This document shows, piece by piece, positions 1 to 44,315 of a stretch of 44,315 nucleotides of DNA (the first letter of the stretch is position 1; each line of letters starts with the position of its first letter). This DNA is from Elusimicrobia bacterium GWA2_66_18 (lineage in GTDB: Bacteria > Elusimicrobiota > Elusimicrobia > UBA1565 > UBA9628), in assembly GCA_001799675.1 (NCBI GenBank), contig MGTX01000006.1, forward strand, positions 1 through 44,315. The letters run 5' to 3'. The notes under the pieces are model-generated. The model saw nothing but the letters and a program-made list of their open reading frames with translations. It was not told the origin of the DNA and did not search any database. The translations under genes and the position numbers were made by a program.

Positions 1-91
1 CCTGTCAACAACTCAATCCCATTTAATTCTCAGACGGGGAATGGGGCCGCGGGGACGCTGTAGTGGCTAAGAGCCCCGAAAGTCAGGGTCG

Positions 92-181
92 ATGAGCCTG
101 CCTCGCGTGATCGACGAGCAGGGCAGGACGCTCGGCGACCACGAGATCCGGATCAAGAGCCTGGAGGAACGGGCGAACTAA
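92..181 (+). CDS. Possible 29-residue gene remnant
   Basis: A short open frame begins with ATG at 92 and ends with TAA at 179-181. The peptide is polar and helical, with the segment DHEIRIKSLEE near its end, which looks like the tail of a coiled-coil protein. An in-frame stop lies just upstream at 68-70, so if this was once a longer protein its front is gone. It overlaps the tail of the opposing ATPase gene. I see no good SD site. It may be chance. Confidence 0.2.
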   Translation: MSLPRVIDEQGRTLGDHEIRIKSLEERAN

Positions 182-1337
182 GCGATTTGGAGAGCGACTT
201 GGCCAGGTCCATCAATGGTATGGCCTCGACGCGTCGGGCCAGGGCGTACCGCTCGCAGCCCGGATGGACCACCCAAAGATGATCCAGCCGCAGGTCCGCC
301 AGCGCCGTTCTCATGGAAGGCGTCAGACCCGGAGACTGACTGTACTTGAATTCAAAGCCGACGCGCCGGCGGCCGCGGACGAGAAGTAAATCGAGTTCGG
401 CGCCCTGATGCGTGGCCCAGAAATAACATTCCTCGTCCCAGGCGCCGGTCAGCTGGATCGCTTGCTCCAGCGCGAAACCTTCCCAGGATGCCCCGCAGCG
501 AGGGTGGGTCTGTAATTGGCTGAAATCCTCGATGCCGGAGAGCAAATGCAAAAGGCCGCTGTCCCGGAAATAGACTTTCGGCGATTTAACCTGCCGCTTA
601 GACAGGTTTTCATGCCAAGGCCGAAGCAGCCGCGCCATGAATGTATCGGACAGCGCGCCCAAGTAGCCGCGGACGGTTTTGTCGCTGACTCCGAAGGAGC
701 GGGCGAACTCGGAGCTGTTCCATATTTGCCCGTGCGAATGGGCCAACATGGCCCAGAACCGCCGCATCGTCTCGGCCGGCAGCCGCAATTCCAGGCCGGG
801 CAGTTCGCGCTCTAAATACGTCTTGACCAGATCGCGTCGCCAATCCCGACTCAAGGCCTCGCTTTGCGCAAGATAGGAACGCGGGAAACCACCTCTCAGC
901 CAAAGCCGTTTCCAGCCGCCCCGGCCGACCTCCGCCAGAGACAGGCCCGGCAACTCGTGGTAGGAAATTCGCCCGGCGAGGGACTCGGAACTCTGCCTGA
1001 GCAGCTCCGGCGAGGCGCTTCCCAGCACGAGGAACCTGGCCGGCAGGGGACGGCGATCCGCAAGCACTCGCAGCGTCGGGAAGAGCTCTTGGCGGCGCTG
1101 TATCTCATCGACGATGACAAGGCCCTTAAGCCCCTCCAGCGCCTGCAGAGGAGACGCCAGACGCTCGACATCGCGCTCGTTCTCCAGGTCGAAGCGGTGG
1201 ACTGGGCCGCGCCGCGCCGCGGCGACCTGACCGGCCAGCGTGGTCTTGCCGACCTGTCTCGGCCCCAGAAGACCGACCACAGGGTTGGCCTGTAGTTTTC
1301 GCAAGAGGACGTGAAGATGCAGGGAGCGCTTCATCAT
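153..1337 (-). CDS. AAA+ ATPase of the AAA_14/DUF4143 family
   Basis: This 394-residue protein has a Walker A motif GPRQVGKTT at residues 25-33 and a Walker B segment VIVDEIQRR near residue 75, followed by the DUF4143 C-terminal half. The C-terminal part has GAELDLLL and FEFKYS, the degenerate PD-(D/E)xK nuclease-like core typical of the family. Such ATPases are cytosolic and of unknown substrate, often encoded alone near mobile or defence genes. The start ATG at 1337 is preferred because a TATACT -10 box ends 6 bases before it, and a perfect 13-bp inverted repeat lies right behind that box. A second ATG follows at once. The gene looks complete and stands alone. Confidence 0.85.
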   Translation of the reverse strand: MMKRSLHLHVLLRKLQANPVVGLLGPRQVGKTTLAGQVAAARRGPVHRFDLENERDVERLASPLQALEGLKGLVIVDEIQRRQELFPTLRVLADRRPLPARFLVLGSASPELLRQSSESLAGRISYHELPGLSLAEVGRGGWKRLWLRGGFPRSYLAQSEALSRDWRRDLVKTYLERELPGLELRLPAETMRRFWAMLAHSHGQIWNSSEFARSFGVSDKTVRGYLGALSDTFMARLLRPWHENLSKRQVKSPKVYFRDSGLLHLLSGIEDFSQLQTHPRCGASWEGFALEQAIQLTGAWDEECYFWATHQGAELDLLLVRGRRRVGFEFKYSQSPGLTPSMRTALADLRLDHLWVVHPGCERYALARRVEAIPLMDLAKSLSKSLSSPVPPGS

Positions 1338-1343
1338 GAGTCG

Positions 1344-1349
1344 AGTATA
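1344..1349 (-). promoter_or_regulatory. -10 box of the DUF4143 ATPase gene
   Basis: TATACT on the minus strand ends 6 bases before the ATG at 1337, so transcription would begin at or next to the start codon. The would-be -35 region falls inside the adjacent palindrome and has no good consensus match. Confidence 0.5.
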
Positions 1350-1351
1350 TC

Positions 1352-1384
1352 ATGAAATATCGGATATTACATCCGATATTTCAT
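1352..1384. promoter_or_regulatory. Perfect 13-bp inverted repeat, probable operator
   Basis: The arm ATGAAATATCGGA at 1352-1364 is matched exactly by its reverse complement at 1372-1384, with a 7-base spacer. It begins 15 bases upstream of the ATPase start codon and covers its spacer and -35 region. This is the expected position for a repressor site. It is AT-rich in a GC-rich setting and not followed by a T run, so an operator is more likely than a terminator. Confidence 0.6.
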
Positions 1385-1475
1385 AATGGGGCGCGTCCGT
1401 CAGGCACTGGTCGGCGCCGAATTTTTTCGCCGGGAAGTAGGTCTTTAGGCCCAGGCGGAGATCGAGCGGAGGAGC

Positions 1476-1481
1476 TAAACT
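1476..1481 (+). promoter_or_regulatory. Candidate -10 box of the 818-residue exported protein gene
   Basis: TAAACT, the same hexamer found ahead of three other genes in this window, lies 36 bases before the ATG at 1518. No clear -35 is visible 17 bases upstream. Confidence 0.35.
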
Positions 1482-1517
1482 CAGCGGGATCGCACCGATG
1501 ATCGCTTGGAGAGAGCC

Positions 1518-3974
1518 ATGAAACCCCTCAATCCCGTCATGGCGGCCCTGTTGGCCGCTTCCTCGGCGGCAGTCCCGCCGGGGATGGCGTTGGCCGCGGA
1601 GGCCGCTGGAACCTGTTCCGAGCAGGCCTGGGCCGAGAAGAGCCCCGTCAACGCCGTCGCCTGCCTCATCGACAAGGACTCCGCGGCGCGCGCGGAGGTG
1701 GGCGAGAGGTTCGCCTCTTTCCTCAAGCCCGAGTTGGCCAAGGACGATAAGGCTCTTGCCGGGGCGCTCGCCGAGGCCAAGAAGTGGGCGGCCGAGCAGC
1801 CCGCCGGACGGGTCGCGGAGCTCTACTTCGTGATGGGGCCGCAGGCCGACAAGGAACTCCCCTCCTGGGTCAAGGCCGACCCGCTCCTTGCCAAGACTTT
1901 CAAGCCCGGCATGAAGTTCAGCAAGAGGCTGGTCGGCGCCCTGAAGGACGGCAAGATCGCCGCCGCCGACGGCGTGAAGGCCTTCCTGGACGCCGCGTCC
2001 GCCGAGGCCGCGAAGATCCTCAACGAGGCTCAAACGCAGAAGGAGATCACGCTCAGCGTGGGGAAGAACGAAACAACCGACGTCAAGGCCCCACCCGCCC
2101 GGAAGGGCTCGGCGCTTGACGGCGCCGCCTCCGGCTTCGAGTTCGCGGATCTTTATGAGAAGGGCGCCTATGTCGTGAAGGTCTACGGTCCCAAGGACGA
2201 CGGTTATCGCACGCTGTCGTTTAAGATGTGCACGGTCAAGGACGACAAGAACAACCTGCAGAACATGATCGGCATCGTCGACATCACGGACCCGAGCAAG
2301 CCTTACGCGACCAAGTATATCCCGATGACCCAGGAGGGCGACACGACCTTCAGCCTGCGCGGCGGGGGGCGACAGTACACCCTCAGCGCCAAGACGGTCG
2401 ACGGGGCGCACCGGATCACGCTCAAGAGGCCCGGCGCCGAGGACGGCGAGGGCGCGGCGACGACCTCCATCGAGGAACTGGCCAAGCTGCGCGCGAGCCA
2501 GGCGGCGGAGGGAGGGTCGATCGTCATCGGGGAGAAGGAATACTATGTCCTGGGACAGGGAGGCCAGAAGGGCTCGGCCCTCTTTTTCCCCAAAGAGCTG
2601 ATCGACGGCGCGGCTGGGATGAAGGACCCGCGCTACCTGCGCCCGGTCGCCATGGCGGATCTTTCCCGGCTCGACGCGGACGGCCTCACGGTTCCCGTCC
2701 AGGGCAAGCCGGACCTGGGCCGCATCGAGGGCAAGCCTTACCACCTGGAGTTCGACAATGCCTTGAAGATCTGGAGGGTGACGTCCGGCGCGGGAGACCC
2801 GCCCGCCGCCCCGCTTAAGCCGGCGGCCGCCGCGAGCAGGGCCTCCGATTTGACCGCGCTTGCCTCCGGAGGCAAGGAGATGGAGGGTGACGCGCAGAAA
2901 TTTCGAGCGATGGGCTTTCGCGACGCCGACCCCGGCGCCAATGACGGCTTCGATCCGGAGACTGAAAAGCTCGTCCGAATCATGCTCAATCCACAAGGGA
3001 AGCCCTGCTTCGTCTTCCATTCGGGTCTTGGGGTCAAGGATAACCAGTTTTGCCCGTTGGAAAAACAAGAAAAGGTCCGCGGACTCCGAGGTTTTGAAAA
3101 ATATGGGGTCATCGAGTTCGAAAACTCAACGCAGTACCTAAGCCTCGACTTCTTCGCCAAACAGGTCGATAAGCCATCCGGCATCTACGCCAAGAACGGG
3201 ATGACGGGGGTCACGGATATCGCCATCGCCATCGACATACTCAAGCGAGAGCAATACAGCGATGATGATCTTGCCGCTATCATCAAGCGTTGCGTTCCGC
3301 ATATGACTAATCCTTACCTCATCAGCAGCGACAAAACCAAGCGCGAGGTTTATATCTCCATCGTTTCGGAGGCAAAGACCTATCGGGTTTGGCCCACTGA
3401 AACTGAAGGCGAAGCCTCGGGCAGCAACGCCGGCTATGAGAATAACAAGGGCCCGGGCACGGCCGTGGATCTCCCTTACCAGGGTCCGGTCCCGCCCGTG
3501 GGCCTCTCGTTAGGGCCCGACGCAATATTCCCGACGAAGATCGCGGGCGACAAGTCCGAGGATATGAGTTTGCAGAAGACCTCGCAGGACGGCGCCGCCG
3601 CCGTCTACCTCCTCGACGACCCCGACTCCAAGGAGAAGAAGTGGTTCATCCTCGTCAAGGGCCGGAAGATGGACGGCGCCTTCTATCGGAGCGGGCCGGC
3701 CCTTCTCTTCAGCACCAACGCCGAGATGAACGCCCTGCCGGCAGTCTACGAACTTCAGGGCTACCCCGAGGCCAAGGTCCCCAACACCGCGAAACTGGGC
3801 CTGGTCATCGAGCCCGGGGGCAAGAAGGGCGTGGTCTCGCTCTACCGCTACGAGAAGCCGGCCGCGGACGGCTCCAACATCCAGGACAAGGAGAAGAATA
3901 CCGTCGGCCCCGTGCTGTGGTGGGGCGCGTCCCGGAAGGAAGCCCTCAGGGCCGGGAAGTCCGGCCGCTTCTGA
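1518..3974 (+). CDS. Exported protein of unknown function (818 aa)
   Basis: I do not recognise this protein family. The N-terminus is a classic Sec signal peptide: MKPL, a hydrophobic alanine-rich stretch, and a likely cleavage near MALAAEA at residues 24-30. I chose ATG 1518 because it begins the signal peptide and has GGAGAG at 1508-1513 upstream; an in-frame TTG at 1506 would add only four residues. The body is rich in Lys, Asp, Gly and Ala with many short beta-like segments (for example YTLSAKTVDG and YHLEFDNALKIWRV) and linkers such as PAAPLKPAAAASRA near residue 435. This suggests several extracytoplasmic beta domains. No membrane helix follows the signal peptide. It lies directly upstream of the giant exported SecA-like gene, so the two may work together, although that gene has its own promoter. 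Confidence 0.8.
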   Translation: MKPLNPVMAALLAASSAAVPPGMALAAEAAGTCSEQAWAEKSPVNAVACLIDKDSAARAEVGERFASFLKPELAKDDKALAGALAEAKKWAAEQPAGRVAELYFVMGPQADKELPSWVKADPLLAKTFKPGMKFSKRLVGALKDGKIAAADGVKAFLDAASAEAAKILNEAQTQKEITLSVGKNETTDVKAPPARKGSALDGAASGFEFADLYEKGAYVVKVYGPKDDGYRTLSFKMCTVKDDKNNLQNMIGIVDITDPSKPYATKYIPMTQEGDTTFSLRGGGRQYTLSAKTVDGAHRITLKRPGAEDGEGAATTSIEELAKLRASQAAEGGSIVIGEKEYYVLGQGGQKGSALFFPKELIDGAAGMKDPRYLRPVAMADLSRLDADGLTVPVQGKPDLGRIEGKPYHLEFDNALKIWRVTSGAGDPPAAPLKPAAAASRASDLTALASGGKEMEGDAQKFRAMGFRDADPGANDGFDPETEKLVRIMLNPQGKPCFVFHSGLGVKDNQFCPLEKQEKVRGLRGFEKYGVIEFENSTQYLSLDFFAKQVDKPSGIYAKNGMTGVTDIAIAIDILKREQYSDDDLAAIIKRCVPHMTNPYLISSDKTKREVYISIVSEAKTYRVWPTETEGEASGSNAGYENNKGPGTAVDLPYQGPVPPVGLSLGPDAIFPTKIAGDKSEDMSLQKTSQDGAAAVYLLDDPDSKEKKWFILVKGRKMDGAFYRSGPALLFSTNAEMNALPAVYELQGYPEAKVPNTAKLGLVIEPGGKKGVVSLYRYEKPAADGSNIQDKEKNTVGPVLWWGASRKEALRAGKSGRF

Positions 3975-3979
3975 CGGAT

Positions 3980-4040
3980 CCGGGACTTTGGACCTATGCG
4001 GTCTAGGTCTTGGGCCCTCTTTGGGCCGGGACTTTAGACC
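3980..4040 (+). repeat. Two 15-bp direct repeats upstream of a promoter
   Basis: CCGGGACTTTGGACC at 3980-3994 recurs as CCGGGACTTTAGACC at 4026-4040, one mismatch apart and 46 bases centre to centre. The second copy abuts the -35 element at 4041. This is the usual place for an activator site. The intergenic stretch 3975-4095 holds nothing else that I recognise. Confidence 0.5.
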
Positions 4041-4069
4041 CTGACAGAAGGGTCTTCCTCTGTTAAACT
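4041..4069 (+). promoter_or_regulatory. Sigma-70-like promoter of the giant exported protein gene
   Basis: The -35 is CTGACA (4041-4046), the spacer is exactly 17 bases and the -10 is TAAACT (4064-4069). The start codon at 4096 lies 26 bases further on, without a clear SD site. Confidence 0.65.
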
Positions 4070-4095
4070 AACCTAGGCCCTTCGGCCGAAACGTC

Positions 4096-7000
4096 ATGAA
4101 ATCCCTCGCGCGAAAGACGATCGCGCTCGCCGCCGCCGCAGCGCTCGCCCACGGCGCCTTGCCTCCCGCCGCTTTTTGCGTTGGGGTCAAGGCGTCCGCC
4201 GCCGTCGAGCCCGCCGCCGCTCTGCGCAAGATGCGGGAGTGGGGCGTGTACAAGAACGGAGACGTCCTCCAGACCTATCTCGGCGACCAGGGCAGGTTGA
4301 CCCCGCTCGGCTTGTCGCTCTATCTCTCCCTGGCGAATCGCTACAACGCCGCCGAGGAGGTCGAGGGCCTCAAGCCCGTCTTCGACCGCCTGCGCGAGAA
4401 CGGCCCTTACGACGCCAGACGCGCCGGCAACGTGGAGCGCGCCGTCAAGCTCTTCGAGCAGAAGTTCGGCAGGATCGACGACGATTCCGCGGGGAGCCTC
4501 GAAGACCAGTTCATGCGCGGCGCCCAGCGCGAGGCCCTGATGACGGGGGCGGCCGTCAACGAGCCGCCCAAGCCCGGGGACCTCTCCCAGGTCCAGACCG
4601 AGGACGGCTTCGAATTCTGGGACAAGAAGGGCCTGGCCTACCGCTTGAACAACCATCAAGCCACGACCTACAACCGCGAGCTCCAAAAGGCCCAGCGGCA
4701 GATGAACCTCAGCCGTCCCGCGCAAGCGAGCCAGATTCCGGAGACGGGCCGCTACAACTTCGAGATGTTCGACTATTCGCGCTGGCGCCTGAAGAACCAG
4801 TACGAGGACCTCGTGGAGGGCCTGCGCCGCGACCGGCTCGTCGCCATCGCCGAACTCCTGGGCGAGGCCAACAAGTTCCGCAGCGACATGTGGCTGGCGG
4901 ACAAGACCCTGGAGGCCGACCTCCTCGGCAAGGCGCGCCGCAAGAACTACCGCCACCGCGGCAAGGACTACAACCTCCTGCAGCTCGTCGACGCCAAGTT
5001 CGCGCAGCGCCAATACTACCTCGACGGCTCGCTCCAGGGCGTCTCGCGCTACGAGGCGGACATGAATCAGCTCAAGGCGGCCCTGAAGGCCGACCCCACC
5101 GTGACCGACGCCCAGGTCCGGACCCTCTCGCTCGACGAGCAGTACAGCCTGCGCTTCCTGAGCCTGGCCGTGCTCGAAACGCAGATGTTCTACGTCCGCA
5201 ACCAGAGCGAGCGCCTGGACCCCGCCTCCCCGGATTCCGCGCAGGTCATGAAGGCCCTCGACGACTCGACGCTTCCGGCCGAGGTGAAGGCGAACTACAA
5301 GGCCCGGGCCCGCGAGATGGTCGAGCGCCTCAAGGCCCTGAGCTCCATCCTGGAGCGCACGCGCAAGACCTTGGAGGCGGCCGACTACGCCGGCAGCCTG
5401 GACATGGCCAACTCGGCGCTGTCGTCAAGCCAGCGCGAGCTGGGCGAGCTCTCTGCGGACTACTCGATGTTCGTCGAGATCCCCGCGGTCGCCCACCTGG
5501 GTCAACAGCAGACCGACGTCCGCTGGCTCAACTTCGGCTCCAAGCTGACGCGCGGCGTCTATCGCGCCGCGCGCCCGGGCTGCGATTACGCCCAGGCCAT
5601 GAGGAGCCTCGAGGCCGGCCGCGGCGAGTACGACGCGCTGATTAGGACCATCGCCGCGGGCGACCTGGCCGCGGCTCGCCGCGGCCTCATCGCCATGAAC
5701 CCGGGCGCCGTCAAGCAGTCCTTCGAGGCTTCCCTGGGGGGCTCTCCGGGGCGCATCACCGACGCGGCGAGGCTGGCGGCCTCGCTCAAGGTCAACCGAG
5801 ACCGCATCGGGACCGTCTTCGAGACCAACAAGTGGCTCGACACGGCCGGCAACTACATCACCTGGACCGTCAGCCTGGCGCTGGCCGCCCCGACCGCGCG
5901 CTGGGGCCTCAACGGCGTCGCGGGCAAGCTCGCGCGCTTCACGAACCTGGAGGCCGCCGCCGGGTCCTCGATGGCGGCCCGAGCGGGCGTGGCGATGATG
6001 CGTCGCGGGTCGATCATCATCAGCGAGACCGCGCGCCACACCGCGGCCCGCCTGGAGACCCTGGACCCGAGCCGCGCCTGGGTGCAGTCGCGCGCCGAGA
6101 CCGCCGTCGGCCGCTTCCTGCTCGCCGGCTCCGTGCGCGGCCTCAACGCGGGCGTGCGCCAGGCCTCCTTCTCGAGCCTGTCGGGCGGCATCTCCGGCGC
6201 CTTCGTCCTGGGCTTCCATCTCTGGGACCAGGCCGCGCTGAAGGTCGGCGGTCGGCAGGTCCTCAAGCCCGGCCACAGCATGTTCTCGGGGGATCTCGAC
6301 GGCGCGGCCGAGGCTTTCTGGACCGGCGTCAAGGGCGGCGTCTGGTGGGCCAACGAAACTTGGCACCCGGGCTTGGGCTACGTGGGCCTTCCCTCGACCG
6401 TCTATCGCGGCATGCGGGTGACCGGGGCCATGGACATGGTCGCCGCCCGCGGCGTGGCGGGCGCGACCCTGACCGGAGCCAAGAGTCTTCTGGGCAAGGC
6501 CGGCCTCATGCCGGCCGCCGCCGAAGGGGGGCTGGCCGCGCCGGGACTGCTCGAGCGCATGGCGGCGACGGGCGCCGCCGGCAAGGCCGGGGCCTTCGCC
6601 TTCGGCATGGCCGACAACGTGGCCAAGTACGCCCTCTTCAGCCAGGCCGCCGGCTGGGTCGGCCGCCAGTACGGCTACTACATGCCGTCCATGCCGGTCG
6701 CCTTCCTGCACAAGGACCTGGGCGGCTACGCCGGGGTCGCGGATACGCCGGGCACGACGAAGGGCCTCGAGCGCCGCGTCAAGGGCGCCCACGCCGTTTC
6801 CCAGAAGTGGCTCGAATCTCCGGCCTGGCTGCTCATCCCGACCTTCGCCGCCCACCAGGCGCGCGACGCGGTCGCCTACATGCGCTCCAAGGAGGGCGTC
6901 GAGCAGTACGACCGCAACGGGCTCACCCACGAGTACGCCAATGCCGAGGAGGGCGCCCAGCTGCGCTTTATGGAGCGGCCCAAGATCCCTTTCGCCCAGA

Positions 7001-10000
7001 GGATCTTCGAGACCAGCTTCTTCTCCGACAACGCGGGCGAATACTGGATCGTGACCAAGGATGTCCGGCGCGAGGGCATCCGCAAGGAACTGGTGCGCTC
7101 GCTGGGCGGCGAGAAGGCCACCCCGGCGGACATCAATCCGCTTGAGTTCTACTACGCCAGCAAGCTCGCCGACGGCGAGAAGTTCATCAACCTCAAGGCC
7201 GGCGATGAGTTCCGCCTCATCGCGCACCAGGACTTCATCGAGGGGCTGCTGGCCGATCCCGCGCGCGCCAAGCGCGTGCTTGACGCCAAGCTCGGCACGA
7301 CCGTGGAGAACTTCGGCCGCGTCACCCCGGAGGTCCAGAAGGACGTCGCCGTCGCCCTCTACTCATCCGAACTGCAGACCGGCAAGCCCATGCCCAAGCT
7401 ATTGCAGGGCCGGGTCGGGGAAATCCTCAAGCCGTATCTGGAGGCCAACGAGTCGGTCAAGCCCTACGCCGAGGGCTTCATCGACGCGCTCAAGAGCGCC
7501 CCCTCCGGCGACGGCTTCAAAGCCGCTCTCGACGGCATCTGCGCCGAGGTGACGAAGTGGAAGCAGGGCGGCCAGCCCTACACGGAGTTCCTCGTCAAGC
7601 TGCGCGAGGACGCGGCCGCGCTCAAGAGCGCGGGCAAGATCAGCGCGCCGGAGCACGAGGTCCTAGCGAAGATGTACGACTACGTGGAGTCCATCGAACG
7701 CCGCTTCAACAGCTTCAACAACGTGGAGAAGGCCCAGGGGCTGGCGTCCGAGACGCTGAGCGCGCTCAAGACCGAGTTCTCCGGCCGCGCGGGGCCCACG
7801 AAGGTCCTGGACGGATTCACCCTGGCGCTGGACCAGTGGGCCTCCGGCCGCGGCCGGGCCGACGCGGTGGACGGACCCAAGTCGGACGGTTCCTTCCGGA
7901 CGATGCTTGCCGAGCAGCTTCGGCAGCTCAGGGCCGCCAAGGCGACCTTGTCTCCATCCGAGTTCGCGGCGATGAAGGGCGCCGTCGACGAGATGGCGTC
8001 CTCGCCGTGGGTCCTGCACGACTCCAAGGGCACGGCCCTGCCGGGCTGGCGGCCGGAGCAGTTCGAGGGCTTCATGTCGTCTTTGGCCGCCTACGCCGAG
8101 CAGGGGCGCGGCGGCGCCCCGGTGCGCATCTTCCAACTGCTCAAGACCGGAGGCGGCAAGACCATGCTGACCTTCGAGGGACTCCTGCCCTTGGCGGAGG
8201 CCGACGCGGCCGCGCACGCCATGAAGCCCATGTTCCTGACCGTCCAGTCCAACCTGGAGGCCCAGGCGCGCATGGAGTTCATCGCCTTCAAGAAGATCGG
8301 CTCCAAGCTCGACTTCGACACCTACGAGGGCTTCAAGACCAAGATCGCCGAGGGCAAGACCAAGGGACGCAATGCCCTGCGCGATTACTGGATCCTGGGC
8401 GACGAGATGGACGGCGCGGCCCTGCAGCCGGCGCTGACCATCGGCGAGGTCACGGGACGCGTCACCAAGCTCAACCCCATTTACAACCGCATGGAGGAGC
8501 TCGACAACGTCATGGGCAGCCGCATCGAGCGCATCCAATCCGGCCAGGCCAACAAGGCCCTGACCGAGGCCCGCCGCGCGGGCAACAACCTTTCGCGCCT
8601 GGAAGGCCCCGACGCGCAGGCCGTCAAAGCCGAGGGTGTCCGCCTGGAGGGCGCCGCCCGCGAACTCGTCGAGGCTCAAGGCCCCCGGGCCCGGCATTCG
8701 GCCGAGGCCGGCCTCCGGCAAAGCGCCCAACGGCTCGAGGGGCTCCTCGACGCCCTGCCGTCCTCCCAGCGGAAGATCGTGGAAGGCGCGCACCAGAACT
8801 TGGCCCGGATGAAGTCGGTCTTGAGCGAACCCGCGACGGACGCGAGGGCCCGCCGGGCGATGGTCAACGACTTGGAGGCCGGTTTCGCGCGCCAGAAGAA
8901 CCTCCTGGAGCTCACCGGCAGCGAGCGGGGGCTTTCGCGGCTGGCTGTGGAGGCCCGCCGGGCCGTGACGGCCCTGGAGGTTCGCGCTGAGCGTCTGGAG
9001 AGGGAGGCCGCCGCCGCCGAGGGCTCGCAGGCCCCGGGCGCTTCCGAGCGCGCTCGGGCCCTGCGCGAGGAACTGTCCCTGGTCCGCAGGGAACTGGGCG
9101 CGGCCCAGCGCTTCGACGCCGTGGACTCCGGCCTGCGCCTGGCCCATCTCCAGGAGCGCATCGCCGGGGCCGAGGGCTCCGAAGGAGCGCCGGTCCGCAA
9201 GCTCTCCGGCTGGAAGTCCGCGGCCGCCGAGATCGAGCAGACCCTCCCGGCCGAGCGCAAGGCCGCCTGCGACGGCCACGCCGAGGCCTTGCGCAAGATC
9301 TACGAGACCGGCCGCGAGCTCAACCGCGTCAACGACGAGATCCATGCCGCCGCGCGCGAGGGACGGCCGACCGAGGAGCTGCAGACCCGCCGCGCGGCGC
9401 TCGAGAGCGACTACGGCGCGCTCCAGGGCGAGGCCCAACGGTACAAGGCGGAGCTCTCCGCGGGCGCGTCGTCCGGCGACCTGGGCGGGATGTCGCGCCG
9501 ACTGGCGGTTCTCTCCGCGGAGGAGGCGCGCTTAGACGGGCAGGTTCAGAGCGCGAAGATCCGCGGTGAGCGTGCCGGGCCGCAACGCGCCCGTCTCGCG
9601 GAGGTCCGCGCCGAGATCCAGACGCTCGACAAACGGACCCAATCCGAGGTGCGCCGCCGCTTCGACGCCGCCGCCGATGAGATCACGGCCGAGGTGGGCG
9701 GAGCCAAGCCGGGCTGGGAAGATCGCAGCTTGCGCCTGCTGGAGCAGCGCCGGCGGATGCTGACGGCCTACGCGGGCGACGAGAACCCCGTCTACACGGT
9801 GTTCCGCGAGATGAAGGAGGATATGCGCTCCTTCGCCATGAACGAGCGATTGCGCAGTCCCGACCCCCAAGTCTACGAGCCCGTCCGGGATGCGCTTCTG
9901 CGCCAGGTGGACGGCCAAGCCCTCGGGACGTTCGGCTGGAAGCTGCCGAAGTTCTTGTGGCGGGTCTTCACGGGCAAAGAGGTCGGCATCCCGATCAACG

Positions 10001-11721
10001 AAGTCGGCCTCACCCGCCTGCACGCGGCCAAGCTGCTCAAGGCTCTCTACGCGGACCCCACCATGCCCGCGCACCAGCGCGACAACCTGTTCTGGAACGT
10101 CGCGCCCTCCCTCCTCTGGCCCAAGGGTCCCGGAGGCAAGAGCTCCTCCTGGGTGCGCACCGAGCTCCTGCGCCAGCTCCACGGCTTCTACGAAGACCCC
10201 GCCGGCATCCGCCTAGACGGCCGCACCAAGCACATCAACGTGGTCCACAACGGGCAGTGGTTCGAGTCCATGGACAACGAGACCCGCCGCTTCTGGGAGC
10301 TCGAGTATGGAGTCGATTTGACCCTGCCTTACACGAACCAGGCCATCAGCACCATCAAGGACGTCACGACCGACAAGAAGGCCCGCTTCATCTCCTTCTC
10401 GGGCACGGCCGGCGAGAAGCTGCGCGATCACTTCGAGAAGAACAAGATCAAGATCGTGGGCGTGGGCTCCAAGCCCCCGGACGTCGTGGAGCTTGACGTG
10501 GTGACCGGGGGAGAGAGCCGTTTCAAGCGCATCGGCCAGGCCTTGGCCAACATGAACTCCAGCCGCGGCGAGGTGCTCGTGCGCTCCCTCGACTCGGCCC
10601 CGGAGGGCGTGCGCGAGGCCGTCGAGTCCAAGATCGGCGGACCCCTCAAGGAACCCGCGATGCTCAAGCTCGCCGATTTCGCCGAGCCCAAACTCTCCGA
10701 AGCCCGCGAGTGGCTCACCGGTCTGCGCCGGACGCAGGGCGATGCCGACCACGTGGTTCTGCGCCGCGCGGACGCCGTCCCCGCGGGCCTCAAGCCCGCC
10801 GTCGACGCCTATCTCGCCGCGAGCAAGCTGGCGGGCAAGGAGGACGCCGTCGTGCGCATCAGCGAGGTCCAGAGCGACGCGGCCCAGGCCTGGCTGCGCG
10901 AGCTGCGCGCCAACCAGAAGGACACCGGCCTCGTCGTGCTGAGCGTCTCCGACACGCGCGTGCTCAAGACGGTGCGCGAGCACCTCCTCCGCGGCGGCCT
11001 CAAGCCCGACGAGATATCCATGGTCTTCTCCGACGCCGAGTACCTGCGCAACAACGTGCCCGAGGCGGAGGTGGCCAAGCAGATGAACCTTGGCGCGCTC
11101 GATCAGGGCAAGGCCCGGGTGCTCATCCTGGACACCCGCGTCGGCGGCCGCGGCCTCGACTTGAACTTCAAGGGCGAGCGCGGCAACCTCGACCCGAAGG
11201 CCTTCCGCGGCTACACCGACTTCGAGATGCTCCTCGTAGATCCCCAGAAGATGTCCTCCGTCCACCTCCTGCAGGCCGAGGGCCGCATCGACGTGGGCCG
11301 CGTCCTGCCCGCGGCCAGCCGGGAGTTTTCCCTCGTGATGGACGTCAAGTCCGTCCAGGGCGAGCGTATCTTTCGCGAGATGGTCAAGACCGATCCCTTC
11401 TTCGATCAGAAGACGGGGTTGCGTTCCGATCCCGTCTTCCAGAAGTATGCCTCGGAGCATAAGATCGTCGACCCCGACTGGGCGACCTTCCACCAGTATG
11501 TGCGCGAGCGCCTCGCCGACCCCCTCATGGAGCCCGGCGTGGGCGCGGACGTCGCGCGCGCGCGCGCCCGCGAGCTGGCGGTCAAGTACAAGGAGACGGT
11601 CAAGCGGCATCTCGAGCGGCAGCAGGCCGAGGTCGAGATGAACCAGCTGCGCTCATCCTCCGTCGAGACCGACGCGCCCATCACCGTCGGCCGTTTCCCC
11701 GGCATCGAGGGCATGCGTTAA
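4096..11721 (+). CDS. Giant exported SecA-like DEAD-motor protein (2541 aa)
   Basis: The protein starts with a probable Sec signal peptide (MKSLARKT, alanine-rich core, ending near residue 30). Residues about 40-1340 are mostly helical and unfamiliar, with a hydrophobic stretch near 580. A motor then follows: Walker A TGGGKTM at about 1351-1357, a DEMDG box at about 1436, a long predicted coiled coil at about 1500-1890, then a second RecA-like half with FSGTAGEKL at about 2100, LDTRVGGRGLDLN at about 2344 and QAEGRIDVGR near 2390. These match helicase motifs Ia to VI in the SecA style (AGRGTD and QLRGRSGRQGD in SecA). The size far exceeds SecA (about 900 aa). An ATP-driven motor behind a signal peptide is odd, since ATP is absent outside the cytoplasm. 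Either the N-terminus is a membrane anchor or the motor is used differently. Similar giant proteins occur in Elusimicrobiota, as far as I recall. Confidence 0.8.
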   Translation: MKSLARKTIALAAAAALAHGALPPAAFCVGVKASAAVEPAAALRKMREWGVYKNGDVLQTYLGDQGRLTPLGLSLYLSLANRYNAAEEVEGLKPVFDRLRENGPYDARRAGNVERAVKLFEQKFGRIDDDSAGSLEDQFMRGAQREALMTGAAVNEPPKPGDLSQVQTEDGFEFWDKKGLAYRLNNHQATTYNRELQKAQRQMNLSRPAQASQIPETGRYNFEMFDYSRWRLKNQYEDLVEGLRRDRLVAIAELLGEANKFRSDMWLADKTLEADLLGKARRKNYRHRGKDYNLLQLVDAKFAQRQYYLDGSLQGVSRYEADMNQLKAALKADPTVTDAQVRTLSLDEQYSLRFLSLAVLETQMFYVRNQSERLDPASPDSAQVMKALDDSTLPAEVKANYKARAREMVERLKALSSILERTRKTLEAADYAGSLDMANSALSSSQRELGELSADYSMFVEIPAVAHLGQQQTDVRWLNFGSKLTRGVYRAARPGCDYAQAMRSLEAGRGEYDALIRTIAAGDLAAARRGLIAMNPGAVKQSFEASLGGSPGRITDAARLAASLKVNRDRIGTVFETNKWLDTAGNYITWTVSLALAAPTARWGLNGVAGKLARFTNLEAAAGSSMAARAGVAMMRRGSIIISETARHTAARLETLDPSRAWVQSRAETAVGRFLLAGSVRGLNAGVRQASFSSLSGGISGAFVLGFHLWDQAALKVGGRQVLKPGHSMFSGDLDGAAEAFWTGVKGGVWWANETWHPGLGYVGLPSTVYRGMRVTGAMDMVAARGVAGATLTGAKSLLGKAGLMPAAAEGGLAAPGLLERMAATGAAGKAGAFAFGMADNVAKYALFSQAAGWVGRQYGYYMPSMPVAFLHKDLGGYAGVADTPGTTKGLERRVKGAHAVSQKWLESPAWLLIPTFAAHQARDAVAYMRSKEGVEQYDRNGLTHEYANAEEGAQLRFMERPKIPFAQRIFETSFFSDNAGEYWIVTKDVRREGIRKELVRSLGGEKATPADINPLEFYYASKLADGEKFINLKAGDEFRLIAHQDFIEGLLADPARAKRVLDAKLGTTVENFGRVTPEVQKDVAVALYSSELQTGKPMPKLLQGRVGEILKPYLEANESVKPYAEGFIDALKSAPSGDGFKAALDGICAEVTKWKQGGQPYTEFLVKLREDAAALKSAGKISAPEHEVLAKMYDYVESIERRFNSFNNVEKAQGLASETLSALKTEFSGRAGPTKVLDGFTLALDQWASGRGRADAVDGPKSDGSFRTMLAEQLRQLRAAKATLSPSEFAAMKGAVDEMASSPWVLHDSKGTALPGWRPEQFEGFMSSLAAYAEQGRGGAPVRIFQLLKTGGGKTMLTFEGLLPLAEADAAAHAMKPMFLTVQSNLEAQARMEFIAFKKIGSKLDFDTYEGFKTKIAEGKTKGRNALRDYWILGDEMDGAALQPALTIGEVTGRVTKLNPIYNRMEELDNVMGSRIERIQSGQANKALTEARRAGNNLSRLEGPDAQAVKAEGVRLEGAARELVEAQGPRARHSAEAGLRQSAQRLEGLLDALPSSQRKIVEGAHQNLARMKSVLSEPATDARARRAMVNDLEAGFARQKNLLELTGSERGLSRLAVEARRAVTALEVRAERLEREAAAAEGSQAPGASERARALREELSLVRRELGAAQRFDAVDSGLRLAHLQERIAGAEGSEGAPVRKLSGWKSAAAEIEQTLPAERKAACDGHAEALRKIYETGRELNRVNDEIHAAAREGRPTEELQTRRAALESDYGALQGEAQRYKAELSAGASSGDLGGMSRRLAVLSAEEARLDGQVQSAKIRGERAGPQRARLAEVRAEIQTLDKRTQSEVRRRFDAAADEITAEVGGAKPGWEDRSLRLLEQRRRMLTAYAGDENPVYTVFREMKEDMRSFAMNERLRSPDPQVYEPVRDALLRQVDGQALGTFGWKLPKFLWRVFTGKEVGIPINEVGLTRLHAAKLLKALYADPTMPAHQRDNLFWNVAPSLLWPKGPGGKSSSWVRTELLRQLHGFYEDPAGIRLDGRTKHINVVHNGQWFESMDNETRRFWELEYGVDLTLPYTNQAISTIKDVTTDKKARFISFSGTAGEKLRDHFEKNKIKIVGVGSKPPDVVELDVVTGGESRFKRIGQALANMNSSRGEVLVRSLDSAPEGVREAVESKIGGPLKEPAMLKLADFAEPKLSEAREWLTGLRRTQGDADHVVLRRADAVPAGLKPAVDAYLAASKLAGKEDAVVRISEVQSDAAQAWLRELRANQKDTGLVVLSVSDTRVLKTVREHLLRGGLKPDEISMVFSDAEYLRNNVPEAEVAKQMNLGALDQGKARVLILDTRVGGRGLDLNFKGERGNLDPKAFRGYTDFEMLLVDPQKMSSVHLLQAEGRIDVGRVLPAASREFSLVMDVKSVQGERIFREMVKTDPFFDQKTGLRSDPVFQKYASEHKIVDPDWATFHQYVRERLADPLMEPGVGADVARARARELAVKYKETVKRHLERQQAEVEMNQLRSSSVETDAPITVGRFPGIEGMR

Positions 11722-11737
11722 TTCCGTTGATGGACCC

Positions 11738-11766
11738 TTGATATTGCGCGGAAGCGGCGTTAAACT
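11738..11766 (+). promoter_or_regulatory. Promoter of the tail-fibre-like surface protein gene
   Basis: TTGATA (11738-11743), a 17-base spacer and TAAACT (11761-11766). The start codon follows 12 bases after the -10, so the leader would be only a few bases long. Confidence 0.65.
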
Positions 11767-11778
11767 ACGGGTGCAGCC

Positions 11779-12816
11779 ATGGAACGCAGCATTCACGTCC
11801 ACTTGACCTTTGCCTACGAGCCTCGCTCCCTGAGGCCGTGGCTGACCGCATTCATGCTGATGCTGGCGGCCGGCGATCTGGCCTCCGAGAACATGACCCT
11901 GACGACTTACTATCCCGCTCCGTCGGGCGTCTACACCCAGATGGTCACGACGGGCCAGACCCTGCTCGCGCGCGACTCTCCGGTAGGCCTTACACCGGGC
12001 AGAGTGGGCATCGGACTGGGGCCGGGAGGGGTGCCCGCCTACCGGCTCGACGTGGTCGGAGATGCCAATGCCAATCCCGCTTGGGCGACCCGCGTCAGGA
12101 GCCAGGACTTGTCCGCTACGGCCCTTTTGGGCAGGTCCGGCTACGGCGCCGATATCGACATCGGGACGAACGGGAATTCCGGCACCTATGGGCTCAACGT
12201 GCATCGGTTGGCGGGGGCTGTGGATACGCCGCATCTTTACGTCCGCGGCGACGGCAACGTCGGCGTCGGGACGGCGATGCCGACCGAGAAATTGGACGTG
12301 ACGGGCAACAGCAATGGGGCGCCAGTCATGGTGCATGTTCAGAATAGCGGCACTCAGGGGGTTGCCTTAGGGCTGGATTCGGATGCGCGCAACTGGAGTG
12401 TGCGGTCCGCGGGTTCCGGGAATGCCAATCCTGGATACTTTGTGATTCGTGACCTTACCAGCAACGCCAATCGATTGGCGATCACCCCAAGCGGGGATGT
12501 CGGCATAGGCATGAACTCGCCGCAAGCCAAATTGGACGTCAACGGCACCGCCCGGGTCAGCGGTTTTTCCATGCCCACCGGCGCGGCCAGCAACAGGGTC
12601 CTGACCTCGGATGCCGCGGGGAACGCTTCCTGGCAGAACCCACCAGATCATTTCGGCGGGATGTACAACTATAATACTGGGAATAATTGTGTGACTGGAA
12701 ATGTTTTTACGGGAACATGCTCTTGTCCATCAGGATATAGTGCCTCTCTTCTTGTTACAATTCAGGTATCTGGTAACAATAACAATCATCGGCTGTATTA
12801 CTGTTATAAATTATAA
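11779..12816 (+). CDS. Tail-fibre-like repeat surface protein (345 aa)
   Basis: After a hydrophobic segment at about residues 18-35 (WLTAFMLMLAAG) comes the motif MTLTTYYPAPSGVYTQM, which I associate with exported surface or pilin-like proteins. The middle carries repeats of the phage tail-fibre type, such as GNVGVGTAMPTEKLDV and GDVGIGMNSPQAKLDV, ending with RVLTSDAAGNASWQ. Such repeats form trimeric beta stalks in fibres. The last 50 residues change character, with several Cys (TGTCSCPSGY) and many Asn and Tyr. This switch coincides with a fall in GC from 65% (12601-12660) to 34% (12661-12816, counted by hand). The end therefore looks like an acquired or exchanged tip. The role in adhesion or phage-like binding is inferred. 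Confidence 0.7.
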   Translation: MERSIHVHLTFAYEPRSLRPWLTAFMLMLAAGDLASENMTLTTYYPAPSGVYTQMVTTGQTLLARDSPVGLTPGRVGIGLGPGGVPAYRLDVVGDANANPAWATRVRSQDLSATALLGRSGYGADIDIGTNGNSGTYGLNVHRLAGAVDTPHLYVRGDGNVGVGTAMPTEKLDVTGNSNGAPVMVHVQNSGTQGVALGLDSDARNWSVRSAGSGNANPGYFVIRDLTSNANRLAITPSGDVGIGMNSPQAKLDVNGTARVSGFSMPTGAASNRVLTSDAAGNASWQNPPDHFGGMYNYNTGNNCVTGNVFTGTCSCPSGYSASLLVTIQVSGNNNNHRLYYCYKL

Positions 12817-12911
12817 GGGCGAGAAATGCCGAGGTAGGAGAAGGCGTCAATGGGATTGCGAGTATATCCAGTGCTGTTCTCCAGGCAATTAGAAAACCGA
12901 GGCCAGTACCC

Positions 12912-12940
12912 TTGACTTAGTCGAGGACTTAGTCTACACT
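12912..12940 (+). promoter_or_regulatory. Promoter and twin operator of the toxin-antitoxin pair
   Basis: TTGACT (12912-12917), a 17-base spacer and TACACT (12935-12940) end 5 bases before the antitoxin ATG. GACTTAGTC occurs twice, at 12914-12922 and 12926-12934, 12 bases apart, each nearly palindromic around its central base. They fill the space between -35 and -10, as expected for autorepression by a Phd-type antitoxin. Confidence 0.65.
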
Positions 12941-12945
12941 GTATC

Positions 12946-13182
12946 ATGCTGCAAATCAACGTTCACGATGCGAAGACTCGCTTCTCGAAGATCCTTGCGC
13001 GGGTCCAGGCCGGGGAGACGGTCGTCATCGCCAAAAGCGGCCGGCCGGTGGCGAGGATCGTTGCCTTCCAGACGCGTGAGGCTTGCCAACGGCGCTTCGG
13101 AACCGCGAAAAAGACGGTCCATCTCTCGGCCGGCTGGAACGCGCCGCTTCCGGGGAAAGTCTTGGACGCCTTCGAGCCGTGA
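12946..13182 (+). CDS. Phd/YefM-family type II antitoxin
   Basis: The 78-residue protein begins MLQINVHDAKTRFSKILARV and continues QAGETVVIAKSGRPVARIV, the Phd/YefM DNA-binding fold. These antitoxins bind their own promoter through the N-terminal half and neutralise the toxin through a flexible C-terminus, here about residues 50-78. The stop overlaps the toxin start (GTGA at 13179-13182), the usual coupling for such pairs. The twin operator upstream supports autoregulation. Confidence 0.88.
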   Translation: MLQINVHDAKTRFSKILARVQAGETVVIAKSGRPVARIVAFQTREACQRRFGTAKKTVHLSAGWNAPLPGKVLDAFEP

Positions 13183-13565
13183 AGTTCCTGCTCGACACCT
13201 GCGCGTTCCTCTGGATGATTACGGACGCCCCGGACCTGAGTCCGAAGGCGCGCGAAATCTTGGCGGACGCCGATAACGGCCTCTTTTTGAGCGCCGCCTC
13301 ATGCTGGGAGATCTCCATCAAAAGCGGGCTCGGCAGGATCCGCTTCTCCGGCCCTTGCGAGCGGATCATTCCCGAGCAGATGCATCGTCTCTCCATTCAG
13401 CCTCTGCCCGTTCTCTCCGCCCACGCCCTCCACGTCGCTAGGATCAAGCCCCTGCATCGCGATCCATTCGACCGGATGCTGGTGGCCCAGTCCCGCCTGG
13501 AGCGCCTGCCCCTCCTCACCCCGGATCCTTTGATCAAGTCCTACGGCGTCGAGACCGTTTGGTAG
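13179..13565 (+). CDS. PIN-domain toxin (VapC-like RNase)
   Basis: The 128-residue protein has the acidic residues of a PIN nuclease: Asp6 in FLLDTCAFLW, Glu44 in SCWEISIK, and Asp95 and Asp98 in HRDPFDRML. PIN toxins cleave RNA, often tRNA, with bound metal ions. I chose GTG 13179 because it overlaps the antitoxin stop and places the first aspartate at the family's usual position. The residues suggest an active toxin. The RNA target cannot be told from sequence. Confidence 0.87.
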   Translation: MKFLLDTCAFLWMITDAPDLSPKAREILADADNGLFLSAASCWEISIKSGLGRIRFSGPCERIIPEQMHRLSIQPLPVLSAHALHVARIKPLHRDPFDRMLVAQSRLERLPLLTPDPLIKSYGVETVW

Positions 13566-13602
13566 GGAGCATCCCACGGTCCGCCTTCTGGCCTTATCCC
13601 TG

Positions 13603-15195
13603 TTGTTGGGCGGTCTGCGCGACCCCCGCCTCTTCGCCCTGGGCGGGGCCGCGGTCTGGGCGGCGGTCTGGATCGAGCGGCCGCCTCTGGGTCCCGCGGC
13701 CGCCTGGCTGCCCTGGCTGGGCTGGGCCTGCCTCTCGGCGCTGGTCTCGCCCCAGCCGTGGGCCGGCCTGCCCGTGCTGGCCCGCTGGTCGGCGGTCCTG
13801 GCGTTCGCCTCCTTGGCCGCCGCGTGGACGCATGCCGAGCGGCGGGCCTGGCTGAGGGCGGTGCTGGCGGCCGCCGTCGTTCTGGGGGCCGCGGCTGTCG
13901 TTACCGGCGCAAGGCGGGGGTTTGGCAGCGAGATGACGGGGCTGCTGCCCCCGCATTACAACTACACCGCCTTCGTCCTCGCCTGCGCCGGGGCGGCGGC
14001 CGCGGCCTGGGGCCTGCATCCCGCGGCCATGGGGGGGCGGCGGGCCGCGCTGGCGGGGGCCGTCCTCGCCGCCGTCCTCTTGATTCTCGCGCGCTCGCGC
14101 GGCGGCCTCCTGGGCCTGGGCGCGGCGGCGGTCGTCTGGTCCATGAGAAAATGGGGCGCGCGGGCGCTGGCGGGGCTGCTCGCGGCCGCGGCCGTAGCCG
14201 CCGTCCTGGTCCTCGGCGTCGGACCCCTGAGGACCGCGCTGACGAAGGGCGCTCGTCCCCGCGGAGAGGCCCGGCCGGCCATCTGGAGCTCGGCGGCGTC
14301 CATGGCCTCGGAGTCGCCCTGGTTCGGGGAAGGGCCGGGGAACTTCCTCGTGGGCTTCCGTCGCCGTCCCGTGGAGGCGCCCAACGCCCCGGCGCGGTGG
14401 GGGCTGACGACGCCCTACGCGCATTCAGAGCCACTCCAGGCGGCCGGCGAGACCGGCTGGGTCGGCGCGGTCCTCTGGTTGTGGGGATTTCTCTCGGTCC
14501 TGGCGTGCCTGCCGGGAGGGGCCGCGGCGCAGCCCGAGCGAGAGGCGGCGGTGGCCGCGGTCGCCGCCGGCGTGCCTCTTCTGCTCGTCGATAACATGCT
14601 CCAGATCCCGGCCTTGGCCATGCTCTGGCTCTCCGCGGCGGCTTGCGGCGGCTTGCGCCCCGCGCCGCGTCGGCCCTGGCCGCGCGCGGCTGCGGCCGCG
14701 GGCGCGTTCCTAGCGCTGGCCGCATGGATACCGGGGGCGCTGGCCCGAGCGAACCCGTCCCGGGCGGCGGCCTTATTCCCGGCCGACTCGGGGCCGCGCG
14801 AGGACCTGGCCTGGCGCGCGGAGGTCCGAGGTGACGCCGCCTTGGCCGAGAGGCTCTGGTCCGAGGCCGAACGCCTGGCTCCTTTCGACGCGATCTATCC
14901 GTGGCGCCGCGCCGTCCTGGCGGCCCGCGCGGGGCGCTGGAGCGAGGCGGAGTCCCGCGCCGGACGGGCGATCGATCTCGAGCCGCGCTTCCTGCGCGCC
15001 CGCGCCCTGCGCGCCCTGGCCCTGGCCCGGGAGGGGCGCCGCGCCGAGGCCGGCGTCGAGGCCGGGACAGTGCGCGCGTTTCTCGGCGTCGGTCCGACGC
15101 TCGCGGGCGACGGCTACGAGGGGACGGTGCACGGTTTCGACGGGCCCTCGCGCCGGCTTCTCATCGAGGCGGAGGAACTCGCCCGCGCCCGATGA
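13603..15195 (+). CDS. O-antigen ligase-like polytopic membrane protein with TPR-like end
   Basis: This protein of about 530 residues has many hydrophobic helices through residue 370. Family signs of Wzy/WaaL-type (PF04932) proteins include RSRGGLLGLG in the middle and a periplasmic-loop segment YAHSEPLQAAGETGWVG near residue 275, resembling the H-N-x-(Y/F)-L-x2-L-x-E-x-G motif. The last 150 residues are soluble, alanine- and arginine-rich, and helical in a TPR-like way. It probably polymerises or transfers a polysaccharide across the inner membrane. The start is uncertain: TTG 13603 is the first listed start, but the reading frame is open upstream with CTG candidates and no good SD site. GC is very high here. 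Confidence 0.7.
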   Translation: MLGGLRDPRLFALGGAAVWAAVWIERPPLGPAAAWLPWLGWACLSALVSPQPWAGLPVLARWSAVLAFASLAAAWTHAERRAWLRAVLAAAVVLGAAAVVTGARRGFGSEMTGLLPPHYNYTAFVLACAGAAAAAWGLHPAAMGGRRAALAGAVLAAVLLILARSRGGLLGLGAAAVVWSMRKWGARALAGLLAAAAVAAVLVLGVGPLRTALTKGARPRGEARPAIWSSAASMASESPWFGEGPGNFLVGFRRRPVEAPNAPARWGLTTPYAHSEPLQAAGETGWVGAVLWLWGFLSVLACLPGGAAAQPEREAAVAAVAAGVPLLLVDNMLQIPALAMLWLSAAACGGLRPAPRRPWPRAAAAAGAFLALAAWIPGALARANPSRAAALFPADSGPREDLAWRAEVRGDAALAERLWSEAERLAPFDAIYPWRRAVLAARAGRWSEAESRAGRAIDLEPRFLRARALRALALAREGRRAEAGVEAGTVRAFLGVGPTLAGDGYEGTVHGFDGPSRRLLIEAEELARAR

Positions 15196-15197
15196 AG

Positions 15198-15203
15198 TAG
15201 AAT
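15198..15203 (+). promoter_or_regulatory. -10 box of the potassium channel gene
   Basis: TAGAAT ends 8 bases before the ATG at 15212 and there is no SD site. It starts just after the upstream stop codon. Confidence 0.45.
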
Positions 15204-15211
15204 CTTGACCA

Positions 15212-16255
15212 ATGCAAGAACTCGCGCGGATGAGGGATCGTCTGCTGAGCGTGGCGGGACTGCTCGCGACCTGCACGGTCCTGGGCGTCTTGGGCTATCG
15301 CTTCATCGAGGGCTGGCCTATCCTCGACGCCCTCTATATGACGGTCATCACCTTGGGCACGGTCGGCTACGGCGAGACCCACCCCCTCTCGACGCAAGGC
15401 CGCCTCTTCACCATCTTCCTCATCATGGGAGGCATCGGCCTGGTGACCTACGGTTTATCGACCGTGACCGCGATCCTCGTCGAGGGGGAACTGTCGGAGG
15501 CGTTACGAAGGAGGCGCATGGAGAAGGATATCGCGAAGCTCTCGGGCCACTATGTGGTCTGCGGCGCCGGCCACACGGGCGGCGTGATCTGCGCGGAACT
15601 CAGCAAGACGGGCCGGGAGTTCGTGGTCGTCGACCGCGACCGGGAGGCCATCGCCAGGCTGGCCGAACGCCTGGGGGGAGAGTTCCCTCACCTCCTGGGA
15701 GACGGCACCGACGACGATGTCCTGCGCAAGGCGGGCGTCGAGCGCGCCGCCGGCGTCTTCGCCGTGCTGTCGACCGACCAGGACAACGCCTTCTTGGTCC
15801 TGAGCGCGAGAGTCCTCAACCCCCGGGCGAGGGTGCTGGCCTGCCAGAAGTCCCTCGGCGTGCGCGAGAAGCTCCTGAGGAGCGGCGCCGACGGCGTGGT
15901 CGACCCCGAGTTCATCGGCGGCCTGCGCCTGGCCTCGGAGATGATCCGTCCCATCACCGTGGGCTTTCTCGACTCCATGCTGCGCGAGAAGGAGACGCAT
16001 GTGCGCTTCGACGAGGTGACCGTCGCGTCGGATTCGCCGCTGGTGGGCCGGCCGATTTCCGAGGTGAAAGGCGCGGAGGGCGGCGGCCCGCTCCTCGTGG
16101 CGGTGGTCCAGGCCGGCACGGACCGCTACGAGATCAATCCTCCCGCGTCGCGTCCCGTCCTGGCGGGCGACCGTCTCGTGATGATCGGCGAGACGGAGGC
16201 GCTCGCGGCGATGAGGCGGCGCGTCGGCCGCGAGCCTGATCATTTGATAGCATAG
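15212..16255 (+). CDS. Potassium channel with RCK (TrkA-N/TrkA-C) domain
   Basis: This 347-residue membrane protein has two transmembrane helices (about 13-30 and 66-90) around a pore loop carrying the K+ selectivity filter TVGYG at residues 50-54. A Rossmann-type RCK domain follows, with the nucleotide-binding glycine motif GAGHTGG at 118-124 and a basic or acidic pair in VVDRDRE about 20 residues on. The end (from about 255) is a TrkA-C ligand-binding domain. The layout matches MthK-like channels gated by a ligand such as Ca2+ or nucleotide. The gene appears to be transcribed from its own promoter just behind the upstream stop codon. Confidence 0.9.
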   Translation: MQELARMRDRLLSVAGLLATCTVLGVLGYRFIEGWPILDALYMTVITLGTVGYGETHPLSTQGRLFTIFLIMGGIGLVTYGLSTVTAILVEGELSEALRRRRMEKDIAKLSGHYVVCGAGHTGGVICAELSKTGREFVVVDRDREAIARLAERLGGEFPHLLGDGTDDDVLRKAGVERAAGVFAVLSTDQDNAFLVLSARVLNPRARVLACQKSLGVREKLLRSGADGVVDPEFIGGLRLASEMIRPITVGFLDSMLREKETHVRFDEVTVASDSPLVGRPISEVKGAEGGGPLLVAVVQAGTDRYEINPPASRPVLAGDRLVMIGETEALAAMRRRVGREPDHLIA

Positions 16256-16263
16256 CTTGGATT

Positions 16264-17184
16264 ATGGGGCGCCCAAAACGAATCCAGTTCGCCGGAGCCT
16301 GCTACCTGATCTGCCTGCAGGGCAACAACCGTCAGGATCTTTTCCTGTCCAGCCAGGACCGGCGCCAGTTCCTGACGATGATGAAGTCCTATAAGGAACG
16401 CCACGGCCTGAAGGTCTACGCGTACGGTCTGACGGGGAATTCCGTCTTGCTCCTCGTCGAGACGGCGCAGCCGAATCTTTCCAACGTGATGCAGGGCTTC
16501 AACACCCGGTACACCAAGTACTTCAACGCCGCCCATAACGCCGTGGGACACGTCTTCCAGGGCCGCTACAAAGCCTGGCTGGTGGACAAGGAGACGCACC
16601 TAGCCGAGATGACGCGCTACGTGCACCTGGCCTGCGCGAGAGAAGCCCTGAAGGATAAGCCCTGGCGTTATCAGTGGTCCTCCTGCGCCGCCTATGTCGA
16701 GGCGCAGCGCAAGGAGCCTCTGGTGGACTCCGACATCGTCCTGCGCGAGTTCGGCAACGGGCGCCTCACGCAGTCCGTGCGCTACCTCCAGTACGTCAAG
16801 GACCGCATGAAGTCGGCCGGCGGCGAGGTCCTGCCCATCGTCGGCGTCGCCATCGGCGGCGAGGACTTCCTCGCCAAGTTGGCCCAACGCCGGGACGCGC
16901 CGGCCCAGCCGCGCGCGGCGCCCGTCGAGGCCGCCCGCAAGATCATCGCCGAGGTGGCCGCGCGCCGCGGCGTCAGCGAAGAGAAGATCCTTAGCCGCGT
17001 CCAGTGGCGCGAGGTTTCGGCCGTGCGCCGAGAGGCCGTCCACCGGGTCTGGAAGGAGACCCGCATGGGCGTCTGCGAATTGGCCCGCCTCTTCCGCCGC
17101 ACCCCCAGCGCCATCAGCCAACTCATTCGTTCCGTCGAAGGCGGCGCCGACGCCTCGATGATGAGACAAGCATGGATTGGCTGA
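16264..17184 (+). CDS. RAYT-like Y1 transposase family protein lacking the HUH motif
   Basis: This 306-residue protein follows the REP-associated tyrosine transposase layout: GNNRQDLFLSSQDRRQFL, then VYAYGLTGNSVLLLVET, then GHVFQGRYKAWLVD, then EMTRYVHLA. The family normally has N-H-V-H (the metal-binding HUH pair). Here residues 60 and 62 are Ser and Leu, so both histidines are gone. The likely nucleophile Tyr119 remains. After about residue 225 a DnaA-C or HTH-like domain follows (RRGVSEEKILSR through TPSAISQLIRSVE). It probably binds DNA but should not cut it by the HUH mechanism, so it may be domesticated. It overlaps the next kinase gene by 13 bases. Confidence 0.82.
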   Translation: MGRPKRIQFAGACYLICLQGNNRQDLFLSSQDRRQFLTMMKSYKERHGLKVYAYGLTGNSVLLLVETAQPNLSNVMQGFNTRYTKYFNAAHNAVGHVFQGRYKAWLVDKETHLAEMTRYVHLACAREALKDKPWRYQWSSCAAYVEAQRKEPLVDSDIVLREFGNGRLTQSVRYLQYVKDRMKSAGGEVLPIVGVAIGGEDFLAKLAQRRDAPAQPRAAPVEAARKIIAEVAARRGVSEEKILSRVQWREVSAVRREAVHRVWKETRMGVCELARLFRRTPSAISQLIRSVEGGADASMMRQAWIG

Positions 17185-19319
17185 AACCGGGACTTTCCCG
17201 CCGCTTCGCGGCGGTCATGGGGGCGCTCGCCCTCGTGCCGGTGCTTTTCCTGTCCTGGCGCATGATGCAGTCGAGTCAACGGGGCGTCCAAGACGCGGTG
17301 CTCGAACTGCAGGTCAAGTTGGCCGAGAAGAGCTCCGAGCGCGTCGAGGGCTGGATGGACTCCGTCGATGGGCGGGTGCGGGTGGCCCTGTTGGCCCTCG
17401 AGGGGCGCATGGACTGGGCGGACAAGCAGAATCTCATCAAGCGTCTCGTCGAGAGCGGCGCGGGGGTCTCCTCGGTGACGCTTCTGCGGCGGCAGGGGGG
17501 CGCCGTCCTGGAGGTCTTCAATCCCGATATCGAGGACGCGGCCACGGCCCTGTCTCCCGATGCGGCGCGCGCCGCCCTCCGGCGGGCCCTGGACGCGCGC
17601 GGCCGGGCGGCCGAAGTACTGCGCGGCAGGTCCGGGCCTCTGCTGGTCCTCCACTACCCCTTCGGCAAGGACGTCTTCGCCCGCGTCATCTTGCCCATGC
17701 GGGAGATCGCCGACCATGTGGCCGCCGAGCGCGTCGGGGGGACGGGATTTGCCGTGCTGGTGGACGCGAGGGGATTCCCGATCTCGGTTCCCGAGGGGCG
17801 CAGCCTGGGGAGCCTTCCCGGGTGGTCCATCACGCGCGCGGCCCTGCACTCCGGAAACAGCGTCGGCTCGAGCGAGTTCAAGAGTCCGGAGGGACGCGCC
17901 TTCGTCGGCGCTTACGCGCCGGTGCCGTCGTTGGGCGGCGCGGTCCTCATCCTTCAACCTCGCGAGGAGGCCTATCTCGCCGCCTCCGAGGCCCGCAACG
18001 CGGCCGGCTTGGCCGTCATCGTGGTCATCGCGGGCTCGCTGCTCTCCGCGGCCCTGCTGGCGAGGCTTCTGACCGCGCCGGTCCTCAAGCTCACGCGGGC
18101 GGCCGAGGCCGTCGCGCGGGGGGACTTCCAGGCGCGCGTCGAGATCACCACGGGCGACGAACTCCAGGAGCTCGCCGAGACCTTCAACGCGATGACGCAG
18201 CGCCTGCGCCAGTATTCCGTGCTCCAGGTGGACCGCCTCGTCGCCGAGCAGCGCAAGACCGAGGCCATCCTCTTCTCGATCGGCGAGGGTATCGTGATGG
18301 CCGACTGCGAGGATCGCATCCAGCTCGCCAATCGGCGGGCCCGCGAGATGTTCGGCCTCGCCGCCGACGCCGACCTGGAGGGGCGGCCCCTGAGCGAAGC
18401 GCTCCCGGACGGCCCCCTGCGGACCGCGCTCGCCGCCGCCGGGCGGACCCCCGGCCCGCACCAGGAGGTGGACCTCTCCACCGAGGCCGAGCGGCGGTTC
18501 ATCCGCGCGACCGCGAGCCCCGTCGTCACCCCGGGGAGGGGAGCGGAGCTCGGCACCGTCTTCGCCCTGCGCGACGTCACGCTCGAGCGCGAGATCGAGA
18601 AGATGAAGGAGGAATTCCTCCATTACATCACGCACGACCTGCGCAACCCGCTCGGCTCGGCCATGGGATTTCTCGATCTCCTGCTCAAGGGCTCGGCGGG
18701 GGAGCTCAACGCCAACCAGCACTCCATAGTCTCCTCCGTGCGGCGTTCGACGAGCCGGCTGATGAGCCTGATCAACAACATCCTCGACATCTCCAAGATG
18801 GAGGCCGGCCGCATGCGGCTGCAGCTTAAGACGGTCTCCCTGGCCGGCGTCGCGGGCCGGGCCATCGACATCCTCGAACAGCTGGCTCGCGCCAAGAACA
18901 TCACCATGCGGCTCGCGGCCGTCGAGGATTTCGCCGCCGAGGCCGACGGGGACATGCTGGAGCGCGTCTTCTCCAACCTCATCGGCAACGCGATCAAGTA
19001 CACGCCCCAGAACGGGACGATCACGGTTTCCATCGTTGATGAGGGGGCGCACCTGAAGTGCGGCGTGGAGGACACGGGCGAGGGCATACCGGCGGACTAC
19101 CTCACGCGGATCTTCGAGAAGTTCGAGCAGGTCCAGGGCCGCCGCATCGGCGGCACGGGGCTGGGCCTGACCATCGCGCGCTTCTTTGTCCAGGCTCACC
19201 TGGGCCGGATCTGGGTGGAGTCCGAAATGGGTCGCGGCTCCCGCTTTTATTTCACCATTCCCAAGAGGCTCACGCTCACGCCCGAAGGCGCGGCCCGCGC
19301 CCCGGAGGCGGTCCTTTGA
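17172..19319 (+). CDS. Sensor histidine kinase (periplasmic sensor-HAMP-PAS-HisKA-HATPase)
   Basis: The protein has 715 residues. A transmembrane helix at about 12-32 and another near 275-300 enclose a periplasmic sensor of about 240 residues, probably a dCache-type fold. HAMP follows (LLTAPVLKLTRAAEAVARGDF), then a PAS domain (about 355-470), then the HisKA box YITHDLRNPLGS with phosphoacceptor His488, then HATPase motifs (NLIGNAIKYTPQ, DTGEGIP, GGTGLGLTIARFF). It autophosphorylates and must pass phosphate to a separate receiver, since it has none. ATG 17172 overlaps the RAYT-like gene and starts exactly at the first membrane segment. It is coupled downstream to a LysM/FecR gene by a TTGA overlap. 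Confidence 0.88.
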   Translation: MDWLKPGLSRRFAAVMGALALVPVLFLSWRMMQSSQRGVQDAVLELQVKLAEKSSERVEGWMDSVDGRVRVALLALEGRMDWADKQNLIKRLVESGAGVSSVTLLRRQGGAVLEVFNPDIEDAATALSPDAARAALRRALDARGRAAEVLRGRSGPLLVLHYPFGKDVFARVILPMREIADHVAAERVGGTGFAVLVDARGFPISVPEGRSLGSLPGWSITRAALHSGNSVGSSEFKSPEGRAFVGAYAPVPSLGGAVLILQPREEAYLAASEARNAAGLAVIVVIAGSLLSAALLARLLTAPVLKLTRAAEAVARGDFQARVEITTGDELQELAETFNAMTQRLRQYSVLQVDRLVAEQRKTEAILFSIGEGIVMADCEDRIQLANRRAREMFGLAADADLEGRPLSEALPDGPLRTALAAAGRTPGPHQEVDLSTEAERRFIRATASPVVTPGRGAELGTVFALRDVTLEREIEKMKEEFLHYITHDLRNPLGSAMGFLDLLLKGSAGELNANQHSIVSSVRRSTSRLMSLINNILDISKMEAGRMRLQLKTVSLAGVAGRAIDILEQLARAKNITMRLAAVEDFAAEADGDMLERVFSNLIGNAIKYTPQNGTITVSIVDEGAHLKCGVEDTGEGIPADYLTRIFEKFEQVQGRRIGGTGLGLTIARFFVQAHLGRIWVESEMGRGSRFYFTIPKRLTLTPEGAARAPEAVL

Positions 19320-20692
19320 GCCGGGTCCTGCGCCTCTTGTTCCTCGCCGGCCTGCTGCTCGCGCCTCCCGCAAGCCCCGCGGCCGAGCCTGAGGGGGCGG
19401 ATTCCTTCCAGGCCGTCGTCGTCCGGCCGGGCGACACGCTCTGGAGCATCTCCCGGAAATACCTGAAGGATCCTTCGCGCTGGGACGAGATCCTCAAGCA
19501 TAACCGCCTGCCGACCTCGGACCCGACGGTGGCCCTGCCCGGTATGATCCTGCGCGTGCCGGTGCGGCTCATCAAGACGCAACTGCGCGCCGCGCACTTG
19601 GTGTACGCGGTCAACCGGGTCCTCTTCCGTCACAAGGAGACGGCGGACTGGAAGCCCTCCAAGATGGCGATGGAGCTCTTCCAGGGAGACTCGCTGCGCA
19701 CGCTGGAGGACTCCAAGGCGCGGGTAAAATTTCTCAACCAGGACCTCCTGAGCCTGGAGCCGAACTCGATGGCGGTCATCAAACCCGCCGACTTGGACGG
19801 CGATATCGAGCTGAGGTCCGGCACGGTCTTCGCGGGCCGCGCCCGCGTGGTCACCGCCAACGCCCGGGTCACGCCGAAGACGTCGGACACGCGCTACTCC
19901 GCCAGCATCGAGCAGGACTTGAGCACTCGCGTCGAGGTCTACAAGGGGCTCGCCGCGGTGGACGCGCAAGGAAGCCGCGTCGACGTCGCGGCGGGCATGG
20001 AGACGCGGGTCATCGCGGGCCTGGCTCCCGAGGTCCCCAGGCCGCTGCGCAACCTTCCGGAGCTGGAGATGCGGGCGCAGGAATTCGCCTCGGCCGCGGA
20101 AGTCGGCGGCGGGGCGGCGCCCAATCCGCGGATGAAGGCGCCGGTCGTCGAGGCCGAGGCCGACGCCTCGACCCTGCGCGCGGACATCGAGACCCTGCGC
20201 ATCGGCGTGCCGATCCTGGGCTTTCACATACAGGCCTCGCAAGAACGCGAGTTCCGACAGGTCCTCTTCGACCGCAAGTACGACGCCGACGAGCGTTTCT
20301 CCCCCGCCGACGCGGGCCTGACCCCGGGCGCCTATTGGTGGCGTCTGTCGATCATCGATCTTCTCGGCACCGAGGGGCGCTATAGCGAGCCGCGCTATTA
20401 CACGGTCGGCATCCGGCGCGCCGAGAGGAAGATCCTCGACCTGGGTCGCGAACTCAGACTGGTCTCTCCACGCGAGGGGGCCGTCGTCGCCTCGGACGAC
20501 ATCCAGGTCGTCGGCGTGCTCCAAGACGACCGCCTGCGCCTGGAGGTCAACGGACGACCGGTGCGCATCGACGCCGACGGCAACTTCCTGGTGACCCTGC
20601 CTCTCGTCCGGGGGCCCAACGAGGTGGTGGTCGTCATCAGCGACGGCAAGGGCAACGAGACCCGCGTCTCCCGGCGCGTGACGCGCCTTTAG
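19316..20692 (+). CDS. Exported LysM/FecR-domain protein
   Basis: The start is TTG 19316, overlapping the kinase stop and preceded by GGAGG at 19304-19308. It gives a 458-residue protein with a signal peptide (SRVLRLLFLAGLLLAPPASPAAE). A LysM domain follows (VVRPGDTLWSISRKYL through ILKHNRLP), which binds peptidoglycan. A FecR-type domain comes next (FQGDSLRTLEDSKARVKF through SMAVI). The C-terminus has Ig-like or bacterial Big-type strands (LVSPREGAVVASDDIQVVG and RGPNEVVVVISDG). It is likely a cell-wall-bound periplasmic protein. Being co-transcribed with the sensor kinase, it may report on envelope state, which is inference. Confidence 0.83.
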   Translation: MSRVLRLLFLAGLLLAPPASPAAEPEGADSFQAVVVRPGDTLWSISRKYLKDPSRWDEILKHNRLPTSDPTVALPGMILRVPVRLIKTQLRAAHLVYAVNRVLFRHKETADWKPSKMAMELFQGDSLRTLEDSKARVKFLNQDLLSLEPNSMAVIKPADLDGDIELRSGTVFAGRARVVTANARVTPKTSDTRYSASIEQDLSTRVEVYKGLAAVDAQGSRVDVAAGMETRVIAGLAPEVPRPLRNLPELEMRAQEFASAAEVGGGAAPNPRMKAPVVEAEADASTLRADIETLRIGVPILGFHIQASQEREFRQVLFDRKYDADERFSPADAGLTPGAYWWRLSIIDLLGTEGRYSEPRYYTVGIRRAERKILDLGRELRLVSPREGAVVASDDIQVVGVLQDDRLRLEVNGRPVRIDADGNFLVTLPLVRGPNEVVVVISDGKGNETRVSRRVTRL

Positions 20693-20721
20693 GGCTTCTG
20701 GAAGTTCCTACCTTGAAATGT

Positions 20722-20727
20722 TAGATT
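20722..20727 (+). promoter_or_regulatory. -10 box of the proline dehydrogenase gene
   Basis: TAGATT ends 6 bases before the GTG start at 20734. There is no SD site and no clear -35. Confidence 0.4.
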
Positions 20728-20733
20728 AGCGCC

Positions 20734-21576
20734 GTGAGAGCGCTCACTTTCCTGGCGAGCCGTTTCGTGGCCGGCGACGACATCGATGAGGCGGTGTCGG
20801 CCGTCGGCGTCTTGAACGCGGAGGGAATCAAGGCCACCCTCGATAACCTGGGCGAGGACAGCCTGACCCGCGAGCAGGCCCTGGCCGCCGCGCAGGAGAA
20901 CTTCCTCATGCTGCGGCGCATCGCCGAGTCCGAGGTGGACGCGAACATCTCCCTCAAGCTTACCCAGCTCGGCTTGGCCTTCGACGAAGGCCTGGCCCGG
21001 GAGAACCTGACGCGCATCCTCGAGGAGGCCGCGCGCCGCGGTATCTTCGTGCGCGTCGACATGGAGAGCTCGGCCTGGACGCAGAAGACACTCGACCTAT
21101 TCTACGCGCTCAAGCCCCGCTTCCCTGACTGCGGCATCGTGCTCCAGTCCTGCCTGCGCCGCACCGAGGCCGACGTCGAGGAGGCCGTCGCGCGCGGCGT
21201 GCGCGTGCGCCTGTGCAAGGGCGCCTACCGGGAGCCGGCCGAGCGCGCGTTCCAGGGCAAAGATGAGGTCAACGCGAACTATGACAGGTGCGCGGCCCTC
21301 CTGACCAAGGCGCCCCTTCCGGCTTTCGCCACCCACGACGACGCCCGCATCGCGGCCGCGCTCAAGGCCTGCGACGCGGTCGGCTTGGTCAAGTCCGACT
21401 ACGAGATCCAGATGCTCTACGGCCTGCGCGCCCGCCGCCGGCGCGAGTTGAGGGTTCAGGGGCATGTGGTCCGCGTGTACGTCCCGTACGGCACGCACTG
21501 GTTCCCCTATTTCCACCGCCGTATCCGAGAGCGCAAGGAGAATGCGATGTTCGTCTTAAGGAACCTCTTCGAATGA
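20734..21576 (+). CDS. Proline dehydrogenase (monofunctional)
   Basis: This 280-residue cytosolic flavoenzyme oxidises proline to pyrroline-5-carboxylate, passing electrons to the quinone pool. Diagnostic segments are SLKLTQLGL, VRLCKGAYREP, FATHDD, and the C-terminal substrate-binding stretch RVYVPYGTHWFPYFHRR. The length fits the monofunctional TIM-barrel form found in Gram-positive and deep-branching bacteria, not PutA. GTG 20734 is the start, 6 bases after a -10 box. The stop overlaps the tdh start (ATGA), so proline and threonine breakdown are co-expressed. No P5C dehydrogenase is in the window. Confidence 0.92.
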   Translation: MRALTFLASRFVAGDDIDEAVSAVGVLNAEGIKATLDNLGEDSLTREQALAAAQENFLMLRRIAESEVDANISLKLTQLGLAFDEGLARENLTRILEEAARRGIFVRVDMESSAWTQKTLDLFYALKPRFPDCGIVLQSCLRRTEADVEEAVARGVRVRLCKGAYREPAERAFQGKDEVNANYDRCAALLTKAPLPAFATHDDARIAAALKACDAVGLVKSDYEIQMLYGLRARRRRELRVQGHVVRVYVPYGTHWFPYFHRRIRERKENAMFVLRNLFE

Positions 21577-22601
21577 AGGCTCTGCTCAAGAAGACCCCGG
21601 CGCCCGGCGCCGCCTACGAGGCGACCGCCGACCTGCGCGTCCGCCCCGATGAGATCCTCATTAAGGTCCATCGCGCCTCGATTTGCGGATCGGACCTTCC
21701 CATCTACGGCTGGAACTCCTGGGCGCCCGAGCGCTTCAAGACGCCCAGCACCTTCGGCCACGAGTTCTGCGGCGCCGTCACGGAGATCGGCGCGGGCGCG
21801 CGCGACTTCGCCAAGGGGGACTTCGTCTCCGTGGAGAGCCACATCTTCTGCGGCCTCTGCTACCAGTGCCGGAACGGGCAGCGCCACGTCTGCCGCGAGA
21901 TGAAGATCATCGGCGTGGACGGGCCCGGAGGCTTCGGCGAGTACGCGGCCGTCCCGGCGCGCTGCGCCTGGAAGCACAAGGACGACGCCTTGAAGGACCT
22001 GGGCTCACTCTTCGAGCCTTTCGGCAACGCCGTCTACTCGGTCCTCGTCGAACCCGTGGCGACGAAGTCGGTGCTCGTGATGGGCTGCGGTCCGCAGGGG
22101 CTCTTCTCCATCGCGGTCGCCAAGGCCTCGGGCGCCTCTCCCATCGTCGCCGTGGAGGGGTCCGCGTACCGGGCGGATCTGGCTCGTCGCATGGGCGCTG
22201 CGGCCGTCGTCGAGCCGGGAAACCTCGACGCGGTCTTGAAAGCCGGCAAGGCGGAGGACGGATACGACGTCGTCTGCGAGATGTCGGGCGCGCAGTCCGC
22301 CATCGCCATGGCCTTCAAGGCCGTGCGCAGCGGAGGCCGCATCTCCGCCTTCGGCCTGCCTTCCAAAAAGATCGAGATCGACTGGGCCAACGACCTCATC
22401 TTCAAGGGAGTGCGCGTCCACGGCATCGTGGGCCGAGAGATCTTCGAGACCTGGTATAAGGCGGACCGGCTCCTGCGCTGCGGCGCGGTCGACCTCGCCC
22501 CCGTGGTCACCCACACCTTCCCGCTCAAGGATTACGAGGCGGGTTTCGCCGCCATGTCCTCTCCCGATAAGAAGTGCGGGAAGGTCCTGTTCGTTCCCTA
22601 G
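21573..22601 (+). CDS. tdh: L-threonine 3-dehydrogenase
   Basis: This 342-residue zinc-dependent MDR enzyme oxidises threonine to 2-amino-3-ketobutyrate with NAD+. The catalytic zinc ligands are Cys38 (SICGSD) and the His-Glu of FGHEFCG. The structural zinc loop is FCGLCYQCRNGQRHVC. A Rossmann motif (VMGCGPQGLFSIAVA) follows. Cys38 sits at the same number as in E. coli Tdh. The next enzyme, glycine C-acetyltransferase, is encoded at 24722-25915, so both steps of threonine breakdown to glycine and acetyl-CoA are present, though separated by an insertion. The start overlaps the proline dehydrogenase stop. Confidence 0.9.
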   Translation: MKALLKKTPAPGAAYEATADLRVRPDEILIKVHRASICGSDLPIYGWNSWAPERFKTPSTFGHEFCGAVTEIGAGARDFAKGDFVSVESHIFCGLCYQCRNGQRHVCREMKIIGVDGPGGFGEYAAVPARCAWKHKDDALKDLGSLFEPFGNAVYSVLVEPVATKSVLVMGCGPQGLFSIAVAKASGASPIVAVEGSAYRADLARRMGAAAVVEPGNLDAVLKAGKAEDGYDVVCEMSGAQSAIAMAFKAVRSGGRISAFGLPSKKIEIDWANDLIFKGVRVHGIVGREIFETWYKADRLLRCGAVDLAPVVTHTFPLKDYEAGFAAMSSPDKKCGKVLFVP

Positions 22602-22643
22602 ATAGAATGGACGAGCCGGTCTGCTCCCTTGATATCGTGCTCG

Positions 22644-22722
22644 GGGTCCTGCCGACCATGGGACCCATCGTCCTCTGCTCGCTGCGCTCGCACCCGGACG
22701 ATCCGACCCATGGTCGTCACCC
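22644..22722 (+). repeat. Left inverted-repeat arm
   Basis: This is the left copy of the pair described for the element at 22644-23109. It also contains its own smaller hairpin: ACCATGGGACCCATCGTCC near 22656 against GGACGATCCGACCCATGGT near 22696, matching except for a five-base block. Confidence 0.5.
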
Positions 22723-22985
22723 CTCACGTTGAAGGAGGCAGACCGGCTCTCCACCGAGAGGCGCTGGAAGCGCTGGAGCGGGAAGCCAAAGGAGCAGCCG
22801 AAGCCAAGAAACGGGAAGCGGACGCGCGGGCTGAGAAGAACCCAGGGGGACGGCTCCCCAAAGATCCCGACCTATTGCGGGGGGTCGCGAAGGTCAAAGG
22901 CGAATGGTCGCTGATCTGCACGACGCACAACCTGCTCAAGCTATGGCGGGCGACGGAAGGCGAGATCGCCTACGCGACCGGATAG
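22710..22985 (+). pseudogene. C-terminal fragment of an IS1182-like transposase
   Basis: The frame from ATG 22710 to 22985 encodes 91 residues. The end, LRGVAKVKGEWSLICTTHNLLKLW, resembles the last part of IS1182/IS5-type DDE transposases (typically LRGLEKVRGEW then TAHNLLKL). The catalytic DDE core is missing and the first half (EALEREAKGAAEAKKREADA) is low complexity. It cannot be active. The frame begins inside the left inverted-repeat arm. Confidence 0.6.
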
Positions 22986-23020
22986 CGGCGCCAGGTCCGG
23001 TCCGCATCCTTGAGCGGGCC

Positions 23021-23109
23021 GGGTGACGGGAGTGGGTCGGATCGCCCGGGTGCGAGACGAGCGTAGCGAGTCGCGCAGAGGGCGATGGGCCCCGCCCCCG
23101 GCAGGACCC
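23021..23109 (-). repeat. Right inverted-repeat arm
   Basis: This is an inverted, about 10 bases longer, diverged copy of the left arm at 22644-22722. The stretch from 23110 to 23171 that follows holds repeats of GGACCG and no gene. Confidence 0.5.
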
Positions 23110-23171
23110 GGACCGCAATTTCAAGGACGCGGACCGGACCGCTCACGAATCCGGACGATGACTCGGACACA

Positions 23172-24692
23172 CTAGCGAGTGACGACGCCCCACCTGTGGA
23201 AGGGCGGCCGGCCGCAGCCGCGGCAATAGTCGGAGGTGAAGAGCTTGCGCGGATCGCAGGCGCGGCCTTGCCGGCTGTTGCGGTGGAAGATGAGCGGCAG
23301 GTCCGTGAAGCTGTTGCCTTGGATGAAATCGCAGGCCCCGGAGGAGTCGTAAGCCGCGAAGAGGGCCTCCTTGCGCGCGAAGTCCCAGGAGTTCTCCGCC
23401 CGCCAGCCGACATGGAACTGAAGCGGGCGGCGGTCCATCGCGGACGCCCAGTTCCGCCAGAACACCGCCTGCGAGCAGAGGAGGGCGAAGGCGGCCATAG
23501 CCGTCGCGGGCCTGCGGTCGGGTTTGGGCAGACGGCTCAAGGCGGAGGGCAGGCTGAGGATCGTGAGGAAGTGGATGATCGAATAGTGGCGCAGAGAACT
23601 GGTGTGGCGAAACAGGCTGAACACGGCCAGGTGCGCGATGGGCCAGAGCGCGAGGGTCCGCTCCTGCGGGGATAGCCCTTCGCGGACCCAGGCGCGGACC
23701 GCGCTCCACGCGACGAGAGCCAGGAGGAACGCCGACCACAGGTAGAGAGGCAGGTCCAGCCACCAGGGCGCGTCCCAGGAGAACACCCGCTTCCAGACGA
23801 CGGGGCCCGCGAGGGCTTCCCAGAGGGGCGGGACATGCCAGACCAGCGAGGCGAACAGGCCCAGGCCCAGGAGGCGCCGCCCCCAGAGACGCGCGGCCGG
23901 GCGGGCGAGGGCCGCGACCAAGGGCCGCTCCCAGTCGCCGCAGGCGGCGGTCGTGGCGAGAGGGATCAGGCCGAGGAAGAGAGGGACCGCCCAGCGACGC
24001 TGGAACGCCCAGGCCTCTTGCGAGAGGCGGGGCTTGACGAGGAAGACCACGGCCCCGGCCGCCAGCGCCGCCAGCGCCAAACGCAGGTCCGCTCCCAGAT
24101 CCTCCTCGCCGCGCCAGGCCGCGCGGCAGGCGAAGAGGACGACGAGGGAGAGCGGCACGGACAGATAGATGAAGTGGTTCTGGACGCCGACGAGGGTGAC
24201 GGCCATGAACAGAAAGGCCCTGGGCCGGGAGGACGGGCGGTCAAGAAGCGTCAGGGTGACCGCCAGCAGAAGCGGCTGGAGGGCGTAGACGTCCCAGGCC
24301 AGGCGCGACTTCAAGAGGAGGTAGACGCTGGAGGCGAGTAGGACGCCGTACCAGGCGGCGGACTCGTCGCCGGTTCGCCGCCGCAGCTGCCAACCGGCGA
24401 GGAGGAAGGCGGCGGCATTGGCCAGAGCCCCCGGCAGGCGCAGGGCGCGCACGCTCATGGACCAGGCGGCCAGGGCCTTGGAGAGGACCAGCCCGTAGAG
24501 CGGGCCGGTGTAGGTGTTCATCGCGTGCGGGGTGTAGAACCCTTGCTCCGTCAGGCGCGTGGCGTAGAGGCCGGTCCAGGCTTCGTCCAGCGTAAGAGCG
24601 GGCAGACGGTCGAGGCCCGCGAGCACGCAGGCGGCCGACAGGAGGAGGAGGATGGCGGCCAAGACGAGCGGAGCGCGTCTCATCGGGGACAT
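23172..24692 (-). CDS. GT39/ArnT-like integral membrane glycosyltransferase
   Basis: The 506-residue protein has about ten hydrophobic helices. After the first (residues 8-26) comes the first-loop acidic motif LTLDEAWTGLYA, the position of the catalytic Asp-Glu in GT-C enzymes of the PMT/ArnT group. These transfer sugars from polyprenyl-phosphate donors to lipids or proteins on the outer face of the inner membrane. The last 100 residues are a soluble domain (about from FHVGWRAENSWDF). The gene is convergent with tdh and divergent from kbl, so it interrupts the threonine pathway. Its acceptor cannot be told. An alternative start is the internal ATG at 24683. Confidence 0.75.
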   Translation of the reverse strand: MSPMRRAPLVLAAILLLLSAACVLAGLDRLPALTLDEAWTGLYATRLTEQGFYTPHAMNTYTGPLYGLVLSKALAAWSMSVRALRLPGALANAAAFLLAGWQLRRRTGDESAAWYGVLLASSVYLLLKSRLAWDVYALQPLLLAVTLTLLDRPSSRPRAFLFMAVTLVGVQNHFIYLSVPLSLVVLFACRAAWRGEEDLGADLRLALAALAAGAVVFLVKPRLSQEAWAFQRRWAVPLFLGLIPLATTAACGDWERPLVAALARPAARLWGRRLLGLGLFASLVWHVPPLWEALAGPVVWKRVFSWDAPWWLDLPLYLWSAFLLALVAWSAVRAWVREGLSPQERTLALWPIAHLAVFSLFRHTSSLRHYSIIHFLTILSLPSALSRLPKPDRRPATAMAAFALLCSQAVFWRNWASAMDRRPLQFHVGWRAENSWDFARKEALFAAYDSSGACDFIQGNSFTDLPLIFHRNSRQGRACDPRKLFTSDYCRGCGRPPFHRWGVVTR

Positions 24693-24715
24693 TCTACCCT
24701 TTCATCCGCTATAAT
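24686..24715 (+). promoter_or_regulatory. Promoter of kbl
   Basis: GGGACA (24686-24691), an 18-base spacer and a perfect TATAAT (24710-24715). The ATG follows 6 bases after the -10, without an SD site. Confidence 0.65.
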
Positions 24716-24721
24716 CGACCT

Positions 24722-25915
24722 ATGACTGCGAACACCGCTTCCCTCATGGATTTCCTCGACGAAGAGAACGCCCAGCTCAAGAAGGAAGGCCGCTTCGTGA
24801 AGTTTCGCGTCCTCTGCGGCCGGCAGGCCCCGGTCTCGCTCATCGACGGCAAGAAGGTCGTCAACCTGACCTCGAACAATTATCTCGACTTGACCGCGCA
24901 CCCCAAGCTCAAGGCCGCGGCCAAGGCGGTCATCGACACCCACGGCGTCGGGACCGCGGCGGTGCGCCCCATCATCGGGACCATGGACATCCACCTCGCC
25001 CTGGAGGAGAAGCTCGCCCGGTTCAAAGGCGCCGAGGCCTGCCTCGTCTTCCAGTCCGGCTTCACGGTCAACGTGGCCTGCTGCCAGAGCCTGATGAGCG
25101 ACCCCGCGGACTTGCTCGTCTCCGACGAGCTCAACCACGCTTCCATCATCGACGGCGCGCGCCTGGCCAAGGCCGCGCGCAAGATCTATGCGCACAAGGA
25201 CATGAAGGCCCTCAAGGAGATCCTGGAAGCGTCTTCCGGGGCGCGTCGGCGCATGATCGTGACGGACGGCGTCTTCTCGATGGATGGGGATCTCGCCCCT
25301 CTTCCTGAAATCGTGGATCTGGCTGAAAAATATGAAGCCTTCGTGATGGTCGACGACGCGCACGCCTCGGGCGTGATGGGCGAGAACGGACGCGGAACCC
25401 CCTCGCATTTCGGCCTCTGCGACCGCGTCCAGATCCAGATCGGGACCCTCTCCAAGGCCGCGGGCTCCATCGGCGGCTACGTGGCCGGTTCTCGGCGCCT
25501 CATCGACTATCTTGCCTCGGTCGCCCGTCCCTTCATGTTCTCGAGTTCGCATCCCCCGTCGGTGGTCGCCACCTGTTCGGCGGCCGTGGACGTCATGTTG
25601 GAGGAGCCGCAGCGCATCGCGAAGCTCTGGGAGAACGCCCGGCATTTCAAGGAGGGTCTCAAGAAGCTCGGCTTCGACACCGGCGCCTCCGAGACCCCGA
25701 TCACCCCGGTGATCGTCGGGGACGCGGAGAAGGCTCAAGCTTTCTCATCGCGGTTATTCGAGGAAGGCGTCTTCGCGCTGGCCATCTGCTACCCCATAGT
25801 GGCCCGCGGCAAGGACCGCCTGAGGACTATCGTTTCCTCGGGACACACGACCCAGGATCTGGATTTCGCTCTGGAGAAATTCGACAAGGTCGGACGGGAG
25901 CTCGGATTGGTATAA
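24722..25915 (+). CDS. kbl: Glycine C-acetyltransferase (2-amino-3-ketobutyrate CoA ligase)
   Basis: This 397-residue PLP enzyme belongs to the alpha-oxoamine synthase family. The PLP lysine is Lys245 in QIGTLSKAAGS, close to the position in E. coli Kbl. Other family signs are LTSNNYLDLTAHPK, the DDAHASGVMGENGRG loop and RPFMFSSSHPP. It cleaves 2-amino-3-ketobutyrate with CoA to glycine and acetyl-CoA. The tdh gene 2.1 kb upstream supports Kbl over BioF or other family members. The start is set by TATAAT ending 6 bases ahead. A role in the following peptide operon is possible but less likely. Its stop overlaps the next promoter. Confidence 0.85.
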   Translation: MTANTASLMDFLDEENAQLKKEGRFVKFRVLCGRQAPVSLIDGKKVVNLTSNNYLDLTAHPKLKAAAKAVIDTHGVGTAAVRPIIGTMDIHLALEEKLARFKGAEACLVFQSGFTVNVACCQSLMSDPADLLVSDELNHASIIDGARLAKAARKIYAHKDMKALKEILEASSGARRRMIVTDGVFSMDGDLAPLPEIVDLAEKYEAFVMVDDAHASGVMGENGRGTPSHFGLCDRVQIQIGTLSKAAGSIGGYVAGSRRLIDYLASVARPFMFSSSHPPSVVATCSAAVDVMLEEPQRIAKLWENARHFKEGLKKLGFDTGASETPITPVIVGDAEKAQAFSSRLFEEGVFALAICYPIVARGKDRLRTIVSSGHTTQDLDFALEKFDKVGRELGLV

Positions 25916-25916
25916 T
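25911..25916 (+). promoter_or_regulatory. -10 box at the head of the radical SAM/prenyl operon
   Basis: TATAAT overlaps the kbl stop codon and ends 9 bases before the ATG at 25926. No good -35 is seen, so readthrough from kbl may also occur. Confidence 0.5.
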
Positions 25917-25925
25917 TCCAGGCCC

Positions 25926-26873
25926 ATGCCGATATCCTTGCTGAAGGTTGAAGATTCCCTCGCCCGCGTGCGTTCCGGACTGGAATCGCGCGCGCGTCGC
26001 ATCGAGGGCCGCGTGGGTCGGGAGCTGGCCGCCCACATCTGCCGCCCGGGCAAGATGCTCCGCGCCCGTTTCGCTCTTCTGCTGGGCGCGGCGATGGGCG
26101 TCGATGAGGCCAAGGCCGAGGGCGTGGCCCGCGCGATGGAGCTGGTCCACAACGCCTCTCTGCTCCATGACGATTGCGTCGATGAGGCGGAAACCCGGCG
26201 CGGGCGCCCGACCCCGAACCAGGTCTTCGGCACGACGCTGGGGCTCCTCCTCGGCGACCTGGCATTCTCCCAAGGACTGGAAGAGGCCATCGACATCTCC
26301 CCGAACGCACCTAGGCTTCTCGTGACCGCCGTTCGGGAGATGACAGTAGGCGAGCTGCAAGAAGAGTTCCTTAAAGGCTCGACGACCGTCGGCATGGACG
26401 CTTATATGGGCGTGGCCGCGCGCAAGACGGGTGCCCTCTTCGAGTGGGCCGGGGCGGTGTTTTCCGAACTCTCGCCCTTCCCTCACGAGCAGGCCGACCC
26501 TCCGCGCCTGGCCTGCGCGGCCGGCATCCTGCTCCAGATCGTCGACGACATCCACGACTACACCCTGACCGAGCGCGTCTCCGGCAAGGATGAGGCCCAG
26601 GATCTGCGCAACCGGCGCCTGACCTTGCCCTGCATCTTCGCCCTCCAGGACCAGGGCTCCCGCGAGGAATTCCTGTCTCTATGGAACGACGGCGAGACCG
26701 ACGCGGCGCGCATCACGCGTTTCCTGAAGGACCGAGGCTATCTACAGACGACCCGCGAGAAGGGTCGAGAGATCGTCGATTCGATGGCCGCCATGACCAA
26801 GAAGCTCCCTTGCCGCGCCGAGGCGGCTGAACTGATTTTTTTCATCGAGATCATGGCCAAGAGGGAGTTCTAG
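25926..26873 (+). CDS. Polyprenyl diphosphate synthase
   Basis: The 315-residue all-helical enzyme extends isoprenoid diphosphates. The first aspartate-rich motif DDCVD is at residues 82-86 within LLHDDCVDEAETRRGRPT, and the second, DDIHD, at 207-211 in LLQIVDDIHDYT. These bind Mg2+ and the diphosphates. The N-terminus lacks the usual first helix in part but has GKMLRARF, matching the family's GGKRLRP. Product length cannot be read. The gene heads a one-strand operon ending at 31154 and stands two bases from the next gene. With the UbiA-type gene downstream it likely supplies the prenyl donor. This could be for a respiratory quinone or, as I propose, for a modified peptide. Confidence 0.88.
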   Translation: MPISLLKVEDSLARVRSGLESRARRIEGRVGRELAAHICRPGKMLRARFALLLGAAMGVDEAKAEGVARAMELVHNASLLHDDCVDEAETRRGRPTPNQVFGTTLGLLLGDLAFSQGLEEAIDISPNAPRLLVTAVREMTVGELQEEFLKGSTTVGMDAYMGVAARKTGALFEWAGAVFSELSPFPHEQADPPRLACAAGILLQIVDDIHDYTLTERVSGKDEAQDLRNRRLTLPCIFALQDQGSREEFLSLWNDGETDAARITRFLKDRGYLQTTREKGREIVDSMAAMTKKLPCRAEAAELIFFIEIMAKREF

Positions 26874-26875
26874 CC

Positions 26876-27316
26876 GTGTCGTACGAGGCTCTGCTCCGGA
26901 AGTCCTGGATAGTCGGGGACTTCGTCGTCTCGGAGGATGAGGCCGGGCGGGACGATTGCGCCGATTCGGCAAGCCGGCGCCAGGTACGCTTGGAGATGGA
27001 AGAGATCGCGGCGCGCGAGGTTTGGGACGCCAACTCCTGCCTCGTCGCCCATAGAGAGGGAATCATGAAACTGGCTCCGTTCGTGAAGTTCCGTGAGGAA
27101 AAGTTCGGCGCGGTGCTCTTCGAAACGCGCTCCGAGAAGGTCTACACTCTGAGCCCGACGGGCGCCGCCGTCGTGCGCGAGATCGTCGCGGGGGCCTCTT
27201 CGAGCGACCTCCCGTCGAAGCTGAAGGAGAAATACGATGATCCCTCCGGCAGGATGTCGCGGGAGGCCGAGTCCTTCCTCGCCGAGTTGAAGGAAAAAGG
27301 ACTCATCGTCGAGTAA
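26876..27316 (+). CDS. PqqD-like peptide chaperone with N-terminal extension
   Basis: Residues 64-146 form a PqqD domain (MKLAPFVKFREEKFGAVLF, then KVYTLSPTGAAVVREI, ending FLAELKEKGLIVE). In RiPP pathways this domain binds the precursor peptide and presents it to a radical SAM enzyme. The longer start, GTG 26876, has GAGGGAG at 26861-26867 and lies two bases past the upstream stop. The 63 extra codons have GC of 68/44/81% at positions 1/2/3, a coding signature. I do not recognise that extension (SYEALLRKSWIVGDFVVSED). An internal ATG at 27065 with AGAGGG upstream would give an 83-residue PqqD alone, so both forms may be made. Confidence 0.8.
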   Translation: MSYEALLRKSWIVGDFVVSEDEAGRDDCADSASRRQVRLEMEEIAAREVWDANSCLVAHREGIMKLAPFVKFREEKFGAVLFETRSEKVYTLSPTGAAVVREIVAGASSSDLPSKLKEKYDDPSGRMSREAESFLAELKEKGLIVE

Positions 27317-27321
27317 GCGTC

Positions 27322-28269
27322 ATGGAGACGAAGACCTCGGACCTTTCCGCGCCTCTGTACGTCGCTTGGCAGATCACCAACGAGTGCAATCTGTCCTGTC
27401 TCCACTGCATCGAGGAATCAGGTCCGGGCAAGGCCTTCCGGGATGAGTTGACCACCGCGGAGGCCCTCGGCGTTATCGACCAGTTGGTCGCCGCCGAGGT
27501 TCCCTACGTTTCCTTCTCGGGCGGCGAGCCGATGGTTCGCCCTGATTTCTTTCAGCTCGCGGAGCGCATCACCCGGGGAGGCGCCGGCCTCAAGATCGAG
27601 ACCAACGGGCACTTCCTTACGAAGGAGAACGCCAAGCGATTCAAGGACCTCGGCGTCAAGGCGGTTCAGGTCTCCCTCGACGGGGCCAGCCCCGCCGCCT
27701 TCAATAAGATGCGCGTCAATGGGCGCTTCGACGCGGCGCTCGACGGCATCCGCAATCTGCGCGAGGCCGGCGTCGCCGTCGAGATCAACTTCGTGCCCGC
27801 GAAGTTCAACATCCATGAGATCGCCCAGGCCGTGGACCTCGCGCACAGTCTCGGCGCCTGCTCTTTCTACACCGGCAAGATCATGTACACCGGCAACGCG
27901 GTCCGTACCTGGGCCGTCACCGCTCCCGACGAGAGCGATTATCCGCGGTATTTCGCCGCCCTTAAGGGGAAGTGCGACGAGTATAGGGGCCGCATGCGCG
28001 TGTATTACCACGAGATGGGCCTGCTCGAAGAGCTGCGCTACCGCCTGTTGAACCCGGCCGCTCTCTTCATCATCATCCCGAACGGACGGGTCAAGCTCAT
28101 CAACGCCCTTCCCTTCACTTGCGGCGATCTGCGCACGGACCGCTTGGGCGCCGTCTGGCGGAACTTCCAGGAGGCTTGGAAGAGCCCGATGGTCTCGGCC
28201 TTCATCGACCGTCTGGCCGAGGACCCGAGCATCGTCTCCCGCCTGCACCAGTTGGAGGCTGCGCTCTGA
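27322..28269 (+). CDS. Radical SAM enzyme 1 of the peptide operon (PqqE-like)
   Basis: The 315-residue protein has the 4Fe-4S/SAM motif C22-x3-C26-x2-C29 (ECNLSCLHC), then FSGGEPM near residue 74, KIETNG near 94 and VQVSLDGAS near 115. The layout is the PqqE/SPASM group that modifies peptides. The SPASM part is reduced: in the segment IPNGRVKLINALPFTCGDL only one Cys remains, so auxiliary clusters are probably absent. It follows the PqqD-like gene by five bases, the order found in PQQ-type pathways. It is the first of three paralogues in this operon. The substrate is likely the peptide at 30070-30189, by context. Confidence 0.85.
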   Translation: METKTSDLSAPLYVAWQITNECNLSCLHCIEESGPGKAFRDELTTAEALGVIDQLVAAEVPYVSFSGGEPMVRPDFFQLAERITRGGAGLKIETNGHFLTKENAKRFKDLGVKAVQVSLDGASPAAFNKMRVNGRFDAALDGIRNLREAGVAVEINFVPAKFNIHEIAQAVDLAHSLGACSFYTGKIMYTGNAVRTWAVTAPDESDYPRYFAALKGKCDEYRGRMRVYYHEMGLLEELRYRLLNPAALFIIIPNGRVKLINALPFTCGDLRTDRLGAVWRNFQEAWKSPMVSAFIDRLAEDPSIVSRLHQLEAAL

Positions 28270-28313
28270 GCGACGCCTTCACCGCGCCTCACGCCCCGGC
28301 CGAGCAGACCTTC

Positions 28314-29180
28314 ATGCTGAAGATCGCCTCGGTCGTGCGCTACCGCTTCTTTCTGTATGCGGGGCTCCTGCCGTATCTCTTGGGCGCGGGCTGGGCCTAC
28401 GGCGTGGAGAAGACCTTTCGCCCCGGGACCTTCTGGCTGGGACTATTAGGCATATTCCTGTCGGTCGTGGGCGTGGAGAGCTTCAACGAGTACTTCGACG
28501 CGAAGATGGGCACCGACCGCGTCTTCAACCCCGACGCGGACGAATGGATCCCCGAATGGATGTTCCAGCTCGGCGTGGCCGCCTTTGCCCTCGCAGCGGC
28601 CGTCGGTTTTTACCTTGCGTGGGAGGGGGGGTGGCCCATCGTCCTTTACACTCTCCTCGGAGGAGCGGCGGCGGTCTTCTATGTCGGTCCGCCCATCCGC
28701 TGGGTCTATCGCGGTCTGGGGGAGACGGTGATCGGATTGTCGTATGGTCCATGGATGACGTTGGGCTCGGTTCATCTCCACACCCACCGTTTCTCTTGGG
28801 GCGCTCTTCTGTCCTCTTTCGTGCCGGGACTTTTGATCATGTCGTTGGCCGTGGTGAATAATATCCCCGATTATCATCAAGACCGCCTCGTCGGCAAGAA
28901 AAACCTCGTGGTCCGTTTCGGCCGCGAGAAAGGGAGATACCTTTACTTGGCGCTCTCCCTGTCGGGATTATCCGTAATCGTCGCCGGGGTCTTTGCGGGG
29001 ATTTTTCCGAAGGCCGCGCTGCTGGCTTTCATGTCCGGCCTGCCGCTCTGGTTGATGAGCCTGACCGCCGGCCGCGAGACTTGGGACACGCCGCGGCTGT
29101 TCGTTCCGGCGGTGAAGCATATCGTCCAGTGCTACGCTCTGACGACGGCGATCTTCGCGCTCACGGCGGCTTGGGGATGA
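28314..29180 (+). CDS. UbiA-family prenyltransferase (MenA-like)
   Basis: This polytopic membrane enzyme moves a prenyl chain to an aromatic ring. With the ATG 28314 start it has 288 residues. The first aspartate motif is N58-E-Y-F-D62 with a further Asp68 (FNEYFDAKMGTD); the second is D186-Y-H-Q-D190 followed by RLVGKKNLVVRFG. Both resemble MenA, the naphthoate prenyltransferase, more than UbiA itself. An earlier start is possible: CTG 28266 overlaps the previous stop and has GGAGG at 28254-28258. The gene lies between two radical SAM genes and shares an operon with a polyprenyl synthase. No menaquinone ring-building genes are nearby, so the acceptor could be the modified peptide. MenA function in respiration remains possible. 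Confidence 0.87.
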   Translation: MLKIASVVRYRFFLYAGLLPYLLGAGWAYGVEKTFRPGTFWLGLLGIFLSVVGVESFNEYFDAKMGTDRVFNPDADEWIPEWMFQLGVAAFALAAAVGFYLAWEGGWPIVLYTLLGGAAAVFYVGPPIRWVYRGLGETVIGLSYGPWMTLGSVHLHTHRFSWGALLSSFVPGLLIMSLAVVNNIPDYHQDRLVGKKNLVVRFGREKGRYLYLALSLSGLSVIVAGVFAGIFPKAALLAFMSGLPLWLMSLTAGRETWDTPRLFVPAVKHIVQCYALTTAIFALTAAWG

Positions 29181-30052
29181 AGATTCAAGCCTTCGCCGCG
29201 CCGACCATGGTCGCCTGGCAGTTGACCCGGGACTGCAACCTCGCCTGCCTCCATTGCTGCACGGATTCCGCGCCCGGCCGCGCCATGCCCAATGAGCTGT
29301 CCCGCGAGAGGGCGCTTTCGCTGTGCCTTGAGATCGTTGAGGCGGGCGTGCCTTACGCCATGATCGTCGGGGGTGAACCCACCCTCGCGCCTCATTTCCT
29401 CGACGTCTGCCGCAGCCTCTCGGACGGCGGCGTCCTCCTTAAGATCGAGACCAACGGCCAGGACTTCGACGTCTCGCTCTTGAAGGGTATGGGCGTGCGC
29501 TCGGTCCAGATATCGCTTGATGGGGCGACCCAGGAGACCTATGCCAAGCAGCGTCCCGGCGGGACTCTCGCCAAGGCCCTGGAGGCCTGCGGCCGCGTCC
29601 GAGAGTCCGGGCTGCCTCTGGAGGTCACCTTCGCCCCCACTCGTCTCAACATCCACGAGGCCGAGGCCGTGGTCGCCCTGTCCGCTGAGCTTGGCGCTTT
29701 CCGCTTCAATACCGGCAAGCTCATGCGCCTGGGCACGGCGGCCAAGCTCTGGGACCGCCTGGAGCCCTCGGCGCAGCAGTACGCGGGCTTGCGCGCACTC
29801 CTCGAGCGGCGCGAGGAGGAGCTGTCGGGACGCATCGAACTCTGCTACAAGCCCTTCTCGCTGGACGAGGAGATGGCCGCCCGCCGGCTCGAGCCCTCCG
29901 GGACTTTGCTCATCCTGCCGGACGGACGCGTCAAAACGGCCGCGCCCCTGCCGTCGATCTGCGCCGATCTTTCGCATCAAAATCTGCTCGAAGCTTGGGA
30001 CGCATACCGCCGCGCGTGGCGCGACATCATCGATTCGCCGGTCGTGGTCTGA
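29177..30052 (+). CDS. Radical SAM enzyme 2 of the peptide operon
   Basis: The 291-residue protein starts at an ATG that overlaps the UbiA stop (ATGA). The cluster motif is C20-x3-C24-x2-C27 (DCNLACLHCC), followed by VGGEPT, KIETNG and VQISLDGAT. It is clearly a paralogue of the enzymes at 27322 and 30210, sharing WQLT, LHC-x3-S and LNIHEAE. The C-terminal SPASM-like part has ILPDGRVKTAAPLPSICADL with a single Cys, so again no auxiliary cluster is expected. It sits just before the peptide gene. Its difference from the others suggests a separate chemical step. Confidence 0.85.
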   Translation: MKIQAFAAPTMVAWQLTRDCNLACLHCCTDSAPGRAMPNELSRERALSLCLEIVEAGVPYAMIVGGEPTLAPHFLDVCRSLSDGGVLLKIETNGQDFDVSLLKGMGVRSVQISLDGATQETYAKQRPGGTLAKALEACGRVRESGLPLEVTFAPTRLNIHEAEAVVALSAELGAFRFNTGKLMRLGTAAKLWDRLEPSAQQYAGLRALLERREEELSGRIELCYKPFSLDEEMAARRLEPSGTLLILPDGRVKTAAPLPSICADLSHQNLLEAWDAYRRAWRDIIDSPVVV

Positions 30053-30060
30053 CCGGCGCA

Positions 30061-30067
30061 AGGAGAG
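30061..30067 (+). promoter_or_regulatory. Strong ribosome binding site of the precursor peptide
   Basis: AGGAGAG lies two bases before ATG 30070. It is the best SD match in the operon, fitting a peptide that must be made in excess over its modifying enzymes. Confidence 0.6.
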
Positions 30068-30069
30068 AC

Positions 30070-30189
30070 ATGAACGACCAGAAAACCGTGATCGATGCCA
30101 AGGCTCAGCCGAAGCTCGCTTGGGAGACGCCCTCCATGGAGGAAGTTTCCGAGCGCGTGATGGCTCAGCCCTACATCCGGTTCACGTGA
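30070..30189 (+). CDS. 39-residue PqqA-like RiPP precursor peptide
   Basis: The peptide runs from ATG 30070 to TGA 30189. After a charged leader (MNDQKTVIDAKAQPKLA) comes the core-like part WETPSMEEVSERVMAQPY and the end IRFT. Against PqqA the spacing is the same at five places: Trp18, Pro21 (+3), acidic Glu25 (+7), hydrophobic Val26 (+8), Tyr35 (+17). The Glu that PqqE joins to Tyr (+13) is Met31 here. So the Tyr is kept but the PQQ crosslink is not possible in the usual way. It has a strong SD site and its stop overlaps a possible GTG of the next enzyme. There are no Cys, Ser or Thr in lantibiotic pattern. The assignment is by context and spacing. Confidence 0.75.
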   Translation: MNDQKTVIDAKAQPKLAWETPSMEEVSERVMAQPYIRFT

Positions 30190-30209
30190 CGCACCGGAGG
30201 GGGGCGTCC

Positions 30210-31154
30210 GTGGGCGACTACGGCGCCCCCCTCTTTCTTGCCTGGCAGCTGACCAACCGCTGCACGGGCCGCTGCCTGCATTGCTGCGAGGAGTCCGGCC
30301 CCGACCGGGCTTGGGACGACGAGATGGACCGCGCGCAGGCGCTTTCGCTTGCGCGCGAGATCGTCGACTTGAAGATCCCCTATGTCGCCTTTGGCGGGGG
30401 CGAGCCGATGGCCGTTTCCCATGTCTGGGACATTTTCGAAACTCTCGCCTCCGGGGGCGCGCAGATCAAGATCGAGACGAACGGTCTCGATCTTGATGAG
30501 CAGGCCTGCGACCGCTTAAAAGCCCTGAATGCCGCCTGTGTCCAGATCTCCGTGGATGGCGGAACGGATGCCGTTCATGGAGCCTTGAGACCGGGTTCCG
30601 GCTATCAGCGGGCTTGGGACGCCCTGGATCGCTTGGTCAGGCGCGGCCTGGAGCCCGAGCTCGTCTTCATTCCGACTCGTTTCAACGTTCAAGACGCCGT
30701 CGCCGTTTATGAACAAGCCGCCGCGCGCGGCATTCGGACTTTCGTGACCGGCCCCATGATGCGCCTGGGCCGCGCCGCGCTGGCCTGGGACGACCTCGCC
30801 TGCGCCGAGGAAGACTGGGCCGAGGCCTCGATGGCGCTGAAGGCGGCCGCCGCCGCGCTCAGGGGCCCGCGTCTGGCGCTGTACCCCTGGTCCATCCAAA
30901 AAGAGATGCTCACCCGTGCCGCGAGCCCCCAGGCCATGGTGCTCGTGGTCCCCAACGGGAAGGTCAAGCTCCTCAACGCCCTGCCCTTTGCCGTCGCCGA
31001 TCTCAAGACCGAAACGCTGTCTTGCGCCTGGCCCAAGGTCGTAGCCGCCTGGCGTTGCCGGGAGGTCCAGGATTTCGTGCGGCGCGCGCAGTCCGAGACG
31101 GAGCTGCTGAGGCACGCCAACGAGTGTTGGGACCTTCAGAAGCGCGTCGAGTAG
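30210..31154 (+). CDS. Radical SAM enzyme 3 of the peptide operon
   Basis: With GTG 30210, which has GGAGG at 30196-30200, the protein has 314 residues. An alternative GTG at 30186 overlaps the peptide stop. The cluster motif is C18-x3-C22-x2-C25 (RCTGRCLHCC), then GGGEPM, KIETNG and VQISVDGGT. The C-terminal part (VVPNGKVKLLNALPFAVADL) has lost even the single Cys kept in the other two paralogues. The gene ends the operon and overlaps the tail of the next, opposing gene by 19 bases. Three diverged paralogues imply three separate steps or a heteromeric enzyme. Confidence 0.85.
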   Translation: MGDYGAPLFLAWQLTNRCTGRCLHCCEESGPDRAWDDEMDRAQALSLAREIVDLKIPYVAFGGGEPMAVSHVWDIFETLASGGAQIKIETNGLDLDEQACDRLKALNAACVQISVDGGTDAVHGALRPGSGYQRAWDALDRLVRRGLEPELVFIPTRFNVQDAVAVYEQAAARGIRTFVTGPMMRLGRAALAWDDLACAEEDWAEASMALKAAAAALRGPRLALYPWSIQKEMLTRAASPQAMVLVVPNGKVKLLNALPFAVADLKTETLSCAWPKVVAAWRCREVQDFVRRAQSETELLRHANECWDLQKRVE

Positions 31155-31852
31155 TTCACGCCGACGCGCTCGGAGGTCATGCGGCCGTCTTTGACTCCCC
31201 ACTCGGTCTTGAACGAGAGAGGAGAGCCGGGGCGAGAGAGCGTCAGCGCGGCCAAGCCGTGCGCGTCGCCGCTCTGGATCGCGTTTTGCGCGGCCGAGCC
31301 GGGGCGGGTGTCGAAGTCCACGCGCAGAGGACCGACGTTGAAATCGGTGCGCAGACCGGCGACATAAAGGTAGGCGCCGCCCAGGATTGCGGCGGAGGTC
31401 ATAAATTCCGCGTCCCAGTTGGAGAGGTTGGATGCGTAGGCTCCGGAGTCGCTGCCGAAGCGCTCAAGCTGGTATCGGCAGACCAAGGCGTCGGCGAAGG
31501 CGTCGGTGACGGCGGACGCGTGGGCGTTGACGGCGCTGCGCCGCCACGAGGCGGCCTCGGCGGGGCCCATCGGGCCGATCGGCCGATCCTCGAGCAGACG
31601 GCGGGACGCCTGCTCCTGATGATGGCGCAGCCGTTCGGTGAAAATCCGGTCGGAGGTATCGACGGGCACGGCGCTCATGCGGCGCGACAGCCGGCCGGGG
31701 AGCGCCGTGGAGATCAGGTGGCCCCGCATGAGGCCGTACACGCTGTCGGCCAGCGCTTCCAGTTCCCGATACACGGGGCGGGCGGAGTCGGCCCAGTCCT
31801 CGGCGCGGGCGGGGGAGGCCAGGATCAGCAGCGCGATCGCGAGAGTCTTCAT
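31136..31852 (-). CDS. Exported protein with beta-barrel-like end (238 aa)
   Basis: I do not recognise the family. The signal peptide is MKTLAIALLILASPARA, with cleavage before EDWAD. The middle is helical (about 20-130). The last 100 residues alternate polar and hydrophobic residues (AAILGGAYLYVAGLRTDFNVGP) and the chain ends with VNYSTRF. A terminal Phe with alternating pattern is the outer-membrane barrel signal recognised by BamA. ATG 31852 starts the signal peptide and has a CATACT -10 box ending 6 bases ahead. It faces away from the kinase gene at 31933 and its stop overlaps the radical SAM operon end. Confidence 0.7.
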   Translation of the reverse strand: MKTLAIALLILASPARAEDWADSARPVYRELEALADSVYGLMRGHLISTALPGRLSRRMSAVPVDTSDRIFTERLRHHQEQASRRLLEDRPIGPMGPAEAASWRRSAVNAHASAVTDAFADALVCRYQLERFGSDSGAYASNLSNWDAEFMTSAAILGGAYLYVAGLRTDFNVGPLRVDFDTRPGSAAQNAIQSGDAHGLAALTLSRPGSPLSFKTEWGVKDGRMTSERVGVNYSTRF

Positions 31853-31858
31853 GGGAAT

Positions 31859-31864
31859 AGTATG
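31859..31864 (-). promoter_or_regulatory. -10 box of the exported barrel-like protein gene
   Basis: CATACT on the minus strand ends 6 bases before the ATG at 31852. Confidence 0.4.
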
Positions 31865-31920
31865 GCCGGTGGAGCGCGGGAACATGGCAAATCTTCGGTA
31901 CGGGCGGGTAAAAATATGAT

Positions 31921-31926
31921 TAAACT
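31921..31926 (+). promoter_or_regulatory. -10 box of the hybrid kinase gene
   Basis: TAAACT ends 6 bases before the ATG at 31933. There is no SD site and no clear -35. Confidence 0.45.
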
Positions 31927-31932
31927 CTGAGC

Positions 31933-34182
31933 ATGATGGCCGCGGCGACCGCTCATAAGAATAGCTGGATCCTGTTGAAGATACTCGGTCTCATCTTTTT
32001 GGCCGAGGGGATCATCATGATCGTTCTTGGGATGCTGGCGCTCCCCCCAGGCTGGAAGGAAGTTCTCGATCCCGTTATTTTGACGACCTTCCTCGCCCCG
32101 TTTCTGTATTTCTGGATTAAGCGGGAGGAGGAGCAGCGTCAGGAGGCGCAAGAGGATACGCGTTTGCTGGTGATATTGTCCCGCCAAATCCTTGAAGCAC
32201 GGAACCTGCCGGACGCCCTTACGCTTGCCATTCGAGAAATCTGCGGGGTCGCAGGCTGGACCTACGGCGAAGCCTGGACTGCGGCCGTCGATGGGAGCCG
32301 CTTGGAATGTTCCGCGCTCTGGGGTCTCGATGCCAAGATCATCGAGCAGTTCTCGGACGTCAACAAACGGACCATTTTCACCAAGGGCGTCGGGCTTCCC
32401 GGCCTCGCCTGGGCCGAGGGGAAGCCGGTCTGGATAGCGGACGTCACCGCTGATTCTCAATTTCTGCGAGGTTCTTACGCGCGAGCGGCAGGCCTGCGGG
32501 GAGGTTGGGCCATCCCCGTGGAGTCGAACGGACGGCTATTGCTGATTCTGACGTTTTTTTGCATCAAAGATAAGCCCCCGGAACGGATGATTCGGGTCGT
32601 CTCGTCGGCGGCCTCTCAATTGGGAGCGCTGATCCACCGTAAGCAGGCCGAAGACGACCGGCTTCGCCTGGCGACCGCCATCGAACAGATGACGGAAATG
32701 ATCATGATCACGGACTTAAAGGGCGTCATTGAGTACGTCAACGAGGCGTTCTCGTCCTTCACGGGTTTGAGCCGAGATGAGGTATTGGGCAAGAGCGCGC
32801 AATCCGTGGAGACGTTTGCCCCGAAGGCGGAACTCTTTGTCCGGTTGCGCCAAACTATCGCAACCGCGCAATCATGGTCGGGGAGGATTTCAAACCAAAG
32901 GCAGGACGGGACCATTCACGAAGAACAAACCGCCATCTATCCCATCCGTCGCGTGCCGGGAGGTCCCGGCAACTACATCGTGTTGTCCCGCGATATCACC
33001 GAGCAGATCGCCCTCGAGAATCAACTTCGCCAGGCGCAGAAGCTGGAAGCAGTCGGCTTGCTTGCCGGCGGAGTTGCGCACGACTTTAACAATCTCCTGA
33101 CCATCATCATGGGCTATACTCATCTCATCGCGGAGGAAGTCGCCCTCGATAGCCCCATACGGTCTTTCTCGGACTCCGTGCTCAAGGCGTCGGCAACCGC
33201 GAGCGCCGTTGCCGGGCAACTCTTGTCCTTCAGCAGCGCGCAAATCCGGGCTCCGAAACTCTTGGACCTCAGCTCGGTCATCGCCGAGACCGCTCAGATG
33301 ATGCGCAGGCTCGTCAGGGCCAATATCTCCGTCTCCACCCAACTCCAGGCCGACCTGTGGCCCGTGAACGCGGACTTAAATCAAATCGAACAAATACTTC
33401 TCAACCTCATACTCAACGCGCGCGACGCCATGCCCGAGGGCGGCAGCATCAGACTGGAAACCTCCAACCTGGCGTTGAGCGCCGAATCGAACCGCAATCG
33501 CGATTCGAGCCTCAACCCGGGCGATTACGTCCTTCTTGCCGTCAAAGACACGGGTACCGGGATGAATGAGCAGGTCCGAGCCAAGATTTTCGAGCCATTC
33601 TTCACGACCAAGGCGCAGGGCAAGGGAACGGGACTCGGCTTGACGATCATTCTCAGAATCGTCAAAGAAAACGGTTGGCATATCACGGTCGACACTCGCG
33701 TGGGGCAGGGGACCGCTTTTACCGTCTATATCCCCCGAGCGACGGGCGTGATGCAAGTCGGCGCATCCGTTCAACCCCCGCGCACCCGGGGGGCGGGGGA
33801 GCAAATCCTGCTCGTCGAATACGACCCCGATTTACGCGCGCTCCTGGCTAAAAATCTGACGGATAACGGCTATCGCGTGCTGACGGCCTCCACACCCGCC
33901 GAAGCGCTCCGCCAAGCCGCGTCCCGCTCGACCGAGATACGCTTGCTGCTCACGGACATGATGCTTGCCGAAACCGACGCCATGGATTTGGCGAGTCGGC
34001 TCAAAGGCCTGAATCCTTCCCTTCGCATCATCCATATATCCGACGTGGGCCAGCAGGATATCCCGCCCGACGTGATTCTATTGAAAAAACCATTCACGAC
34101 CGACGCTCTCTTGGCGAAAGTGAACTCGGCTGTCGAGCTCAACGCGGAGATCGTCACCGGGGCAGAGCCGCCCCGTGCATGA
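31933..34182 (+). CDS. Hybrid histidine kinase (TM-GAF-PAS-HisKA-HATPase-REC)
   Basis: The 749-residue protein has two membrane helices (about 13-37 and 47-62), a GAF domain (about 85-235), a PAS domain (about 245-365), the HisKA box GGVAHDFNNLL with His383, HATPase motifs (NLILNARDAMPEGG, DTGTGM, GKGTGLGLTII) and a C-terminal receiver. The HDFNNLL form is typical of NtrB/FixL-like kinases. The receiver keeps the phospho-Asp675 (LLTDMML) and the Lys in KKPFT, but the first acidic pair is altered (LLVEYDPD). It probably senses a cytosolic ligand through GAF and PAS. A strong terminator hairpin covers its stop codon. Confidence 0.88.
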   Translation: MMAAATAHKNSWILLKILGLIFLAEGIIMIVLGMLALPPGWKEVLDPVILTTFLAPFLYFWIKREEEQRQEAQEDTRLLVILSRQILEARNLPDALTLAIREICGVAGWTYGEAWTAAVDGSRLECSALWGLDAKIIEQFSDVNKRTIFTKGVGLPGLAWAEGKPVWIADVTADSQFLRGSYARAAGLRGGWAIPVESNGRLLLILTFFCIKDKPPERMIRVVSSAASQLGALIHRKQAEDDRLRLATAIEQMTEMIMITDLKGVIEYVNEAFSSFTGLSRDEVLGKSAQSVETFAPKAELFVRLRQTIATAQSWSGRISNQRQDGTIHEEQTAIYPIRRVPGGPGNYIVLSRDITEQIALENQLRQAQKLEAVGLLAGGVAHDFNNLLTIIMGYTHLIAEEVALDSPIRSFSDSVLKASATASAVAGQLLSFSSAQIRAPKLLDLSSVIAETAQMMRRLVRANISVSTQLQADLWPVNADLNQIEQILLNLILNARDAMPEGGSIRLETSNLALSAESNRNRDSSLNPGDYVLLAVKDTGTGMNEQVRAKIFEPFFTTKAQGKGTGLGLTIILRIVKENGWHITVDTRVGQGTAFTVYIPRATGVMQVGASVQPPRTRGAGEQILLVEYDPDLRALLAKNLTDNGYRVLTASTPAEALRQAASRSTEIRLLLTDMMLAETDAMDLASRLKGLNPSLRIIHISDVGQQDIPPDVILLKKPFTTDALLAKVNSAVELNAEIVTGAEPPRA

Positions 34183-34195
34183 ATGCACGGGGCGG
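34168..34195 (+). terminator. Perfect 13-bp hairpin at the end of the hybrid kinase gene
   Basis: CCGCCCCGTGCAT (34168-34180) pairs perfectly with 34183-34195, two bases between. The stop codon lies inside. Only a short T run (CGGTTT) follows, so termination may be partial. Confidence 0.65.
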
Positions 34196-34275
34196 CGGTT
34201 TGATCTGCCGACGTTTAGCGGAGGCCGTCGAAATTCAGTCGGCGCATTCTCGGGCGCACGCTCAGGCGCGAGACG

Positions 34276-34449
34276 ATGGCCGAGATCGGAGTTTTTCTCG
34301 TTCTGTCAGCCTTGATTCTGGCGCTGTCCTCCGGCGGGTACTTCGCCTTCACCGCCTTATTCGGCATACCGGCCGCCTCGACGCCGCGCTTCGCGATGTA
34401 CCTTCTCTATATATGGTGCAGAGCCTCGTCGCGTGCCTCGCGACGCTGA
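34276..34449 (+). CDS. Possible 57-residue membrane protein
   Basis: From ATG 34276 to TGA 34449 the frame reads MAEIGVFLVLSALILAL, then a Gly-rich turn and a second hydrophobic part (YFAFTALFGIPAA, then FAMYLLYIW), ending in an Arg-rich tail. Two membrane helices are likely. There is no clear SD site and no homologue comes to mind. The rest of 34196-34488 holds no gene that I can see. Confidence 0.35.
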   Translation: MAEIGVFLVLSALILALSSGGYFAFTALFGIPAASTPRFAMYLLYIWCRASSRASRR

Positions 34450-34488
34450 AGACGCTGCGCATTCGCGCGAGCTTCGATAAAAAAGCGA

Positions 34489-34914
34489 TCAAGGCTTGCC
34501 CGTCGTCGGACGAGGAGGGGTGGACGTGTTCGGAGAGATGACCAGAGAAGTCGTGTCTGAACCTTTAAGCGGCGTGACCTGGTTTTGCGTGCGCGCCAAC
34601 TGGTCTCGGACCGTGTTCGAGACCTCGGTCGAGATGTGAGCGGCGAGCGAGGAAGCGAGTATGTCGGTATTATGGGCGAGCTGGCTCTTGAGCTTAGCGC
34701 TGAAGAGCAGATAGAGAACGACCGGCTCGATGAGGAAGACGAACAGAAGAAACCCGCCGATGACCGATATTTCGCGACGACCCAGGGAACGGATGTATTC
34801 AAACACGCCGCTCTTTGCCAGGTCCGGTCCCGTCAGAGAAAAGCTCAGATTGAAGGTGTAGGTCTTCTGAGCCGCTTCCGGCGCGCCGTCGAGTGGTGAA
34901 GAGTCGGTTCCCAT
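34489..34914 (-). CDS. Single-span membrane protein of unknown function (141 aa)
   Basis: The chain has a polar N-terminal part (about 1-48, including YTFNLSFSLTG), one hydrophobic helix (ISVIGGFLLFVFLIEPVVL, about 50-70) and a polar tail with a helix (LAHNTDILASSLAAHI) and a Thr/Pro-rich end. It resembles the first segment of a sensor without the signalling domains, but I cannot name it. AGGAGA lies about 10 bases upstream of ATG 34914, one of the few leading genes here with an SD site. It is followed on the minus strand by no other gene before the terminator at 34168. Confidence 0.6.
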   Translation of the reverse strand: MGTDSSPLDGAPEAAQKTYTFNLSFSLTGPDLAKSGVFEYIRSLGRREISVIGGFLLFVFLIEPVVLYLLFSAKLKSQLAHNTDILASSLAAHISTEVSNTVRDQLARTQNQVTPLKGSDTTSLVISPNTSTPPRPTTGKP

Positions 34915-34950
34915 GGCGCCTGTTTTCTCCTGGATAGGCTTAACAGGGTC

Positions 34951-36021
34951 TCAGCGTCTTGGCGAGACGTGGCGCCTTGACGGCGGCCGGCAGGTCCGGC
35001 AGGAGCGCCGCAGGGCGCTGAAACCCTTGAGCTCGACGCGCGAAGACAGGAAGCCGGGAAGCTCGGGCTGATCGCGCATCAGGTCCGTGCTGAGGTATTT
35101 CTTGTTGTCGTCGGGGAAGACGGTGACCACCACCGCGTCGCGGCCCATCTTGTTCTGAAGCATCAGCGCCCCGATGAAGTTGGCGCCGCTCGAGATGCCC
35201 ACTCCCAGCCCCAACTGCGCGGCAAGCTTGCGGGCCATGAGGATGGCGTCGCCGTCGTCGACGGAGACGATCCCGTCGAGCTCGCCCAAACGCACGATGT
35301 CCGGGATGAACTCGTCGGAGATGCCTTGGATTCGGTGCTTGCCCACCTTGTAGCCCGTGGTCAAGGTCGGCGAGTTGGAGGGCTCGAGGGGATGGAGCCG
35401 AACGGCGGAGCGCGCTTTCCTGAGGTAGCGGCCCACCCCCATGATCGTGCCCCCGGTGCCCACCCCCGCGACGAAGGCGCCCGGCTGGAGCTCGAGGGAT
35501 TGAAGCTGGCGCCAAATCTCGGGTCCGGTGGTCTCGGCATGGGCGTCCACGTTGTCCTCGTTGGAGAACTGTCGCGGCAGGAAGCAGCCGGGAGTCGCGG
35601 CGGAGAACTCCTCGCTCAGCCTGATGCACGCCAGGAACCCCCCCTCTTCGCGGCTGACCAGGCGGATTCTGGCGCCGAGGCTGTGGATGAGGTCCTTGCG
35701 CTCCTGGCTCATCCAATCAGGCATGAAGATATGCACCGGATGGCCCAAAGCGCGGCCGATGGCGGCAAGCGAGATGCCGGTGTTGCCGCTGGTGGCCTCG
35801 GCGATGGCCGCGCCGGGCCGAAGCAGGCCGCGCTCGTAGCCCCGGGCCAGGATGTGCAGGGCCATGCGGTCCTTGATGCTGCCCGTCAGATTGAAATTCT
35901 CCGCCTTGGCATGAAGGCGGCGGGGCTTGCCGTCATACTCGAAGTCGACGCTCAGCAGCGGCGTGTTGCCCACGAGGCTGGTCAAATCTCGGAGGCGGCC
36001 GGGAGGCGCCGGCGGGTTCAT
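34951..36021 (-). CDS. Cysteine synthase-family PLP enzyme
   Basis: This 356-residue enzyme belongs to fold type II. The PLP lysine is Lys50 in NLTGSIKDR; the phosphate loop is [10 protein letters not shown], the substrate loop TSGNTGIS, and GISSGAN closes the core. It would make cysteine from O-acetyl- or O-phosphoserine, though cystathionine beta-synthase-like use cannot be excluded. I chose ATG 36021 because [11 protein letters not shown] follows at the normal distance and a TAATAT -10 box lies 7 bases ahead. The open frame extends further upstream without family similarity. The C-terminal tail (about 25 Arg- and Cys-rich residues) is unusual and may reflect a frameshift near the end. Confidence 0.85.
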
Positions 36022-36028
36022 GAGTCGG

Positions 36029-36034
36029 ATATTA
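36029..36034 (-). promoter_or_regulatory. -10 box of the cysteine synthase-family gene
   Basis: TAATAT on the minus strand ends 7 bases before ATG 36021. The region 36022-36093 is shared by two divergent promoters. Confidence 0.4.
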
Positions 36035-36081
36035 CCAAATAGATCAGTCAATCGAGGATTGCGCCGCCCGTAGAAAGAGTC

Positions 36082-36087
36082 TACACT
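36082..36087 (+). promoter_or_regulatory. -10 box of the REC-kinase gene
   Basis: TACACT ends 6 bases before GTG 36094. TTGCGC at 36059-36064 is a weak -35 with a 17-base spacer. Confidence 0.45.
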
Positions 36088-36093
36088 GTGGCG

Positions 36094-37209
36094 GTGACCC
36101 ATAACATACTGGTCGTTGAAGACGACCCCGACATTCAAGGCTACTGCAACACGGTGCTTGAGAGCGCCGCCTTCAACGTCGCCTCATGCAGCACGATGGC
36201 GCAGGCGCGCCGGCTTTACGAGGAGCGCCGCCCCGATCTGGTCGTTGTCGATATCGGCCTGCCCGACGGCAACGGCATCGATTTGCTGCGTGAGTGGCGC
36301 AAGCTTCCCGGTCGCCCGGCGGCGATACTGTTTCTGACTGCGCGCGGCGACCTCAAGACACGCATCGAGTGCTTCCAGGCCGGCGCGCAGGATTACTTGC
36401 ACAAGCCGTTTGCCGCCGAGGAGCTGCTGGCGCGCGTGAAGGTCCATCTCGAGGTCCAAAAGTCGCATGAAGATCTGTTGCGGCGCAACTACGAACTCGA
36501 ACTGATCACGCGCGCGCGCCAGGACATGGCCGACATGATCGTGCATGACCTTAAGGCGCCGCTGACGTCGATCAAGGGCACTCTGCAGCTCATTAAGCTG
36601 CATGGCCTGATCAGCGAGGCCAATCACGCCAATCTGCTCGAAAACGCGGGTTCGGCCGCCGATTTCATGCTGCTGATGCTTAACGATCTGCTGGACGTCG
36701 GGCAAGCCCGGCAGACGGGCCTCAAGGCGGTGATCAATCCGGTCGACATGGCGGGTCTGCTTGAGAAGCTGCGCGCGTTGTTTATGGGGCGCAGCAAGAT
36801 GCTGGGCATTCCTCTCGTTTTTTCCGTTGCGCCGGACGCCGCGATTCTGCCCAGCGATCAAAACCTGCTTTATCGCATCCTGGCGAATCTGATCTCCAAT
36901 GCGATGAAGGTCTCATCGAACGGCGGCCAGGTCGAGATCGAGGTCGTAGCGGTTGGAGATCGCGCTCAGCTGAGAGTTTTGGACCGCGGGCGGGGAGTGT
37001 CCAATGCCGACAAGCAGAGCATCTTCGACAAGTACGTGACGAGCAGCCGTCAGGGTGAGGCGGTCGATACGGGCACGGGCTTGGGGCTGGCGTTCTGCCG
37101 TGTCGCCACGCAGGCGCTCCAGGGAAGGCTCTGGGTAGAGGACCGCGACGGCGGAGGCAGCCGCTTCGTTCTGGAGGTGCCCGGCAACGCGCCGACCGCC
37201 GTCGCTTAG
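36094..37209 (+). CDS. Receiver-histidine kinase hybrid (REC-HisKA-HATPase)
   Basis: The protein of about 371 residues starts with a receiver (ILVVEDDPD, phospho-Asp53 in [10 protein letters not shown], Lys in LHKPF), then HisKA with His151 in [12 protein letters not shown], then HATPase motifs ([21 protein letters not shown]). It has no membrane part or output domain, so it works inside a cytosolic phosphorelay, with the N-terminal receiver gating the kinase. I prefer GTG 36094 over GTG 36088 because the -10 box abuts 36088. It is followed by a larger REC-kinase and a REC-bearing PilB on the same strand. Confidence 0.88.
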
Positions 37210-37298
37210 CGAGTCGCCGGCGCTGCAGCTCGACGTCCTTCTTGGCCGGCTTAAGGGATACATAAGCGTCTGCTAATCCTTCCCACAACCCCCGCTGA

Positions 37299-37304
37299 TA
37301 AGCT
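37299..37304 (+). promoter_or_regulatory. -10 box of the REC-HK-REC-REC gene
   Basis: TAAGCT ends 6 bases before ATG 37311. The match is fair and no SD site is present. Confidence 0.35.
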
Positions 37305-37310
37305 GTGGGC

Positions 37311-39203
37311 ATGAACCGGCCCAAACCGAAGATTCTGGTGATCGACGACGAGAAGACGCTGCGCGACATACTCACCCGCGCCCTGAGCGCGCGGGGCTAC
37401 GATGTCTCGTCGGCCGAGAACGGCAGGCAGGCCGTCTCGATCGCCGGCGCGGAGGCCTTCGACCTGGCGCTTTGCGACATGATGATGCCGGAGATGGACG
37501 GCATCGAGACCCTCAAGGCGCTCAAGCAGGCTCATCCACGGATGGAAGTCGTCATGGTGACGGGAAACGGCACGATCGAGAACGCGGTGGAATCGATGAA
37601 GCTCGGCGCCTATGACTTCGTCGCCAAACCGTACCAATTCGACCCACTGTACGGCGTCCTGCAGAAAGCCCTCGAACGAGGGCGGCTGCGGGCCAAGGTC
37701 GGCGAGCTCGAGCAGACCAACCGCCTGAAGTCGGAATTCCTCGCCAACATGAGCCATGAACTGCGCACGCCGCTCAACGCGATCGTCGGCTATTCCTCGC
37801 TGATCCTCGACCAGATTTACGGTGAGGTGCCCGCCGCCCAGGCCGAGGCCCTGGGACGGGTCTTGATCAACTCGAAGAACCTTCTCGCTCTGATCAACAA
37901 CATCCTTGATTTTTCCAAGCTTAATGCCGGCATGATGCCCACTCATATCGAGGAGTTCGACCTCAGCGCGGTCGCCAAGGAAGTGGCCGACACGATGCAA
38001 TGCCTGGCCATGGAGAAGCGGATATCTCTGCGCTCGGAAGACCCGGGTCCCCTGCTGGTCAAGAGCGACAAGACGAAGATCAAGCAGATCTTGATCAACC
38101 TGGTGGGCAACGCGGTCAAATTCACCGTCGAGGGCGGAGTCAAGATCACCGTCGCGCGGGACCCCGACGGGCCCGAGGTGCGCCTGAGCGTGAGCGACTC
38201 CGGGCCGGGCATCGCCGCCAAGGACATCCCGGCCGTCTTCGAGGAGTTCAAGCAGCTCGACGGCGCCGCGACCCGTAAGCACGGAGGCACCGGGCTGGGC
38301 CTCTCGATCACCAGGAAACTCGTCGAGCTGCTCGGAGGCGCCATCCGCGTCGAAAGCGAGCTTGGACGCGGTTCGACCTTCATCGTGAACATGCTGCGGG
38401 AGGTGGCCCCGAAGGACGCTCTCCCGCCGCCGGAGGGCATCGAGCCCGCGCCGGACGCCCGGCGGAGAGTGCTGCTCGCCATCGACGACGATCCCGAGGT
38501 TCTCAAGCTCTTGCGGGACAGCTTGAAGGCGACGGACTATGCCATGATCGGCGCCTCGACGGCGGAAGAAGGTCTGGCCCTTGCCCGGAGCCTCAAGCCT
38601 TTCGTCATCACGCTCGACATCATGATGCCGCATCGCGACGGCTGGGCCGTGCTCCAATCGCTCAAGAACGACCCGCAACTGAGCGGCATCCCCGTGATCA
38701 TCCTATCGATCATGGAGAACAAGGCCTTGGGGTTCTCCTTGGGAGTGGCCGATTACATCGTCAAGCCTTTCGAGCGCCAAGTCCTCCTCGAGAAACTGGA
38801 GAATTTGCAGAGCATCGCCGGCAAGAGGGTCCTCGTCGTCGACGATGAGGACGGCATCAGGGAGCTCATCGAGACGGGCCTCAAGAACGAGGGCTATCGG
38901 GTCGAGGGAGCCGCGACTGGCCGGGCGGCGCTGGCCGCCGCGGCGCTCAGGCGGCCCGACTTCCTGTTCCTCGACCTCAATCTGCCCGATATGAGTGGCC
39001 TGGAGGTCCTTGAAGAGCTGGAAAAAGATACTTCCCTCAAGGAGATGCGAGTTTTCGCGCTGACGGGGAGGACCCTTTCTTCCCGGGAGCTCGACGAGCT
39101 CCACAGGAAAGTCGAGAAAGTCATCGAGAAGGGCTCGATCAGCCTTTCGGCGATCCTGGACGCCCTCAAGGGAAAGCTCATGGCCATGGCGGAGGCCGAC
39201 TGA
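37311..39203 (+). CDS. Multi-receiver histidine kinase (REC-HisKA-HATPase-REC-REC)
   Basis: The 630-residue cytosolic protein has an N-terminal receiver (LVIDDEKTLRD, Asp in CDMMMPEMDG, Lys in AKPYQ), HisKA with His149 (NMSHELRTPLNA), HATPase (NLVGNAVKFT, DSGPGI, GGTGLGLSIT), a second receiver (AIDDDPEVLK, LDIMMPHRDG, VKPFE) and a third (VVDDEDGIRE, LDLNLPDMSG). The third receiver's terminal Lys region is changed (VEKVIEKGS). Such chains pass phosphate through several Asp and His sites. The next gene is a lone receiver starting two bases after its stop, and the following ATPase carries a receiver too, so the output may be pilus assembly. Confidence 0.9.
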   Translation: MNRPKPKILVIDDEKTLRDILTRALSARGYDVSSAENGRQAVSIAGAEAFDLALCDMMMPEMDGIETLKALKQAHPRMEVVMVTGNGTIENAVESMKLGAYDFVAKPYQFDPLYGVLQKALERGRLRAKVGELEQTNRLKSEFLANMSHELRTPLNAIVGYSSLILDQIYGEVPAAQAEALGRVLINSKNLLALINNILDFSKLNAGMMPTHIEEFDLSAVAKEVADTMQCLAMEKRISLRSEDPGPLLVKSDKTKIKQILINLVGNAVKFTVEGGVKITVARDPDGPEVRLSVSDSGPGIAAKDIPAVFEEFKQLDGAATRKHGGTGLGLSITRKLVELLGGAIRVESELGRGSTFIVNMLREVAPKDALPPPEGIEPAPDARRRVLLAIDDDPEVLKLLRDSLKATDYAMIGASTAEEGLALARSLKPFVITLDIMMPHRDGWAVLQSLKNDPQLSGIPVIILSIMENKALGFSLGVADYIVKPFERQVLLEKLENLQSIAGKRVLVVDDEDGIRELIETGLKNEGYRVEGAATGRAALAAAALRRPDFLFLDLNLPDMSGLEVLEELEKDTSLKEMRVFALTGRTLSSRELDELHRKVEKVIEKGSISLSAILDALKGKLMAMAEAD

Positions 39204-39204
39204 G

Positions 39205-39573
39205 ATGGCGCTCACGATCCTTGTCGCCGACGACGAAGCCGACAATCGGGCGATCATCGCGGCCGCGCTGGCCGCGTCGGGCTATCGGGTCTGCCAGGCC
39301 CGCGACGGGGGCGAAGCCGTCGAGTCCGCCCTCCGGGAGGCTCCCGATCTCATACTCCTCGACATGTCCATGCCGGGGGTCAGCGGCTGGGAGGCGACCG
39401 AGCGCTTGAAGGCCATGCCCCAGACCAAGGAAATCCCCATTTTCGCCTTTACGGCCTTCGCCTTGGCGGGCGACGAGCTCAAGGTGAGGCGGGCCGGCTG
39501 CGACGGCTATATCTCGAAGCCATGCATCCCGAAGGACGTTGTCGCGCTCATCAAGAGCAGGGTGGGACAATAA
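39205..39573 (+). CDS. Single-domain response regulator (CheY/DivK-like)
   Basis: The 122-residue protein is one receiver domain: ILVADDEADNR with the acidic pair, phospho-Asp in ILLDMSMPGVSG, Thr in AFTAFAL and Lys in ISKPCIPK. It has no output domain, so it acts by protein binding or as a phosphate shuttle. The NR-x2-I-x2-AL pattern and SMPGVSGWEATERLK resemble DivK. It sits between the multi-receiver kinase (one base away) and the PilB-REC gene, in one operon. Confidence 0.9.
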   Translation: MALTILVADDEADNRAIIAAALAASGYRVCQARDGGEAVESALREAPDLILLDMSMPGVSGWEATERLKAMPQTKEIPIFAFTAFALAGDELKVRRAGCDGYISKPCIPKDVVALIKSRVGQ

Positions 39574-39574
39574 C

Positions 39575-41740
39575 ATGGAAACCATGACACGATGCGGCGA
39601 CGAATGGATCGTGCGGCTGTTGGCGTCCAAAGGAGTGCTCGACCCGAAAGACGCCGGGGACATCCTCCAGGACGTCTCGCCTTTCGCCTCCACGGCGCTC
39701 TTGAGGCGCAAGGCGGTCTCCAAGGAACGCCTGGCCGAGGTGGTGAGGGAGCAATACGGCATCTCGTTCGCCGAGCCCGCCGCCGGCTCGTCCGATAAGA
39801 TCGCGGTTTCTCTGGTCCCCGAGGAGATCTGCCGCCGGCACATGCTGTTTCCGCTGCGCGTCGACGCCGAGACCATCGAGCTCCTGATGGCCAATCCGCT
39901 GGACAGCGTCGTCATGGACTCGGTCAGGGCGCTCTCCGGCCGCCGTCCCATTCCCTTTTTCGGCCTGCCCGAGAAGATCGAAGAGCTCATCACGGCGGGC
40001 TATGGGGCGGACGCGGCGGTTTTCGAGTTGCTTCATAAGTTCCCGGACGAGGCGCCGGTGATCTGCCTCGACTCGGGCGCGGAGCGGCCCGCCGAGCCGT
40101 CGAGCGCCATCGGCGCTCCCGTGATCCGCCTGGCCAACCAGTTGATCTCTCAGGCGGTGCGCATGAAGGCCTCGGACATCCACATCGAGCACGAGGAGCG
40201 CGTCACCATCGTGCGCTACCGCGTCGACGGCGACCTGCGCAGCATCATGAAGGTCCCCAAGCACCTCGGGGAGGGCCCGCTGGTCTCGCGCATCAAGATC
40301 ATGGCCAACCTCGACGTCGCCGACCGCCGCCGGCCGCAGGACGGCCGCGCCAAGCTCAAGGTCGGATCGGAGGAGATCGGCCTGCGGGTCTCGACGATGC
40401 CGACCTCCTTCGGCGAGAAGGTCGTGCTGCGCATCCTCGACAATCGCCAAGCCGAGGTCCCTCTCGAGGCCCTGGGCTTTCGGCCCGAGATCATGTCCCG
40501 CCTGGTCCGGCTCTCCCAGTCCAACCAGGGCATCCTTCTGGTGACCGGCCCGACCGGCTCGGGCAAGACGACCACGCTCTACTCGCTCCTCCATAGGCTC
40601 AAGTCCGAGGACATCAACATCGTCACGGTCGAGGACCCCATCGAGTACCGTCTCGACGGCATCAACCAGATCCAGGTCAACGAGAAGGCCGCAATGACCT
40701 TCGCCTCGGTGCTGCGCTCGGTGCTGCGCCAGGACCCCGACGTGGTGCTCGTCGGCGAGATCCGCGACCATGAGACCGCCGACATCGCCTTCCAGGCCGC
40801 CCTGACGGGCCACCTGGTCTTCTCCACCCTGCACACCAACGATGCCGTGGCGAGCGTCGAGCGCCTGCTCGACATGGGAGTCGAGCGCTTCAAGATGGGC
40901 CCGGCGCTCATCGGGGTGTGCTCTCAGAGGCTCGTGCGCCGCATCTGTCCCGATTGCCGCGAGGAGATCTCCGTGGATGCCGCCTGCGCCGAATTGTTCG
41001 CGCAGGCGGGCCTGCCCCGGCGGCGGTTCAAGGGCAGGGGCTGCGAGAACTGCGCCTTCACGGGGCTCAAGGGGCGCATCGCCCTCTGCGACCTCCTGGA
41101 CCTCAGCTCGCCGGTCGCGCGGGACATCCTTTCGGCTTCGGCCGGGGATTTCAACCTGCGCGAGGAGGCGCTCAAGCGCGATTGGCTCAAGCCGATGGCG
41201 GAGGACGCTCTGTGGCATCTCTCCGAAGGCCATGTGACCTTTGAGGAAGCCGCCCCCTACCTCCAAGCCAAGGCGGTTGGGGGGGAAGCGCTCGCGCGTC
41301 CCGCGCGGGTGAGCGCGCCGTCCAAGGCTCCTCCGGCGCGCCGGGTGCTCATCGTCGACGACACTCCGGACAACCGCACCCTGGTCCGGCAGACGCTCGC
41401 AACCGAGGGCTTCGAGCTGGCCGAGGCCGACGGCGGGGCCAAGGCCCTGGAGTCGATCTCCCGGAACAGGCCCGACTTGGTCCTGCTCGACCTCATGATG
41501 CCGGAGGTGGACGGATTCGCCGTGGTCAGGCGGCTTCGCGGCGAGATGGGCATGGCTGACCTGCCCATCCTTATCATTACGGCGATGGGGGAGGCGGAAT
41601 CACAGGCCCTGGCGTTGGAGCTGGGCGCCGACGACTACCTGACCAAGCCGTTTAGTCCCCAGGTCCTGCGGGCGAGGGTCAAGGCCCTGTTCCGCCGCTG
41701 CGAGTTCAAGGAGGATAGGAAGGATCTTAACGCGCTTTAG
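39575..41740 (+). CDS. pilB: PilB/GspE-type assembly ATPase with C-terminal receiver domain
   Basis: The 721-residue protein starts with an MshEN-like N-domain (about 1-150: EWIVRLLASKGVLD, VREQYGISF). The secretion ATPase core follows: Walker A GPTGSGKTT at 325-333, Walker B VVLVGEIRD at 390-398 and a zinc site CPDC (458-461) with CENC (490-493), as in PilB. Residues about 590-721 are a full receiver: Asp595/596, phospho-Asp639 in LLDLMMPEVDG and Lys691 in LTKPFS. PilB drives type IV pilus extension, and a fused receiver is unusual. It suggests direct phospho-control of pilus assembly. ATG 39575 has GGGTGGG upstream and follows the receiver gene by one base. pilT lies 1.1 kb on. Confidence 0.88.
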   Translation: METMTRCGDEWIVRLLASKGVLDPKDAGDILQDVSPFASTALLRRKAVSKERLAEVVREQYGISFAEPAAGSSDKIAVSLVPEEICRRHMLFPLRVDAETIELLMANPLDSVVMDSVRALSGRRPIPFFGLPEKIEELITAGYGADAAVFELLHKFPDEAPVICLDSGAERPAEPSSAIGAPVIRLANQLISQAVRMKASDIHIEHEERVTIVRYRVDGDLRSIMKVPKHLGEGPLVSRIKIMANLDVADRRRPQDGRAKLKVGSEEIGLRVSTMPTSFGEKVVLRILDNRQAEVPLEALGFRPEIMSRLVRLSQSNQGILLVTGPTGSGKTTTLYSLLHRLKSEDINIVTVEDPIEYRLDGINQIQVNEKAAMTFASVLRSVLRQDPDVVLVGEIRDHETADIAFQAALTGHLVFSTLHTNDAVASVERLLDMGVERFKMGPALIGVCSQRLVRRICPDCREEISVDAACAELFAQAGLPRRRFKGRGCENCAFTGLKGRIALCDLLDLSSPVARDILSASAGDFNLREEALKRDWLKPMAEDALWHLSEGHVTFEEAAPYLQAKAVGGEALARPARVSAPSKAPPARRVLIVDDTPDNRTLVRQTLATEGFELAEADGGAKALESISRNRPDLVLLDLMMPEVDGFAVVRRLRGEMGMADLPILIITAMGEAESQALALELGADDYLTKPFSPQVLRARVKALFRRCEFKEDRKDLNAL

Positions 41741-42106
41741 GGATCATGCTTCGTATTTCCGCAATTTGGCTCTCGACGTCAATACCGGCCTTCGCCGCGT
41801 ATTTCTCAGCGGAGCGCAATTTTTCCAGTATGAGCTTGGGGTCTAGGCCTTGCGGTGAGGAGGCGAAAAGGCGCGCCGCCTCCAAGGCGCGAACACGCGA
41901 ATTCTTATCATCTCCGTCTTTTTTACGGGGTCGGCCTCACGCAAGGCTTTTCCGGGATCCCGCAAGATTTCCGGCACGACGTTTCTTAAAGCGTTCGCGT
42001 TTGCTTCAAGTTGCGTGAGCAATGCCTCTCTCTCCGTCTGTAGGAGTTCCGCTCTGCCATGGTAGTGGCCCCGGACGAAATCTTGCAGGCTGGCGGGCCC
42101 GCGGTC
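41727..42106 (-). pseudogene. Severed 3' part of the metallopeptidase-like gene
   Basis: Past the TAG at 42107-42109 the same frame stays open: DRGPASLQDFVRGHYHGRAE, then EREALLTQLEANANALRNVV, then DPGKALREADPVKK. At the A6 run in GTAAAAAAGAC (about 41922) the frame slips. One more A would restore reading through DGDDKNSRVRALEAARLF to a stop at 41727-41729. The sense after the slip is clean (LDPKLILEKLRSAEKYAAKA). The original gene therefore ran about 357 codons and now has one nonsense and one frameshift lesion. It ends 14 bases inside the PilB-REC gene. Confidence 0.6.
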
Positions 42107-42799
42107 CTAAGCTTCGAGCAGAGCCTCATCGGCTGCCTCGAAAGCTCCCCCGGCCAGGGAAAACCGATCGTCTTTCCAAAGCGGCGGATTCCTGCTTTGG
42201 AGTTCCCCCAGGGTCCGCGCTTGGGTCGCCCAACAAATTGTCTCATCTTCAATGGATGAGCCGTTATAAGCGAATCCATAGAGCGCAACCATTTTTTTCT
42301 TGTTCATCCCATGGCAGATTTCATGGGATATCATGGGAAGAAGCTTCCACGCGACGACTTGGTGGCTCTCTCTCTCGGGAAGCCCTTTCCCTTGGAGTTC
42401 TTTGATGAATCCAGGCAGGTCGTTGTTCTGAATATAAATCGTGTTGCTGTTGCGGTCATACATCATCAGAGCGTCGGGGAGGAGGAATTTCGGGTTCGAG
42501 GACCGGACCAGTTGGATGCGAACTCCTTCCTGCGCGAAGAATTGAGCGTGGTCCCGGGTGGCGTCCAGGTCCTGCAAAGCTCGAACGCACATTTCTATCA
42601 GAAGTTTTTCATCGAGTCGCGCCCCCCGGGCGGCGCCGTTCCATAAAGCTGCCGACTCCTGCCGCGCGTGCCTGCTCAGGGCCGAGGCTTGGCTCAATGC
42701 CGACTCAAGGCCCGTCTCGCCGCTCGCCTCGACGCAGGCCGCAAGGACAGCGAAGGCCGCTGCCAGCGCGTGCGTCAGGCTGCGTCCTCTGCTCATCAT
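42107..42799 (-). CDS. Putative zinc metallopeptidase-like lipoprotein, truncated (230 aa)
   Basis: The protein begins with a signal sequence containing a lipobox-like LAAC (residues 19-22). The HExxH zinc motif is HEICH at 159-163, in MISHEICHG, with a candidate third ligand at Glu184 or Glu186 (SIEDETICW). I cannot name the family, but the layout fits a gluzincin-like peptidase outside the cytoplasm. The frame ends with an in-frame TAG at 42107-42109 after EALLEA. The 3' continuation (41727-42106) reads on as protein, so this is a truncated product. The motif part is intact and might still work. A CATACT -10 box ends 5 bases before ATG 42799. Confidence 0.6.
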   Translation of the reverse strand: MMSRGRSLTHALAAAFAVLAACVEASGETGLESALSQASALSRHARQESAALWNGAARGARLDEKLLIEMCVRALQDLDATRDHAQFFAQEGVRIQLVRSSNPKFLLPDALMMYDRNSNTIYIQNNDLPGFIKELQGKGLPERESHQVVAWKLLPMISHEICHGMNKKKMVALYGFAYNGSSIEDETICWATQARTLGELQSRNPPLWKDDRFSLAGGAFEAADEALLEA

Positions 42800-42855
42800 G
42801 AGACAGTATGGGTTAAAAGAAGGAGATCGCGCATGCGGCGAGAGGCCTCATGATC

Positions 42856-42875
42856 CATGGGCCATACGGCCCATG
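42856..42875. terminator. 8-bp hairpin between pilT and the metallopeptidase gene
   Basis: CATGGGCC (42856-42863) pairs with GGCCCATG (42868-42875) around a four-base loop. It lies just past the pilT stop. There is no T run, so it could be a weak terminator or a transcript-stabilising stem. Confidence 0.35.
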
Positions 42876-42883
42876 CGCGCAAT

Positions 42884-43960
42884 TCAGGGCTCCGAGCGCT
42901 GCTTGGGGGAGCCCATCAAGGCTTTGAACTCCTCGGCTTTGGCCGCGAGGCTGAGGGCGACTTCGTAGGAGATCAGGCTTTTCTCGCAGAGATCCTTAAG
43001 GGCCTTATCCATTGTCTTCATGCCGAGAGAGGCTCCGGTCTGAATGGCGGAGCGAATCTGTTCCGTCTGACGATCTCGAATCATGTTGCGCACGCCCGCC
43101 GTCGCGATCATGACCTCCGCGGCCAAGATGCGGCCCTTGCCGGACGCCAGCGGTATCAACTGCTGCGAGATGACCCCCTGCAGGGTGGAGGACAGCTGCA
43201 GGCGCACCTGCGGCTGCTGATGCGGAGGGAAGACGTCGATGATGCGGTCGATGCTCTGCGGGGCATCCGGGGTATGCAGGGTCGCGATCACCAGATGGCC
43301 CGTCTCCGCGGCCGTCAAGGCCGCCGAGATCGTCTCCAGGTCGCGCATCTCCCCGATGACGATGACGTTGGGATCTTGGCGGAGGCAGCGCTTCAGGGCC
43401 TCGGCGAACGTATTGGTGTCGCGGTACACCTCCCGCTGCTTGACGATGGACCGCTTGTTGACATGGAGGTATTCGATCGGGTCCTCGATGCAGATGATCA
43501 CCTTCGCCGCCTCGGCGTTGATGCGGTCGACCATGGCGGCCTGCGTCGTCGTCTTGCCGGACCCGGCGGGTCCGGTCACGAGCACCAGGCCGTTGGGCTT
43601 GCGCGCCAGGTCCGCGGCGATCAACGGCAGGTTCAGCGTCTCCATCGTGGGGATGAGCATGGGGATGCGGCGCAACGCCGCTTCGACGGCTCCGCGCTGC
43701 ACGTGCACGTTGACGCGGAAGCGGTCCATTCCTTTCGGCGCCAGGGAGAAATCGAGCTCCTTTTCCGCCTCGAATTTCCTGATCTGCTGCTCGCTCAACG
43801 CCTGATAGATCAACTGCTTGAGCTCCTCGCGCGACAAAGCGGGTGAGTTGACGGCGACGAGAACGCCGTCGATACGCAGGATGGGCGCGCATTGATTCGT
43901 GAGATGCAAGTCCGACGCTTTCCTGCTGACGGCCAACTGAAGAAGCGCGCTTAAATGCAC
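42884..43960 (-). CDS. pilT: Type IV pilus retraction ATPase PilT
   Basis: The 358-residue protein has the PilT N-domain (LLQLAVSRKASDLHLTN), Walker A GPAGSGKTT at about 132-140, the Asp box EDPIEYLH, Walker B VIVIGEMRDLETI, the His box TGHLVIATLHTPDA and the C-terminal stretch MKTMDKALKDL. It drives pilus retraction and twitching motility at the inner membrane. I prefer GTG 43960, which has GAGGTGA eight bases ahead, over TTG 43978. It has its own promoter next to a G9 tract. The nearby PilB-REC gene on the other strand points to a pilus-control locus. Confidence 0.9.
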   Translation of the reverse strand: MHLSALLQLAVSRKASDLHLTNQCAPILRIDGVLVAVNSPALSREELKQLIYQALSEQQIRKFEAEKELDFSLAPKGMDRFRVNVHVQRGAVEAALRRIPMLIPTMETLNLPLIAADLARKPNGLVLVTGPAGSGKTTTQAAMVDRINAEAAKVIICIEDPIEYLHVNKRSIVKQREVYRDTNTFAEALKRCLRQDPNVIVIGEMRDLETISAALTAAETGHLVIATLHTPDAPQSIDRIIDVFPPHQQPQVRLQLSSTLQGVISQQLIPLASGKGRILAAEVMIATAGVRNMIRDRQTEQIRSAIQTGASLGMKTMDKALKDLCEKSLISYEVALSLAAKAEEFKALMGSPKQRSEP

Positions 43961-43993
43961 GGGATTTTCACCTCGCAATGGCGTCCAGCCATG

Positions 43994-44021
43994 AGTGTAG
44001 CCCCGCCGCGCATAAATTCAA
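43994..44021 (-). promoter_or_regulatory. Promoter of pilT
   Basis: On the minus strand TTGAAT (44016-44021), a 16-base spacer and TACACT (43994-43999). The leader to GTG 43960 is about 30 bases and holds the SD site. Confidence 0.6.
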
Positions 44022-44030
44022 GGGGGGGGG
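44022..44030 (-). repeat. Homopolymer of nine G (C on the coding strand) upstream of the pilT -35
   Basis: Nine G in a row abut the -35 hexamer of pilT. Such tracts slip during replication and can vary promoter strength. Confidence 0.55.
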
Positions 44031-44073
44031 ACTTCACCCCTGATCCTCTCGGTTAAAGCGGCCTCGGGGTCCG

Positions 44074-44315
44074 TTACGGCCGCCGCAACGATCCAAGTCC
44101 GCGAAGGGCGAGTTCGCGTTCCTCGCACTTGCTGCAGGACCCGCAGGGGCGCAGGCCGCGCGGGCGCAGGCACGATAAGGAGAGATGAAGCGGCGCGCTC
44201 GGCGCGCGGCTCAGAACCTGCTCCTTGGTCAAGCGCGAGTACGGCACGGTCACGCGCGGCGCGCCACGCATGCTGAGGCGCAGGACCTGCGAGAGTCCGC
44301 GCCGGAAGCGCGGAC
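44074..44315 (-). CDS. queC: C-terminal part of QueC (7-cyano-7-deazaguanine synthase), cut by the window edge
   Basis: The visible 80 codons run off the right edge without a start. The decisive part is SCLRPRGLRPCGSCSKCEER: four Cys spaced C-x8-C-x2-C-x2-C, exactly that of the QueC zinc site (Cys188, 197, 200, 203 in E. coli), with the following Arg and Leu-Ala as expected. RLTKEQVLS matches the usual TKAE-x-V segment before it. QueC makes preQ0, an intermediate in queuosine. The N-terminal ATP-binding motif is outside this window, so a related QueC-like amidoligase is possible. Confidence 0.65.
   Translation of the reverse strand, partial: PRFRRGLSQVLRLSMRGAPRVTVPYSRLTKEQVLSRAPSAPLHLSLSCLRPRGLRPCGSCSKCEERELALRGLGSLRRP

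Follow-up and report, generated by a model that had tools for sequence, protein, structure and literature searches.

A conserved gene cassette joining a ribosomal peptide, radical SAM enzymes and a MenA-like prenyltransferase: a putative lipoquinone pathway in Elusimicrobiota and other bacteria

In PQQ synthesis, a short ribosomal peptide (PqqA) with a tyrosine in its conserved core acts together with the chaperone PqqD and the radical SAM enzyme PqqE. The PqqA core reads E-x3-Y, with a glutamate four residues before the tyrosine, and neither a UbiA enzyme nor a polyprenyl synthase takes part. The mycofactocin system (MftA to MftF) likewise comprises a peptide, a PqqD-like protein (MftB) and a radical SAM enzyme (MftC), with another peptide core and no prenylation. 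The futalosine pathway of menaquinone synthesis (MqnA to MqnE, MqnP) has a UbiA enzyme and also employs radical SAM enzymes. To our knowledge, standard bacterial lipoquinone routes begin at chorismate; a polyketide respiratory quinone has reportedly been found in Streptomyces. The gene cassette described here appears to encode a previously undescribed route to a membrane quinone, its putative product, for use in respiration or photosynthesis.

The window is the whole 44,315-nt stretch of contig MGTX01000006.1 (GCA_001799675.1) from Elusimicrobia bacterium GWA2_66_18, and all coordinates refer to it. A preliminary description had placed seven closely packed genes on its plus strand, and a check of the open reading frames found them at those positions (Table 1). 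Successive genes are spaced by 2, 5, 44, -4, 17 and -4 nt, where negative values denote overlaps. The 44-nt gap precedes a UbiA gene that starts with ATG at 28314 and would disappear with an earlier, non-ATG start. The GTG start of the rSAM3 gene overlaps the stop codon of the peptide, and an alternative GTG lies at 30210. In the Pfam search of the window enzymes, all six family matches exceeded the gathering scores.

Table 1. Features of the cassette in the window
Feature	Position	Strand	Evidence
trans-Polyprenyl diphosphate synthase (GPPS-type)	25926..26873	+	PF00348, 140.5 bits
PqqD-family peptide chaperone with N-terminal extension	26876..27316	+	PF05402, 40.5 bits (cut-off 23.4), residues 79-144
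Radical SAM 1 (rSAM1)	27322..28269	+	PF04055, 92.7 bits
MenA-like UbiA-superfamily prenyltransferase	28314..29180	+	PF01040, 78.2 bits
Radical SAM 2 (rSAM2)	29177..30052	+	PF04055, 75.5 bits
39-residue precursor-like peptide	30070..30189	+	ORF conserved across loci
Peptide stretch W-x-x-P-x-[LMI]-E-[DE]-V-[ST]	30121..30150	+	Conserved among collection peptides
Peptide C-terminal core VMAQPYIRFT (first V, sometimes I)	30157..30186	+	Codon-position differences
Radical SAM 3 (rSAM3)	30186..31154	+	PF04055, 80.2 bits

The likeness to PQQ and mycofactocin systems does not extend to their defining models. The predicted structure of rSAM1 (AlphaFold, pLDDT 91) had its best PDB fold matches in SkfB (E 1.2e-16, TM 0.74), PqqE in second place, BlsE and SuiB, and MftC was the top NCBIfam model for both rSAM2 and rSAM3. 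The MftC model TIGR03962, however, gave the three enzymes 131, 97 and 101 bits against a cut-off of 265, and the PqqE model TIGR02109 gave rSAM1 88 bits against 381.35 and the other two less. The chaperone scored 16.8 bits with the PqqD model TIGR03859 (cut-off 46) and 22.2 bits with the MftB model TIGR03967 (cut-off 33). In a tree, rSAM1, rSAM2 and rSAM3 each formed a clade of their own (18, 19 and 19 rows; support 100/99, 100/94 and 100/97). Their Pfam domains were PF04055 and PF13353 and no others. Beyond CxxxCxxC, columns with more than 70% cysteine, motif-adjacent ones included, numbered two in rSAM1, four in rSAM2, two in rSAM3 and five in the radical SAM enzyme of the second arrangement described below (type B). 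Since rSAM1 and rSAM3 have only two further conserved cysteines each, they lack the full auxiliary-cluster ligand set of SPASM/twitch maturases such as SkfB and SuiB; neither the cysteine columns nor Pfam revealed the C-terminal auxiliary-cluster cysteines of the SPASM type, and in this the cassette enzymes also differ from PqqE. The cassette departs from PQQ synthesis further in having a UbiA enzyme and a polyprenyl synthase, and in a core, V-M-A-Q-P-Y, with methionine rather than glutamate four residues before the tyrosine. PqqB, PqqC and a protease are absent among its seven genes.

The 39-residue peptide is a genuine gene. It ends in VMAQPYIRFT followed by a stop codon in all of the best 30 loci of a search with rSAM2 alone, the window being one of them. 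Over the ten core codons, 26 distinct DNA versions differed pairwise by 0, 0 and 0.297 at the first, second and third codon positions. The frame proposed in the preliminary description is thus conserved, and its wording of the peptide as W-x2-P-x13-Y is exact. The core pattern was found in 47 of 340 Elusimicrobiota genomes, as opposed to none for a reversed-pattern control. A scan of the genome collection returned 103 matches, 101 of them genuine. Of 101 collection sequences inspected, 99 had T and then a stop, one reached the contig end after T, and one was a chance match. The scan pattern itself fixed MAQPYIRF; the positions W, P, E, V and S/T were absent from the pattern. Among the 99 peptides with T then stop, these were W in 98, P in 99, E at -7 in 93, V in 97, and S or T in 99. 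By analogy, this stretch is probably the leader bound by PqqD. The peptide matched no NCBIfam or Pfam family; as in RiPP systems, a conserved short precursor stands beside modifying enzymes and a leader-binding domain.

At E<=1e-20, 58 of 97 relatives had an rSAM2 match; matches close to this threshold were generic radical SAM enzymes. Twenty regions were fetched. Eighteen keep the order PqqD-rSAM1-UbiA-rSAM2-peptide-rSAM3 on one strand, with some genes fragmented in four, and the other two are contig ends. The polyprenyl synthase is the first gene in 16 of these 18 Elusimicrobiota regions (in one exception, L032, the contig begins there; the other is L033). The collection scan placed the cassette in Elusimicrobiota, Omnitrophota, Planctomycetota, Lentisphaerota and Proteobacteria. 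Two gene orders occurred, each uniting peptide, PqqD, radical SAM and UbiA. In type A, radical SAM and UbiA genes lie upstream of the peptide; in type B, PqqD and radical SAM lie downstream. The 101 loci comprised 48 of type A, 29 of type B, 15 cut or fragmentary ones with a type-A-like radical SAM gene, and nine with no cassette gene, eight of the nine because the stretch stops within 0.7 kb. Wherever a type-B locus had 2.3 kb or more of downstream sequence (23 loci), UbiA came next. No tblastn match to the synthase was obtained in proteobacterial type-A loci. The smallest set, in type B, is the peptide, PqqD, one radical SAM enzyme and UbiA; a trio of radical SAM enzymes is thus not a constant feature. 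At least one peptide copy is an orphan: around L070, no cassette gene was found in the 3.6 kb that follow and the 1.0 kb that precede it, with a full locus (L068) elsewhere in the same MAG. L105 shows none within 0.7 kb. The shared order and the recurrence of the four genes in both arrangements agree with the earlier proposal that the cassette acts as one unit.

By sequence, the cassette UbiA is MenA-like. The NCBIfam models that fit it best are those of 1,4-dihydroxy-2-naphthoate polyprenyltransferases, all below cut-off; with the MenA model TIGR00751, the window protein scored 60.6 bits against 102.15. Among 61 distinct cassette UbiAs, the first Asp-rich motif (mostly NEYFD...GTD) was found in all and the second (D[FY].QD type) in 60. 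In a tree, the cassette UbiA joined Escherichia coli MenA on a long branch (support 97/92), and the single MqnP used was placed elsewhere.

The partners of MenA in the classical menaquinone pathway, to which the peptide and radical SAM enzymes are foreign, were not detected at cut-off. MenD and MenB exceeded it in 0 of 78 genomes each, compared with 7 of 14 controls each; weaker matches occurred in 65 and 53 of the 78. Among 64 cassette genomes, two had MqnA/D above cut-off (33 bits in G078; 137 bits in G131, which has the cassette and one MqnA/D-family protein together) versus 6 of 14 hand-picked cassette-free genomes. Neither outcome that would have refuted the preliminary description was seen: the UbiA stays with the peptide over several phyla, in genomes without MenD or MenB above cut-off and rarely with MqnA/D, and the peptide frame is conserved. 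Among the 340 Elusimicrobiota, 47 had the peptide, 30 a strong MqnA/D and none both (4.1 expected; P=0.009 with no correction for kinship). Kinship confounds this exclusivity, which also weakened when the test was restricted to the 191 good genomes (P=0.063) or run by genus (P=0.032). In the window genome, NuoD and NuoH of complex I and CoxB were above cut-off, MqnA/D gave no match, MenD and MenB none above cut-off, and the one other UbiA is heme o synthase-like. Five cassette-free members of the same family had NuoD above cut-off with no MqnA/D, no MenD or MenB above cut-off and no cassette-like UbiA, which implies another route or import there; many other f15 genomes also have NuoD-like genes without the peptide or MqnA/D. 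Of the 22 type-A Elusimicrobiota tested, only G029 had a full-length MenG/UbiE match; in the other 21 the best match was weak or partial, and the product there may differ from methylated menaquinone. Full-length MenG/UbiE was also found in Mqn-bearing relatives and in two genomes with neither route (G094 and G095).

The gene context points to quinones, with genes for Na+-NQR, fumarate reductase, hydrogenase and bacteriochlorophyll synthesis adjacent or near. NQR genes lie directly upstream in nine loci. Five belong to the 18 type-B loci whose upstream sequence reaches 1.9 kb or more, and in the other four the downstream part is cut off; NqrF of one of the nine (L144) was above cut-off. In a Lentisphaerota MAG, two contig ends share a 99-nt overlap, which suggests the order GPPS-nqrABCDE-peptide-PqqD-rSAM-UbiA-nqrF. 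An Acidocella MAG has fumarate reductase genes after the cassette (A and B above cut-off, C below), and in a Burkholderiales MAG a fragmentary cassette copy is preceded by frdAB. The distance from the cassette is 2 to 5 kb for BchP and BchG in a Kiloniellales MAG and about 1 kb for a NiFe hydrogenase in a gammaproteobacterial one. The redox-active, membrane-linked product envisaged in the preliminary description fits these contexts; its suggestions of a Tyr origin, of a prenylated peptide and of a lipopeptide stay hypothetical.

The phototroph Rhodopila globiformis has the cassette and was negative in the same Men and Mqn gene tests; its MenB-like gene is a closer fit to BadI (464 bits versus 318). 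PMC9640540 describes menaquinone in this organism by HPLC and, at the QA site, by cryo-EM, and PMC12542754 also reports menaquinone for it. The cassette is the best candidate for the unaccounted source of menaquinone-9 in R. globiformis.

We propose that the cassette makes a membrane lipoquinone, a putative electron carrier, with the help of the ribosomal peptide, and put the probability of this reading at roughly 0.6. The evidence goes past the preliminary description, in that the product may be a respiratory or photosynthetic lipoquinone, perhaps a menaquinone substitute. By analogy with known PqqD/RRE systems, PqqD would hold the W-x-x-P-x-L-E-D-V-S leader while a single radical SAM enzyme (the window version has three) remodels the MAQPYIRFT core into an aromatic, quinol-forming head group. 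A peptidase encoded outside the cassette would free the head group, and the MenA-like UbiA would couple it to a polyprenyl diphosphate from the cassette synthase or, in Proteobacteria, the host ubiquinone chain synthase. The lipid could then serve Na+-NQR, complex I, fumarate reductase, hydrogenase or reaction centres, and in organisms that lack the Men and futalosine routes the cassette would substitute for them. Peptide atoms may enter the quinone, or the peptide may merely carry another precursor; the proposal allows both. The peptide-dependent lipoquinone pathway is possibly a third menaquinone route. In the more specific version, radical SAM enzymes carve the head group from the near-invariant MAQPYIRFT, the MenA-like enzyme prenylates it, and the pathway, having spread between phyla, takes the place of both the Men and the futalosine route and is the source of the QA-site menaquinone of R. 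globiformis; this version is tentative, and we lean somewhat against it. A chemical path leading from the peptide to a naphthoquinone would still have to be devised, which weighs against the proposal.

Another reading, unlikely but deserving serious weight, is a prenylated, membrane-anchored, peptide-derived redox cofactor for particular enzymes, a lipid relative of PQQ or mycofactocin. PqqD, PqqE/SkfB-like radical SAM enzymes and a fixed core form the pattern of such cofactors, MenG is weak in cassette-bearing Elusimicrobiota, and the cassette adjoins specific enzymes in some Proteobacteria. However, complex I and cytochrome oxidase of the window genome would then have no known quinone source, and the menaquinone of R. 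globiformis would be unexplained unless it comes from another, undetected route. The peptide could instead be a carrier or activator only, with the radical SAM enzymes assembling a naphthoquinone-like ring from a small molecule, chorismate-derived or otherwise, and no peptide atoms in the product. The menaquinone head group is indeed hard to derive from MAQPYIRFT on paper, and a MenA-like UbiA suggests a naphthoate-like substrate; complete invariance of the core nevertheless exceeds the apparent needs of carriage, we know of no carrier peptides described for quinone synthesis, and we judge this improbable. Slimmer still is the prospect that the whole core becomes a prenylated lipopeptide, be it a signal, a membrane lipid or an antimicrobial. 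A ribosomal precursor does lie beside a prenyltransferase and radical SAM maturases, and several recurring neighbour families are unannotated, leaving room for an exporter, but the core, in contrast to typical bacteriocins or signals, is invariant where loci were selected independently of it, the identified recurring neighbours are redox enzymes, and known UbiA enzymes use small aromatic acceptors. Chance proximity of an ordinary quinone UbiA and synthase to an unrelated peptide system is largely refuted and very improbable, for although operons can contain unrelated genes and one peptide copy is an orphan, the four genes keep together in both arrangements and several phyla, and the 78 genomes offer the UbiA no MenD/MenB partner above cut-off.

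If the lipoquinone proposal is true, a ribosomal peptide as the starting point or carrier of a quinone would be a new principle, and quinone predictions would shift for Elusimicrobiota, Omnitrophota, Planctomycetota and some Proteobacteria. As a set of candidate genes, the cassette is concrete; cultured phototrophs carry it, and it can be deleted or transferred. According to PMC11316597 and PMC7179689, Rhodovibrio salinarum has Q-10 and MK-10, whereas only ubiquinone is listed for six other genera of its family. In the collection scan, Rhodovibrio sodomensis carries the cassette.

Seven ORFs were found on the positive strand of the window where the preliminary description had placed them, with 2, 5, 44, −4, 17, and −4 nt between successive ORFs. 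The polyprenyl synthase (GPPS), PqqD, the three radical SAM proteins (rSAM1 to rSAM3), and the UbiA prenyltransferase all exceeded the gathering scores of their Pfam models. In a Pfam and NCBIfam profile search, no family was assigned to the peptide, MNDQKTVIDAKAQPKLAWETPSMEEVSERVMAQPYIRFT.

Positions of features in the window and in two loci from the genome collection
Sequence	Position (nt)	Strand	Feature	Remarks
Window	25926-31154	+	Cassette: GPPS, PqqD, rSAM1, UbiA, rSAM2, 39-residue peptide, rSAM3	
Window	24722-25915	+	BioF/Kbl acyltransferase type (TIGR01825 over cut-off)	Its end lies 10 nt upstream of the cassette; found upstream on the same strand in 4 of 20 regions from relatives, distance varying
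Window	21288-22601		Reads like zinc-dependent threonine dehydrogenase	Would pair with the Kbl-type gene
Window	16264-17184		REP-associated tyrosine transposase-like, by eye	
Window	4096-11721		ORF of 2,541 codons	Start signal-like by eye
L053	4430-5929		NqrA	Also matches RnfC models; hybrid NQR/RNF look
L070	end ~1007	flipped	Lone peptide	No cassette gene in 3.6 kb downstream and 1.0 kb upstream; fuller locus elsewhere in this MAG (L068)

The peptide was followed in an unbiased set, the loci of the best 30 matches from an rSAM2-only search of 97 relatives; one of them, L002, is the locus of the window. In all 30, a short ORF ended in VMAQPYIRFT and a stop codon. The ten codons of this core occurred in 26 distinct DNA versions, with difference rates of 0, 0, and 0.297 at codon positions 1, 2, and 3, as opposed to 0.134, 0.105, and 0.385 in the preceding leader (W..P..EEVS..). 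Thus, selection acts on the protein, and on the core more than on the leader. Among 340 Elusimicrobiota genomes, the core pattern was present in 47 and its reversed control in none. The codon differences and this control rule out a chance ORF, and the conserved frame on which the earlier interpretation depended is borne out.

A GTDB-derived collection was scanned with the back-translated core MAQPYIRF. The scan returned 103 stretches, 101 of the same make and two (L109 and L125) matched by chance; the constancy of MAQPYIRF in the 101 is built into the search pattern, a bias from which the 30 of 30 above are free. No Gloeobacter sequence was among the matches. A threonine and then a stop codon were found in 99 of the 101 collection sequences with enough upstream DNA (the window included); L077 meets the contig end after the threonine, and the other exception is the chance match L109. 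Record titles assigned the matches to Elusimicrobiota, Omnitrophota, Planctomycetota, Lentisphaerota, and Alpha-, Beta-, and Gammaproteobacteria; the labels of single MAGs titled Deltaproteobacteria, Bacillota, Armatimonadetes, and Ktedonobacter are doubtful. So is that of L052 (CALQLA020000020.1), titled Bordetella parapertussis yet a MAG contig. Named strains with the peptide were Rhodopila globiformis DSM 161, Rhodothalassium salexigens DSM 2132, Rhodovibrio sodomensis DSM 9895, and Betaproteobacteria bacterium GR16-43 (L100, L082, L117, and L104, respectively). Plasmids yielded nothing to an rSAM1 search at 1e-40, nor did viral contigs to a search for the peptide. Among the open-licence PMC papers returned by literature searches, none resembled this gene set, as judged by titles and the starts of abstracts.

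Two gene orders prevailed among the 101 genuine loci. Type A, (GPPS)-PqqD-rSAM1-UbiA-rSAM2-peptide-rSAM3, comprised 48 loci from Elusimicrobiota and Proteobacteria. Type B, peptide-PqqD-rSAM-UbiA-(GPPS), comprised 29 from Omnitrophota, Planctomycetota, Lentisphaerota, and others, with one Elusimicrobiota MAG (L056) also having this order. In another 15, which were cut or fragmentary, rSAM had its type-A position. The remaining nine had no cassette gene in view; eight of them stop within 0.7 kb of the peptide, and the ninth is L070. UbiA lay downstream in all 23 type-B loci having at least 2.3 kb there. Of the 14 loci offering 3.4 kb of upstream and 2.3 kb of downstream sequence, 13 contained PqqD, rSAM, and UbiA; only the fragmentary copy L150 did not. 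GPPS was not found in proteobacterial loci, even in the seven whose upstream sequence exceeded 4.4 kb (L052, L066, L088, L100, L117, L139, and L152); Proteobacteria of this kind make ubiquinone chains anyway.

A tree of 83 of the 188 distinct rSAM rows resolved four clean groups, rSAM1 (18), rSAM2 (19), rSAM3 (19), and type B (27), which suggests that the three type-A enzymes moved together. All four groups contain CxxxCxxC, which was the selection criterion, and few further conserved cysteines; these proteins are therefore peptide-maturase-like, without the full set of SPASM ligands. The best PDB fold matches of rSAM1, the one rSAM modeled with AlphaFold (pLDDT 91), were SkfB, PqqE, BlsE, and SuiB, and SkfB, BlsE, and PqqE also came out on top by sequence. 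Membership in the PQQ or mycofactocin systems is ruled out by model scores and the peptide core. The cassette UbiA keeps both Asp-rich motifs and, in type B likewise, scored best against DHNA polyprenyltransferase models, below their cut-offs; no solved structure was matched by sequence at E 0.01. In a tree of 22 of the 61 cassette UbiAs and nine references, it grouped with Escherichia coli MenA (97/92) and not with UbiA, MqnP, CtaB, or BchG. Because the MenA branch is very long, we take this as a lean toward a MenA-like enzyme and not as proof.

The peptide-PqqD-rSAM-UbiA cassette is conserved, extends across phyla, and is tied by its neighborhood to quinone-using enzymes. NQR genes lay directly upstream of the peptide at nine loci, namely, 5 of the 18 type-B loci with at least 1.9 kb upstream and four with the downstream side cut off. 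NqrF was over its cut-off in L144; NqrF-like matches in L054 and L078 (28 to 29% identity) were dropped from the count. L129, with NqrF downstream, was counted together with L067. In a Lentisphaerota MAG, one end of L129 has 99 nt in common with the end of L067. The order GPPS-nqrABCDE-peptide-PqqD-rSAM-UbiA-nqrF is suggested, although a common assembly overlap is no proof of a join; the nqr operon there appears to be split after nqrE by the cassette, and the polyprenyl synthase gene to stand ahead of nqrA. Fumarate reductase genes come after rSAM3, on the opposite strand, in an Acidocella MAG (L182); FrdA and FrdB exceed the cut-offs of NF006383 and NF010071, and FrdC stays below its own (157 of 187 bits). 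We take the matched models to represent the Wolinella-type, menaquinol-using enzyme. In a Burkholderiales MAG (G100; L191/L150), frdAB are directly followed by a fragmentary copy of the cassette, in which rSAM2 is partial, the peptide intact, and rSAM3 in pieces; the full copy lies about 15 kb off. BchP and BchG were found 2 to 5 kb from rSAM3 in a Kiloniellales MAG (L187) and a NiFe hydrogenase about 1 kb away in a gammaproteobacterial MAG (L194). All these neighbors use, feed, or accompany quinones.

The cassette resides mostly in genomes without known menaquinone routes. We searched 64 cassette-bearing genomes and 14 cassette-free Elusimicrobiota, hand-picked from relatives in the rSAM2 search, for the classical (Men) and futalosine (Mqn) routes. 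MenD and MenB were over cut-off in none of these 78 genomes and were each positive in 7 of 14 control genomes; weaker matches (MenD in 65 and MenB in 53 of the 78) look like members of related families. MqnA/D (PF02621) was over cut-off in 2 of the 64 cassette genomes (G078, 33 bits; G131, one protein, 137 bits), as opposed to 6 of the 14 cassette-free ones, one of them weak. Across the 340 Elusimicrobiota, PF02621 matched in 34, 30 of them strongly, and none of the 30 carried the peptide; weak matches of family f5 (G057, G066, G073, and G078) fall outside these 30. Uncorrected for kinship, the chance of zero overlap was 0.009 when counted by genome, 0.032 by genus, and 0.063 in the 191 good genomes.

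In the genome of the window (94.7% complete), a nuo-like gene run includes NuoD and NuoH, both over cut-off, and CoxB, likewise over cut-off, neighbors a heme o synthase-like UbiA (171.6 of the 210.3 bits of the CtaB model). The second of the two PF01040 matches there is, judging by its 78 bits, the cassette UbiA, which is therefore the sole quinone prenyltransferase candidate found there. NuoD was not kept as an unambiguous indicator that a quinone is required, because two kinds of NuoD-like protein exist and many genomes with them have no known quinone route.

For one cultured bearer of the cassette, R. globiformis, the reported quinones are menaquinone-9, ubiquinone, and rhodoquinone (PMC12542754), and cryo-EM at 2.24 Å with quinone HPLC identified QA as menaquinone and QB as ubiquinone (PMC9640540). 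None of MenD, MenB, and MqnA/D is over cut-off in its genome (G119). Its MenB match (318 bits, cut-off 343) is better explained by BadI (464 bits, just below 467.6), and the gene sits in a set reading by eye as cyclohexanecarboxylate degradation; similar matches to the MenB model occur in G118 (312 bits), G102 (308 bits), and G097 (286 bits). MK-10 is found in Rhodothalassium. Among Rhodovibrio species, the cassette was found in R. sodomensis. MK-10 is reported for the genus (PMC7179689) and for R. salinarum, with six other genera of the family listing ubiquinone only (PMC11316597). A 2026 survey counts four species with measured menaquinone and no pathway and holds that an alternative pathway should exist in Gloeobacter and Anthocerotibacter (PMC13386864).

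We put the probability that the cassette makes a membrane lipoquinone at roughly 0.6; that its product is menaquinone itself is a more tentative proposal. Against the latter, 21 of the 22 examined Elusimicrobiota of type A gave a best MenG match that was weak or partial, so the product may differ from menaquinone there. MenG was full length in five Mqn-bearing relatives (near nuo genes in G059), in G094 and G095, and in the type-B Elusimicrobiota genome G099. We know of no chemistry leading from MAQPYIRFT to a naphthoquinone. Also counting against a lipoquinone product, five genomes of the same family (G019, G020, G021, G024, and G034; the first two 99% and 97% complete) have NuoD over cut-off but neither a known route nor a UbiA like that of the cassette. 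Import of a quinone or yet another route is proposed for these five.

In L105, the peptide stood without cassette genes within 0.7 kb, and the fuller locus of that MAG is L106. In L038 and L103 (both G031), rSAM3 is broken about 25 codons in and its remainder lies 1.6 kb downstream, as if something had been inserted.
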